A stretch of DNA of 64,000 bases from Polytrichum commune (lineage: Eukaryota > Streptophyta > Polytrichopsida > Polytrichales > Polytrichaceae), in assembly GCA_950295325.1 (NCBI GenBank), contig OX485804.1, positions 6,822,001 to 6,886,000 of the forward strand, in the 5' to 3' direction. The first letter of the stretch is position 1. Each line of letters begins with the position of its first letter. Below are positions 1 through 64,000 of the stretch, in pieces. Under the pieces are notes generated by a model that ran no database searches, had not been told where the DNA came from, and was given only the letters and a program-made list of their open reading frames with translations. The position numbers were made by a program, and so were the translations under genes.

Positions 1-430
1 ATGTTGCGATGATTGTCGCCCTAGCCTACCCCCCCTGGGCAAGCTTGTGCATAGCACAGAACTGTGGAAGAGTGTTAATCTGAATGTGATTGGGGTGGGT
101 GGGTGCATTCCTCACTTGCCAGTTTGTTAAAATCCAAGCGAAAGTGATCGGAACGGGTGAAGTTGGTTACTGTTGTGATGATTGTCGCTCTAGCCTAACC
201 CTCTGGCAAGCTCGTGCATATGCACAGAACTGCGGAAGAGAGTTAATCTGAATGTAGCATTGGGGTGGGTGGGTGTATTCCTTTCCTTACCGTCCAGATA
301 GTTGGAAATCGAACAACAACGACTGGAACTGGTGAAGTTGGCAAGTATTGTGATGATTGTCGGCCTAGCCTAACCCCCCCAGCAGGCTTGTGCATTTGCA
401 CAGATCTGTGGAAGAGAGTTGATCTGTATG
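1..430. repeat. Tandem repeat block A, about 173-bp period
   Basis: Three imperfect units begin near positions 5, 176 and 350. Each carries GATGATTGTCG, then CTAGCCTA, then a GTGCAT...GCACAG stretch, then AGTTAATCTGAATG or AGTTGATCTG. The units have drifted by substitutions and small indels. No protein family is recognisable. The block lies upstream of the first visible F-box exon, so it is probably intronic or 5' sequence of that gene (inference). Confidence 0.7.
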
Positions 431-1040
431 TAAGTAGCAAGGGTTCTTAGTGATTGCAGCACGTTCTTTGTGAGCCTTCTCATGTGGATAACCCTTCTCG
501 ATGGCGAGTTATTTATTTCTCAGCAAGTTACATAAACAATCTTCTGGACCATATCCTTAGGAATGCGAAGGTACCCTGATGGTGACTGCGATCCTTGTGT
601 TTTGGCACATCTACATTGGTGATCTGAATGGAGCATGGATTCTCCGTGCTTGCAGCAAGTTCTTTGTGATCCTTCTTATGGGTGTAACCTTCTTGATGGA
701 GGGTTATTGTGCTACAGCAAGTTATCCAAACAATTTTCTGGAATATGTCATCATGAATGTAGAGGTGACTTGATGGTGACTACAATCCTTGTTTTCGCCA
801 TGTTTACATTGACTCTTGGGTGGTTGACTCCGGGGAAGTGTATCGAAGATGGTGAATCTGGGAAGACAGTTGATCTGAATGTAGCAAGGGTTCTCAGTGT
901 TTGCAGCACCTTCTTGATGGAGAGATAGGAGGAGTTATGTTTCTCAGAGAGTCATCCAAGGAATGATCTAGAACCTATCCTCATGAATGCGAAGGTGTCC
1001 TGATGGTGACCTTGATCCTTGTGTTTCTACATTGAATCTT
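418..1040. repeat. Tandem repeat block B, about 200-240-bp period
   Basis: Three imperfect units start near 418, 625 and 868. Shared blocks in order are TGATCTGAATG, GCAAGGGTTCT, a TTGCAGCA stretch, TTCTTGATGGAG, a CAAGTTATCCAAACAA stretch, GAATGCGAAGGT, and CTGATGGTGAC. The first unit grows out of the end of block A, so the two arrays are joined. Short open frames inside are not conserved between units, so I read them as non-coding. Confidence 0.65.
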
Positions 1041-1227
1041 GTGTGGTTGATCATGGGAAATGTGATGAAGCTGTTGATTCTGGGAAGAGAGGTGGTAGTT
1101 CTGGGACAATTGAGTTGGGTGTATGTCTTGACGTGACAAAGTTGCCTTATTGTTTTTGCTTCCAGTGGTTACATTTTCAACATACAATGATGGTTGAATG
1201 TGACGCAATGGATTTTTTGTTTTGTAG

Positions 1228-2545
1228 CAGAATGGGCATGTTGGCTTCATGCTGTCATGCTATGATACCGAATTGTGTTATGACCACCAAACAGACTCAT
1301 TCCGTGCCAGGTATTGTTACAAAAGACCAATGCTTAGGTTTATTATAAAAGGCAATCCTTCTGGTGCTAGAGTGTTTTCCTTATTTGTGGAGGTAGTTTT
1401 CTTTAGTTGTACTGTAGCCATTCAATATTATTTTTAAAGAAATAGGTTCTCCATGACAAGGTCATTCTTGAATTGTAGTATGATAATGCTGGCAATAACC
1501 TCCCTTGCTTATGGTGTGCTTAAATTCTCTTTACTCAGGTATCCCCCACATGGTCCACGCACCATAGTGGTTGAGGAGGGAGTGAAATGGGAGCGGCTTC
1601 GAGCACCACCCATGGATACTCCGGCTCATGATCTACATGCTTCCGATTGCCTGCACGATTTGCATCCTGGTGATCATATTGAAGTGCAGTGGCGACGGAA
1701 CAAGGAATTTCCATATGGTGAGCTATCTATTGCAGCTTCATTCTTCTATCTAAGGTTGTGAGGTTGATTGCCACTGTAATAACACCTGTGTACTGTCCCT
1801 GTGTTGTAATTAAAAGTAGTCTGTCCTTCACTTAGGTCCTAGACTATCCTGGTTGCTGTTGGTTTCTTGCAGATGCAGATGTGCTGTTTCAAAAGCCTAA
1901 TTGAGGTGAACTTTGCAGGATGGTGGTATGGCGTGGTGGGCCATTTAGAGACATGTGATGGAGATGCTCGTCATTGTCGGTGTCATCAGAATGGTGATTT
2001 TTCCTCTGTCATTTTTTGGGTTGCCAGTTATATCTATGGCAGTTGATTACGTTCATGGTATCAATGAACACTGTTGGACGAATAGAGGTCCACCATAGCT
2101 GATTTTGGTCTGCCTGAGTATTTCATCTGCCCAGCAGTGTCATTAAGTTTTTTCATCTGTGATGGTATGCTGTACATATAACTAATTCCTCCATTTACAT
2201 AATATGCTCTACATTTTGTGTCTTGACCTGTGGAACAAATGCCACTTGAGCTAGTAGCATGTAATCTTAGTGGTGTTCATTTGATGAAATAACTTGTAGA
2301 GCATCTTCGTAGGTAGACAGTAAACTCAGCTTTGCAAATGGTTGTTAATCTCTGCAGACATAGTGTGGTTGGAGTTCAACCAGTACACACTAGGTTCAAA
2401 ATGGAGGCGGGCTGCAATCAACAGGCAAACTCATCGGGAGGAAGGGAATGAGGCTGAGGGTTTCTATGGAGGTGTCAGAAAACTGAACACAAAGGAAGAG
2501 ATTACCATTTGGAAGAAACTGTGGCCAATTGAAACTTTGGAATGA
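1228..2545 (+). CDS. F-box family protein (At2g26850-like), 3' exons; gene starts left of the window
   Basis: Four exons read through in one consistent frame: 1228-1310, 1539-1717, 1919-1993 and 2358-2545 (TGA). All three introns have GT donors and AG acceptors, and every junction restores a codon (AG|G Arg, G|GA Gly, G|AC Asp). The 174 visible residues contain motifs I recognise from the C-terminal half of plant F-box proteins of the Arabidopsis At2g26850 type: [63 protein letters not shown] and LWPIETLE. Family members are presumed substrate adaptors of SCF ubiquitin ligases. The F-box itself is N-terminal and lies outside the window. The visible part has no stops or frameshifts. The first exon boundary could instead be 1231, since the acceptor reads TAGCAG. 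Confidence 0.8.
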
Positions 2546-3435
2546 AGCTTCATCAAAACGCTTCCCTGTAATTATATTCATTCCTACAATGGGGCTCTAA
2601 TTTGTACTTGTAAAGCACACATTTAGATAAGATCAAGGAGCTCAATTCGTCATTGATTTACATCTAGTTTTATAGTTAAATTACTTTTTAAGTTACACTA
2701 TTGCATGGAGATGGGTGTGAAGGGAGCAGCCGATCAAAGGACAAAGTTGGGAGTCTACGACTCTCGAGTTTTGTGCCCTTCAACCTTCCCTATCCTGCTG
2801 TAAACATCTGGACCGATATTCTGGATGAAAGAGTAGCCAGATTCAACTGACAATTATGATTTATTCTTGAAATGAATGAGCACAACTGCAATTGTTTTTT
2901 TTGTTGCAGAAACATTAGAAGGTGGCTGTTTTTATACCAGTCAATGGTACAACAAATCCATTTTTGTGATGGGAATATCACTAAATGCATGAAACAAATT
3001 GTACAGGGTGGACTATATCTTTGTTCTCTTGGAGATGTATATCTTTAGTTAGGATTTGCTAATGCATTTGAGAAGTTAAGTTAGTGAGTACTGAGGCATA
3101 AAGTAAGTGGCTGTTTAAGCTCCCCCCCCCCCCCAATTATGTTGATTGTTGAGTTTAGAATAGTTAATATATTTTGAGTGTGTATTTCAATCTCTTTTAA
3201 AGAAATGCCTTTTTGTTGTCCGTTCTTACATCCACACTTTACCACACAACTTAAGTACATTGATTCTCAAAATGGAGTTAGTGACTCATTACATCAATTT
3301 ACACACAATGCTAGGCAAATAAAAACAAGAACATACAAACTTTCACTTATGTAGACATAGTCTAGTACATCAATTCTAAAGTCTCATGTCTTTTGTGAAA
3401 CTACACATGGTGAAACAATGACTTGAAGATAACTA
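2546..3435. other. 3' flank of the F-box gene, no further gene seen
   Basis: The first several hundred bases after the F-box stop probably include its 3' UTR; no clear poly(A) signal could be fixed. A run of 13 C at 3122-3134 is followed by AATTATGTTGA. The same 13-C run and continuation recurs at 32670. Nothing else is recognisable up to the Tigger terminal repeat. Confidence 0.4.
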
Positions 3436-4792
3436 TAGTCTAACCTCGTTAGTACGACACTTGTTTATACGACACCCTTGATATTACGACACATTCTAGC
3501 GCGACCAAACTTTTTAGCTCAAAACTCCCTCTTTTATGCGACTGTGACACTTGATAATACAACATTTAGAAACTCCATTTTCTCATACTAAAGAAAGAAT
3601 TAATGCTAAAATTTCTTTCATCCATGTTATGTACATCTAGAATACATCCATTTTCACTTGGGAACTACTTGAGAACTTTACTTATCATTGGGAACTTAAT
3701 AATAATAAGGGTTACTAGTGTAGAATGAACGTGGTTAGGGTACCTAAAATTGAAAGGTGATTATGATTTTAGATAATGCATTTTCACATGTTGTTAGCTT
3801 TGCCAAAGTTGGTAAGTCACATGATTTTTCAACCTTAGAATTGAGCAACATGACTTTGGTATTCCTTCCTCCCAATGTTACAAGCGTAGTTCAACCTTTG
3901 GATCAAGGTATAATAGCATCTTTCAAAATTCAAGACAAGAAGAAACTTTTGCGGTGGGTTTTGTCACAATATGATGATGCTACATTGAAGGACTTAAGGA
4001 AGGTGGTGCCCAACATCAGACAAGTTATCATGTGGAGTTATGAAGTATGGAGTGAGTTGGATGCACAAATAGTCATGAATTGTTGCAGGATAGCGTGTAT
4101 ACTACCAACAACATAGAATGTTGATTTTGCTCTAGTTGATGAAAGGGAGAAGAATGGAATGCGAGAAGAATCAGATGAACTTGGTGCTCTGATTTCAAAG
4201 TTGCGATCGGGTGATGATGAGATGTCAATGGAGACTTACATTTAGATTAAAGGGAAAGAGATTACTGAGCTAGAATTGAGTATTGACGAGTTGGTGAATG
4301 TTGCTTTGACAATCAATTATGCAAAAGGCTTTGATCTTAATGTTGATATGCATTCAGTACATGTGGATGATGTTGCTCCACCTACAATAAAGCTTAGTGA
4401 TGCTAAATGTCATGCATCATTGTTGTTTAATTTCTTATTAGACAACTCTTTACATTTTGGTGTTAATGAGATTATTAGTTTTCAAAATCTAGTAGGGTTC
4501 TAGATAAGATGACAATTGCTAACTTACGTAGGCAACACCAAAGATCTTTGAACTCTTATTTCGAGAGTTCTTGGAAATATTTGTATTTGTTTGGAGTTAT
4601 AAGTTATTATTTCATACAATCTATATTGCTTAAACTCGTTGTATATGTTTTAAGCTCATATTGCTTATGTTTTTGTATTCCCTCGATAGTACGACAATTT
4701 TACGCCATTTGTCATATTAACGAGAAGACGGCACCTCGATAATACGACATTTTTTGCGTTTCCCAAACATGTCATACTAAAGAGGGAGAACA
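3436..4792 (+). mobile_element. Tigger/pogo-like DNA transposon, internally deleted
   Basis: The left end (about 3437-3458, AACCTCGTTAGTACGACAC) and the reverse complement of the right end (about 4770-4791, CCCTCTTTAGTATGACATG) match at about 15 of 22 positions. Both ends carry repeated sub-terminal TACGACA boxes (3452-3491 and 4689-4750). TA flanks both ends, as expected for pogo elements. The inside is a truncated DDE transposase. At about 1.36 kb it is shorter than a full Tigger element, and the 5' half of the transposase is gone. Confidence 0.75.
3757..4590 (+). pseudogene. Tigger/pogo-like DDE transposase, C-terminal half, broken
   Basis: The reading contains LDNAFSH (second catalytic Asp) and LPPNVTSVVQPLDQGII (third Asp, in QPLD), the hallmark of the DDE_1 domain of Tigger/pogo and CENP-B-related transposases. 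An acidic tail with ELELSIDELV follows in the same frame after stops at 4114 and about 4243. Near 4490 the frame shifts, and the usual C-terminal basic end (LDKMTIANLRRQ) continues to about 4590. The N-terminal CENP-B-like DNA-binding domain and the first Asp are missing. It is clearly non-functional: two stops, one frameshift, half deleted. Confidence 0.85.
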
Positions 4793-4849
4793 TATATATA
4801 TTGACTCAATTTTTTAACCTACATCTACTTGTAGTTCAATAATTTGTCC

Positions 4850-6862
4850 ACCCTCCATTAGAAGATAAAACAACTTGGATACAATTGGGACAATATGATA
4901 GGACTTTTGACACTGCTCAAGAGTGATAGAATGGAAACAAACTTGCACACACTCCCACAATCAAAGCATTCCTTTGGTTGGTGTTGGATACTCACTTAAT
5001 TTATGTTTCACAAGTGCCTACACATGCTCCATTGGATTTAAGTCAAGTGATGGAGGAGGCCAAGTACATCAATAAATTTGCAATGACAATCATTGCTTGA
5101 CTAACCTTGTGGTATATCTAAATTCACAATCATATTGAAATATGACACGAGAAGAATTGAAACAATACCATTCAATTGTCTTCATGACCCCAACTTGAAT
5201 GATAAGATATAGAGCTTGTGTCATCTTCCCCTCTATCTTGCACATGTAACCCATGCCATGGGAAGTCATACAACCCCACACAAAATTGCATCACCTCCAT
5301 ATTTAACTGTCCGAATCACATGATGAGCTTGTAATTGACATTCTCCATCCCTCACCCAACACCAAGCACAACCATCATATTGAAATCGATTAATCTTAGT
5401 CTCATCACTAAAAAACACCCTTTGCTAATCATGGATAGTCCAATCTTGATGATGTTGAGCAAATTCCAACCTACAATACACATTCTTGGCTGTGAGCAGT
5501 GGCTTCTTCTGCTTCTCTAATGACCCAAGACATGTTGTCGCAACCCTTGCTAGCTCCCCTCAACTTATCTTCACCGCTTCTTAACTCTAGCACGTGTCAA
5601 AAGCACTAACTCTGCACATCCCACACACGCACATGGTTAGCTCCCCATACCTTAGACCAACAAGCTCATGGCTTGGTGACCAAACCCTCCTACACATGCA
5701 TTTGGAACTCTCCCCTGTAAGTAGTCAATGGTTAGGTGTGGACTTCCATTCATGAAAGTTCAATCTTGAGTTGATCATCGCATTGCCGGAGTCACACTAT
5801 AGCAACCCAAAGCATACTTGGCAACTATGCCCCCCGTTGGGCCAACGCTCGTGGAGGCTGTGATGTTTTGCCTTGGGTGGGGTCGATTAGCAACACTGCC
5901 TCACCCATATAAGCCTCTAGGACTTTGGGCAGGGCCCTATCCCATCGTCAATAACATTTTATCTCTCTCCTAAGAATTGGGGCCAACTAGACATTTTCCC
6001 TTAGCTGCTAGGCTTGGAGTCCCCCAACAACTTCAAACCTCCATAACTTTGTTGTTTGACATCCGATTTTGACAAGCGACTAGTCTATTGACATCTACTC
6101 TTTACGTAGATGCAGAATAACTCCTCACGTGCCCTATTAAGGTAAGTATTGAGAGAGTTATCGTTGTTCTAACCTCGGCAGTCTTGCGCAGCACTCCCAC
6201 TTCATTGATGTCCCACCACAGTGCCTCCTAGAGTGTTGGGCGTTGTCCCTACGCAACGCCCCACTCAAATTGCCATATCTCCTAGCTCACACCTACGATT
6301 GGGGAGTTCTTGAGCATTCTAGAATCCGGACATCATAAGCTACCCGAAGCTCATGGCTTTACCCTCATGACTCCTAGTCTCCGTGGGTGGAAGGCATTCT
6401 CAACGCCTGGGGCCCTCACCCACACTAGGATCACTTGGGCCCTCTCACCTATGGCGCCACAAGTCCCAGGTGTCACTCTAGGGTCCTCCTTGTGCCTATG
6501 GTATTATGGGCACTCCTCATGGAGAGGTCTGCGACACCTGCTTCATGAAGTGCACGCGTCATTGTGTTGATGCTCACTACCACATTCAAGTGCTCACTCA
6601 AAGCATTCCTCATGTCTACAACATTATCTGGTCCACCAACTGTGATGGCTCTTACATACACTCGTCATTGAGCAATGGTGATCCTTCTTGGGCATCCTCC
6701 TCTTGAAGGCTCCACATGAAGAACACACTCTCTACAAATCCTAGAGCATGTAGATTGAGGGATACCCAATAATTTTGAAACTTCATGTGTGCTACACCCA
6801 TGCTACAAGAAGGCTATAGCATTCAACCTCTTCTCCTTTGGCAATGTTCTCATGAGCAAAGA
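4850..6862 (-). pseudogene. Tc1-like transposase, broken and interrupted
   Basis: Read on the minus strand from about 6862, the N-terminal part shows a helix-turn-helix (STHEVSKLLGIPQSTCSRI) and a second one (NALSEHLNVVVSINTMTRALHEAG, 6661-6525). After an insertion the frame resumes at about 5525 with the first catalytic site (FFSDETKINRFQ), then GCMTSHGMGYMCKIEG (5281-5090), then the second Asp region (VIFQYD). The third region (SLDLNPMEHV) lies near 5035. Spacing and motifs fit the Tc1 branch (DD34D) rather than plant mariner (DD39D). Several in-frame stops are present and the usual DNDPKHT stretch is corrupted, so the protein is dead. Terminal repeats were not located. Confidence 0.85.
5536..6536. 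mobile_element. About 1-kb insertion inside the Tc1-like gene, possibly a solo LTR
   Basis: The Tc1 reading stops at HEAG near 6525 and continues near 5525, so about 1 kb is foreign. Its edges carry TGTCGCA (5536) and TGCGACA (ending 6536), a perfect 7-bp inverted repeat beginning TG and ending CA, as in LTRs. The interior has a TATAAGC box near 5910 and no reading frame I recognise. I could not find a matching target-site duplication, so the boundaries are approximate and a non-LTR origin remains possible. Confidence 0.45.
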
Positions 6863-6869
6863 AAACCTC

Positions 6870-7690
6870 CACAATTCCAAGAAAAAATATCCTAAGAGAC
6901 CACACTACAAACCTTAAGTGAGAGGAAGAAACCTAGGCGGCGCTATGAACTTCTTCTTGTAATCGAACTGAGTCAATACATTTAAGTTTATTCAATATAT
7001 AATTCTCTCTCGTTGCTAGAATGTTCAAGCTGAAATTTGGAAGGATGATAGCCAACTTGGTTGCACATATTAACTGACTTACAATATTGCAAAAAAATCA
7101 ATACTCTCCCAGATATGGCTTCCCAAAATTTGTTGTTTTGCTGATTGACTCAGTTTTGAGTTGGTGTATATTTGATAAGTGACCATGAAAGGCCGATAAC
7201 CTTACCAAAGTAGACAGCCATTGTTTCAAATGCAGAAGGCCGCAATGCATATATTCCTGGATGAATACCTGCAGGACAACTCGCCAACGCCAGAGTCTTG
7301 TTGGGCCAAGTTGTTACGTACCTTAAAAAGAAAAGAAAAGCAAGGTGTTGTCCCTATAATTTACAGATATATTGTGCCACATTGTTGGTGTCATAAACTT
7401 CATGGTAAATCTCAAAAAGGTATCTGTCCCTTATGTGATATGTGGTTTGCAAGAGTGGGAGTGTTAATTGGACCTTAAGCACAATCTTTTCCGGGCATGA
7501 ATGTATACAGTTCATTGAAATATTAAAGAAATCTTTCACATACATTGTTGTGTATAGCAACATTGTTGACTTGAAACAAAGTTGAGACTCCATGTTTTTT
7601 CTACACTTCACTGCAATATAAGCATAACACTCTGTAAAACTTCAGAGTCTCGAGCTCATCCAAATTAGATATGCATGCTTCACTCACGCT
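6870..7690. other. Intergenic; one isolated exon-like segment on the minus strand
   Basis: Most of this stretch is unremarkable. On the minus strand, 7322-7206 is an open 39-codon segment (TWPNKTLALASCPAGIHPG and onward). A pyrimidine tract ending in AAG precedes it and GTAAGG follows, as expected for an internal exon. I do not recognise the protein, and no partner exons were found. It could be a remnant of a third gene or chance. Confidence 0.25.
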
Positions 7691-8324
7691 TACATGAATT
7701 CTGTATCTCGACTAAAGTGGTAACCTCGTCGTAACTAAAAATGTTATCGATCATCCGGTATTCACAACGAGGAGCAGAAGACAACTGCCCATGCATTCCT
7801 AAAGCGAACCGCCTTAAATCACTACAACTCTAGAATGTTGAAGCATTCACAGGAAGCAGAACACCATATGCATACAAGCAACTGTTATCAAAGACCTTTC
7901 CACGACAAGAACACATAAAATTGCATTCAGTATAAATCTTCATTGTGGCTCTAAATGTTTTCATTCTCAGACGTAGCAATACGAAGTCAACTGATCACAG
8001 AGACACTCTACCCTACAATTGCCAGAAATACCACCACCTCAAAAGGATGCTCAGCATAAGCGTTTGAATTCTGCCAAGGGCCCCAGCATATTATTTAAAT
8101 CTACAAGGTCAAGACATATGTCCAGTACACTAGACCTTCAAAGAATGCAACTCGTAATTGCTGTACAGAATGGGCTCCGTGAACACGGTACCAACTAATG
8201 AATCGATTTGAATCAATAAATGGAGCTGCTGGGCCTATAACTATTGCTTACGGTACTTACGCTTCTAATATGCCTCTTGGCATCCCAACAGAATCTCTAA
8301 TTTTACCTACTCTCACTACTTCCT

Positions 8325-10607
8325 CTACTTCCCGGCAACCTTTCTGTTGGGTTCGAATACGAACTTTATCAATGATTCCTTGATGGGTAGCATCTCTGGA
8401 AATTCCTTCCATAGTTTACTGGCATCCAATTCGTTGTTGCTCCGCGCCGCCACGATCACCTTCGCTTGCTCCTCCAGACTGAAATTCACCCATGTCAACT
8501 CCGGGTCGATGTACTCCTTGTACATCTCCATGATCTCGTTGTGGCTCACCACGCCCGGATTCGTGAAGTTCCAGATGCCCCGCAGGTTGCGCTTTGCCAT
8601 CTCGATGGAGATGGGCAGCAGCTCATCCAAAATCGTCATGCTGTTAGGAATGTTCACGATCTTCTGGTACCGTGCAATCTTCGTGATGAAATTGCGCGGA
8701 TTCTGCAAGTCCGAAGTGATGGGCATCCGCACGCGCAGTGTGCACACATTGTCGAACTCGCTCAGGAGCTCCTCCACCTGAAAATTCATTTAAACGATTC
8801 TGGGCTTAGAAATAGATTCACCATCGCACCACTTCATAACAAAACCTTCTTGCACCTCAATGCCTACTAACCCACCAGAATCACTCCCCATGCCTACATC
8901 AAAAACTCTCAACCCCTTCAAGCCCACCAAAATCAACCACTGTGCCTACCGGAAAAATTTGGAATCCCTTCAAGCAAACCGAAACCGATCACTCACCATG
9001 GCCTTCGTCTTCGAGTAGTACGACCCGAAGAAGTTCGGCTTGTCCTCCTCCAAGAACCCCACGCCGCTGCCCAGCTGGTGCTTCTCGTCGTACTCGAAGA
9101 TGCAGCCCGTCGCGAAGTTCACCAACAGCAGATCGTTCTGCTTGCAAACGTCCGCCAGCGTCAATGTGCCCACCACGTTCGCGCGGATTGTCTCCACCTT
9201 GTGGCTCTCGCACCAATCCACGTTGGGCCTGCCCGTCACTCCTGCCGCGTTGAACACGTGCGTCGGCTTCACGGTGGCTATGTCCTTCTCCAACTGGCTC
9301 CGATTCTCCAATCGCCCGCTGCCGTACTCGTAGCAGATCCCCTGTTTCTCGCAGATCTTGCCCAGCAGGCCCCCGATCCACCCCGTGCGCCCGTAGATCA
9401 GGAACTTCAAGTTAGGGTCTTGCACTCTGTTCTTCAACGGACCCGCCACCTTCTCCACCAGGCTGTGCAAGATTCCCCCGTTCGGGCTCCCGTTCGCCTT
9501 CGCGGCCGACCCTGCCTCCCCGACCTTCATTTCCTCGTCCCCTCTCTGCAAATCGGCCAGCTTCTCCACCCCGGGCATGATCAACGACCGGGGATGGGGC
9601 ACCAAGGCGCCCGACACATCGCCCCACCAATCCGGATTGCTCGTGTACCAATCCTTCGTTTTCTGCAACCCCTCCGCCCACGTCGTGCGCTCCTGCCACC
9701 CTAATTTTATTAGCTTCGCGTCGTCCAAAAAGTACCGCTGGTCGTTGAACGGCCGGTTGTCCACCATCTTGATCATCTTCTTGTAGTCCAGATTGAACAG
9801 CTCGCAAATGTCCTTCGCCACATCCAGCACTCTCCTCTCCTTCTTCGTGCCGATGTTGTACACATGTCCCACTACGCCCTTGTGCAACACGCACTCGAAT
9901 GCCTCCGCCACATCCTCGCAGAACAGGTAGCTGCGGACGTTCGATCCGTCGCCGTGGATCGGCAGCGGCTTGCCCTGCATTGCCAGCAGGATGAACTTCG
10001 GGATCAGCTTCTCGGGGAACTGGTTCGGCCCGTACACGTTGTTCCCGCGGGTCGTGATGAACGGCAGCCCGTACGACCGCCCGTACGCCATCACCAACAT
10101 CTCCGCGCCCGCCTTCGTCGCGGAGTAAGGGTTCGTGGGCAGCAGCTGCGAAGCCTCGTGGTTGCCCACGATGGCGTCCTCCTCCGTCTCGCCATACACC
10201 TCGTCCGTGCTCACGTGGATGAACCGCTTGATCTGCCCCGTCACCTTGCACGCCTCCAACAGCACGTGCGTCCCGTAGATGTTGTTCTTCGTGAATTCGA
10301 AGCTGTTCCCGAACGAATTGTCCACGTGCGTCTGTGCCGCGAAGTGCATTATCGTGTCGATGCCCTCCGTGATCAGCAGGTAGTTCACCAGATCCGCGCT
10401 CGCAATGTCGCCCTTCACGAACTTGAAGTTCTTCGACGACTTCGACGGCGACAGGTTCTTCAGGTTCGAGCAGTAATCCAGCTTGTCCAGCACCACGATT
10501 TTGTATTGCGGGTAGTTCCGGATCAACCGGTTCGCCACATGTGACGCAATGAACCCGGCCGCGCCGGTGATCAAAATATTCTTCGGGGTATACGCCGAAT
10601 CCCCCAT
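8325..10607 (-). CDS. RHM: Trifunctional UDP-rhamnose synthase, copy A
   Basis: Two exons, 10607-8997 and 8777-8325, joined by a 219-nt phase-0 intron (donor GTGAGT, acceptor TTTTCAG), encode 687 residues. The N-terminal half is UDP-glucose 4,6-dehydratase: NAD-binding GAAGFIA at 15-21, TDE at 134-136, YSATK at 161-165. A variable linker spans about 345-400. The C-terminal half is the bifunctional 3,5-epimerase/4-reductase: GRTGWIGG at 406-413, YSKTK at 531-535, then a second-exon tail ending FVFEPNRKVAGK. The protein makes UDP-L-rhamnose from UDP-glucose in the cytosol for pectin and glycoside synthesis. The chosen ATG is the one shared with copy B; 12 upstream in-frame codons here are not open in copy B. 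Codons are strongly GC-ending, unlike the AT-rich surroundings. No defects seen. Confidence 0.97.
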
Positions 10608-11130
10608 CGCGAAACAAAAACCCTCCACCGCACGCTCAACCACGAGTTCGGTTCCAAAAACCTATCTTCCCCAACACACGCCCGATGTCAAAACAAACTC
10701 CCCGAAACCGCGAAACCCACAACACACCCACCACATGAAAAGCCAACAAAATCCCCTTACACAAACACCGCTCTTCCCACTCCTCGAATCCCAGACAGGC
10801 ACAAATCGGCTCCCAACCCACACGTGACCACCACTAACCCTCACCACCGTCTGCCCTCTCCGTAACCGCAGACTCTGGAGCAGGAGAGAAAACACTTCGA
10901 AACCTGCAGCACAGCGAGCGTCCTTGGAAACGTACCTTGATTCCAAGATCGGTCGGGGACCGTCCAATGCATGCGTAGCGGCTCTCTGGAGACGATCTGC
11001 AACAAAACTAAACATCGCGAAGGCGTTCAAGACGAAGACACTCCTTTGCCTCGGTCCTCTCGGGCGTCGTGGCGCCCTCCTTTTTTCACTCCTGCCCGAT
11101 CTCACGTGGCCCTTTTGTAACTGTGCCCAC
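10608..11130 (-). promoter_or_regulatory. 5' flank of RHM copy A
   Basis: This GC-richer flank is shared with copy B (39480-40045), including a conserved block around 10,975-11,020 (GCATGCGTAGCGGCTC, CTCTGGAGACGATCTGC). It should hold the 5' UTR and core promoter. No TATA box or start site could be assigned by eye. Conservation outside the coding sequence may only reflect recent duplication. Confidence 0.4.
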
Positions 11131-13400
11131 TAATAAATGTTTTTAAGGGCTGGGAGCCTGGGGCTAGAGCTCATGCCAAACCGTATGGGCCCTGCTCTGC
11201 CAAGCCATGACCCCATTGTATATTTATGTATTTTAGGAAAGAGAGTTTTTAGGGCCAGGGCCTGCGATCCGACATCCCCGGGCAGCATGTTGAAAAAAAA
11301 TCAATTGTTTAGTTCTCACCAAAAAAAATTGCATGCCCCGTTAGACTTCAATTTTTTTTTTTTAAATCCTTGCATTCTCGAAGACCTTTTGTCTACAAAA
11401 TCCATATCGAGTGCACTTCACCTTCAAGATCCAAAATCCAATATATATGGTCACTTCCCCATGGTAAACAAGCGTTTGACTAGGATTTCATTTTCAAAGT
11501 GAAACAATGAATAAAGCATGTAATTAACTTGGGAGTCAAAAATATTGCAAAACCCTCGTTAGCATTGAAAACCTTATATTTTATGTGATTTACCATTTGA
11601 AAGGGTTATGTGGTACTAGTTTTTTGTTTTCTCCACACTCAATCAAAAAATTAAGTGGGAATAGGCCACAAAGGAAACTTGAAATTACTAAGAGAACAAT
11701 GTTAACATGCTATAGTCTCAAGATTTAGGGAAGTAGGGATACGAAAGACTATAGTATGTTAGGAACATATTCGAACCCTGATATATGCACATGTTGATTC
11801 AAGAGTATATAGTCTAGTAGGCATGTCCTCTCTCTCTCTCAACTTCATGTTGAGCAACATAAAAACTTTAATGTAATTTTCTAGTCATTATGAAACTTGG
11901 TTTTCATTGATGAGCATTAAAACTTTTTCCTGTCATAATCCACAAGTGATTCATAATTGTCAAACCATTGTAGGAGTTTTGAAGTAATTGAGTGGTGTCC
12001 AAGGTGTTTATATTTGATTGTTAGCAGGTTGACCGTGATGGAATTGGTTGATTTGAAAACATAGTATACTCTTATGGACAGTAGATCTTTGTGGGACTAT
12101 CTGACTTTCAACCACCAGTAAATGAAGCCTTTGACATTGCTTATTTTGTGTGAACTCTTGTGTGAGTATTCTCTACTAATCAATTGTTTGAGGTTGAGGA
12201 AAGTTACATTAGTGTGTTGAAGGTGATTGCACTTGGATTGCTCGTGGTTTCAAACTCATGTCATGTGGAAGCATAATTGTGGATGGATTTATTAGGCTAT
12301 TCAAAGGTGATTCATGATAAGTTGGAGAACTTTGGGTTGAGTCAAGATCCCCATGATTGTAAGAGGAGAAATTATTTGGCAATGATAACGGTTTATGGAC
12401 TGCAACTCTACAGTATGGCCTTGAATGAGATGACGTGTTTGTGAGTGGTATCAAAATCAATGTATGTCTTCAGCTGGAGTAGGGAAATTAATGCATTAGA
12501 TTAAGCATCCAAAATTACCAAACTTACAAGAAAAAGAAGGGTAACGGAGGGATTTCAGCCGACGTAGCTTAAAATTGATCGAGGCAAAATCTTTACCTAT
12601 CTCCTAGCAGGAAAAACACACCATACAAAATAACGGATGGAAAATCAACCCCCTCATTACCATCATAGTTGGGATGGGAGGAGCCACACATGAACACTTC
12701 ATTTAAATATTGCCAACCTAAACATCCCAAAATCAAATATTAAAACTCTCATGAAAAACATACACCAATACGCCATCAAATATCTCACATATATAGTCTT
12801 AAACAAAAGAAATTTCAACAACAAGCAAGCACCCGTGCTCCCCCCAATGAACTTGGGATAACTTCTCTACTACCAGAGCCTACCTCCCAAAGGAGGCGTA
12901 AGACCCTATGTCACATCAAGCTTAACCATGATTGACATACAACTAACAAGCTCACAATCATGTTGGTACCTAGATACAGGTGTTACTTTTATTTGTTTTT
13001 CTCCTAGTAGGTTGAAGGACACATCTGACCATTGCTAGCAACATTCAAAAAAATATAACTAAACTAATTACATTTGAACGATGAAAGCCTTGTCCATAGA
13101 CTTGTTATTTTTATTTCATTGTGGTGCCACAAATCCGACCTTTCATTTATCAACCTTTCACAATAATTAGTAAAAACTTGGGCACATTGTAGTTTGTAGG
13201 TAGCCCAAGCTAGCAATTTATAATTTAAAAAAAAAAAAAAACTAGTTGAGGAAAGGGGAGAAACTTGTAGTGTGATTTACTTGAGTTACGGGATCACACT
13301 GATTCTTTTCCCAACCCAATCGATGGCTAAGAAATGCACTAACCTCATAACAAAGGCCAAATCTAGGAATTAAAGGCCATAGATTTTTGATATGGACTAG
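11131..13400. other. AT-rich intergenic; possible retrotransposon protease trace
   Basis: No intact gene is seen. Around 12,950-13,040 on + the reading SCWYLDTGVTF resembles the aspartic-protease active site (DTG) of copia-type polyproteins. It is followed by a residue run like the copia SRLKD region, but no zinc knuckle or further pol motif was found. The rest has frequent stops in all frames. Confidence 0.3.
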
Positions 13401-13980
13401 GTGTTGGCCTATAATGATATGCGAATTCAGGTTTAGAGATTGTTGTCGGACAACATAATTAAATTATGAGCTAATTAAAGAAATTTGGAAATCCTATGAG
13501 GGTGATTACACTAAATTTTCAAGTTACACTAAAAAGGCTTATTAATACATGATTATTGACTACATCAAGTGCCCTTGAATTTGGTAAAGAGATATAATCG
13601 GGATACTTATCACGAGATTATTGACTATGCTTGTGCATGTGCATGTGCACCGCACAAGGTCTAGGTCAAATGATCTCATTTCGAGGGCAAATAATGCAAA
13701 ATTAAGTGACTGTGACATATGCATATACTGTGATCAAGGGACTCTCCAACCCTTATTTTTGAGAATATATGAATTGTCAATTAAATCCTAAATAGCTTTA
13801 GTGTCATATGGCATCTAATGTCAATATGATATATTATGTATTATGATTAAGAAGTCTTTATGTGAATAGGACGTATAAGTGAGTTTGACTATGAGTATGA
13901 GAGGTTTGGAGATGATAGAAAATTAACGAAGTTATGTGAAACTAAGAATGATTGTTTTGGGTGTGATTGCACTGGATTGA
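13400..13980 (+). repeat. R1 repeat, diverged partial copy
   Basis: Aligns by eye with about 25,205-25,590. Shared blocks in the same order are GTTGTCGGACAA/ATTGTCGGACTG, TTTTCAAGTT.CACTAAA, ATTGACTAC, AAGTGCCC, TTCGGTAAAGAGA-like, GGATACT, ATTGACTATG and TGCACCGCAC. It is more decayed than the copies at 23.3-25.7 and 62.7-64 kb. No ParB/methylase exon was recognised beside it. Confidence 0.65.
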
Positions 13981-16890
13981 ATCCCAATTGTGAGAATAGT
14001 TGATTGAATTAAAATGGCTAGTAATAAAGAGAAGTTAATTAAAATTGTGACAATGCAAGTCAACATGAACATGGACATGAGAGATGAGCAAGAACATATT
14101 GAAATTGATATAGAGAGGAAGCATGGGGAGGGGTCACTCCCGTATTGAAGAAGACTATGTGAGAACCAACATAGGGTCCACTTTAGAGTTACAAACTACA
14201 AATTATTAAACATGTACTTGTAGAAAAACTCTAGTTATATATTGAGATCCCTTATATAAATAAATTCAAATGTTTACAAATTGATCATGTTAGAGAAGTT
14301 TCAAAAATAACATATCATAGGGCTCATTATGGTAGGAAATTAAAATAATATATTTAGGGCCCCACACTATGGATGACCACTGTTGGATGATATCTCATGG
14401 ACGTCACTTAGTAGCTAGATGTCTTATGGTGGGTTAGATGCGGGAAGGGCTCACAATGGGTTTGTGCATTTTGTTTGGCTTTGTGAGCTCCCAATTAGGA
14501 TTTGCCGAAGTTCTTTGAAGTTTTTATGTTTGTGCAAACTCCCACCATCTTGCAAACTAGGCAAGTGTTGATGGTTGATTGTTGAAGGTTGGATAGTAGG
14601 CACACGTGCATAAGTGTGCTCCTTAGGTGCACCCATCCCAAAGCTTCACCCATTTCAGTTGGGTAGGGTTTTGAACTCCTTTTGTGATTTGTCACATTTT
14701 TTGGGAGCATGGTTGATGCAAAAGGATGGGGACAACATCAATAAAAGGCGTTTTTATGAGTAATACCACCTGCGACTCGAGATACTTGATTCTAGTGAGG
14801 TTGTTGGTCACAAACCAAGTTTGCAATGTTGTTGAAGTTTAAATTGTTTTCACTTGTTTGATGCTAGTCCAAAACTTCTTGGCTTGTGAGTGTGGTGAGG
14901 GCAACACATATGCAAAATTTATACCACTACTTGAAGGTATTTATATTGTACATTGGCCTTTTCAATTCTTTGATATTGAGAATAGATGCATGATCAACTG
15001 CAAACTTGACGGGCTTAGTAGAATTTTTTGGAATGTCTATGTTCTATCACTAGTTGGTCCCAACCTTGAATCTAGAAAGCACATGTGTGTGATTGACCTA
15101 TATTTTGTTTTCAACCCTCAACAAACTATAGAGTGCATAACAGAGGAGGTTGAAATCCAAGATCTTACCATGTTTGATGACTATAACTAGCCATTGCCTT
15201 CACCTACTGGTTCTAGAGTTAGTGGTGAGAGCACTGACACATGTGACATTTGACTTGAAGTCCACATTATTAAGAGATGAGGTTATAGCTATAAACTTGC
15301 TGGCCACAGAGAATATTAGGAATTATCTTAAACTACTAACCTTGGAGGATCACCAATGAAACTTGAGGTCTTTGGACCATAAATTTGTGGGTGTAGTAAA
15401 GGTCAATTGTGTCGAGTGTTGTAAAGAGTTTGGATCCACCACTAGATATCAGTCCAAGAACAAAATCCACAACCTCATTGCCCATTTTTTTTTAAATCAC
15501 ATCATATCTAACATATATCTTTGAAATTGGTGCCAAAGAAAGGAAGTTTAGTTTAGTGATCATCCCCAATCACAAGCTTATAATCATAATCACAAGATGA
15601 AATCTATTGTCTTGGATTGCATCTGACCATGAAACTAGTGGTTAAAGGCATCTAGATACTAGGTGCAACGAATGAAATTAATGCCGATGAGAAAAAAAAA
15701 CCATTTGCTATCATTGGGGACGGGGTTGCTAGTATGTGAGCTTGCAAGCATGAGCCTGTGAGCCTGTGAGCCTTCGATTTTTTCCTAGTTATGGTTTGTA
15801 AATCCGTTGGGGGCCTATGACTGTGGAATTACATGTAAGGGTTTATAGTCCAAATGATCAACAAATGAAAATGTTGCTATGCCAATTTTGTACCAAAAAA
15901 TGAATTAATATACGTTCAAATGTTGAGATAATAATATGGTTATCAGATACAATGTGTAAGCAAACTCATGTTGAAAATAAGTGTAGCATGTTAGGATGTC
16001 TCACTACAATACACATTAATGTAAAATTTGAAAACATCATAACACCATCATAACGGTGACATTCACAAAGTCCAAAATACAAAAGAACAACAAAAGTAGG
16101 TTGTAGACATAAATCGAGTTGTAGACGTAAAGGTTGGATATAAATTTGGTTAGAGGCAAAGTCTACAAGCATTGCAAGCACTAAAATATGAATAATGCCT
16201 TAGAATGATCAAGCAATGAGTTTGAATGCTTTTGAAATGCCTATGAAAGATTAGACAAATGAAAATTATGAATTTGAATGATAAAAAATTGTCCACCTAT
16301 ATTAATATTCAAAAACTATGTTGTATAGTTTATAAATAAAATGTGGTACGTTATTTTCCCATAGACCCAAATAAAACCTCAAATTTAAATGTGTAGGTAA
16401 TCAAGCGGTCAACCAATCTAATTTGTTTAGAGGTGCTTACTTTCAATATGAATTGCATGGTGCTATGGTTGCATTCCATTGCATTTGTAAAAAATAATAT
16501 TGAAGTTCTTGAAAATCAAATATCAAAAATCAAATATCAAATCATGAATACAAACTCAAATATCGTCAGACTTAGATGCATTGAGTTCAAAACAAGCACA
16601 TACTTTAGTATCGTTATATTTATGAGGTGAAGGAAAAGTTGAAGATGAATTAGATGAAGCATTAGCATAAGCTTCAGTTAAAGCCTCAACATAAACAGGG
16701 AGGCTATGAGGACTAAGAAAGGGGCTTCTAAATAATCCATGATGCCAATAAAATGACAAGGTTTGCATAGGCGATAGATTTATCCAACTGCAAATAACAA
16801 ACCATGTATTAGAGTATGTAACAAAAAACTAGAGTAAAAAATCTAAAATTTGCAATTGAAATTGTTAAGAGGAAAATACGGAAAAAAAAT
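13981..16890. other. AT-rich intergenic, no recognised gene
   Basis: Short open frames (for example 14858-15190 on +) do not resemble any family I know, and their length fits chance in AT-rich DNA. A minus-strand stretch at 16,768-16,556 sits just downstream of the methylase C-terminal fragment. It may be decayed 3' coding sequence of that gene, but this cannot be shown by eye. Confidence 0.3.
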
Positions 16891-16899
16891 TATTCTCAT

Positions 16900-17510
16900 A
16901 AGTTAAGTAGTGCAACGTCTTCTATTGGAGAATCATCATTAAAGTCCATACCATCGCATGTGGTAGCATAATCAAGATTCTTGAAGCCAGTTGTAGGTGT
17001 TTGAAGAGATTTTAATAAGTTCGGCATCAAAAATTTCTGCATCACTTTCTAATGCTAAAATAGGACGATTGGATGAATGAGCCGCTCTAATAAAAGAACC
17101 TAGATGAAATACAATATTTAAATTAGAAAAAATAAACATTGAAATATAAATTAAAAAACATATAAACTAATAATTGGATATTATAAAATACTATACATGT
17201 AGAAGCAGTCATGTTTGCCAAAATACCGCCTACAGGGCTCAAACCATGATTAAATAACTTCATTAGAACTTCAGACTTCTCCTTTGCACCCCTTCATGGT
17301 TTGTCATCTATTTGTCTACATAATCGACTTGTCATATTAATAGAGTTGAAGATAACGTCATCTGTGATTAAATCGATCTCTTGAATTAAGGGATGCATAG
17401 TGATCATAAGCTTTTGAGTTTGCTTCGCAACAAGAATTAAAAATGATCGAACCAATAACAAAGCCTCACTACAAGAGAAACAAGGGTTTTTAGTACAGTG
17501 TTTTAGCATG
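16900..17510 (-). pseudogene. ParB/methylase-like gene, copy 1: C-terminal SAM-binding fragment
   Basis: On the minus strand, 17509-17220 reads through MHPLIQEIDLITDD, then (one stop after QIDDKP) RGAKEKSEVLMKLFNHGLSP and VGGILANMTAST. After a likely intron (donor GTATAG near 17,193, acceptor TCTAG near 17,112) it continues SFIRAAHSSNRPILALESD and AEIFDAELIKISS. This pattern (EKS..LM..LF, PGG-like turn, TASTGS-like loop, R..LALESD..IF) is that of the C-terminal AdoMet-binding region of beta-class DNA N4/N6-methylases. I infer it is the 3' end of the gene whose other exons lie at 22.0-28.0 kb on the same strand. The stop and lost flanking exons mark it as a pseudogene. Confidence 0.5.
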
Positions 17511-17689
17511 CATGTGCTAATTGGACCAACACTTCATGAAAAAAAGAAACCGACATGTTTCTAGTATAAGTGTTGGAAAATAGTCATTGTTGACACATTG
17601 ACGCCCCGATATTGTTTATAGGACGACTTACATCGTCCTATAAACAATCAGACAATTTGCCCAATAGATTGTATGAATTATGGTTGGTA

Positions 17690-18520
17690 ATTTTTAGGGC
17701 GTATGTAGAAAATCATGTACACAGTAAATAGTAGACAATTTCTAGTATATAATAAATAAAAGTCCGTTAATAGTAAAATAATATACTATAAATAATAAAT
17801 AAGAATAACACACCATTAATATAAATAATATAATAATATAACAAAATAATAAATATCAGACCATAAATAGTAAATAATATACTATATACATTACATAAGA
17901 ATAACATACTGAAAATAATAAATAATATACTATATAAAAATAGATAATAATAAAATACTATAAATAATAAACAAAAGACCATTAATAGTACTAATATACT
18001 ATGAATATTGAAAATTAAATATCAGACTATAAATAGTAAACAATATACTATATATAGTAGATAATAATAACATACTCAAAATAATAAAGAATAAATATCA
18101 GACCATTAATAGTAATAATATACTATAAATATTAAAGAATAAATATCATACCATAATTGTAAATAATATACTATATATAATAGATAATAATAACATATTG
18201 AAATTAATAAATAATAAAGACAATAATAATAAATAATAAACATCAGACCATTAATAGTAATAATATACTATAAATATTAATATGACATATTATAAATACT
18301 ATAAATTATAAACTATAAACAATAAATATTAGGCAGTACATAGTAAATATGATAATTTAAACAGTAAATACGAGGCAGTAAATAGAAAATACGAGATACT
18401 TAATAATAATAATAGGCAGTATACAAAAAATACTGGATAATAAATTATAAGCAATAAATAACAGACATTAAATAATATATGCCGTATATAGTTGATATTA
18501 TATTGTATACAATAAATAAA
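17690..18520. repeat. Degenerate AT-rich array
   Basis: The segment is almost entirely A and T. A recurring block approximates AATATCAGACCATTAATAGT followed by AATAATATACTATA. It recurs near 17,850, 17,970 (AAAGACCATTAATAGT), 18,016, 18,095, 18,140 and 18,240. TAGTA...TACTA within each unit is self-complementary. Open frames here are low-complexity Tyr/Ile/Leu runs and not genes. It lies where an intron of the methylase-like gene would be. Confidence 0.6.
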
Positions 18521-18581
18521 AAATAAATAGTAACTTGGGGCCTTTATATACAAATGTTTTAATTACTTCTAATATATCATG

Positions 18582-19270
18582 CGCAGAGTGGTGGCTTAGT
18601 GGCTAAGGCCTCTATGTGGGAGCCAAGAGGTTCAAGCACGGGTAGATCACTTAGTGCATTTTAAAAACGACGTGAGGCATAATATAGAGAGGATTAAAAT
18701 CATTTGAAATAAAAATTATAAAGGAATTCCAAATAATGAAGGGGCCATTAAATGTAGACAACCCCATTATAAGTAAGTTAGATGGACATAAAATGTGGAC
18801 CATTATTTTTTTGTAAAATTAATATAGGGGCTGAAAATAAGGATCCTATGTGTTTTCATCATAACAATGTTTGCAATGATATTACTTTGCTATGGTCTCC
18901 TATGTGTTTTCTTCATAACTCTGTTTGCAATGGTATTAATGTTTGCACCCTTCTTTGTATCCATGCTTTCCCTCAACACTCGTCAATTGCGTTAGGAAGT
19001 AGATTAGCTTTTATTACTTAAAAGGAATATAGAGTACAAAAAATTGCAGTGACTTGGACAATATAAGTAATGGAAGGGTGTAAACAAATAGGCCATTTTT
19101 GAAATTTAAGTAATTATAGGGAGGCTTTAATTCAACCCTTGAAAGTAAATAGCCCCAAAACAAAAAACCCCCAGCCGCACGTGGTGCACAAAAATGCCTT
19201 AGAGTGATCTACCCGTGGGTTCAAGAATCAAATCCCTTGGCCCCCCGCCCTTGGCTTAGCCTACTAGGTA
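18582..19270. repeat. Inverted pair of tRNA-like (SINE-like) heads around 500 bp
   Basis: At 18,592-18,639 a box-A-like TGGCTTAGTGG and a box-B-like GGTTCAAGCAC lie about 35 bases apart, as in tRNA genes and tRNA-derived SINEs. The right end (19,190-19,270) carries the inverted counterpart: both share ACGGGTAGATCACT followed by a GCATTTT-like stretch. There is no complete cloverleaf, so not a tRNA gene. Alternatively this is a foldback element whose ends happen to look tRNA-like. Confidence 0.4.
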
Positions 19271-19844
19271 AGTGTCTAGGCACTTAGAACTTATAGGTGC
19301 TTATAGATGGCAAGGCTCGGGAGGTGAGGATTGGACTTACTAATGGTGGATATCTCTTTTAAATGACACTCATTTGTTATAAAATATGACCACTCATTAT
19401 TCAACATATCAACCAATGATAGCCCTACACATGCATGCACGCTTTAACGTTAAGTAATAATTTAGTGTGCAGCCCGTAAAACTTTTAGTATATTTAGACA
19501 TCATAAACAATGGTCCTAAACATATTGGCTATGTGTAGTTAGGTTTTTAGGGTAGGGTTCAAACTCTGAAAACCCCATGGAAGACCAAAGGAGTATCAGA
19601 TGTATCTCTAGTTTGTCACGATAAGGTTAATTGATAGGTTAAAACGTTTATGGTATGCTTTTGACAATCAATTAACTTAAAATTTACTCCCTCATTTGCA
19701 CTTGGTTATCACTTGTTAGGATGAATTAGCTTATAAGGGGTAAATTACTCAGCCACAATTTTATATCTCATGAACATTGACAAAGACTCTTAGTGCTCAT
19801 AAATAAATTATCATGTTTAACAAAAGTCTAGTAACGAGTGACGG

Positions 19845-20035
19845 GAACCGAGTCTTAAGCGTGTGAACTGGCCTAGGATAGTAACACAAGTCTAGTATCA
19901 AGTCAAGGGCCAAGAGTCTCAAGTAGACAGTCAAATAGACAGCCTAGTCACCAGTGCCAAGTAGACAGTCTTAGTTCCAAGTAACGAGTCTAGTCACCAG
20001 TAACCAGTAGCGAGTCTTGTGTCATGAGAAGCGTC
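19845..20035. repeat. Short degenerate AGTC-rich minisatellite
   Basis: Repeated small variants such as AGTCTAGTAACGAGT, AAGTAGACAGTC and AGTCTAGTCACCAGT occur every 15-25 bases over about 190 bases. The units are too diverged to define a consensus by eye. No gene overlaps. Confidence 0.5.
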
Positions 20036-20499
20036 TGGACACATTAGCCATCCAAGTGAGTTAGGCTTTATACCTGCCCTGGGCGTGAACCCCAATCCAT
20101 ATGGGATAAGCATGCGCGCTCTCCTCTCGTCACAGCTCTTCCTACAGGCTCACCCGCGATCGTTTCCTGCACAACGATCTTCTCGACACGGCTACAACTT
20201 TTTTCCCCGATCATCACCTCATTGCTGCTGGAATTAATAGCTCCCACCGAGAACGAGCTGCGAGCACTTAAGTGAGGTGATCATGCTTAGCTAAGCCTCT
20301 TTTCAATTCTTCAAATCCACAAGCGGTAGACAACTCTCGTTGGTATTTCCCCTCAGTCTTTGAGATTTTGAAGCACAACCTCCTTCCTCTACTGGGCAAC
20401 AACCGATTTCCTTCTCGGAATATAAAGTTCTTCTCCGGCATTTGATTATCCAACCCTGATTTAACCTGTCAGTCGGCAAGCTAATATTTTTCTCCCTCC

Positions 20500-21110
20500 G
20501 AAGATTGTCATCAAATCAGAAGGCTTGGGTGTGCTCTTCCCCACTTATCAGGATGTGGTATTTCAGGGGTTATGTATCTTTACAACAATCACTTTAAATA
20601 CCACGCAGATTCTTCATTGAATTTGACCCGCATGAAGGCTCTTTACTCAGACACTTTGAGGTGCTTAAGAGAATTTCCTGCCGAAGTTCTCGATCCTCCT
20701 GATTGGAAGAAAGGATTCAAGTTATTTACCCTCCCTCTCGGAAGGTAAAGGGGATGACTTGAGTGTTGTGAGAATTAAATATGCTTCCCAAGCATATAAC
20801 AGTTTCTAAATTGGCAGGAAGGAGAATTTCACATTCAATGCGCCATAGGTTGTGTGTGATCAAGCAATTTTAGCAATTCATGACATTACAGTTATCCTTC
20901 AACATTCACACCATATGTTGAAATACTACAACGACACACACGGGGTTACTCATAGGTTACCCGAACAAAGGAATTATCTTTCTGAAAGAGGAGATTACAG
21001 ACTCGTTCAGGATTTCATATCATGGCCTCTAATCACCGAGGAATTTATTCTTCAGAATTCTAAGCCTCAAACTGTTATCAGAGAGACTTGTGAATTATAT
21101 TGACTTCATT
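20500..21110 (+). pseudogene. Unidentified broken coding region
   Basis: Open stretches in neighbouring frames follow one another with few bases lost, as in a frameshifted gene: KALYSDTLRCLREFPAEVLD near 20,640-20,695, then 20,852-21,103 with VTHRLPEQRNYLSERGDY. Composition is protein-like rather than low-complexity. I do not recognise the family. It lies within the interval between methylase-like exons but on the opposite strand, so it is probably an insertion. A chance open frame remains possible. Confidence 0.3.
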
Positions 21111-22039
21111 ACAGCCCCAAGTCTTTCACATCTTTCTGTTGAGATGTCACACTGCAACACCCAATTCTGATCATTTATAAAGGTGTTCACTTCCAACACG
21201 ATAAACTTCATCTTTGGAATCCCGAACCTTAAGAGACTGTCCAAGAAATTCCGGACCAGTCTCTTTACGATACAAACATGAAACATGTATCACTCCCTTC
21301 AAGAGTTTCACACTCCTGAATCAAATTCCACATCGACAACACTGATCACACTTCCCACTTCCACAAACAACTTATACACAATGCATATAGCTGAATTTAC
21401 AATCTGATATATTCAAAAAGTATGATTTACAATGAAACTTAAGGGTTTCACACCCAGTAATTGGGAGAGACTACAAAATCACTCTCTTCATGAGAGGAAG
21501 GTCCAAAACTCAAAATCTCTCCCTTCTGTCCTCTTCCTCCTCCTTCTTATCTTCCTGTCCCGAAAGGTGGTGACTGACTCTAGCCCGGATACCAAGTGCT
21601 TCTTCTAATTGTCACATGTGAATTTCATGCCTCTGATATCCTCTAGACTATGGGCAGCAAGGAAAATTCTGGCTTACTTGCATGTTTTCATTTCAAAGCA
21701 ACTAAGTGCCTAATGCTTCACTATTTTACTAGTCTTGAGTGAAATTTATCATTCATTTACTTTTCAAGACTAAAATTTAGGCATTCTGTCCAAAAAATGG
21801 TATCACACTATGTCCAAATAGACGATCCATGGGGTGTAGGGCATGGTCCCCCAAGACATGTCGTAGACAACACACTTTCTAGTAATATATGCTATTAGGT
21901 CACGTCTTTGTTTACTTCAATAAATGTCTTGTTACATGTCTAGATTGTACACAATCTCTAGTAGTGCCTTGAACTTCCGAGTCTGGAAGTTCAAATAAAA
22001 TTAAAATTAAAAAATACATATCATATAAAAACAAATTCA

Positions 22040-23320
22040 AATATGAAACAATCGAGATGAAATGCCATAATTATTACTTACATTTTTGGAAGGATTCATC
22101 GGATTTGTCAAGTACAAGCAATTAATCATAGTCCACTCATGTTTGACCTTGAATTTATAGTTCTTGAAGAACCTTGCCACTTCTTTCTTCATTGCAAAAT
22201 TGTCAGGATAAAATGAAATGAATGTTTCATCGTCATGAAGATAGGTAGGAACAAATGCCATCAATTAAGGAGAAAACTTGAAATGATGGCATTCCAATGA
22301 AGAACTTGAAATGGCAGATCCGAGACACTTGGACCCGAAGAGCATCTAGGTCATCTGCAATGATGAGGTCCACTATATATTTTTTTTGCAGTTGGCCATA
22401 AAAAAAAATTGTCTACCTTCATCAACCTACAAAGATAAAATACAAGAATTGTAATTTATAAATGAAGATGACAATTCAAAGAAAAAAAATGAAATAACAT
22501 GATGAATTAAAAGTGAAATTTTGTAAAATATGAAAGAAAATAAAAAATGTAAAATAAAATGAACTCACCTTTCATAAATTAGCCACAATGTCGTCGTATG
22601 GTACACAAAATATACCTATTTGCCTCTTATTCTCGATAATCCTCACAAAAGAATCATTCAATATTAAATTTGAAGATGTATAATTTGTAAGTAAAGGAGC
22701 CAAAATATTTATTATATCTCTAAATTTGGGAGGCATATCGAAGGTAAGAGAAGAGATAGTATTATGCAGCTTTGAAGTATGAAATATTACCTTTAGATTT
22801 GAAGAAGAAGGGCAATAACTATAAGGTTGTTGAGACTACTTTGAACTGGAACATTGTCATCGTTATTATGATGTAGGAGAGTTGGTTTTTAGGCTTAGAC
22901 TTTGTTTTTTCTGGCCTCTTGGCTATATCATCACCTCTTATAGTTGGAGCAATTATAATTGCACCCTTGAGGACGAATTGAAAGAAATCTTAAAGGGAAA
23001 TATCAAAAGTGAGAGGTGTTTTAAAAAGATCTAAATACCACCCATATTTTTCAAAATGCATAGAATCCTAAGATTTCATGATATCTTTTATGAATATGCA
23101 CTCTTCACTTTCTATGTTTAAATAATTAGCAAAAAAAAATGGGAAATTTGGAAATGGCTTTAGTAAGAAATATGACATATTTGAAGTACCTATAAAACAC
23201 CGTTCGCATAGTTGGATTGAAGTTGAGTTGTTTATCAATGTTATGGTTTTTGTAAACAACAAATTCACGAAAAAATAAAGTACTCAATGTGGTAGGAATT
23301 TTAAATATTTTTTGGTTCAT
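22040..23320 (-). pseudogene. ParB/methylase-like gene, copy 1: middle exons with catalytic-motif region
   Basis: On the minus strand, exon-like pieces include DMPPKFRDIINILAPLL (about 22,740-22,580, followed by donor GTGAGT). Next is GQLQKKYIVDLIIADDLDAL (about 22,395-22,340). After one frameshift comes FVPTYLHDDETF to NCLYLTNPMNPSKN (22,250-22,085), ending at donor GTAAGT. VDLIIAD followed by a variable loop, then a hydrophobic strand and acidic turn, matches the motif IV region (usually DPPY) of N4/N6 DNA methylases. Here the PPY-equivalent reads DLD, so catalysis would be lost. Further decayed exons extend to 23,320. The assignment is inference from motif order. Confidence 0.45.
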
Positions 23321-23329
23321 TTTTGAGTT

Positions 23330-25720
23330 AAACGTAACTAGAGCCTTTACTTAGCTGGTTATCACTTAAACTGGTGGGTGTAAGCAGACAATTGTCTCGA
23401 GAAAGTCGAAACAGTAACTAGTTTGGGCAATAGTTTGTTGAGGTGGAGGCGGTTACAGAAGTTGGCCGAACTCAAGGAATATAGGGAAGAAGGAGAGAGA
23501 AGGAAGCTCTCTTGTTTTTTTTTAGAGCAAGGCTGGGATGGCCTAAGAGAAATGTTTCTTGTGTGATTATAGAACTTTTGATTTTCTGAGTGAAGTCTAT
23601 AGTCTTCTGGAAGTTTCCACAGTCTATCGTAGCTTCAGGGTGTTTGTACTGAAGTAGGAATGGCCATATAATCACAGGTGTAAGTCTCATGGTTATTATT
23701 GATTGCAAGAAACAATCACAATTAACTCAGGCATATACTTTTACCTGCAGATTGGATGTCTGTCAATTGTCTTGTTGTTATGAGTTTCTTTATGTTTGTG
23801 TGCTTAATGGGGAGACACTTTGTTAAGTTGTACGGAAGAGAACTCTGAATTATTGGTAATTGAAGCATTCAGACATAATTTTATTAGTATATGACAATGT
23901 TGCCATATTTCGACTGTAATTGTCCCAGTTGTACACTGGGAAGGTGTGATTACGTGTAATACGAGCCGATAGTCTGTTTACCTGAAAGGTCAAGTTGAAT
24001 AGGAACAGAAGAGATAATTGTTAATTAGATTATTTCCGCTATTGATGATCCTTGGATTAAATTTCCTTTTAAATTAGACCTTGTTTCTGTTGTTGCTTTC
24101 TCGCTATAAGTATCGTCGAGACTATGGTCTAATTCTCTGATGTGGCTACCCCGTAATCAAGATGAGAATGGAATATGGATATGGCCTTACACGGTATGAT
24201 TGGTTGAGATCCTAGTGTTTGCTGTCCAAGTCATTGGAGTATGATAAATTCCTGGATTCCCTTTTAATTAATTAAAGTATACCTTCATAATCTGGCTCGA
24301 GGGATGGGTAATTCTCCGGTACCCTTGAGAGTTACGTTGATTTGTCTGTTGCTCGGTGCATAGTCTCATTGATCATTATTTTCACGACTATTGTCTGTGA
24401 GAGAAATCTCTGTGAGAATTAGCTTTGGTTTCTGGCCATAAATTCAGAGAATGCAGTCCGGTCTAGGGGAAATTGAAGTCAATCGTCTGCGATAATTCTG
24501 AAGTTACCTACAGTAAGGGGAGATTATTGACCAACATTGAAGTCAACTGGAACTTGAGTTTGCATTCAAGATACCGTCATGTACAAATTACAATTAAATG
24601 AGATAACTTTGCAGCCTGCGTGAGGTAAGTAACGAGCCTCACAGAGTCTGGTGATGAATGTATGGTTATATGGAACTATTTCCTTGAGCAATTACCCTAG
24701 TCAATTGTCATTGGTGTGATTTTACTTTCTAAATTAATTTGAGTAAGGAGTTATGTGTCGTTGTAATATGGGAAAATATATAATTAATTCGGTCAAGGAA
24801 TACGACTATTGTCCTCTATGTGTAAATGAAGAAACTGTTCCCTTACAACCTTTGATGGAGATTGAAAAGCCAACAAGTTGAGTTCATAGACTTTGGAAGG
24901 TGAACTTATGGTTGAAGAACCGGAAGGACGTGCCGTTCACCATATTGGTATGATTTGATTCTTGTTTCACACCTCATAAGGATTAAAGTGAATTGGACCT
25001 TTTAATACTTTAAGGAATGAATCGTTTAAACATTATTCATAATAATGAAATGAGTTGCTAAGTCAATTGTCTAAACTTTGAATGTATGAAATTGAAACCT
25101 TGAATAAACTAAGTGAGATTATGAGAGAGGTGAGAATCTGTTGACATGCATATGTGGTGATGGTTTATTGACGCATTGACCGAGCATATGATTACTCTGA
25201 TGCAAATCAAGTAAAAAGACAATTGTCGGACTGTGAAATTAAGATTGAAGTTAATGAAAGAAGACGGAATATCCGGCATGGATTACTGACTGTCATTTTC
25301 AAGTTTCACTAAACATGATTAATTAAGGAAAGACTATTGACTACGCCGAAGTGCCCGTGGCTTCGGTAAAGAGACAAAATGGGATACTATCGCAAGACTA
25401 TTGACTATGGCCGTGCCTATGATTTTGCACCGCACCTTGGTCCAATTAAAATGTACTCACTGTCAGACTATTGACTGGGAATTTAGAGTGAGAAAAGAGA
25501 CTGTCACTTTTGCATGCACTGTTGTGGAGTGATCTTTTAGATGTTTTTATCCCCTGTCCGTAAACCAATTGTCATACCTAACTTGAAATGAAGTGTTATA
25601 ACCTTGTGTTTTCCCTAACAAAACTTATCTAAGACACCTAGATGATCTAAAAGTCACCTTTTAAGTCTTCCTTGATTGTTTCCCTGGGTTTGTTTGTAAC
25701 CAAAAAAACTAACTACACTC
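23330..25720. repeat. R1 repeat, long copy, in an intron of the ParB/methylase-like gene
   Basis: A 2.4-kb non-coding repeat. It is marked by many palindromic or near-palindromic CAATTGTC boxes (for example GACAATTGTC near 23,390 and GTCAATTGTC near 23,760 and 24,690) and by GACTATTGAC (near 25,335, 25,400 and 25,465). Diverged copies occur at 13.4 kb and, inverted, at 62.7 kb. Right flank and R1 end are shared with the 62.7 kb copy. No reading frame was recognised. Whether it is a transposon or simply old intron is open. Confidence 0.6.
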
Positions 25721-25744
25721 AACATGATATGTACATTGTCTTCA

Positions 25745-26170
25745 CATAATAAAAAATAATGGACAAATGATCCATACCATTTAGAATATAGTTGATGAAG
25801 ACATGAAGATTAGTCATAGTAATATAAAAAAGTTTCTCGGTCTCAATAGTCAACTGTCATATATAAAATGAACGTTAGAAGAACTCAATGATTAAAAAAA
25901 ATCAAAGAATGAAAGAAAAAACACTAATACTAAAAATAAAATGAACGAGAAAAAAAACAAAAAATACAAATAATCACTTGAACCCATTAAGTAGCTTTAT
26001 AAAGCCACTCAGAATACTCTATATCATTAAATTTTGGTTTCGGAAATTTAAGAACATCACAAAGAGCAAGTGAGTTATACTACCTCTCAAGCCACTTATT
26101 CTTCATAGAAAATGTTCATAGCCGAAGTTGTCAACATCCAAAGTTTTTCTTAAGTCATCTCAACACTAAA
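25745..26170 (-). pseudogene. ParB/methylase-like gene, copy 1: two exon remnants next to R1
   Basis: On the minus strand, an exon-like piece near 26,140-26,000 reads NSLALCDVLKFPKPKFND and SEWLYKAT. A second near 25,860-25,750 reads QLTIETEKLF and INYILNG. Both have counterparts on + at 62,225-62,680 (NSLAFREAFKILKQKFND; QLAIEKKK), in the same order, with the same R1 border after them. This shared order is why I treat them as exons of one gene family. Function of this segment is unknown; stops are present. Confidence 0.45.
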
Positions 26171-26721
26171 GTTATCCGTAAAGTGAGCTGAAGAGAGGGT
26201 TTTGGGCCTGGATTTGAGAAAATTGTGTGATAGGCCCTAAAAGTGGAGCAGGTGTCTATAGCTATAAAAAAACACAGGCACAAATCTTTTGAGGGACCGG
26301 AAATGGTGAAAAAAAAATTGCTCCTGTGTTGCGAGCGCGCCCCGGGAATTTAGCGTCGCTTTGTCAGAGGGCCCTCTCCTGTTTCGCTAATTCTGTTAGG
26401 GGTGCAGACAAGACGCGCATGATGGCGATGGTGATGGTGGACAGGGGAAGGGGGGAAGGCGGCGATGCAAAGCAAAGCAAAGGAAAAACAAGTGGCTCTT
26501 TCTCATCTTTGTGGGGGGATCAAGGATGAAGGCGTGGCTTGTGGCAAAGGGGAGGAGGCGCGGGAGCAGATCGAGTAAACGGGAGCAGACCAGCTCTGAC
26601 CCTAAACCCTGGCCTTGTGTATTATGCCCTGGAATTCAAGAGCCTTACTTTGCGTTTCCATGGGTTTGTGTGAATAGTGCACTCAAAATCTGTCAAAACA
26701 CCAGCTTACTTTACGGATAAC
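26171..26721. mobile_element. 551-bp GC-rich element with 20-bp terminal inverted repeats
   Basis: GTTATCCGTAAAGTGAGCTG at 26171-26190 and CAGCTTACTTTACGGATAAC at 26702-26721 are inverted at 19 of 20 positions. The interior (26,320-26,630) is far richer in G and C than its surroundings. Two short open frames inside (26326-26529, 26511-26720) match nothing I know. It splits the ParB/methylase-like gene between the 26.8 and 26.1 kb exons. Superfamily not determined; no target duplication found. Confidence 0.6.
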
Positions 26722-26769
26722 TCCACTATCATCGTGAGATTCATAGTGAGATTTCACCTGCTCTAAAAA

Positions 26770-27480
26770 CAAAGGAGTATGTTTAGGATCCGTAATGAAA
26801 AGTTGTTTATTTAGTTGAATGAGAGGTCAATCTTATTTTATCAACAACTTTGGAAACCCATTCATCAACTGCACTTGAAGTCCAATGTGCATGATTGGGG
26901 TAATTCTCATAAAATTTCCTTTGAGCAATAGTAGCAACATCCTCCAGCTCTTGCTACACCAAGAAAATAATAATAAAATAATAATAAATCACATATTAAA
27001 AAATGAGATGCAGTAAATTTTTTTATAGTAGAAGTCCAAATGAACAATAAAAATAAAGGAAACATACAAGAAGTGAAAAACATATGCAAGAAAATTTGAT
27101 ATTTTAGAAAAAATAACCTCGTATAGAATTCAATTAAGAGCCTCAAATATTCAAAGTGAACCAAATTTTATTTTTGGGTTTTTGTTTGGCTTCAGCAAAT
27201 AATAAGGTCTACTTGGAGACAAGATTTTCAAAATATGAAAGTGGTTGTCCAACAATGCTTTGAATGCACAAAAGCTTATGAATAAAATTTGTAGACACAT
27301 AAGATTTTTCGTTCCTCTTGACAAAATGAAACAAATCATTATAAGATTTAAAAAATGAACATCCAAATAAAAAATAAAATAAAAAACCAAATAAAAATGA
27401 CAACTAAAAAAATAAAAATAAAAGAATTATCAATTGATTTCATGCAAGGTTGCCAACATAGTTGTAATATCTCCCTTGAT
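26770..27480 (-). pseudogene. ParB/methylase-like gene, copy 1: central exons
   Basis: Minus-strand pieces: CWQPCMKSIDN near 27,450; then VKRNEKSYVSTNFIHKLL and IQSIVGQPLSYFENLV (27,320-27,215); then, after acceptor GTGTAG near 26,955, LEDVATIAQRKFYENYPNHA and VDEWVSKVVDKIRLTSHS (26,950-26,800). The + strand copy at 53.6-54.15 kb has the same pieces in the same order with the same acceptor position, which supports real exons separated by AT-rich introns. I do not recognise this central domain. It lies between the ParB-like and methylase-like parts. Confidence 0.5.
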
Positions 27481-27554
27481 TTTCAAAATAATATTTTTAA
27501 CGAAATAATATCAAATAGAGTCATGTGTGTGGTCTCGATTAATAATGGGCAACC

Positions 27555-28022
27555 AGACTTGCAAACGGTGGTTGCCGTCCCAAACTATGAATATTTTGCC
27601 AGAGAAAACTTTGAGGTCCTCATCATTTTGCAATATTTCCTCAAAGGTAGCATTTACCCGCACCCAGTTGTCACTTCATGATTCAATTATAATATCAATA
27701 ACATTAACTATTTTCCCCTCATTGTCAACCAAGGTTATGTAATTAATTCTATTGCCCTCTATATAACCACAAACAACAAAATGTGCAGTCAGGTTCATAA
27801 CATCATTTTTCAATAAAGGTCTAATAACTAGCAATGAAATCATTCTACATAAGGGAATATTGACTTTTAATTTTGCCCGTGGTTGATACCTCAACCGTTC
27901 AAGACGGGAAGAGATGTTGACAATTTATTTTTTCAAGAATGCATGTAATTATAATGCCAATTGATTTTAAGAAAGAGATACATTTTCCAAATTTGAAGCA
28001 CAAAAAATACCACCCATATGAA
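27555..28022 (-). pseudogene. ParB/methylase-like gene, copy 1: N-terminal and ParB-like part
   Basis: The start region (28,020-27,930) is a decayed match of MGGTFCALDVEVLHLSQ in copy 2. Then 27894-27560 reads MISLLVIRPLLKNDV, GYIEGNRINYITLVDNEGK, a stop, NATFEEILQNDEDLKVFSGK and IFIVWDGNHRLQVW. The ending VWDGNHRLQVW resembles the ParB/sulfiredoxin signature (G-x-H-R), and the preceding regulated-strand/helix order fits a ParB N-terminal domain. ParB-like domains fused ahead of DNA methylases are known from bacteria and phages. I infer the same architecture here. An in-frame stop near 27,685 shows decay. Confidence 0.45.
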
Positions 28023-28179
28023 AAGAAAATGAACAACAATTAATAATAGTGTTTACATATGAAAAAAATTACACATCCATAGTAAAATCAAATGCAAAAT
28101 GGGCAACCCTTGTGGAAGGAAAAAAAATGAAAACAAGTGTATACAAAATATAATATAATAAAAATAAAAATTGAAATGA

Positions 28180-28760
28180 AAAAAAAGTGGCCGTTAACGG
28201 CCACCCTTATGAAAGACAAATTTTGTAATCAAAGTGAGTGTTTATAAGTGGGCAAAAACAAATATGCAAAAAAAAATGAAAATGAAAAAAGGAAGACAAA
28301 AGTTGTAATGAAAGTCGGTGTTTATGAGTGGAAGAAAACACATATGCAAAGAAAATTGAAATGAAAAATAGGGTGATCGTTAATGGCCACCCTTATTAAA
28401 AAAAACAAATGTTGTAATGAAAGTGAGTGTTTATAAGTGGTCAAAAAAATGAAATGAAAAAAAAGGTGGTCGTTAACGGCCACTCTTATGAAAGACAATG
28501 AATTTTTGGAAAGTGAGTGTTTATATGTGGAAGAAACCACATATGCAAAACAAACTGAAATGGAAAATACAATAGCCGTTAACGGCCACTCTCTTAGAAA
28601 GAAAGAAAATGAATTCATATTTGTGATTTTATTTGAAAAAAATCATATTGTTAAATGAAGACTAGAACCCAAGACGGGGGTGGCCGTCAATGGTTGCCAT
28701 AAACTAGAACACCAAAACTCGAATCAAAGAAGGGGTGGCAGTTAATGGGTAGCCATTTGG
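28180..28760. repeat. Palindromic-core satellite, array 1
   Basis: About five to six units of 95-110 bases, each with a core close to GTGGCCGTTAACGGCCAC (near 28,192, 28,376, 28,468, 28,573, 28,684 and 28,737). Next comes a GAAAGTGAGTGTTTATA block and a CATATG box. The array lies immediately 5' of the ParB/methylase-like gene on the minus strand. The same satellite occurs inverted at 51.0-53.5 kb. Confidence 0.75.
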
Positions 28761-29160
28761 AAGAGAGTAAGTGCACCTTGATCTGTGTCGCTTTCCGGAG
28801 TTGCAGCCGCTTGGTTGCCCTTCCTCACTATATCTTTGGGCCCATGTCGTAGCCTGGATTCCGTAGTAGCATCTACTTCCTCCATAGTGGTCGCTCTTGC
28901 TTTGTGCGTATGTTGTTGCCGCCACACCTGCAAAGAGGATGTTTGAAGAGGACACAAGGGGTAGGGCCTCAAGAAATTAGGGTAAACCGGACTCAAAAGT
29001 GTGTGTGTATATATATATACCTAATACAAAATTGGTAGATTTCATTCAATGGAATCTTTGCTATAACTTCTTCAAATTTTGTTCAAATTCGGCCAGTTTT
29101 CGGCCAATTAATTTTCTTCGAATTCGGCCAAAGTAGGGAGTGTCTTGAATTGCTCACAAA
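28761..29160. other. Spacer between satellite and MULE remnant
   Basis: Holds a GTGTGTGTATATATATATAC simple repeat near 29,000 and overlapping minus-strand open frames (28,704-28,996) of no recognised family. A terminal repeat of the MULE element could lie here but was not identified. Confidence 0.3.
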
Positions 29161-31564
29161 GTGGCCAAAAATCCATCCGCCATTGTCCTAGCTGCAAGAA
29201 AGGAATTTCTCGACACATTTTTTATTTACTATGGATCTGGACCAAAGGAGATTCTCCGCGATGATGCATTGGAGAACGTTATGGATAAGTTTCATCTCCG
29301 TAGCTTAGCCAACATTCGCAACATGATATCCTCTTTCCAGAGCAACAACAAAGGCGGTGGTGAGATTGATCGTATTCTCGACATGAAGGGACCTGCCAAA
29401 ATGGATTACATCCACAATAATGTATTCCCGGGCCAAGGCCATGAGAAGGTTTATTTGTTCAAGATGCTTGGACCTGGGAGTGGTGTTGATCTTGTACGGC
29501 GGATGCAACCAGGGGGCGACCTCCAAAATTGCTTTTGTCATGTTCGATTATGTCAAAAGGGTGAAATCATGGACAACTATCGCATGTCATGTCTATGACT
29601 CCACTTATTGCAAAGTCATGACCATTGTTGTCTGCGATATGCAAACTGAGGGCACTGAAGGCCAACTTATTTTTTGGCGTTGTTTGAATAAAACAATGGC
29701 ACAAAATGGGATGTCTGATCCAACCTTTAAAGAACTCATGTGTGACAATGCTCAAGCCAATTTTAATGCAGTTCACATTGTGTGTGGGACGGGGGATCCA
29801 TCCGTTCCAATGGTGGACCGTGAAAGAACTTGTTTATTCCACTGGGCAACAAACATGCACAAGCATATAGAAAAACTCGTTGCCAAAGAATTCCAAAACC
29901 AACATATTCAACTCTGCAGGCAATACAAGGATGCAACTTCGATGTCTGAGGTGGACAAAATGTACCTAAAAATCAAAGCTCAGTGGTACTCTTCTAGAGC
30001 TGTATCAGAATCATCGATTCGTGAACTCGAGGATTGGCTCGCGTTTTGGCATTTTCAGTACCGTTAGTGGGGTGGATTCATGGAAACGGTATCACCTTTA
30101 CCATTTTTGCGCCTTTTGTTTCTTATTATAAGACTTAATCTTTAAATTGTTTCATTAATGTCTACATTCGTCATCTTTGTAGAGACTCACAACAGAGGAA
30201 TTGGCGGACATCCCAACTTGCAACCTAGCATAAACAATGCACAACAAATGGATGCAAGCTTTAGGGAAACGCGGGTCCGACTTGTTTGTTGCCACATGTG
30301 ATGATTGGGTTTGAGCCTTCATGCAAATGACCAACTATAGAGCTTATCTTTGCGGGGGCCCTTTCGGTAAAGGACCTTCTAAACAATATTTGAAATTGAA
30401 AAGAGCTATGGAATCCGGAGACAGAAAGAAAATTGTTGAAGCACTCAATGAGATGCCTGGCGCATAAGACATTTGCATTCAAATTCCACACTTGGAGGGG
30501 GAAGAGGTATTCGGTTCCACCAAAAGGATTTTGGATCTTCCGATTGGTTCTAAAGGTGATTTTCATCGCCCTAACAAGGTTAAATTCTCTCATCCTTGGG
30601 TTCAAACTAAATCTACACTATTAGAATGCAACTAGGAACTATTGCTGAGGAGTTCAACACCGTCATGCTCCATATCCAAATTGTGGTGGAAACAAATTGT
30701 GATACATCAGAATGGCACGTAGCAAGAATCTCACACAAATCAAAGAAACAATGTCACGCCATTCAAAAACACACACAAGCCAAATGCAAAATGTTGGTTG
30801 TTATGCATGGGAAGCCCACTGATGTCCCTACTTAAAAAGGGCAGAAGCGTGAGTATAAGGGCACAATAATTGAAATTGAGGAGTTTTGGTTTTGTCCAGA
30901 CCAAATTGTGCATTGCGTCACGGGACCTAAGCGTTGCTATGTTCTTACACGACCTGAAATCCCTGAAGTTTGGCTTGTTCATACTGGTACCAACCTTACC
31001 CATACTAAAGTCATTGAGCTTGAAAATTTTGGGTTTTGCCTACAATCCAACATGCCCATTTCCCCTCGACAACTTCTCTCCTCGTCTACAGTATTTCAGC
31101 ATGTTTTGTGGACTCATCCTCGACCAACACATGCCGAGAGAATCCCTTCTCTTCGGAATGGCAAACAAGTTCATCAAAGTTGTAAGGCACCCACCAAAAA
31201 TCACCGCAATCAGTGGGAGAGTGCAAGAAATGTAAGTGGAATTATTACTAGGGTGAACCTCCTTCCTTACCCTGGACTTGGTGCTATTATCACGCTTTCG
31301 TCCAAGACTACTTCTAACGAGAAAGTGTATAACATCACACTTTGTAATTTTCCATCTTGTATTTGTCCCCATTATGGAAGCATGAAGGGCACATTCATTG
31401 GAAAGCGTGGCATGTACATAAACTGCAAACACCTTTATTACATCTTCCGTTACTTATGCAAATTGGATTACAAGAAAGACACTTTTGTCCATGCTCCTAT
31501 CCTCAATTGGGATGAAATTAAGCAAGTGTTTGTTGTTGCCAAAATCGTCAAGACATGTGAGTGA
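29161..31564 (+). pseudogene. MULE-type transposase with SWIM zinc finger, decayed
   Basis: The reading runs KEILRDDALENVMDKFHLRS (N-terminal), a frameshift near 29,537, then WTTIACHVYDSTYCKV, VVCDMQTEG, LMCDNAQANFNAVH (catalytic-core Asp) and RTCLFHWATNMHKH (the C..H of MULE transposases). A stop at 30,065 replaces a codon in YRQWGG. A probable intron (30,089-30,182) restores frame into LTTEELADIP. Later pieces include FGKGPSKQYLKLKRAME and VFGSTKRILDLPIG. The last long frame (30,908-31,564) holds a SWIM-type zinc finger, CICPHY...NCKHLYYI. This is Mutator-like DDE transposase architecture. At least one frameshift and several stops make it non-functional. Confidence 0.8.
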
Positions 31565-32919
31565 GCAAGTTAGTTGATAGATATTAGACTACTATCAAGT
31601 AGATATATCATACCGATATATTATATTCAAATACCTAAATTCCATTAGCCAAATATTATCTTTATAGTCCAATATGTATCCCTTGCTATAATAAAATAGT
31701 ATTTTATTATGTATACAATGTTCCACATCCTATGGTGTTTTCACAATGTTTGCTCCTTCTCATCCTCAAACTTGCCTTTAAAATAGTTGAATTTAAATTC
31801 ATATTTTAATAGTATGATGGGTGCCACCCTGCCACAAAAAAACACTTGAAATATAAGTTTCAAGATCATGTATAAATAATGTTCCAATTGGATAAGGGCA
31901 TGCTTGCAAAGCTTGCCAAAGTCCGCTAGGACGTTTAGCCCAAAACTAGCCACGGTTTAGGTGAACATTCCTTCACTTGACGTTTAAGCATGGCCATGCA
32001 CAAAGGACTAGAGGATAGTTTGAGTGAGGAAGGGTAGTGAAGTCACATGAATTCCTCTACTCATGGGGATTTAGTGCATGTACCCCATGTGAAAGCATTT
32101 TGCTCCCTTAGCTTCTTGTATTGGTAAGGGCATGCCCCAAATTCTTGAATGAGGTGTCCCCAAGAGCTAGGAGTCTTGAGTTGAACGGTTGTTTGTCAAG
32201 ATTTGATGGGACGCCCCTGGGACCAAGGGTCGAGTGATTCTTGACCCTAAACCATGTTGGCAAAGAGGTTCATAATTGGTTGAAAATTAAGTTGGTGCTT
32301 GCATGGCCAATGGTTGTGCAAGGTTGGCAACGTCACAAAACCATGAAGTCCCACAAGATGAACGCCAATGGTACACAATAGATGTTTTCGAGCTAAATGT
32401 GGAATTGGGTTGCAATGTCACCCCTCTATCACCCCACTTTACTCACCTCGTTATGTATCCCCACCCCACCACTTTTTGGAGCCACATGTTCAAGGAACTC
32501 CCACAGCTGGTGCGTCAAAGCATTTGCATTCAACATGTGATTAATACAAGATGATAAGCAAACCCAAATCAAGGTCATAGTCATTTTACTCATATTTTCT
32601 ACAACTCATATAAATATCTATTATATTATCAGAAGTGAGGATTGATTTTCTTCATTATGATCAATTCAACCCCCCCCCCCCCAATTATGTTGACTAAAAT
32701 CTAAGCGAGAATAAGTAGTCAAATGACCCCACACCACTCAAATATAGTTGTCTGATTAAGATGAGTACTTGAATTAGGCTCGCTTACCTTACTGTTAGGA
32801 AACCAAAAACTTCCCTCTCAATTAGCCTCATCTTTGATCATCCCATTTGATGTGGTGAAGCCAACTCAAGCAAAGTTGTGATTCTTTGTGTGATCCCATG
32901 TGTTTATAAATGCACATTG
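31565..32919. other. Intergenic, no recognised gene
   Basis: Contains a 13-C run at 32,670-32,682 followed by AATTATGTTGA, the same combination as at 3,122. A short hairpin (ATAATAAAATA/TATTTTATTAT) lies near 31,690-31,716. Open frames are short and unconvincing. Confidence 0.35.
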
Positions 32920-33280
32920 CACTAAATAGTCCTATTAGTGTGGGTGGAAGTTTAGTGTGGAAATAACTTATGTGGGCCACACTAATTTTCTAGTCAAGGT
33001 GGAATTAATGTTGGTCCAAGACCCTAGGTCTTCCCCTAAGTCAAAAATTGAAGACTTTTGACCACCACATTGAATTTTAGTTCTAGGACAAAAGTAGCAC
33101 AAAATAAATAATCACCCATGTTAGTTTTTTAGAGAAAACAATTAATGTGGCCCACGCTAATATTCCACTAGAAATTTAGTATGGGATGAAAATTAATACA
33201 ACCCACATTAATTCTCATTATGAGAATTAGCATGAACTTTAGAAAAGTATTGTGACCCACATTAATAGGACTATTTAGTG
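32920..33280. mobile_element. CACTA-type MITE, 361 bp
   Basis: The ends are CACTAAATAGTCCTATTA (from 32,920) and its inverted partner ending TAATAGGACTATTTAGTG (33,280). The arms extend about 26 bases with one mismatch. CACTA...TAGTG termini are typical of the CACTA (En/Spm) superfamily. Sub-terminal copies of a CCCACATTAAT/CCACACTAAT box are also typical. No coding capacity. A 3-bp target duplication is not evident (TTG left, TAT right). Confidence 0.7.
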
Positions 33281-33837
33281 TATTGACTATGTATGAGTGT
33301 TGGAAACCCTTTGTTGATGATGATATTATCAAAAGGAGGCTCACATTGTGCCGACTCATAATTGTGATCATGATGAGCTCTTGTTCATAAGCGATTGCTC
33401 ATCGAGAGCAAAAGAATTTTGAAAACTCATCACAATAATTCATCCATGGAGGTGCGGTATCATCCGTAATTTCGTAGGATTGTTGCACAAGCCGATCAAT
33501 TATGGCCAATAAATGCTCGAGGAGGTGGATGACTTGCCACTTCCGCAGCTCATCATCCACTCTCCCCTTGATGGTTATCTAGTCCATAATCTTCTAGTCA
33601 GTCACAACCTATGTGATTGTCCACTTAAGCTCAAACTTCATTGTTATTTCGAAGACCCACTTCACAACTTAAGAAAATCGCACTCTGGAATTCCGTCGCA
33701 AATTGAGATAGGCGGATCACATTGATTATTGTGTTATGAATTTTGCATCTTACTTGGTAAGTAGGAGCAATTTTTACATGAATTTCAGGTTGTCGTCGTC
33801 GTTGTTGTTATGGTCGGTATTGTTATCGGTTGTGGTT

Positions 33838-33986
33838 ATTCAGATACACACGCTTGTTTTGTGGGAGTGACATTATTCCACGTAGTATTCCTAGATATTT
33901 CCCACATTCAGATTGAATGTGGGAAATATCCGGGAATATTGTGTGTAATAATGTCTCTCCCACAAAACAAGCGTATGCATATGAAT
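33838..33986. repeat. Long near-perfect hairpin (foldback), about 149 bp
   Basis: Arms of about 70 bases pair around a 3-base loop (GAT at 33,911-33,913). The inner stem is CCCACATTCA/TGAATGTGGG, and the outer stem shares ACGCTTGTTTTGTGGGAG. Only about seven mismatches fall in the inner 60 pairs. It could be a foldback MITE or, if transcribed, a small-RNA precursor. Confidence 0.7.
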
Positions 33987-36659
33987 ATTGTCATGTTTAA
34001 AATATTGAGATAAAACTCCCTTGTTTATGTGTTTTGTGATTTCAATTTGGGAGGTGAAACCTTGTGAATTCGTAACAAATGGGTATCTATGTTTTAGGGG
34101 TGCACACTCAATACTGTATTGAGTGTCATATGGTACTTCATGTCATTGGTAAATTTTCTAATGACACTTCTTTTGAACAAGTTTACAAGTATTGTCGAAG
34201 ATGATTGAAATTTCGATGAAATTCATGCCAATCGTTAAAAACAAAGTTGGGTATGTTATGCATCCTAACATTTTTTGCAATGAAATTATGTCATGGATGA
34301 TTAAAAATTGGATGCAAAATCACCTAGTAAGTTACAGTAATTACAACACTATAAAAATCTATATTGTCCGAATATTTTTACAAGTAATGACAAATATAAT
34401 CTTAGGTTTACATTTAGTGTTGGTGACAATACACGGGCGGTTACTATTTGCATTGAGCAAGACAAATAAAATTGGTGACACTAAAGACAACGTTTTGTGT
34501 AGTTTTTTATTTTTGTGATTGTTGTGCAAGTAAATGGTGTCAGAAGTGTTCGAAGTTGCAAAGGTGGAAGTTCCTTTGATATGGGAGTTGTGGAGACAAG
34601 AGCAGAAATTTTAGTGTCAGGGATTGACAAGATGCTCAGTGTCGGAGTCCTTTGGGGTTTTTTCATTAGGAGTGGTTTGCAATGAAGTTTGTGTTGCGAA
34701 CATGTGCAATGGTCCTTTGTCCAGTAGGCACTAGGTCATTAACATTACGAACAAATATTTTATTCACGCCGGCCTTGAAAGAGATTCAGAGTTTCTATCT
34801 ATTTGTGAACCTGTAGGGGCTTCAACCGGATAGCAGATGATGTGGGTAAGGTTTGCAAGAGTTGTTTGGTTGATTTTTCTTATTCTCTATCTTCTGCTTA
34901 TCAAATCTACGTCTTACAAACTTATATTGCACTAGAAAATGTATGATGAAACACCAACATAAACTATATTGAAAATCATATCTTTAACCAAATGCATAGG
35001 TCCTCCCAATTGTGTTCATTATTGAATGCGGAGTAGTTAAATAACTTTAAAGACGTAGTCCATTATTTTGAGAACATTGATCTTCACCTACCACACACCA
35101 ATCGAATATAAGTGCCCAATCAAGAAAAGCAACCAAATAACACTTGCATATCTTAAGGTATTGAGGCCTTAAAGTGTCACTTTAAAAAACTTTTATTATT
35201 TCAAGAAGGTTAAGTAGATTGGAGAACAAAATAAATAAAAATTCATAGAATAGCAAATCTATAAAAAGTCTACAATTTTTTTAATAAATTCGTATGCAAC
35301 CTTCATAATACTCAAAGCTTTTTATTGTCAACTAGGGGGTCTATTGATGTTGGATTGCTAAGTGAGATCCCAAACAAATCAACCTTATTGCAGTTGAGGA
35401 TCTTCTATTAAATGAAGTTGTTGTCTCCCTTCTGTGGATCACTTCTTACACCGTCTCGTTGAACAGATAGATCCCTAATTAGTCATTCTAATTGGTCAAA
35501 GTTGTTGCTCTTCTAAAAGTGTTTTTACATCTTTACACTGTTATTTTGAATGGCCAAAATGATGCTATTCTACACTTAATGCCGCATATGATTAATCAAC
35601 TTTAACAATGACTTAGTCGATGGTCCCATTGCACTCGTTGATTGCTTAAGAAGTAAAAATAGGTGTCACCAAAAGGAAGGTGACGCTTTAAAGCCTCAAT
35701 ACCTTAGTGGTTGTATGAGACAGAGAAGGATCAAGGAATGTGGGTATTATTTGCTTCGATTTTCGCGTTCTTCTACTTCTACAAATTATATTTACGCAGT
35801 GAAATTTGTGTTGCATTAGCAAATCTTCAATGAAGCAAATCTAACAAAATTTGAAAAAATAGTCCAATCTCTTTTGAACAAGTTACTTTATGGTGTTTGT
35901 TCTTTGATCATCACCAAACCACACACCAATCGAATGTAAGGGTCCAATGAAGAAAAGCAACCGTATAACATCCGCACACCTTAAGAGACTCTGGTGCAAG
36001 AGTGTTGAGTTTTTGTAGCCCCAACTATCCAGTTTGTGTGGCAAGTCATCTTACAGTAGCAGTGTTAATGTCGAGCTTCTCTTCTCCACGGTTTGTACAA
36101 TGCTGAGGCTGGGCTGGCTTTACAAATGCTTGTACTTCAGTAAATGTAACACTGTTGAATGATTATAAATATGATTGTTCTACATTGACGCTTAGGTGTG
36201 ACTGGAAATGCTCTACGAACAGACACTCTATTCACTCCGGTTGTGGGGTTCGCTTCCGCTGGAATTCTTCTGCATCTTCGATGGTCTTGTCTGCAATGCT
36301 TCCTATACTTGAATTCTTCTTCCCTCAAGCCCACAATACTAATGCCCGGAACACTAATACTTCTTAGAGGGCATTAGTATTGCAGGCTAGAGGAAAGGGC
36401 CATAGCCCCGTCCCTATCATCATGAACATCGGAGCTCTCTTATTATTCCTCGGATACTCTCGTGGGAGGACTTGCCCATCGCTTCCCAGAAGTTCAAACC
36501 ATCCCCACGCTCTTTATATGCAACTGAAAAAACAAACTCAGCATTCCAGACACTTGTGTACCCTGACACTCATTGACTTTAAACAATGATTAAACTTTAT
36601 GATTCATATATCTTACTCTGAAACTTTTGCGTGATCAATCACATTGGATACACAAGGTT
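33987..36659. other. Intergenic with small repeats
   Basis: A short palindrome ACACTCAATAC/TATTGAGTGT lies near 34,107-34,128. A block around 35,090-35,160 is repeated directly around 35,925-35,990 (ACACCAATCGAAT, AAGAAAAGCAACC, ATAACA, ending in CTTAAG), flanking the inverted-repeat element below. No gene recognised; the frame at 34,192-34,518 is unassigned. Confidence 0.4.
35153..35707. mobile_element. 555-bp element with about 28-bp terminal inverted repeats
   Basis: Left end TTAAGGTATTGAGGCCTTAA...GTGTCAC and the reverse complement of the right end (TAAGGTATTGAGGCTTTAA...GCGTCAC) match at nearly every position. No open frame of note. It sits between two direct repeats (35,090 and 35,925 blocks), so it may have moved into, or mediated, a local duplication. 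Superfamily unknown. Confidence 0.6.
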
Positions 36660-37195
36660 GACACATAGCTGAATGAATTCTGTATCGCGAGGACAGTCAT
36701 AAGTTTAGACGCGATTATGAAGGTTATTCACAGTAAGACAACCAAATGCATTCAACCGGTTCGTATCCACAAAAACTTCAACATCGTACCCTAACAAAGT
36801 CCTCTTTGAAAACATTAACTGTAGTCGGCCCTCCCTTCCAAGACCAGGGAAGATCAAGTTCTAATTATAGAAGTCACAAAAATTTCCAACCCTAGGTACG
36901 CATGCATTCCCACTTCTTCCAGGAAAAATCAAGACATCTGCACAGGGCCCAGCATATATTTAAGAATTTTGTCCTACAAGGTCAAGAAATATGTCCAGTA
37001 CACTAGACCTTCAAAGAATGCAACTCGTAATTGCTGTACAGAATGGGCTCCGCGAACACGGTACCAACTAATGAATCGATTTGAATCAATAAATGGAGCT
37101 GCTGGGCCTATAACTATTGCTTACGGTACTTACGCTTCTAATATGCCTCTAGGCATCCCAACAGAATCTCTAATTTTACCTACTCACTACTTCCT

Positions 37196-39479
37196 CTACT
37201 TCCCGGCAACCATTCTGTTGGGTTCGAATACGAACTTTATCAATGATTCCTTGATGGGTAGCATCTCTGGAAATTCCTTCCATAGTTTACTGGCATCCAA
37301 TTCGTTGTTGCTCCGCGCCGCCACGATCACCTTCGCTTGCTCCTCCAGACTGAAATTCACCCATGTCAACTCCGGGTCGATGTACTCCTTGTACATCTCC
37401 ATGATCTCGTTGTGGCTCACCACGCCCGGATTCGTGAAGTTCCAGATGCCCCGCAGGTTGCGCTTTGCCATCTCGATGGAGATGGGCAGCAGCTCATCCA
37501 AAATCGTCATGCTGTTAGGAATGTTCACGATCTTCTGGTACCGTGCAATCTTCGTGATGAAATTGCGCGGATTCTGCAAGTCCGAAGTGATGGGCATCCG
37601 CACGCGCAGTGTGCACACATTGTCGAACTCGCTCAGGAGCTCCTCCACCTGAAAATTCATTTAAACGATTCTGGGCTTAGAAATAGATTCACCATCGCAC
37701 CACTTCATAACAAAACCTTCTTGCACCTCAATGCCTACTAACCCACCAGAATCACTCCCCATGCCTACATCAAAAAACTCTCAACCCCTTCAAACCCACC
37801 AAAATCAACCACTGTGCCTACCGTAAAAATTTGGAAACCCTTCAAGCAAACCGAAATCGATCACTTACCATGGCCTTCGTCTTCGAGTAGTACGACCCGA
37901 AGAAGTTCGGCTTGTCCTCCTCTAAGAACCCCACGCCGCTGCCCAGCTGGTGCTTCTCGTCGTACTCGAAGATGCAGCCCGTCGCGAAGTTCACCAACAG
38001 CAGATCGTTCTGCTTGCAAACGTCCGCCAGCGTCAATGTGCCCACCACGTTCGCGCGGATTGTCTCCACCTTGTGGCTCTCGCACCAATCCACGTTGGGC
38101 CTGCCCGTCACTCCTGCCGCGTTGAACACGTGCGTCGGCTTCACGGTGGCTATGTCCTTCTCCAACTGGCTCCGATTCTCCAATCGCCCGCTGCCGTACT
38201 CGTAGCAGATCCCCTGTTTCTCGCAGATCTTGCCCAGCAGGCCCCCGATCCACCCCGTGCGCCCGTAGATCAGGAACTTCAAGTTAGGGTCTTGCACTCT
38301 GTTCTTCAACGGACCCGCCACCTTCTCCACCAGGCTGTGCAAGATTCCCCCGTTCGGGCTCCCGTTCGCCTTCGCGGCCGACCCTGCCTCCCCGACCTTC
38401 ATTTCCTCGTCCCCTCTCTGCAAATCGGCCAGCTTCTCCACCCCGGGCATGATCAACGACCGGGGGTGGGGCACCAAGGCGCCCGACACATCGCCCCACC
38501 AATCCGGGTTGCTCGTGTACCAATCCTTCGTTTTCTGCAACCCCTCCGCCCACGTCGTGCGCTCCTGCCACCCTAATTTTATTAGCTTCGCGTCGTCCAA
38601 AAAGTACCGCTGGTCGTTGAACGGCCGGTTGTCCACCATCTTGATCATCTTCTTGTAGTCCAGATTGAACAGCTCGCAAATGTCCTTCGCCACATCCAGC
38701 ACTCTCCTCTCCTTCTTCGTGCCGATGTTGTACACATGTCCCACTACGCCCTTGTGCAATACGCACTCGAATGCCTCCGCCACATCCTCACAGAACAGAT
38801 AGCTGCGGACGTTCGATCCGTCGCCGTGGATCGGCAGCGGCTTGCCCTGCATTGCCAGCAGGATGAACTTCGGGATCAGCTTCTCGGGGAACTGGTTCGG
38901 CCCGTACACGTTGTTCCCGCGGGTCGTGATGAACGGCAGCCCGTACGACCGCCCGTACGCCATCACCAACATCTCCGCGCCCGCCTTCGTCGCGGAGTAA
39001 GGGTTCGTGGGCAGCAGCTGCGAAGCCTCGTGGTTGCCCACGATGGCGTCCTCCTCCGTCTCGCCATACACCTCGTCCGTGCTCACGTGGATGAACCGCT
39101 TGATCTGCCCCGTCACCTTGCACGCCTCCAACAGCACGTGCGTCCCATAGATATTGTTCTTCGTGAATTCGAAGCTGTTCCCGAACGAATTATCCACGTG
39201 CGTCTGTGCCGCGAAGTGCATTATCGTGTCGATGCCCTCCGTGATCAGCAGATAGTTCACCAGATCCGCGCTCGCAATGTCGCCCTTCACGAACTTGAAG
39301 TTCTTCGACGACTTCGACGGCGACAGGTTCTTCAGGTTCGAGCAGTAATCCAGCTTGTCCAGCACCACGATTTTGTATTGCGGGTAGTTCCGGATCAACC
39401 GGTTCGCCACATGTGACGCAATGAACCCGGCCGCGCCGGTGATCAAAATATTCTTCGGGGTATACGCCGAATCCCCCAT
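37196..39479 (-). CDS. RHM: Trifunctional UDP-rhamnose synthase, copy B
   Basis: Two exons, 39479-37869 and 37648-37196, separated by a 220-nt phase-0 intron (donor GTAAGT rather than GTGAGT of copy A; same TTTTCAG acceptor), encode 687 residues. All active-site motifs of both domains are present as in copy A: GAAGFIA, TDE, YSATK, GRTGWIGG, YSKTK. The protein differs from copy A at one position I can see, Met instead of Lys at residue 683 (NRMVAGK), beside the C-terminus. Silent substitutions are scattered through exon 1. The function is conversion of UDP-glucose to UDP-L-rhamnose. Nothing suggests it is inactive. The diverged upstream region may give it different expression (inference). Confidence 0.97.
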
Positions 39480-40045
39480 CGCGAAACAAAAACCCTCTAC
39501 CGCACGCTCAACTACGCGTTCGGTTCCAAAATCCTATCTTCCCCAACACACGCCCGATGTCAAAACAAACTCCCCGAAACCGCGAAACCCACAACACGCC
39601 CACCACATAAAAATCCAACAAAACCCCACCAAACAAAACACCCCTCTTCCCACTCCTCGAATCCCAAACAAGCACAAATCGGTTCCCAACCCACACGTAA
39701 CCACCACTAACCCTCACCACCGACTGCCCTTCCCGCAACCGCAGAGTTTGGATCCAGAGAGAAAACACGTCGAAACCTGCAGCACAGCGAGCGTCCTTCG
39801 AGACGTACCTTGATTCCAAGAGCGGCCTGGGGCCGTCCAATGCATGCGTAGCGGCTCTCTGGAGACGATCTGCAACAAAACTAAACATCGGTGGCACAGT
39901 GAGGGCGTATGTAAGCTGAACGAAGAGAGGAGGAAGAACGCACCGGGCCTGCCAGCATCCGCCCCGCACTCTCCGCGTCGTGGCGCCCTCCCTTTTTTCG
40001 CGCCTGCCCGATCTCCCAGTTGCCTTTTTGTGCACCCTGCCCGCT
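39480..40045 (-). promoter_or_regulatory. 5' flank of RHM copy B
   Basis: Matches the copy A flank closely for about 400 bases, then diverges around 39,890-39,960 where copy A has different sequence, then matches again. The difference block would be a natural place to look for copy-specific transcription. No TATA box or start site could be assigned. Confidence 0.35.
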
Positions 40046-41214
40046 CATGATGTTTGGCTTATTATTTTAGCCGCAGGGCTACGGGTAGGGGAGTTCAAAC
40101 AAAGCCCCACGGGCAAGTCACGTGTCCTTATACCACTGGGCCCAACGCCCCCTTGCTTTACATGATTATTCCCCATTTGGTTCAATTTTAGTTAACACTC
40201 GGACACCGGTCCCTTTTGTTTCCCATTAACAATTCCAAAGGCTAGAGAACTGTGCCTGCCAGATAATACCTTTTGAAGCAATTTAATAATTGTATCTTAG
40301 AAAAATAGTGGGCCTACGTGGGGGCATGGGAACTATATTGGAACATTGGATTTATGTATGTATTGTCTTTCAGGATATGTAATAGGAACTATGATGCTTG
40401 GCGCTTATAATAACTCTTAACACATCTAGAGTTGCTTAACTCTTAACATGGAGTTGGAAACCTTTGGAGGGGGAAAATGGCTTGCCGGAAGAACACAGCC
40501 CCGCTCGATTTCTTGCTCAAAATGTATGTCTTAGTGGGATTGTTCACGCATTACTAATAATTAGCTAATACATGTCAAGTTGATCTATAACAATTACCTT
40601 TGCTTTGGATTAAGAGTAGATATGTGCTTGGTTGCTGCAAGCTACGGTCCCATGTAGGATTAGAGCATATATGTTTGCAAGCTATTATTAGGCTAAGATA
40701 TCCATGTCCAACTATGGACATTCATAGGGCAACGTAACAAGGCTCTTGGTGGAGAAAGGTGGACATCATCATATCTATGTGCCAAATAGGAGAAACAAAA
40801 TGGGAAATTTCTTGAGGAGGTCAAATATGGAGAAAGAGTCCAATTTGATTGATGTTCGAGGAAATAGGGGGTGGATCTCAGGGGATGCTTTGAAACATGA
40901 TGAGGAAATCGTGACCGAGGTTATGCATGAGGCAAGCCAACGCACATCAAAAGATGGTCTTAACCCTTTCAAGGCATAAAGTGGTGAGATCCTTCCCTTG
41001 GGTGTTGAAAGGAACTTTAATGGGTTCTTGGTTAAGGGGGGGGGGGAAACTTTTAAACCTAACTTTTTAAGGTTTGGAGATTTGGCTCCAAACCATAAAC
41101 CATAAATCATGAGGAAACACCCTAGCATTTTGTAAGAATGTTGGCAAAGGTTGTTCATTCGTGTCTAGTAATGTGAATGATGCGGTACAAAAGACGTTGA
41201 TGTTCTCCCCATTT
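40046..41214. other. Intergenic leading into copia remnant
   Basis: No recognised gene. An 11-G run lies at 41,036-41,046. Minus-strand frames at 40,775-41,158 may be decayed downstream copia sequence but carry no motif I can name. Confidence 0.3.
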
Positions 41215-41800
41215 AGATCAAAATGGGCGACATGCATGCTACAACGTTAGATTCTAGGTTTTAACCCCAAAAATCTTAGCAATCTAGCATTCCCACACAG
41301 GTTGCACTTATCGCATATGCAAGGCTTCTGAGCATACGCACGTGTGCAACACATGGCCTCCTCATCCTCCACATTTCGTCATGTGTAACAATCAGCAAGA
41401 CCCTTGTTAGATATCGGTTTAAGGTATAAACCGTATTTGCCACTGCTTCCGTCCAAAGTGATTTCTCAAATTTTTAAGCTTCAATCATACGCTTTGCCAT
41501 TGCAACAACGGTTTAAATTACACACTTCGTTGGTCCAATGTCTTCATGGCATGCTCTCAATGATGTGTTCCATCAAAATTGCATCAAAATCCTTCGAAAT
41601 GGAGTCTTCTTCGCTCGTCCACTGAAACGCCTTGATTTCGTGCTTCGATTGTGTTTCTACAAATGCTTGGAACTCCTTAAACCTCTCTATATGAGCTTTA
41701 TAAATTATCGGTCTCATGATCAAAACTAGTACATCGTAGAAGACTCCCAAATGGCTCTCTCTTCTGACACAAAACATTTAATTTTCCCTCAAACTTTGCC
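41215..41800 (-). pseudogene. Ty1/copia integrase remnant
   Basis: On the minus strand, 41,700-41,545 reads IERFKEFQAFVETQSKHEIK, then SKDFDAILMEHII. It corresponds to the copia integrase core before and after the usual D-N-G-G-E-F, which is corrupted here (TSEEDSI). After a frameshift it continues MAKRMIEA, SLWTEAVANTVYTLNR and RRPCVAHVRMLRSLAYA, the typical copia integrase C-terminal run. Multiple stops and frameshifts; no LTRs located. Confidence 0.8.
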
Positions 41801-42420
41801 ATGTGTCATGCTCCCATTTGTCAAAACCCCACTTGTATCCCATGACATTGGGGGGGGGGGGGGCAGGTGGAAATAAATATATGGAGCAAATTTCCGACAC
41901 GGATTGAAGTGGGACTACAGAGTCAGGGGTAAGTCCCGGGGTTTGTTTAGGAACGCGTCTTCCCTTTCTGCATAGTCCTTGGACATTGATTCATTGCTCA
42001 TTCACAGCGTCCCCGTGTTTCTGTCCTACAAGCTTCACGAAATGTGATATTTAGTGAGACTCACTATTTGGAATTACGCAATGATATATCTGTTTATTGT
42101 ACATCTCATATTTTACCAACAAATGTTAAACTGGTAGTTTGGACATTCTAGAACATTGATAACTTTACTTAACAAGAATTTATTTGAATAGTAAAAAGAT
42201 ATAGCATCATGTAAATCCAAATAATAATTCACACTAAATATCATATTTGATGTATTGTTCCTCGTGTTGTCACGTCCGAGTTGATTATTTCAATCTCTGC
42301 ATTCTTGATTTTCTATCATGGCTCCAAGGATGAGAGTGCCATTGCACGCTTCAAGCTCGAGAAATAAGTCATTCTTCCTTTAAGTAGTTTGAAGCGTCTG
42401 TCACAATTGCAGTTACTGGG

Positions 42421-43276
42421 ATGGACATTGGCATTGCACTTCTTATGAGTTCGAGGAAGTTTCTTGAGGAGGGATGCCTGGTGGATTTGTACTCAATCGA
42501 GCACGGTGGTGCATTGACTCACGAACTTTTCCAAGTGATGGTCAAGGGGAATTTTAGTAGTTTTCCAGTGTTGAGCAAGAAAATCAAGCATTGTTTGGGT
42601 TGGGATGAGTGTCCTCTGATAGGGCATGATGCCTCATGTACGAGGTTGAGAGATGAAGGGTTGCATACCTCCTTGGGTATGGTTGGGTATTGCATGAAAG
42701 TAATGGGAAAAGCATTTTGAGTTTGTGCACCATAATGTTTCGGTAGATGACATAAATAATGGGTAATTAGAGTAGGTAGAATCTAGGAAGGTTGATTTGA
42801 ACAATTGTGTGAGCCTTTTGCATAGCAACATATTGCAAAGGGCCCATCAATGGGGCCGTTTTTGCACAAAGAAGCACGTGGGTGCCACTCTCCCCGACAC
42901 TTTATTTCACATGTGCAAAAGTGGCCAATTCTACCCAAATACGACTTGGGTCATTCCATTGTGGTCTGTGGGTATGGATGTTGGGAGGGCCACATCCATA
43001 TGAAAGATCGTGATGAATCCCCATCCTATTGAAATGGAGGACAATCCTAATGCCTTTTTCATTATGGTGTCGGGGGTGTCAAACGCGAGGAACTTCAAGT
43101 CTCAAGAGATAGTGCATGACCATCGCAACGAGGAAAGACGACTCAACTGTGTTCTTTGTCATAGTTATGGTTTAGAGTCAAATGCAAATGGTGCAAATTT
43201 CCATATGCAATGGTTAGAGAAGGATGTTTGGAAGTGGGTTGCTAAAGGCGTTGACAACATTGGAGCCATTGGTTAG
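42421..43276 (+). pseudogene. HUH endonuclease-like (Rep-type transposon) remnant
   Basis: The first frame (42421-42720) has EHGGALTHELFQVMVKG and, about 55 residues on, GLHTSLGMVGYCMKVMGKAF. The second frame (42,797-43,276, one stop) has LLHSNILQRAHQWGRF, FHMCKSGQFYPNTTWVIPL and MNPHPIEMED. The layout, a GG.L.H..FQ box followed by a G-x-V-G-Y-C-x-K box, is what I would expect of a single-tyrosine HUH nuclease with a degraded HUH motif and a candidate catalytic Tyr. Replitron-type proteins come to mind, but this is recognition by pattern only. A frameshift near 42,720 and stops break it. Confidence 0.4.
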
Positions 43277-43279
43277 CTT

Positions 43280-46200
43280 CACGGTCTGCCTACATGCACA
43301 ACATTGGGGCCGGTGGTGTTGTCGGACAAGCGAGGGTCCCTTGACGGTGGCTCCTATGTTGCAATCGACTCCGGTGGCATGCCCAACACAAGGATCTCCA
43401 TAATGCCCCTCTATGTCCCAGCGAGGGGCCTCCATAAAGTATCAAATGAAAAGGCCTTCTAAGCCGTTGATGTACTAGTTTTTAAATATCAATAAAGTAA
43501 ATGCTACCTATGACAGAAGTGACATGTTTTTTTCTTTCTAGTTGTTTCTTTTTTGGATGCCCTCTCTACCCCCCCCCCCTTTAAAAAATAGATCTCCCAA
43601 AATAACCATGATTAATAGAACCCCCAAAGGTATGACAATACATTGTTTGACATAGAAATATTTGAAGCTAAGATTTTATTTGGACAAAGATTATGGGGTA
43701 TTGTGGGTTGATTTCCGTTTAGAAGAGTGATTCACTCCTTCAAAAGTTGCAAATTTGAATGGTCAAAAGACTCTAGAGAGAAGAGAACACTTCTAAATTG
43801 ATGAGAATGAGAATGCGTAAAAGCCTATTTTGTTGAAATCCCCTTAAAATTGGAGGTGTGGGTAAGAGGTGTCCAAGTTGATCATGTGTGATTGAACATG
43901 CTCTAACCCCTAAAGGTCCAAGCCTTTTTACACATATTAATACATGTTATTCATGTCAATTGACTCATTGCAAGGCTAGAAAGTACTTACGTACTCTGTG
44001 AAATTAACTTGCTGATATCTACTTAAAGATGACATCCATATGTACATTCTCAAATAACTTGGTGAATTCCATGCAACCATGGTTGGGTTAAAAATAAACG
44101 AGATTCCTCCCAAATCAAGGATTCATAGCCTCATGTTAAAATTTTGTTGTTGTTGTCGTCCTAAGCATACATAGGTTTATAATGTTTCAAAACGCAAATG
44201 TTGATTAAGGCTATTTATGATTGATACATAGAGAAAAGTTTGCTTGAGTGGAAAGTAATACTAATTTAAGATATGTATGAGTAAATATTTTTATGTGTTA
44301 TATGTAATGATGAATAAAAAGTCTTTAAGTTTCATTTAACTATATTTGGTGTGTATTTCTTATCAATTATTAATTTTAAGTAATTACAAGGGCCAAAGCA
44401 TGGTAAAGTGAACAAAAGAAGTGTATGTCTTTCAATTACGATATAAATTTCATATATAATAAGGGAAGTAAGCTCAATTCTATACAAAATTTCATTTCAA
44501 GATCATGGAGTCCTCCAATAGGTTTAAACCAAATATACTACACAATTCGTGCCTCATTAGTATTAATTATGAAGATGCATATGAAGTAGATCCTTAACTA
44601 AGTGGTATATTTGAGCTAGAACTTACTTTATTTCAAGCTGTGTTATGATTTCGTGTCTACAAGAAGTAGTTGGCAAGATCATATTGTATGTCGATGCGCC
44701 AAATTTTTGGAAGTAAAATACATTTTCTAAAGGTCTACTTCACCCTCACTTTCCGAAAACCAACAAATATGGAAGTAGATTCTACAAACTTTAGAATCTA
44801 CTTCTATGAATATAAATCAATTTTGGGGCACTATAGGTTTTGAGTTGTGTATAAACTACATGATGTATGTTGTAAAGGCATGTTTGCAACTTTTGTTTTT
44901 GGAGAAGTGGAATTGGACATGGGAATGACATTGATAATTCAACCACATCACAAAGTTTTGGGGGTAAGGCTTCACAACACATTTGGTGTACTAGTACAAC
45001 AACACTAATTGTATTATGCTAAGGACTGCAAATGCAACTCATTGGTTATTGTAGACGAACTGTTAATGATCACCACTGTCCATTTTGAGGGGGCATGTGT
45101 CACTTGGAAGGGTCAAGTGAGGTTTGTGGATCAACCGAACATAATCAACATCGAGAATAACGAGATTGGAGTGCTTTTAGAAGTGTCTTGACATGAGCTT
45201 TATTCTCAAGAAGATATTCAGATGTTCCTTGATAATTATTAAGGTAAAATGAAAAATCAATTGTATTTTTAAAATTTCAATATATTTGTGTTGAATGGTA
45301 TAGTCACTGAGTTGGTGTCCAACATAGGCCATCACTAGTTGAACATACATTGCATGTGAGAACTTACCTTTTCGAAGGACATGAATGGAATGGAAAATCA
45401 GTTTTTAGGGACATGTAACACGGTTTTGTGTGTGAGACCCCTACAACACACTTGAAAGTGAACAAAGCACCCCTCGAAGACTTTGGCATTGATAACAAGA
45501 ATGTTGCTTCCACCCTCTCTTCCACCTCCATGAGACCGAGATTGAACTTTGAAACCTTAATAGAGCTATTCATAAAGACCCTCAAAGAGAGACGAAACTA
45601 TAGGTTTGACCCTTCTTTGAGAAATCTTCCTATCCAGAGCTCTTTAGCTCGTTTTGTATCGAAGTCTATTTTGAAAGTTGGGTGAAACTCTGGGGACTTT
45701 CTTTCTCCATCTCAAAAACTTTGATAGCATTTTAAGATCTAAAATAGGGTATGTATATGATGGCCCCTCCCAACCTGACTTTGGCTAAGCCTAAAAGTTG
45801 GTTCTAAAAACACGGCCTTCACACCATCAACACTATCTAGTGTTGAGCCTAGTTGGCAAATGATGTGGCATGGCTTAAAAGTGGAGGTTTTAAGCCTCAA
45901 GCACTGACCCTCCCATCGGCAGCTATACATGAGGCAAGAATGTAGGACCTTTAAAAGTGTCACCTCCCACCCTTGTGATTGGTTGCTTTTAGCCTTAGCC
46001 ATGAGGGCACGAAGAGCTCCATTAACATAAACCCATGGTAAGATAGATGAGTAGTAAGGGATTTGGGGATGGGACAAAAACTATCCAACATTCATTGCTT
46101 GGTAGATAAAACAATGAACACGTGTGAAAGCGACATAACTAAAACCTACTCAAAAATCTCTGGAGCAAGTTCTTGTAGGTGCATTAGGATAGCCGGATGC

Positions 46201-47855
46201 CTCCGCTATAACTGAGGGAGCTTTACCTGGTTTTTAGGGAAGACTTTGGTTATTTCATAAAGTCAGGTGGGGAGGGGACATGAGACATATTGTCCTAAAT
46301 TGCAAATCGACCTTTGCAAGGCTAGCTTAACCCACCCATCCTAGTAGGACAAGTTAGGTGAGTTTTCATGTAGGCCACTTGCCCACCGTGTTCTAGTGGA
46401 AATAAGACAAACCCGTCCAAATGTAGATGGAATATGATGGGGTAGGGTTTGTATGTGCCAACTAGCTACTCTCGTGTTCTCAAATCAAGCCAACCTACTA
46501 ACCTCCTTCATGTTAAAACTTCGTCCTCTTCCTAAAACCAATCTTCAACCCTTTGGCAACCAACAATTGTAGATTAAAAAGTGTTTTCACAAACACATAG
46601 AAGTCTAGCAGCCCGTGTCCACAACCCTCCACATTCTAGTAGGCCACTAGAATATGGTCGGTTGCAGCTTATGCTTATCTACATGTGAGCACCTTCAAAC
46701 CACTATTCTCTAGAACCTAATGGACGAACAACTTGCCTTTAAAAAAATCAATATTTAATAGCATGACAACACTCTTTGTGCATGATAAATCACGCATTGA
46801 GAAATGTTGGGGGACTTTGTGTCAATTCTCATAAACTCAAATCTTGGGACTAAGTTACACGCATGGAATTGAGTACACCATACATCATTGTGAAACAATC
46901 GAAGTGATATTTAAAATGTTATTTCAATAAATTATTATATCTTCCATGATATGTTCCTTTGGAAGTTTGTGAACGAATCTCCACAATACGTGCACTCATC
47001 TTGTAGTAGAACAATATACGATATTTGGGAGAATATTTCTGTGCATATTATTGATTGTTACTCATGATTGTTGCTGGATTTTGTGACAAAGTGGAAGGTA
47101 ACGCTTCCCATTCTCTTTCCAGCAAGCTTCCCTTCTCTTTCGCATCAATTAATCAACATAAACTAAGCTTAAGGAGAAGTTTTGGCAAGGTGCTTTTCGG
47201 CCCCTTTCACATTGGAGTCAAAGAACTAAACAGGAAAGCCCCGGTGGGGCCCACCACGGGCCTTGGCCTTTAGGCATGTAAATTGTGACTTGAATACCGT
47301 AGAGTGCTCTTTGGTTCAACACATTAAGTTAAGGGCCGCTTTACACCTAGAGGCCGGGCCAATTCCTCTTGAGGCTGATTGCATGAAATTTCAGCCCTTT
47401 TTGGGTTGGAGGCCAGCCTCAACTACACATTATAATAAGATTATAATGTGGGTCAACTTTTTCATATGTAAAGGCCTTAGGGTCAAGAAGCAAGGTCGTT
47501 TCAATATATCTAGCATGATCCAATGGATCTAGCATGATCTAGTATAGAGCCGTTCAAATTTCCACATAATCCAACAGATTTAGTTCGATGAAGAAAAAAA
47601 ATCATGTTCTTTTGTATTTGTGAGCTACTTCCTTTGTTATAGAGTCTTTTTTACATTGCGAAAAGAACAAAGTTCATTACAAGGATTTTGAAATAAAATT
47701 ATTAATAAAATTGTAATCAATTAGTGGAAACTGAAACACATAAAAATATTAGTGATCATACATATTAATGTTGTGCATGGTGTTTAGAAGAAGCACAAAC
47801 ACACCAACTAATTCAAGGATAATGCAATCTACAAAGTGATGTCATGTTTGTCTTG
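43280..47855. other. Intergenic, no recognised gene
   Basis: AT-rich with short open frames (45,009-45,191; 45,428-45,685; 45,739-46,077) that I cannot assign. An 11-C run lies at 43,569-43,579. A perfect 8-bp-arm palindrome ATTCTAGT/ACTAGAAT lies near 46,633. No long repeats or domains found. Confidence 0.3.
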
Positions 47856-47859
47856 ATGA

Positions 47860-48423
47860 TGTAGCCTATCAAAGTGGCGGTGCCAAACCATTATAAGATG
47901 GTTACCCTCTCATACAAAGAATGTCTTCCCCCTGAATTTCTCATAGTCTTTGTTGTTTTTCAACATATCCTCAAATTTGTCATTGCATGATCACCAATAC
48001 TCTCCCCAAGTGTCAGACTCTTTAATATCTGCTAAGTTTCCATCTTTGTCATATGGGGACATGTACAACACTCTGTCCCCCTCTTGGTATCCATTGACAA
48101 ATTCATTCTTTAGAAGTTGCACATCAACCTCCAAGACGAGTCTAACAAGAGGCAATGGAATTAAACGACAAAATGAAAGAGACAATCTCTGATTTTGAAT
48201 GGGGCTTCATGCAAAGTCCACCTATCAAAGAATTGAAATTTGTATTATGTACATCTCTCATATGAATCACTATGTCATTAACATTCAACAACCCTTTGGA
48301 AATGACCCACAACAATAATGTCCACATCATCCTACCACATAGGTTACACAAGAATATAATTTCAATTTGAAATACAAAAATGACACCAGTAACAATCATA
48401 GATTTAATATTAAAAAGTTTCAT
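47860..48423 (-). pseudogene. ParB-like fragment, third copy of the family
   Basis: On the minus strand, 48185-47,860 reads RLIPLPLVRLVLEVDVQLLK, NGYQEGDRVLYMSPYDKDGN, FEDMLKNNKDYEKFRGKTFF and a decayed EGNHLIMVWHRH. The same order of motifs occurs at 27,560-27,894 (EGNRINYITLVDNEGK, FEEILQNDEDLKVFSGK, DGNHRLQVW), so the two are homologous but well diverged. Here the GNHR signature reads GNHL. Downstream methylase-like exons were not seen. Stops are present. Confidence 0.5.
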
Positions 48424-48534
48424 ATAATCTCAAGAAAGCATGTTTGAAAAAATATAAATAAAATTGGGAATACTTTAAAAAATACGAGGTTCCTCATAAT
48501 TTTTGTCAAGAATTTTAGGGATTATTTCCTACCC

Positions 48535-48900
48535 CTTATGCACGAAGTTTTCAAAGTTTAATGCCACATCATATTGCACCGGAATCCCAAAGGAATGGTG
48601 TGGGGAGGTGTCAACCCTACAATCACCATGTGAGCCACCCTTAAGCACCCTAAGCCCACACTCCACACTTCAAAGCACTCCGATCAAGATTGAAAATACG
48701 TAAAAACAATAAATGTTGGGAATTATCCTATAAATTCCCCTACAAAGTTCTTTGGCACCTTGGAATTCATTTTTGAGAATTTATAGGATTACACCCAACT
48801 CCTTATGCACGGAATTCTTTAAGTTTAATGCCACATTAGATTGCTCCATAATCCCAAGGAAAGGGGGTAGGGGAGGCTATCAACCATAAACCCTCACCCT
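48535..48900. repeat. Tandem duplication, about 266-bp spacing
   Basis: A block beginning CTTATGCACG and containing AAGTTTAATGCCACAT, ATTGC.CC and AATCCCAA occurs near 48,535 and again near 48,801 with scattered substitutions. It is non-coding as far as I can see. Confidence 0.55.
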
Positions 48901-51010
48901 TATGCGTCGTAGTCCGGGTGAGAGCCTATGGCTCACATGTACTTGATTGAATCCCCTTGACACTTAGGATTAGGTTTCCAATCCTCCAAGAGTGTACATG
49001 TTGAACACAACATTCTTTATTCAAATAGCCCATGGTACAAGTATTTAGAAATACTCCATGCCCTAGTGGTCATTGCCAATCACACTCATTTATTAAATCT
49101 TCACCACACCACACTTAAACCCTAAGCCCTACCACACTAATTTATTCCACATTTGAGTTAAGCCAATGCCAACCAAACAATAGGCTTGGCCAACCCTTCC
49201 ACTATGAATTTACTAATTGACTCATACCACTCCACTAAACTTCCTCCTAGCATCACACCTAGCTATCACTCATCCATTCACAAATTTTGCCTACTCTAAG
49301 CACACTGTAATTCCAAGGTCGGCCTATCATGGCTTGCCACCAGCTGATCACCTCTTTCATCTTTAAGAAACTGCCTCCTTGCAAGGTAGAACTCCCACAA
49401 CAACTCCCTTCATACTTGTCCTTCTCGTTATGCTAGTGGCCACTCCAGCAACCCACCTTGCCCCCACTGTCTCGAGCCACATTGCAGCAATCAATAGCTT
49501 TGATTGCTCTCCCCTGATGAACCGCTCCTACCCATTTTTTGCCCTCTATTGTTGTACCAGCTCCCGTGTGAGCACTCTCAGCTGCTTTCCTCCCAGGAGA
49601 TTCGGCACATCGTTCAACTACTGAAATCAAACTACCAAAGATGAAAAGTAAGCAAGCAGGAAGTGTCTTAGCCTGAACAGCCCAACGCTCCGTGATCTGC
49701 AACCTCGCAGCTTGCCCACCTCACCCTCGGAGCTCGCCAGGGCTTAATGCATCCCTTGCATGTCAACACATTTGCCAATTTCCGCCAGTCGACCAATCCT
49801 CCCTCTCTGCGTTGACGGCTTCTGAGAGCCTCTTCACATCCCGAAACCAGGTGAATTCGGTGTCTCCTCTGGTGGCTAGACATGAACCCGCATTCCAAAT
49901 ACCTTGCACAACAGGCACCTGGGCCCCGCAGCTTGTGCGGCCGGATCACATGTGTAGGTGGAAATTTGGGTTTCTTGGCAGCAGCACTAGCGTCGCCATT
50001 CCCTCAGTAGTAAATTGTCACTCGCCTCACGCTGGTATCCTTCCTACTCTGTCAATCCAGCTGCAGTGTTGGGCGCTGAGGCATCCTTGAAGGAATGCAC
50101 AACATGGTTTGGTTTCCGTTGGCCGAGTTTGAGTTCGGTAAATGCTAGGCCAACTCCCCAGATGAAACGGTGGCTCTCCCTTCGCTGCCTCATGACTACA
50201 CTGCCTTGTGCAACCTCTTCCATCACTCAACCTTTAATGTCAAATCTGGTTATAACTGACTCCTATTGTGCCGACCAGAGAAATCATCAGTAGTGCAGAA
50301 AACACTCATTAACACTCACCAACCTCATTTTCATGATTTCAGCCACTGCCGCTCCTTCCGCTCCTTCCGCTCAAGCTCCTGGTGCAAGGCGAGAGACAAC
50401 TCCTTTGAGCCACGACAGTCAAAACAAGCACACACAACCCACTCGGCAGCCCAAGCTCCTCTTGCTTGTCGTCCCTCTCTGTCGTCATGGTAGCTCACCC
50501 ATTCCCAGTCGAACAACCCTAGTTGCTCCCTGGACCGAGCCCTCGCATAGCCTTCGGCGCTCAATCTCTCCTCCATACACTCATGTTGAGAACGAGAGCC
50601 CCTGAACCTCCTCCCTCCGGACCCCCTTCCAGCTGCCTCCGGAGTTTTCTCTTCACACCCACTTTCCAACCGCCTCCACTTCTTTTGTTAGACTCCACCC
50701 TTTTCTCCCTTGTCTCTCCCTAATTAACTAACCAACAACTAACTTCAACTCTAGCTACTCATCTTTAATTTAAGACTTGACCTCAAAAGACAGTTGACCC
50801 CTACTTGGAACACTCTTTTAGGTCTTATCGACTTAACCCCCTAAATACACCTAACTTAGCCTTTTAGCTCAATTCAAATCCAAACTTTCACACTTCACTC
50901 GTTTTATATTCTTGGCAACTCAAGCAAACACCAAGCCTAAGGTTTTAATGGCTTTTTTAAGGTTAGGAACACATGTGGGCACAAAATTGGGCTCACAGAG
51001 GCATCAACCC
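48901..51010. other. C/T-rich on the + strand, no recognised gene
   Basis: Long overlapping open frames on both strands (49,379-50,723) arise from base composition and share no family motifs; I read none as coding. The region could be the non-coding body of a retroelement, but no LTR pair was found. Confidence 0.3.
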
Positions 51011-51149
51011 CACCAATGGCTAATTTTTTTCATTTCAATTTGTTTTACATACTCCTTCTGGTCCAAAATAAAATGATTGTAACAAAAATGTGCGCCGATT
51101 ATGAAGTGTATTGTTAGGACTGGCGAACATTAGCACTCTATTAATAGTG

Positions 51150-51170
51150 TTTAGGGTTTAGGGTTTAGGG
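51150..51170. repeat. Telomere-type repeat, three TTTAGGG units
   Basis: Three exact tandem TTTAGGG units, the usual plant telomere repeat, about 50 bases before the transposase ATG and inside the mariner. Short telo-box motifs are also known as promoter elements in plants, so this may be the transposase promoter (inference). Confidence 0.8.
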
Positions 51171-51218
51171 TTTTGTACTTGAAACCCAAAGTTCAAACAG
51201 AGCCCTGAAGGGCTCAAT

Positions 51219-52736
51219 ATGTGGCTTCGGAGTTTGGGTTTTCGATCAAATCACAAAATGCCCATTGGCTCGTCTGTGACATCCAACGACTCCATGGAAA
51301 GCGCATACATTGCTTCACATTTACATGACGGACCACACCTCGAAATTCCGGTCGTCAAAGATGATTGTGTTCAAGAGTTCACTGAATCGGCCGACGGGGT
51401 TACCGAGCCAAAAATTAACAACAAAAGGAAGAAAAACCTTACAGAATGTGAGCGTTGGGCCATCTACGAGTTCTTGTTGGTGCGAAAGAAGAACCCGCAA
51501 GATATGGACAACTTTGATCTCGTACGTGGGGCGTTGTCGGACGCTACTGCCAAATTCAACGTGACGCGTCCAACCATTTCGGCCATCTGGAAGTGTGCCA
51601 AAGAGTCGCGTGAATCAGGCGACCTGGTACCCAATGTGAGTGCTCGTAAGATTGGTAGCGTCGGCCGCAAGAAGGTGGAGTTGGATATCAACCGCATGAA
51701 AGCTGTTCCGTTATTATTGCGACAGAATTTGCGCTCGCTTTCAGCTCATACCTCCGTCACCAAGACAACGTTGATTCGACGCCTGAAAGAAGGAGCAATT
51801 GAACGTCACTCTAATGTCATCAAGCCATTGCTGAGCGACAAAAACAGACGTGACCGTGTTGAATGGTGCTTATCACACGTAGCCTTGGGCATTCAACCCA
51901 CAAAGCTTGATGACATGATGAACGTCGTGCACATCGACGAAAAGTGGTTCTACTTGACAAAGGTCAAGCGAACGTTTTATTTGGCGCTTGACGAAGAGCC
52001 GCCGGTTCGCCAATGTCAGAGCAAGCGCTTTATACCGAAGGTCATGTTCATGGCCGTTGTAGCAAGGCCTCAGTTCGATATATACAACGGCCGATGGTTC
52101 GATGGCAAGATAAGAGTATTTCCGTTCGTATTTACTGAGCCTGCAAAGCGCAACAGCAAAAACCGCATTGTTGGGACAATGGTGACCAAGTGCATCAAGT
52201 CAATCAATAAGGAGGCCACAAGGAAAATGTTGATTGACAACATTCTGCCCACCATCCGTGAAAAATGGCCACGTTCCTGGGTTGGGAAAACGTGCTCAAA
52301 GATCATGATACAACAGGACAACGCGAAACCGCATGGGTTTGAAAACGATCCCATTTTGGAGGCGGCACTGACACAAGACAGCTTCGACATTCAGTTGACA
52401 TTCCAGCCATTGAACAGTCCGGATCTAAACATCTTGAACCTGGGATTTTTTAACGCGATCCAGTCGCTCCAGCACCAATTGGTGCAGTGGACAGTCGATG
52501 ATATTATCACTGCAACCAAACAGGCCTATGATGAAACGGATTGTGATACCATTGACAATGTTTTCCTTTCCTTACAATCGGTAATGCTTGAAGTAATGCG
52601 CGTCGATGGTGCAAATTCCTATAAACTGCCACACTTGGCCAAGGCCACAAATCGACGTCGGATTGATCTTCTAGTGGCATTGTCGGTCAATTCTGAGCTC
52701 ATTAAACGTGCCAAACTTTTCATTTCATGCGAATAA
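51219..52736 (+). CDS. Mariner-like transposase, open but with third catalytic Asp changed to Asn
   Basis: 505 residues with no stop or frameshift. The N-terminal DNA-binding region includes LTECERWAIYEFLL (about 74-87) and a second helix-turn-helix around SVTKTTLIRRLKEG (179-192). The catalytic core has VHIDEKWFYL (Asp240) and MIQQDNAKPH (Asp367). Plant mariners are DD39D, with the third Asp in a SPDLNVLDLGFF-type motif. Here that motif is SPDLNILNLGFF, so position 407, exactly 39 residues after Asp367, is Asn (codon AAC). A GAC-to-AAC change explains it. The protein should be unable to cut DNA even though the frame is open. M14 is an alternative start. It acts on its own terminal repeats in the nucleus. 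Confidence 0.92.
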   Translation: MWLRSLGFRSNHKMPIGSSVTSNDSMESAYIASHLHDGPHLEIPVVKDDCVQEFTESADGVTEPKINNKRKKNLTECERWAIYEFLLVRKKNPQDMDNFDLVRGALSDATAKFNVTRPTISAIWKCAKESRESGDLVPNVSARKIGSVGRKKVELDINRMKAVPLLLRQNLRSLSAHTSVTKTTLIRRLKEGAIERHSNVIKPLLSDKNRRDRVEWCLSHVALGIQPTKLDDMMNVVHIDEKWFYLTKVKRTFYLALDEEPPVRQCQSKRFIPKVMFMAVVARPQFDIYNGRWFDGKIRVFPFVFTEPAKRNSKNRIVGTMVTKCIKSINKEATRKMLIDNILPTIREKWPRSWVGKTCSKIMIQQDNAKPHGFENDPILEAALTQDSFDIQLTFQPLNSPDLNILNLGFFNAIQSLQHQLVQWTVDDIITATKQAYDETDCDTIDNVFLSLQSVMLEVMRVDGANSYKLPHLAKATNRRRIDLLVALSVNSELIKRAKLFISCE

Positions 52737-53504
52737 AAGAAAAAATCATTTCTTTTCAGACCAACAGTTAAGTCCCTACATGCATTTTATTGTGGACCAG
52801 AGGGAGTATGTAGTTTCTTCCACATATAAACACTCACTTTTACAAAAACAAATTGTCTTTTATAACGGTGGCCGTTTACGGTCACTATTTTTTTTAGTTC
52901 CGTTTGTTTGACATATGTGGTTTCTTATACATATAAACACTCACTTTTACCCAAAAAAATCTTCCATAAGAATGGCCGATAATTTATTTTTATTTTTATT
53001 TTTATTTTTAAAAATCAGTTTGTTTTACATATGTGGTTTCTTCTACATGTACACATTCACTTACATAATTTTTCTTCTTCGTAAGGGTGGTCGTTAATGG
53101 CCATTTTTTGTTTTTAAATTTTAGTTTATTTTGCGTATGAGGTTTCTTCCACATGTATTCACTCATTCTCATAAAACAAAATCCCTTAGATAAGAGTGGC
53201 CGTTAACGGTTACCATTTTTTTTCATCTCTGGTTTTTTTTGGTATATATAGTTTTTTTTACATGTAAACATTGACTTTCATCATTTTTGTTGTCCTTACA
53301 TAGAGGGGGCAGTTAATGGCCATTGTTTTTGGATTTATTCTACTTTGTATATGTGATTTTTTACATATGTATGTACATACTTTAATTTATTTTTCTTCCA
53401 TAAAGGTGGCCCTTAACGGCCACCTTATTTTGCATTTAATTTTACTTTGCATATGTGATTCTTTTCATATGTAAACACTTATATTAGAAAATTTTCTTTT
53501 ATCA

Positions 53505-54170
53505 TATGGGTGGCACTTTTTGTGCTTTGGATGTGGAAGTTCTACATCTTTCTCAAGATCAATTAGAGTTGCAATTGCATGCATTCTTTAAGAAAGAAAC
53601 TATTAACATGCATTCTATATTTGATCATTGTTTGTTTTATTTTGTTAGGAGGAACCAAAAATCCCATGTTTCTACAAATTTTGTTCATAAGTTTTTCCAC
53701 ATTCAAAGCATTGTTGGGCAACCACTTCATATTTTCAAAAACTTATCTTGAAAGAAGATATTATTGTTGTTGATGCCAAACAAAAATCCAAACATAGAAT
53801 TTGGTTCACTTTTACTGTTGAGGTTCTTAATGGATTACTGCAATAGGTTATTTTCTCTAAAATATCAGTTTTCCTTGCATATTTTTCATACTTATTGTAT
53901 ATTTCTTTTATTTTTAATGTTCGTTTGGATTTCTACTATCATTTTTTAATTTTTTATTATGTGCAACTTTCCATATTCTTATATGTTTTTTTTTATGTAG
54001 CAAAAGTTGAGAGATGTTGCTATAGCTGCTCAAAATAAATTTTATAAGAAATACCCTGATCATCCACATTGGACTTCAACTACAGTTGATGAATGGGTTT
54101 CCAAAATTATTTATAGGGTGAGATTGACTTCCCATTCACAACTGAAGAAATAATTTCTCATTGTAGATCC
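53505..54170 (+). pseudogene. ParB/methylase-like gene, copy 2: N-terminal and central exons
   Basis: Frames on +: MGGTFCALDVEVLHLSQ (53,506), then FVRRNQKSHVSTNFVHKFF and IQSIVGQPLHIFKNLS (53,640-53,750). After acceptor ATGTAG at 54,000 come LRDVAIAAQNKFYKKYPDHP and VDEWVSKIIYRVRLTSHS to about 54,150. The ParB-like part present in copy 1 between the first two pieces is missing here. Intron positions and order match copy 1. The copy is cut off near 54,200 and resumes at 62.2 kb, with a retroelement and other DNA between. Confidence 0.5.
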
Positions 54171-54199
54171 TAAACATAGTTTTTTGAAAATTCTTAGAG

Positions 54200-55230
54200 C
54201 ATATAAAGTTGTGATGTTTTTGGGCACCCCTTTTGAGGGAGCCTAAAAATACCGTAGCAACCCTTCGGTGAGGGTGGCTTGTCTTAGTAGGTACCCAAGC
54301 TGAACCCAAATATTATGATATTTCATGAGTGCTTCGCTTTGTGGAGGGATTTGATAATCGTGTCGTACGCATTCGGTAGGTTATACCTAGATTTCAAGTA
54401 CCTAAGGTAATTATGTAAGCTATATCAATTTTTCTAACCTAACAACTAATCTAACCTAGTCTAAGCGCAGACGCACCAACGTCGGGATCAAGACAATCTA
54501 ACATTAACGAATGAAATAACCTAGCCTACACCTTCTATATGTGACTTTTAGTTATTCCTTGCTTAAGTTAACGGGATAACAAGTGGACTTGCTTAATCTG
54601 TTGGACCACATCTAATTCCTTACTTCTTATGGATTAAATTATCTAAGCGTGGGGACCTTAATTAAGTCTCACCCTCTCAATTTTCTTTATTAGTTTTTGG
54701 TTGATTGAATAGAGCCTATATTACTAAGTTTATACATTATGGCATGACCACCTACTTTTTTGGTGTATACCCTAATCCAAACATTTCAAGGCCTTGGGCA
54801 GGTCTCTTGAGGGTTGATTGGCATTTACACTATTTGGTACCGGGGGGAGGGGGTAGTGTCAACCCTCCGCGTTAAATTCTTGGTTGGTTTTATGTCCATG
54901 GGGATTGTACAGATTTTATTGGTTGTTAATTAATTTAACATGGTTTGACCACGAAATTTCAGCTTAATGGGATTGGAGAATAAAATAATATATGTGTTCA
55001 ATGTGTTGCACAATCTTTAAGAGTTAAGGCCATTACCTCCAACCCTTGGAGCCAACAATATGGTGGTCGTTTGGTAGATCATTATTTACACCTTACTACC
55101 TACAACACGTAGAGTGATTATGCTAGTGATTAACCCAACTTCACTACACACGTACGAGCTATGAACGGAATAACTATTATCATAACACTTAACCGAGAGG
55201 CTTTGCATATATGGGAGTTGAAATTTGTGG
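54200..55230. other. Insertion sequence between copy 2 exons, unassigned
   Basis: No gene recognised. Near 54,225 the sequence TTTTGAGGGAGCCTAAAAAT resembles the inverse of TTTTTGGGCTCCCGCAAAAT near 59,255. The two could mark opposite ends of the insertion that includes the CCGG-dense retroelement. Confidence 0.3.
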
Positions 55231-55680
55231 GAGCACACGAACACCAAAAGTTTTGGATAGGCGTTTTTCAATGCCTAATCCGGTTTGTCCGGATGATCCG
55301 AGTATCGTCCAAGGATTCTGTGAAGTGCAGGATGTCAGGGACGCAATTTTCTTGTTTGAAAGTCGACCGCCGGCCGGATTGGCTTTCCGGATCCAGATAG
55401 TCCTTTGGAAGTCCTTATTCCGGAACTTGCCTTTCGGAATGAACCTCTATAATTACTCTTACATGCACCTTTCCTCAATACCTACCTACCTACTTCCTAC
55501 CTCCATTGATGATTGGGTTCATCCGGTGGAGACGTCCCTACATGGGCAGAATCCGGATTTCTCTCACAACCAGTCCGGATCGGCCTAATCTTTCCTGGCA
55601 GGTCACACAGAGAATCCGGATGGTTCCCGGAACTACAACGACAGAAAGGTTAAGTTTGGATCCAAGACATATTAATCCAG

Positions 55681-56150
55681 GATAACTGGGCGATCCGTAC
55701 CACTTTCCGGATTACCCCGCCCAAAGACTCTAAGACCTCTTCAGAAGATCGGATGACGTAAGTCCGGCACCTCCCGGATCTTACCCAGTCCTAAAAACGG
55801 CTATCTCACATGGACGTTACCCAGGCATCCGGAATAATGAGGTTTCCCTCCCATTACACGCCGAAAATGCTCTCCGGACCGGAAACCTAACCGTTCCGGT
55901 TTCTCTCCTCCTTCCGACAGATCAGTCCGGCTACGGCAAACTTAGGCTCAACTAAATATGAGATAACTGGGCGATCCGTACCGCTTTCCGGATTGCCCCG
56001 CCTAGGATTTGTGAGACCTCTTCAGAAGGTTGGATGGCGTAAGTCCAGCACCTCCCGGATCTTACCCAGTCCTAACGACGGTTATCTCACATAGGCGTTA
56101 CTCAGACATCCGGAATAACGAGGTTTCCCTCCCACTACACTCAGAAAGGA
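55681..56150. repeat. Tandem duplication inside the retroelement, 281-bp period
   Basis: GATAACTGGGCGATCCGTAC starts at 55,681 and again at 55,962. About 190 bases after each start are alike, including GACCTCTTCAGAAG, CACCTCCCGGATCTTACCCA and GAGGTTTCCCTCCCA. It lies on the 3' side of the minus-strand gag-like frame. Confidence 0.8.
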
Positions 56151-56984
56151 ACCATAGTACTATAGTCGGATCAGATATGGGTTTCCTCTCCTTTGTCCTA
56201 TCCGTACTTCCTACTCATCCATTCCCTCTAGATCCGCCACATTCTCCTAACAGTCCGTGCACAAAACAAGTCAGCATAGATGGAGAACTAGAGTTTTTAT
56301 TGAGTGGGAAACGACAAAATACAACATCGGAGAGAAGAACCCTTCTCAAGCTCTTTATTCAGCCTTAAGTAGAGGCTTGCAATCCCTAACTACTGGTGGC
56401 GGCCCAGGCGGCCGCCCAGAAAACCCCAAGTGCCGAGAAATCCGGAAACGCGTTCTTCACGGAATTTCCAGATCTCGATCCGCTTTTCGCGCTGACAAAA
56501 TTTGAATTTATAGTTTTGCCAAAAACTCAAAAGGGTTATCCTTAAGTCTACCTGCCTAATCATGATCTTCCTAATGCTAACCTTCCTAAGCCTAAACTAA
56601 GTGGTGCGGTGCTTCTTCGGAGCCGTCCCGTCCTTGGAGTGACTTGCGGGTTTGCTGACGGCGGAAAAACCTCCACCGGGGGTCAAAAGTCGTCGCTCCT
56701 GTAGCCTTGTAAATACCCTCCTCATGTTCGGGGAGGGGGCGACCTCTTCTTTAGAATCGTCAGCTGCGGCCGGATCCTCTCCCGATCCAGATTGCGCCGT
56801 ACCGGAAACGTGTTTCTCTTTCCGGGACTTCTGGCCAGGCGAGGGGTCACTCCCGGTGGTCCCTTCCCTGTTCCGACCATAGGAGACAGAATTCTGTCCG
56901 GGGATCCCTTGCGGACATCGTGTGTGAGGGTGGAGGAGCCCATGGCTCCACTATCATGCAATCAAGAGCAGGAACGGGCGAAAC

Positions 56985-58702
56985 CTAAAATACCAGTGCC
57001 TTACCCCTATCCGGAGTCTTCGTCCGATCCGGTGTCCTCATCCTTTCCGGAGTTCTGGTCATCTCCGGCGTTCGGGACCATCCTGACGCTATTCCCTGAC
57101 CCGGATTCGGTGATTGTCCCCGTCTGGACCTGGCTGACCGCTCCGTACTCTTTCGGCGAACTAAGGATGATCGGGCCCGTTCCGGAACAGGGGTTTTCTC
57201 TCGATCTGGAACTCTTCCGGATTCCGGTGGATGGGAAGTTCCGGCTGGCTCACTGGGTCCTGCACCCGCCTGTGAGGCTGGAACCAGTTCCACCTCCCCA
57301 ATAACCTCGTACAGAGTGCCCATCGGAGATCCGGGTGGGCCCGGATAGAGCATCTGCCTGGGGTACCACCCGGCAGCAGCTTCTGGATTTCCTTGAGTAA
57401 GTCTTTCATTGAGCAGGAGTACTTTACCAGAATCGGGAGCGTTTGCCGGGCGGAAGACGGATCCGCTGACTCCATCAGCTGGTCGTAAAGATGTGCCTTG
57501 TTGACGATTTCTCCCAGATGGCCCACCAACTCCCGGACCCGGCTCAACACCACGGCTTGTTCCACCTGGAACTTCCGGATCTCCTCGCTCTTCTGGGCGA
57601 GCTCCCGGGTCATAGCGGCCACTTGAGCCGCCAGCTGAGCCTTCTCCGTCTCCAGGGTCTCCACCTGTTTCCGGTCCGTCCGCTTGGCCAACTCCCGGAG
57701 GATATTTCCGGGTCCACAATTGCCTAGGGCCCTGTTCACTCCCCGGGTGATGTGCTCCATCCGGAAGTATTGGTTCTGGAACTCCGTCAACTCATCCCGG
57801 ACGCGCTTGAAGGGGGCTTCCGGAAACTCGAAGGTGGAGAGGTCGATGTCCTTCCAAGGAACTTCCCGGCTGGGTCCAGCCTCCTGGCGGGCCGGTGGTG
57901 AGGTGGGTTTCCAGACCCTCGGAGGGGACGAAACTGGAGGTGGTTCCGGAACCGCTGTGTCGCTGGAATCCTCTGTTCCGGTCTCCGGAACTTCGGCTTC
58001 CGGACTGATCTTGTACACCACCTCATCTTCCGCTATCGTCAGCATGGCCTCCTCCTCTTCGTTGATGCAGCCGTGGTGTTGGTAGAGGTGGAGGATGTAA
58101 GGGGAAAGAAAAGAGGGTTTCCGGCCAATGTGGGGGATGGATTTCTCCACATACTCCTGAATTAATCTACCCCAATTTACAGGCCGGGCTCCGGACATGG
58201 CCCCGAATAGGGTGTTGGCCATGGTAATGCTGAGCCGTTTGGGCTTTTCCGGACTAAGGATGGGGAGAATAAATTCTATGACTCTCCTCTCTCTAGGGTT
58301 CCGGCAATTCCTAGGATGGAATCCGTCCTTAGGATCCGGGTCCGTTCTGAACTTCCCTACTTAAAAACTATCCCTGCGGCTAGCCCAACCCTCGCCCTTT
58401 CCTTTCGGAAATCCGTAGACTCCCGCCCATACCTCCGGCGTCTATTTCTCCGACTCCTGCCTCATCGTCCGAATCCACTGATTGCCTCTCTCAAACAGGA
58501 ATTCCCGAAATGTGGCCTCCACCCAGAGATTCCAGGGCTTGGCGAGTAATCCCTTGCACCCCATCCGACTAAGGTCCTCTATGAGCTCCTTGAGCTCGGA
58601 ATCTCTCTTCGGGGTGGCTGGCGATACCGGTTTCACGGGAATCGGAACCTGCTCTCTCTCATCTTCCTCTCGCGCCTCCGGCATTTTGCTTCGCACCCTC
58701 AA
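56985..58702 (-). pseudogene. Plant gag-like retroelement protein (Transposase_32-type), broken
   Basis: A single frame from 58,702 runs KELIEDLSRMGCKGLLAKPW, then stops near 58,440 and 58,363 flanking VWAGVYGFPKGKGEGW. It continues VIEFILPILSPEKPKRLSIT, MANTLFGAMSGARPVNWGRL and KPSFLSPYILHLYQHHGC. A long coiled coil follows (57,720-57,500; KQVETLETEKAQLAAQVAAM). Near 57,360 the frame shifts, and the Pro/Arg-rich end has repeats of the type RTPERM/RTPDRT. I recognise the N-terminal half from plant non-autonomous gypsy-related elements. Two stops and one frameshift make it non-functional as read. Confidence 0.65.
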
Positions 58703-59859
58703 TCCTCTAACAATCCCCGGCTTCTTCCCTCCGGAGTTCTATCTGCCAATTACTAAGGAATTCCAACAATCCAACTGCTGGCGACTCGAAAAACAACTCA
58801 CCACTCGTTCTCTCGACAATGCCGCTCGCGCAAATGGCTTGAAAAGGGAGAGAAATTCCTTTAAGTACTCTCCCCCTCTTCCCCTAACGGGCTTGGGTCC
58901 TCAACTGTTTCCGTTGCAACCGCTCCGAGTCCGTTACAACCGTCCGGGTGCCAGTGTAACCGTCTTCCGTTATAACCGTCTTCCGGTATAACTGCCTTCT
59001 GGTATAACCGCCTTCCGATCCGGACGCCCTGGACCGGATCGTTTTGGACCGGACCGTTTAAAAACGGTGTCCCTGGATTAAGTTCCAGTCCGGCCAAAGT
59101 GTCCGTTCTTACCATTTTAACGCGTAAGGCGGATGCTGAGAACCTTATTCCATAAAACAACTATCCTACCCTAAAAAACCCTACTTTGAGACCAACACCA
59201 GGGTATTATCCGGATATTAATCCGGTTAGGAAGCCAATCCGGACTTTCGTGGATTTTTGGGCTCCCGCAAAATTCCCCCTCGGCGGCTAAGGGGTGTTGG
59301 TTCCCTAGCCTTGCATGGATAGTTGAATTGGGGGTAGACTTTTACCTTCATCATATTCCCTCCACTCCTAAATTGTAGAATGTAGGGTTGAAGAATTTAC
59401 CGGTTCACTTCTATCTTGGCTTGGCGATGCTTGGTGCGGAAACCCTACTCCAAGCTACGAGCGTCGATCCCTACTTCAGATCTCGGCCGCCCACAACGTC
59501 AACGTATCTATTCCAACCTTGAATGGTGAACCTCTTCTTAATTAGATGGATTGAATTCCACACATCCTTCAAATATCGAACATTAAATTAGTTGGATGAT
59601 CAACTTGATTGGTGAGTATCGGATTGGCGATAACCTTTCTTTTGTCTAGATCTTCATTCATTCATTTTATTTAATCATTCAATTATTTAATCATTTATTT
59701 TGCAATAAAAAACTTACAAGAAAATATGTTGGGAGAAATAGTCAATAATTTTGGGAAGCCGGTTCTGGCGATTCTAAGATAGCAAATACCCTTCTACTTG
59801 AATATCCATTACTTTTACATACAAACTTTTAATAAATTTTATTTTTTATTTTTGAAGAA

Positions 59860-61290
59860 GTTAACAACAAGACCTATAACTCCTCTATATATATCAAAGT
59901 GATTGCATGTTTCATTATTTGGATATGATCTTACAAAGTCATTACTTACAATTTGGGAGGAAGTTGAAATATCTTTACTTAGATACTCGTAACTTCTATT
60001 CAATAACCCTAATTTGAACAAGATTACTGTAGTTAGTTTTTTTGCTCTCACTTAAATAACCCAAAAAACCCAAAAAAACCAGGGTACAGACTCTCAAGGA
60101 AGACTTAACTGGTGTCTATTACAGGCATTTGTCACTTCATAGTTCCTTAATTAGACCAAAGGGTTGCTATCTTCACTCTAAAACATGACTGGTATGTCTT
60201 TCACTCTCTTTTTCTCTCTAGGTTTCCTCTCACTGTGTCTCGTTCAGTGGGGTATGTGTGTCAGTCTCAGTAGTAACCATCTCGTCATGAGATTTTGTAT
60301 AACAATAGTCTTTCGAGAACAATAGTCTTTGAGTAACACAATTGTCTTTGATAACCATTGGCCAATGCATCTTCAATTCAAAACAATTCCTTCATTACTT
60401 GGTCCAAGTTAATTTCAATACAAAACAATTGTTCGTTCCTTATCTTCAAATTTAGTCTCTACTCACAACTTATGCAATTAACCATTATCAGTCAAGCTAT
60501 AGCCTTGGTCGCCCTGCACAACCTGCAACAACAACAACCAGGGTAACACACAAGACAATAGTTGATAGGATTAAATCGCATTCCATACTCAAAGATCTCT
60601 CTTGCAATCCTTACTTTCTTTCTCCAATCAACTGATCAGAAGTGATTTCTCATCACTTCAGTTGATTAGGACTATCTCTCTTAAATTCCATTCTTCTTAA
60701 TCCCTCCTTATAACTCGAAATTCAAAATTAACAATAAGCTTCACAGAAAACAGTGTCCTGCAATCACTGCAGTGACCACTAAATTTACTTCGAAGATAGT
60801 TCAACAATGGACCTCGCCCGCTCGCGGTGCTGAGGGAGACAAGACTATTGGTTAAACAATGCGCTCAAAAATTATCTAAGAAATGTCTACATCCTCCCTC
60901 TTCGCCGGCCCTCTTAGCTTGGCGGGGAGGAGATGATAGTTACAGTAACTACCTAAGGCCTCCTATGGCCGTGACCATAGTTGTAACTTCCTCCTAGCCT
61001 ATAGTTCAACTATGTTCATTGGTTTGGATGGACTTCATCCTTGCCTTTACTATCCATCTATAGTTGAACTATTTGGCCAAAAAATGTGGCTTACAATTAC
61101 ACTTTTAAAATTTCAAAACAAGATTTACAGCTCCTTTATATATTGAAGCGATTGCATGTTTTTGGTTATAGATATGAACTTACAAAGTCAGTGCTTATAA
61201 TTTAAGAAGCAGTTGAGATACCTTCATTCAAATATTCAAAAAAATTATTTATTAACTCTGATTATACTACGCTTAGGTTTGTTGAAAAAC
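59860..61290. repeat. Direct repeat pair, about 180 bp each, 1.25 kb apart
   Basis: Blocks near 59,875-60,030 and 61,115-61,270 share CTCCT.TATATAT, GATTGCATGTTT, ACTTACAAAGTCA-like, ACAATTT/ATAATTT and TTGA.ATA.CTT. The sequence between them contains many CAATAGTC and CAATTG boxes like R1. Neither arm codes for anything recognisable. Confidence 0.5.
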
Positions 61291-61465
61291 TAACCTCGAG
61301 ATCAAGGTTCATTTAAAAATTAAAAATTGAAATGTAAATTTTGCATCCACTATATTCGAATGGAAATATGGCAGCAACTTAGGGGTGCGTTAAAACACAT
61401 ATTACTTTCCTCATAATAATTCTAACTACAAGAAACATGGCTTACATTCACAATAGAAGAATAAG

Positions 61466-61490
61466 ATATATATATATATATATATATATA
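61466..61490. repeat. (AT)n microsatellite
   Basis: Uninterrupted alternating A and T for 25 bases. Confidence 0.95.
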
Positions 61491-62224
61491 GGGGAAAATA
61501 AGTTGTTATTCCTAACTAGGATTTTAAAGGGTTTTACCGTGTGAAGTGAAGACATAATTGTAAGGGTAAGAGGGATTTTAATTCCCCTTCAATGAAAGAT
61601 TGGGCCCCTTTTCTTTTGCTCACCGAGACGTCCCTCTTCTTAAATGGTAGAAACCAAATTCTTGATGATGAATTGGGAGAAATACCATCTTACAACTCAT
61701 TTGCCCAAGCCCTAATAAAGGTTTTACCATTTTAGTTTGAATTTGAATTTTGGTTGGCAAGATTGGCCAAGTGGTCCCTTTTGCCTTAGTTGGCAAATTC
61801 CTTATGCATGTGGTTGTCATTTTAAAAAAAAAATTAATAATTTTTCTTGATCACTTTCGAAAATACTTTATTTTGGTCACCGCTTGATTTTTGTCAATGA
61901 AATGCTTGTTTAAATTGGTTTTTCCTAATTTAAGCGCACTACTTACTAGCTCACTTCTTTAACATTTTTGATTCGGGTAAAGAGCATTTTTTGTCCCCTG
62001 TGGTTCTTTATTCCCTATTTGCTCAAGATTCTTATCCCAATAATAAAACATACGTAACCAACCTTGTAGGATCTTTCTTTTTTTACCATCTTAATGTAAA
62101 TGGTTATTTGGCTTATGTTTCCTATTAGTATTGCAATATTTTTGCTTAAAAACCTTACTTGTGAGCCTCTTTGCCGTTAGGAAAAAATTTAGGCTCACAA
62201 AATTATCACTATGAAATTCACGAT

Positions 62225-62456
62225 GAGAGTCTTGAAGTGGCTTAAATTGTTTTTTGAATGTCGGCAAATTCAGCTATGAATACTTCTATGAAGATTAAAT
62301 GACTGAAGAAGTGAAACAATTCACTTGCTTTTCGTGAGGCTTTTAAAATTTTGAAACAAAAATTCAATGATAGAGGTTTCCTAAGTGGCTTCATAAAGCT
62401 ATTTGGTTAGCCCAAATAATTTTTTTTGTTTTGCTTTTTGCTTTTCTTCTTTTTCT

Positions 62457-62494
<38 letters not shown>

Positions 62495-62680
62495 AATTTT
62501 TTATTGTTTAAATTTGTTTTATTTAAAAAAATTAATCATTAAAATCTTATGATCTTTATTTTGTATATGACAGTTGGCTATTGAAAAAAAAAAGGCTCTT
62601 TGATTCTACTGTGGTTGATCTGGATGTGTCCATCAACTATCTTCCAGATGGTATAAATCTTTTGCTCATTATTTTTTTAT
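62225..62680 (+). pseudogene. ParB/methylase-like gene, copy 2: two exon remnants next to R1
   Basis: NSLAFREAFKILKQKFND near 62,318-62,370, followed by GFIKLFG, and then, past a T-rich intron with a GTT microsatellite, QLAIEKKK and VDLDVSINYLPDG near 62,572-62,650. Both match the minus-strand pieces at 26,140-25,750. Even the following intron start (GTGGAGACAATGCACATA compared with GTGAAGACAATGTACATA) is shared, leading into R1. Stops and frameshifts are present. Confidence 0.45.
62459..62494. repeat. (GTT)12 microsatellite
   Basis: Twelve GTT units within the presumed intron of the copy 2 gene remnant. Confidence 0.95.
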
Positions 62681-62699
62681 TATGTGGAGACAATGCACA

Positions 62700-63990
62700 T
62701 ATTGTTGTGGGATAATGCATGTAGTGTATTTTTTTGTTACGAACAAACCCAAGAAAACACTCAGGGAAGACTTAAAATGTGACTTGTTTGCCATTTAGGT
62801 GTCTCTGATAAGGTTTATTAGGGAAAACACATGATTACTTCACTTCATTTTGGATTAGGACTGGCAATTGGTTTATGGGTAAGGGATAAAAACTCTAAAA
62901 ACTTATCCATGCCAGTACATGCAAATGTGACAGACTCTCACCTCGCTTTAATTCCCCAAGCAATAATCTAGTAGTGAGTTCATTTTAATTGGATCAAGTG
63001 CGGTGCACAAGCATAGGCACAGCCATAGTCAATGGTCTTGCAAAAATAACCCATTTTTGTCTCTTTACTGAAGCCAAAGGCACTTCGGCGTAGTCCATAG
63101 TCTTTCATTTATTAATCCCATTTAATGTAAATTGGAATTGCAGTGCGGTAATCCTTTTAGGATGGTCCGTCTCTTTTCATTAAATAAAATCTTAATTATG
63201 CAGTCCGAGCATAGTCTTCCACCTCGTTTTGGCCAAAGCAACCAATATATCCCTTCATAACAACAATAAGCCAAGACCACATATATAAGTTCCTTCAATT
63301 TATTATTTTTAGTGCGCCATCATAATCCAATGCCTTTTGCTTTAAGAGAATAATTTGTGTCATTAATTCCATTACTTATTCTAGGAACATTATTTAAAAC
63401 ACATATCAACTAACACCGAGTAATTTCAAATTCTTATTTATTAAAGGTGACTCAACACCGGGCTTACTTGTTCATTGACTGGTTTGTCAAATAACTGGAC
63501 CTTTGGTGTCCTTGGCAACGGTTCACCAATCCACAGTCCATAGCCTCCGCATACTGGCTGTTCGTTTTCTTTTACAAAAGGCACTTATTTCACAGTAAAA
63601 CTTCATCAATTTATCAAGACCATAGCCTGGAGTTTCCCTCGATTCGGTTGTCCTAGGAACTAATGGCCTGGGCCTTGCGAACCCTTTAAATTATCATCCC
63701 CCCACTTTAAGCTTTACTGTCCTATCGCCTAGACCAAATTCATTTCCAATTATGCTTTAATAAACTCAAGTATAAACATATACGACGATAGCCTTGTCAT
63801 TTTGAATTGTTCTTCGTGCGAAGACGATTGCCTTTACATGCATTTGTTAATCACACAATTCTCATGTTCAATCTGAATCTCAATTAATTGCAGGGAATTA
63901 GAGATGATTTATTACCACAGCCGTATAACATGACTGTAATTCCATGATCCACTTCACCGATTATTATAAATATATCCGAATTCCATGTTG
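62700..63990 (-). repeat. R1 repeat, inverted copy running off the window
   Basis: Reverse complement of 25,720-25,190 aligns clearly with 62,700-63,260: AAACAAACCCA, GGAAGACTTA, GTTTATTAGGGAAAACA, CACTTCGGCGTAGTC, GTCCGAGCATAGTCTTCC. Further right the match is weaker by eye. It continues the arrangement of copy 2 exactly as R1 follows copy 1 at 25.7 kb. Confidence 0.65.
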
Positions 63991-64000
63991 ACTTGCAAAA

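Follow-up and report, generated by a model that had tools for sequence, protein, structure and literature searches.

VANDAL elements combine a conserved transposase with a fast-diverging accessory protein (VANC) and with subfamily-specific tandem non-coding motifs (excerpts of PMC5735166). Transposons of the Mutator-like (MULE) superfamily produce target duplications of about 9-11 bp (excerpts of PMC6446971). VANDAL is the source of the plant-transposon anti-silencing proteins met in the literature covered, and among the literature matches listed, which included few subscription journals or preprints, none reports a plant DNA transposon carrying a PF01555-type methylase. Work on an N4-methyltransferase of Marchantia has reportedly been carried out.

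The window analysed here is a 64,000-nucleotide stretch of Polytrichum commune (contig OX485804.1). Its fragments almost certainly belong to a decayed DNA transposon of the terminal-inverted-repeat type, whose two genes are divergent: one encodes a transposase and the other, multi-exon, an N-terminal domain ("N-domain"), a central domain and a permuted PF01555-type methyltransferase. An earlier note on this DNA had proposed a decayed ParB-methylase fusion gene and suspected a carrier element; the gene is indeed the second gene of such a transposon, and all the motifs named in that note are found on the minus strand where it placed them. Profiles of relatives in this genome that have decayed less, with the window's own rows excluded, were searched against the six read-through frames of the window. 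The features are as follows.

15721..31561, no strand: decayed transposon, minimal extent, from homology to the 6.7-kb relative F (16124-15721, 87%; 28099-26729, 77% at the nucleotide level) and the transposase to 31561
15721..16124, minus: element flank, methylase side (87% nucleotide match to F 6131-6524)
17017..17103, minus: methylase domain, closing part of motif I and the stretch after it (SFIRAAHSSNRPILALESD); part 3 profile match at 17103-17017 (E 0.008), collinear
17041-17067, minus: RPILALESD (motif search)
17080-17097, minus: SFIRAA (motif search)
17183..17476, minus: mid-part of the methylase domain with the beginning of motif I (RGAKEK...GGILANMTAST); matched by the part 2 (SAM side) profile at 17425-17186 (E 1.9e-8) and by L013 in tblastn (E 2e-6)
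17198-17209, minus: TAST (motif search)
22082..22370, minus: methylase domain, motif IV side (DLIIADDLDALRV), from the motif; part 1 profile match at 22267-22082 (E 1.4e-10), tblastn with L018 (E 7e-10)
22353-22370, minus: DLIIAD (motif search)
25748..26160, minus: continuation of the central part (73% nucleotide match to F 5720-6092)
26729..27325, minus: central domain exons; tblastn at 27325-27227 (E 8e-4) and 26808-26737 (E 0.07), nucleotide match to F
27433..27924, minus: N-domain exon, "ParB-like" in the earlier note, open but for two TGA codons (tblastn; profile match at 27870-27430, E 1e-43)
27553-27585, minus: VWDGNHRLQVW (motif search)
28187..28590, no strand: inter-gene region in which the palindrome GTGGCCGTTAACGGCCAC occurs four times (exact at 28187; degenerate at 28373, 28466 and 28572)
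29149..30094, plus: transposase, first part, with the D...CxxH region and a 226-aa open stretch at 29387-30064; tblastn with the element C transposase, 50% identity, E 9e-64 (29450-30094) and 38%, E 2e-21 (29149-29592)
30186..31561, plus: transposase, C-terminal part with a SWIM-like zinc-finger region (tblastn, 39-51% identity, E 5e-99)
47761..48206, minus: second, separate decayed N-domain copy (profile E 3e-42, its end 1.7e-4), with two TGA codons
52868..62677, plus: pieces that we infer to form a third decayed copy, with palindromes at 52868-53406 and gene pieces at 53428-54177 and 62206-62677 (palindrome, nucleotide and profile matches)

The profile matches are all collinear and on one strand, so that the proposed N-to-C order of the fragments holds. 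That they form a single multi-exon gene is borne out by relative L002, in which the three parts are all present and identically ordered. The 77% nucleotide match to F (28099-26729) contains the central domain. Both stops of the N-domain exon are TGA, and reading TGA as tryptophan leaves no further stop. Since the relatives mostly have tryptophan at these places (7/7 rows at the first, 5/7 at the second), TGG to TGA changes are inferred in the window. The long gaps at 25748-22370 and 22082-17476 are probably due to inserted repeats.

Among the relatives in this genome, a terminal inverted repeat of ~60 bp was aligned in element A, and 10-bp target duplications, within the MULE range, flank six of the six complete elements read, one of them as a 9/10 match. 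The terminus has 708 matches genome-wide (350+358), and a reversed-pattern control has none. The earlier note had the gene expanding by duplication; it spread by transposition, not by plain duplication. In the window itself, a search for the terminal repeats of the element found none, and its methylase side breaks off at 15721. On contig C1, 11 of 35 facing terminus pairs measure 6.0-7.1 kb. Elements F and G belong to this ~6-7 kb size class, which has multiplied; they combine an alpha-like transposase with a window-type gene and palindrome, and their accessory gene, interrupted or partial, shows no methylase match.

A Pfam scan of the transposase returned no family above cut-off, the best in the window stretch being DDE_Tnp_1 (13 of 23 bits). 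SWIM reaches 13 bits in relatives, below the Pfam cut-off of 19.6, and is not listed for the window stretch. None of the 142 genome matches listed for PF10551 (MULE transposase; 150 of 271 candidates scored) falls within the fetched elements, as compared by eye. Alignment with nine MULE frames from this genome gives at most 1.13% in hhalign, the positive control itself reaching only 26%. The AlphaFold2 model of the window stretch has a pLDDT of 40.7, a quality too low for use. This protein may found a transposase group outside Pfam. The transposase (29149-31561, plus strand), the palindromes between the genes and the further copies in the window did not figure in the earlier note.

The C-terminal part of the second gene is a PF01555 amino-methyltransferase in permuted order (motif IV before motif I), as had been proposed. 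The L002 frame scores 32.4 bits against a curated cut-off of 26.7, which is exceeded in two chromosomal copies; both PF01555 matches on large contigs lie inside these elements. Six of the eight rows of alignment A2 match PF01555 at E <= 1 (best 2.5e-9). Profile searches of the PDB retrieve DpnA (1.2e-9) and CcrM (1.3e-5); the DpnA alignment spans 6-215, with motif IV N-terminal to motif I, likewise in the relatives and the window. Phage methylases align at 99.0% in hhalign (E 7e-17). In tblastn with one gamma methylase query, the best 15 of 95 phage records are 20-28% identical, 13 of these 15 being annotated methylases; no origin of the methylase is named from these matches.

Motif IV is altered throughout, and no catalytic [DNS]PP[YFW] or DPPY was found among the copies read. 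Alpha copies read QFPDG in 18 of 23 cases and a near variant in the remaining five, the first acidic residue being lost in all 23. Beta copies display DIPDG (4/5) or DIPYG (1/5, copy E), and gamma loci DLPEG, DIPEG or DIPEN in six of seven (the seventh unread). The aromatic residue is kept in copy E alone among the copies read. Motif I is VGTGA in all eight beta copies read, and some methyltransferase activity may remain, as SAM-motif residues are partly kept. Judged by its motifs, the protein is a PF01555 homologue, not expected to be an active member of the family.

The frame of this methylase-derived protein is under purifying selection. Its dN/dS is 0.11-0.55 in frame versus 0.72-1.83 off frame in a set of 23 copies biased to intact ones, of which 20 were hand-picked from at least 150, all without a stop in the N-domain exon. 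Copies free of stops and indels number 22, 18, 18, 15, 15, 18 and 13 of 23 for the successive exon blocks; dN/dS is weakest in the SAM exon (0.55), with 13/23 such copies. In the alpha, beta and window subfamilies, the gene stands divergent to the transposase. Between alpha and beta, the transposases are 83-86% identical over two long stretches (70-89% in other overlapping or adjoining ones), whereas the accessory proteins share 34-38% (N-domain 34%, methylase exon 38%).

Palindrome arrays lie between the genes in the alpha, beta and window types, with a sequence that differs by subfamily: GTTTGGGTCGNNCGACCCAAAC or CCCTGTGCGTTAACGCACAGGG in alpha and GTTTGTGCGCNNGCGCACAAAC in beta. The whole window holds nine palindrome sites at <=4 mismatches versus 0.04 per shuffled window, and two perfect palindromes of any sequence versus 0.60 in shuffles. 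Elements carry 3-18 palindromic sites each versus 0.04-0.12 in shuffles, element H having just three against a shuffle maximum of two. On C1, 19 of 22 window-type palindromes fall inside facing terminus pairs, which represent 0.52% of the contig. In the stretches of gamma loci read, L014-L017 have no perfect palindrome and L013 has one. GTTTGGGTCGNNCGACCCAAAC occurs 9231 times genome-wide, in some cases outside these elements, and may therefore serve another factor. CpG retention in arrays and in the rest of the element, respectively, is 0.88 and 0.74 in B, 0.97 and 0.73 in C, 0.68 and 0.64 in F, and 0.73 and 0.63 in G; this direction fits protection of the arrays, but repeat homogenisation could cause it. 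As neighbours, palindromes and gene may also have been inherited jointly without interacting.

Sought in Pfam, PDB profiles, the ParB set and viral contigs, relatives of the N-domain outside these elements were not found. Pfam gives no match to ParB, and the PDB profiles no convincing one; a search of viral contigs with the alignment of this domain gave 43 pattern stretches, none of them a relative. The proposed ParB homology is rejected: hhalign yields 0.06% and 0.17% against 10 and 65 bacterial and phage ParB sequences, in runs with shuffles, versus 98.95% for a divergent ParB of the larger set as positive control. Matches to PF02195 in the genome are confined to the small contigs C10, C12 and C23 (four at E <= 10). 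The sole likeness is a short WDGNHR-like motif, which we take to resemble ParB box II. The AlphaFold2 model, built from two rows, has a pLDDT of 43.5, likewise too low for use. For the N-domain, a novel DNA-binding fold is possible, as is a ParB clamp diverged beyond recognition.

By analogy with VANC, and at somewhat less than an even chance, we favor the reading that the second protein would be a sequence-specific DNA-binding accessory factor on a dead methylase fold, a reading that starts from the observed architecture, target duplications, copy number, frame conservation, motif loss and arrays. The fold, its normal catalysis lost, would have been reused to bind the palindromes whose arrays lie between the genes and within introns; such binding would counter silencing and protect or activate the element encoding the factor, the role played by VANC in the VANDAL elements of Arabidopsis. 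As the palindromes change, so would the target specificity, each subfamily having its own protein/palindrome pair, with a conserved transposase and terminus in common. The broader claim, that a land-plant transposon made of a bacterial-type methylase a dead, fast-evolving protein targeting palindrome arrays against host DNA methylation, as an anti-silencing system independent of VANDAL, is possible yet doubtful. It is rather unlikely that the protein is instead a structural partner in transposition (a role possible for mudrB or MutB), binding internal palindromes so as to assemble or time the complex, with no role in silencing. Mutator-type elements do possess second genes whose function is either unknown or DNA binding (excerpts of PMC6446971); the divergent layout is the same here, and the reading frame is conserved; however, fast divergence of the accessory gene beside a conserved transposase and termini fits an arms race better, and F and G lack a methylase match although their size class multiplied, which help in trans could explain.

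An active amino-methyltransferase, writing 4mC or 6mA on the element and thereby marking it or excluding 5mC, is unlikely. The homology to active enzymes is clear, VGTGA is retained in beta and DIPYG in copy E, and bdelloid rotifers make 4mC with a PF01555 enzyme; against this stand the losses of the aromatic and, in alpha, of the first acidic residue, and changing SPPY to APPA abolishes the activity of the bdelloid enzyme (excerpts of PMC8885841). Still less probable is a true ParB-methylase fusion from a phage or bacterium, with a ParB part still loading at the palindromes and spreading: the WDGNHR-like motif beside a methylase, the palindromic arrays and the true fusions known from phages and from small contigs of prokaryotic character in this assembly speak for it, but the hhalign, Pfam and PDB results above speak against. 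Capture of a host gene fragment (Pack-type) is disfavored as highly improbable, as is a host gene accompanied by pseudogenes; gene capture is frequent in plant transposons, but here the gene has stayed divergent to the transposase across diverged subfamilies, with its frame conserved, and both large-contig PF01555 matches lie within the elements. If the VANC-like reading is true, it would provide a second, unrelated anti-silencing system with VANDAL logic, making that logic convergent and testable in another plant lineage, as well as a eukaryotic example of selection maintaining a PF01555-type methylase whose catalytic motif is apparently gone. Such genes could be reported by annotation pipelines as plant DNA N4/N6-methylases; this possible misannotation therefore bears on claims of plant 6mA or 4mC.

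Several known systems share part of this architecture. Phage and bacterial ParB-methylase fusions also have an extra domain N-terminal to a PF01555 methylase; theirs is ParB, whereas the N-domain here is without detectable ParB homology. The bdelloid N4CMT is likewise a eukaryotic PF01555 permuted amino-methyltransferase but, unlike the protein described here, it is an active host gene product with SPPY and a chromodomain, outside transposons (excerpts of PMC8885841). Mobile carriers of methyltransferases include DIRS elements with Dam-like methylases, LINE and DIRS elements with DNMTs, and viral Mariner elements with methylases; these are other element classes and, as described there (excerpts of PMC5890265 and PMC3627910), other methylase classes than a PF01555-type domain in a plant terminal-inverted-repeat element. 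Fungal DNA transposons with TET/JBP dioxygenases also carry a gene for a DNA-modification-type enzyme (excerpts of PMC12730594), there a dioxygenase in other hosts, here a seemingly catalytically degenerate methylase. VANC differs in domain content, being DUF1985/DUF287 (excerpts of PMC5735166) as opposed to a methylase fold; neither DUF has a match at E <= 1 among the accessory-gene exons scanned against Pfam. The VANC motif is the short non-palindromic YAGTATTAY, in contrast to the palindromes here. In sequence, the elements resemble VANDAL/VANC in their conserved transposase, diverging accessory protein and subfamily-specific arrays.

The motifs named in the earlier note, which had proposed a decayed multi-exon gene fusing a ParB-like domain to a DNA N4/N6-methylase, are all present on the minus strand at the positions it gave. 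The window corresponds to C2:6822001-6886000 of the same plant's assembly (408 Mb, 64 contigs), which was searched for relatives less decayed than the window gene. Five PF01555 matches are found, two on the large contigs C1 and C4 and three on the small contigs C10 and C12; the former two score above the curated cut-off and lie within 577-aa open frames. Locus L002 of C1 holds, in order and on a single strand, an exon with ...MFHIWDGNHPFKAW, a central domain and the methylase, and because of this collinearity the window fragments are indeed those of one gene (the "accessory gene"). Profiles built from relatives, with window rows left out, recover the window N-domain (E 1e-43), two methylase parts (E 1.4e-10 and 1.9e-8) and, as a weak, collinear match, a third (E 0.008). 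Two long gaps (25748-22370 and 22082-17476) interrupt the gene. All four in-frame stops of the N-domain stretches 27433-27924 and 47850-48206 (minus strand) are TGA, and TGA stops where relatives have W fit decay by C-to-T change in a repeat that was methylated and silenced. Further decayed pieces of the family lie in the window:

48.2-47.8 kb, minus strand, N-domain
52.9-62.7 kb, plus strand, family pieces, which we take to be one copy

The assembly also has 58 PF00504 (light-harvesting) matches, as expected of a green plant, and C5:1751760-1846160, about 95 kb, holds 14 with an identical top score. For one light-harvesting protein the PDB chains ranking highest after a multi-domain one (9vfj_2) are 8htu_U and 7xqp_a, both Physcomitrium structures, which makes a moss likely.

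The methylase query yields at least 86 matches in the assembly (78 of 1414 candidates scored), some near-intact and some degraded; a further 44 of them, at 34-37% identity over about 100 residues and mostly in 153-aa open frames, are spread over all seven large contigs. Relatives A, B and C align mutually, and the alignment ends jointly at common termini (GAGGGAAGCTATCTTATGAGC and, at the opposite end, ...GATAGCACTCCCC), a perfect 10-bp duplication flanking each element. The analysis covered six complete elements, A (8,581 bp), B (12,344), C (11,727), F (6,705), G (6,608) and H (14,851), with flanking duplications of 10/10 in five and 9/10 in F, that of H being judged by eye. A search of the assembly for the terminus pattern gives 350 + 358 matches, and one for its reversed control none; on C1, 93 termini form 35 facing pairs, and of the 25 listed N-domain matches of that contig 18 fall within such pairs. 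A Tc5/pogo-type transposase (HTH_Tnp_Tc5, DDE_1; L003:1859-2665, plus strand) immediately adjoins element A.

The transposase of element C is encoded on the strand opposite the methylase gene, in two open frames (742 and 455 aa), and shows both a D...CxxH stretch and a SWIM-like region. It is also found in B and H, and its C-terminal part in F and G. Its Pfam scan gives no family above the cut-off, and what suggests a putative Mutator assignment is the layout (D...CxxH, SWIM-like) together with duplications of 10 bp. In hhalign comparison with nine MULE frames it reaches at most 1.13%, the positive control itself reaching 26%. The main text of the MULE survey PMC6446971 lacks the word stem methyl (term search). 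The window carries a relative:

29149-31561, plus strand, transposase, 38-51% identical to that of element C (E down to 5e-99)

This transposase lies beside the methylase-type gene, and the window therefore contains an old element with two genes that spans at least 15721-31561; a search for its termini found neither, and the methylase side breaks off at 15721.

Four subfamilies are named: alpha (A, B, C), beta (D, E, H), gamma (L013-L019, covered around the accessory gene only) and omega (window, F, G). Comparison of alpha (C) with beta (H) gives transposase identities of 86% and 83% for two long stretches and 70% for the first part, versus 34% for the N-domain and 38% for the methylase C-exon. 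F and G combine a transposase of alpha type (identity from 60 to 93% depending on the stretch, in most near 80%) with an accessory gene (F versus window 28099-26729, 77% nt) and palindromes of window type; the window's own transposase shows just 38-51% identity to alpha. From the combination in F and G, accessory gene and palindromes seem to travel as one cassette, separately from the transposase. Beta elements possess extra exons upstream of the N-domain (L012:4845-5761, plus strand; element H 8825-9739), bearing kinase-like motifs (HCDLSFTN...GDWGSA); they have no Pfam match, and the second exon none in NCBIfam.

Arrays of 18-22 bp palindromes, different in each subfamily, lie between both genes and, in alpha, also in an intron of the transposase:

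alpha, first: GTTTGGGTCG-NN-CGACCCAAAC, 32-bp period
alpha, second: CCCTGTGCGTTAACGCACAGGG, 64-bp period
beta: GTTTGTGCGC-NN-GCGCACAAAC, about 105 bp
omega: GTGGCCGTTAACGGCCAC
gamma (L019): CCCACGGGTG-NN-CACCCGTGGG, mostly 3' of the gene

Palindromic sites number 5 in A, 18 in B, 14 in C, 5 in F, 4 in G and 3 in H, where shuffled elements average 0.04-0.12 and never have more than 2; the stretches read of gamma loci L014-L017 have none and that of L013 one. The window has two perfect palindromes (0.60 expected) and nine degenerate omega copies (0.04 expected). The assembly has 143 copies of the omega palindrome, and 19 of its 22 occurrences on C1 fall in facing terminus pairs, which make up 0.52% of that contig. 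The first alpha palindrome (GTTTGGGTCGNNCGACCCAAAC) has 9231 exact copies, other repeats included (reversed pattern, 0), arrayed at various spacings, among them 32, 57, 64 and 78 bp (for example C1:616088-626110 and 18122-22905 of joined locus C, L009+L007+L008); copies outside the element argue against exclusive use by it.

The homology of the accessory C-terminal domain to PF01555 methylases, as the earlier note had suggested, is firm on profile evidence: PF01555 is found in six of the eight rows of the relatives' alignment, hhalign against phage methylases gives 99.0% (E 7e-17), and a PDB profile search returns DpnA (1.2e-9), CcrM (1.3e-5), MboIIA (0.0018) and, at just 0.3, RsrI. Motif IV differs from DPPY in the copies read: QFPDG in 18 of 23 alpha copies and a near variant in the other five, one with a stop; DIPDG in beta D, H, L119 and L121, DIPYG in E; DLPEG, DIPEG or DIPEN in six of seven gamma loci, the seventh being unread; and DDLDA in the window. 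A passage of PMC8885841 gives loss of activity for the SPPY to APPA change in a bdelloid enzyme. Over seven exon blocks of the 23 alpha copies, a set biased towards intact copies and with non-independent pairs, dN/dS is 0.22, 0.11, 0.25, 0.15, 0.33, 0.38 and 0.55, against 0.72 to 1.83 in the two other frames, a contrast between frames that stands. The last block (SAM side) has the weakest value and is most often broken, being intact in 13 of 23. Since the reading frame is kept without DPPY, we take the protein to be retained for something besides ordinary methylation.

The N-domain is conserved across subfamilies, with invariant P, CR, RP, GY and GNH, among others. Pfam gives it no family match (the lowest E, 0.2 for one member, belongs to an unrelated family), no PDB sequence goes below E 0.15, and no relatives were found in viral contigs. 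The proposed ParB identity is not supported here: hhalign gives 0.06% against 10 ParB sequences, less than the 0.71 reached by the highest of 100 column shuffles, and 0.17% against 65, whereas a single divergent ParB among the 65 (L022) reaches 98.95%. The likeness is at most that of one short motif. True ParB and ParB-methylase genes occur on small contigs C10 (L021), C12 (L020) and C23 (L022), which are probably contaminants of prokaryotic or phage origin; the 722-aa protein of C10 has, within its methylase, what seems an intein-like insert, ending ...VTHNC.

By analogy, the accessory protein could play a role like that of VANC, the anti-silencing protein of Arabidopsis VANDAL elements, on a dead-methylase fold; we hold this tentatively, at somewhat below an even chance, and propose to rank it before three others. 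A transposition partner comes next and is unlikely. An active methylase would agree with the PF01555 homology and sits poorly with the altered motif IV, and we consider it distinctly improbable. Lower still stands a ParB clamp, which has the short motif on its side and the hhalign comparison against it. As for the VANC-like role, the VANDAL and Polytrichum families have in common a conserved transposase and a fast-diverging accessory protein; VANC binds element-specific motifs and removes DNA methylation, and the arrays here are candidate sites at which the accessory protein would act likewise.
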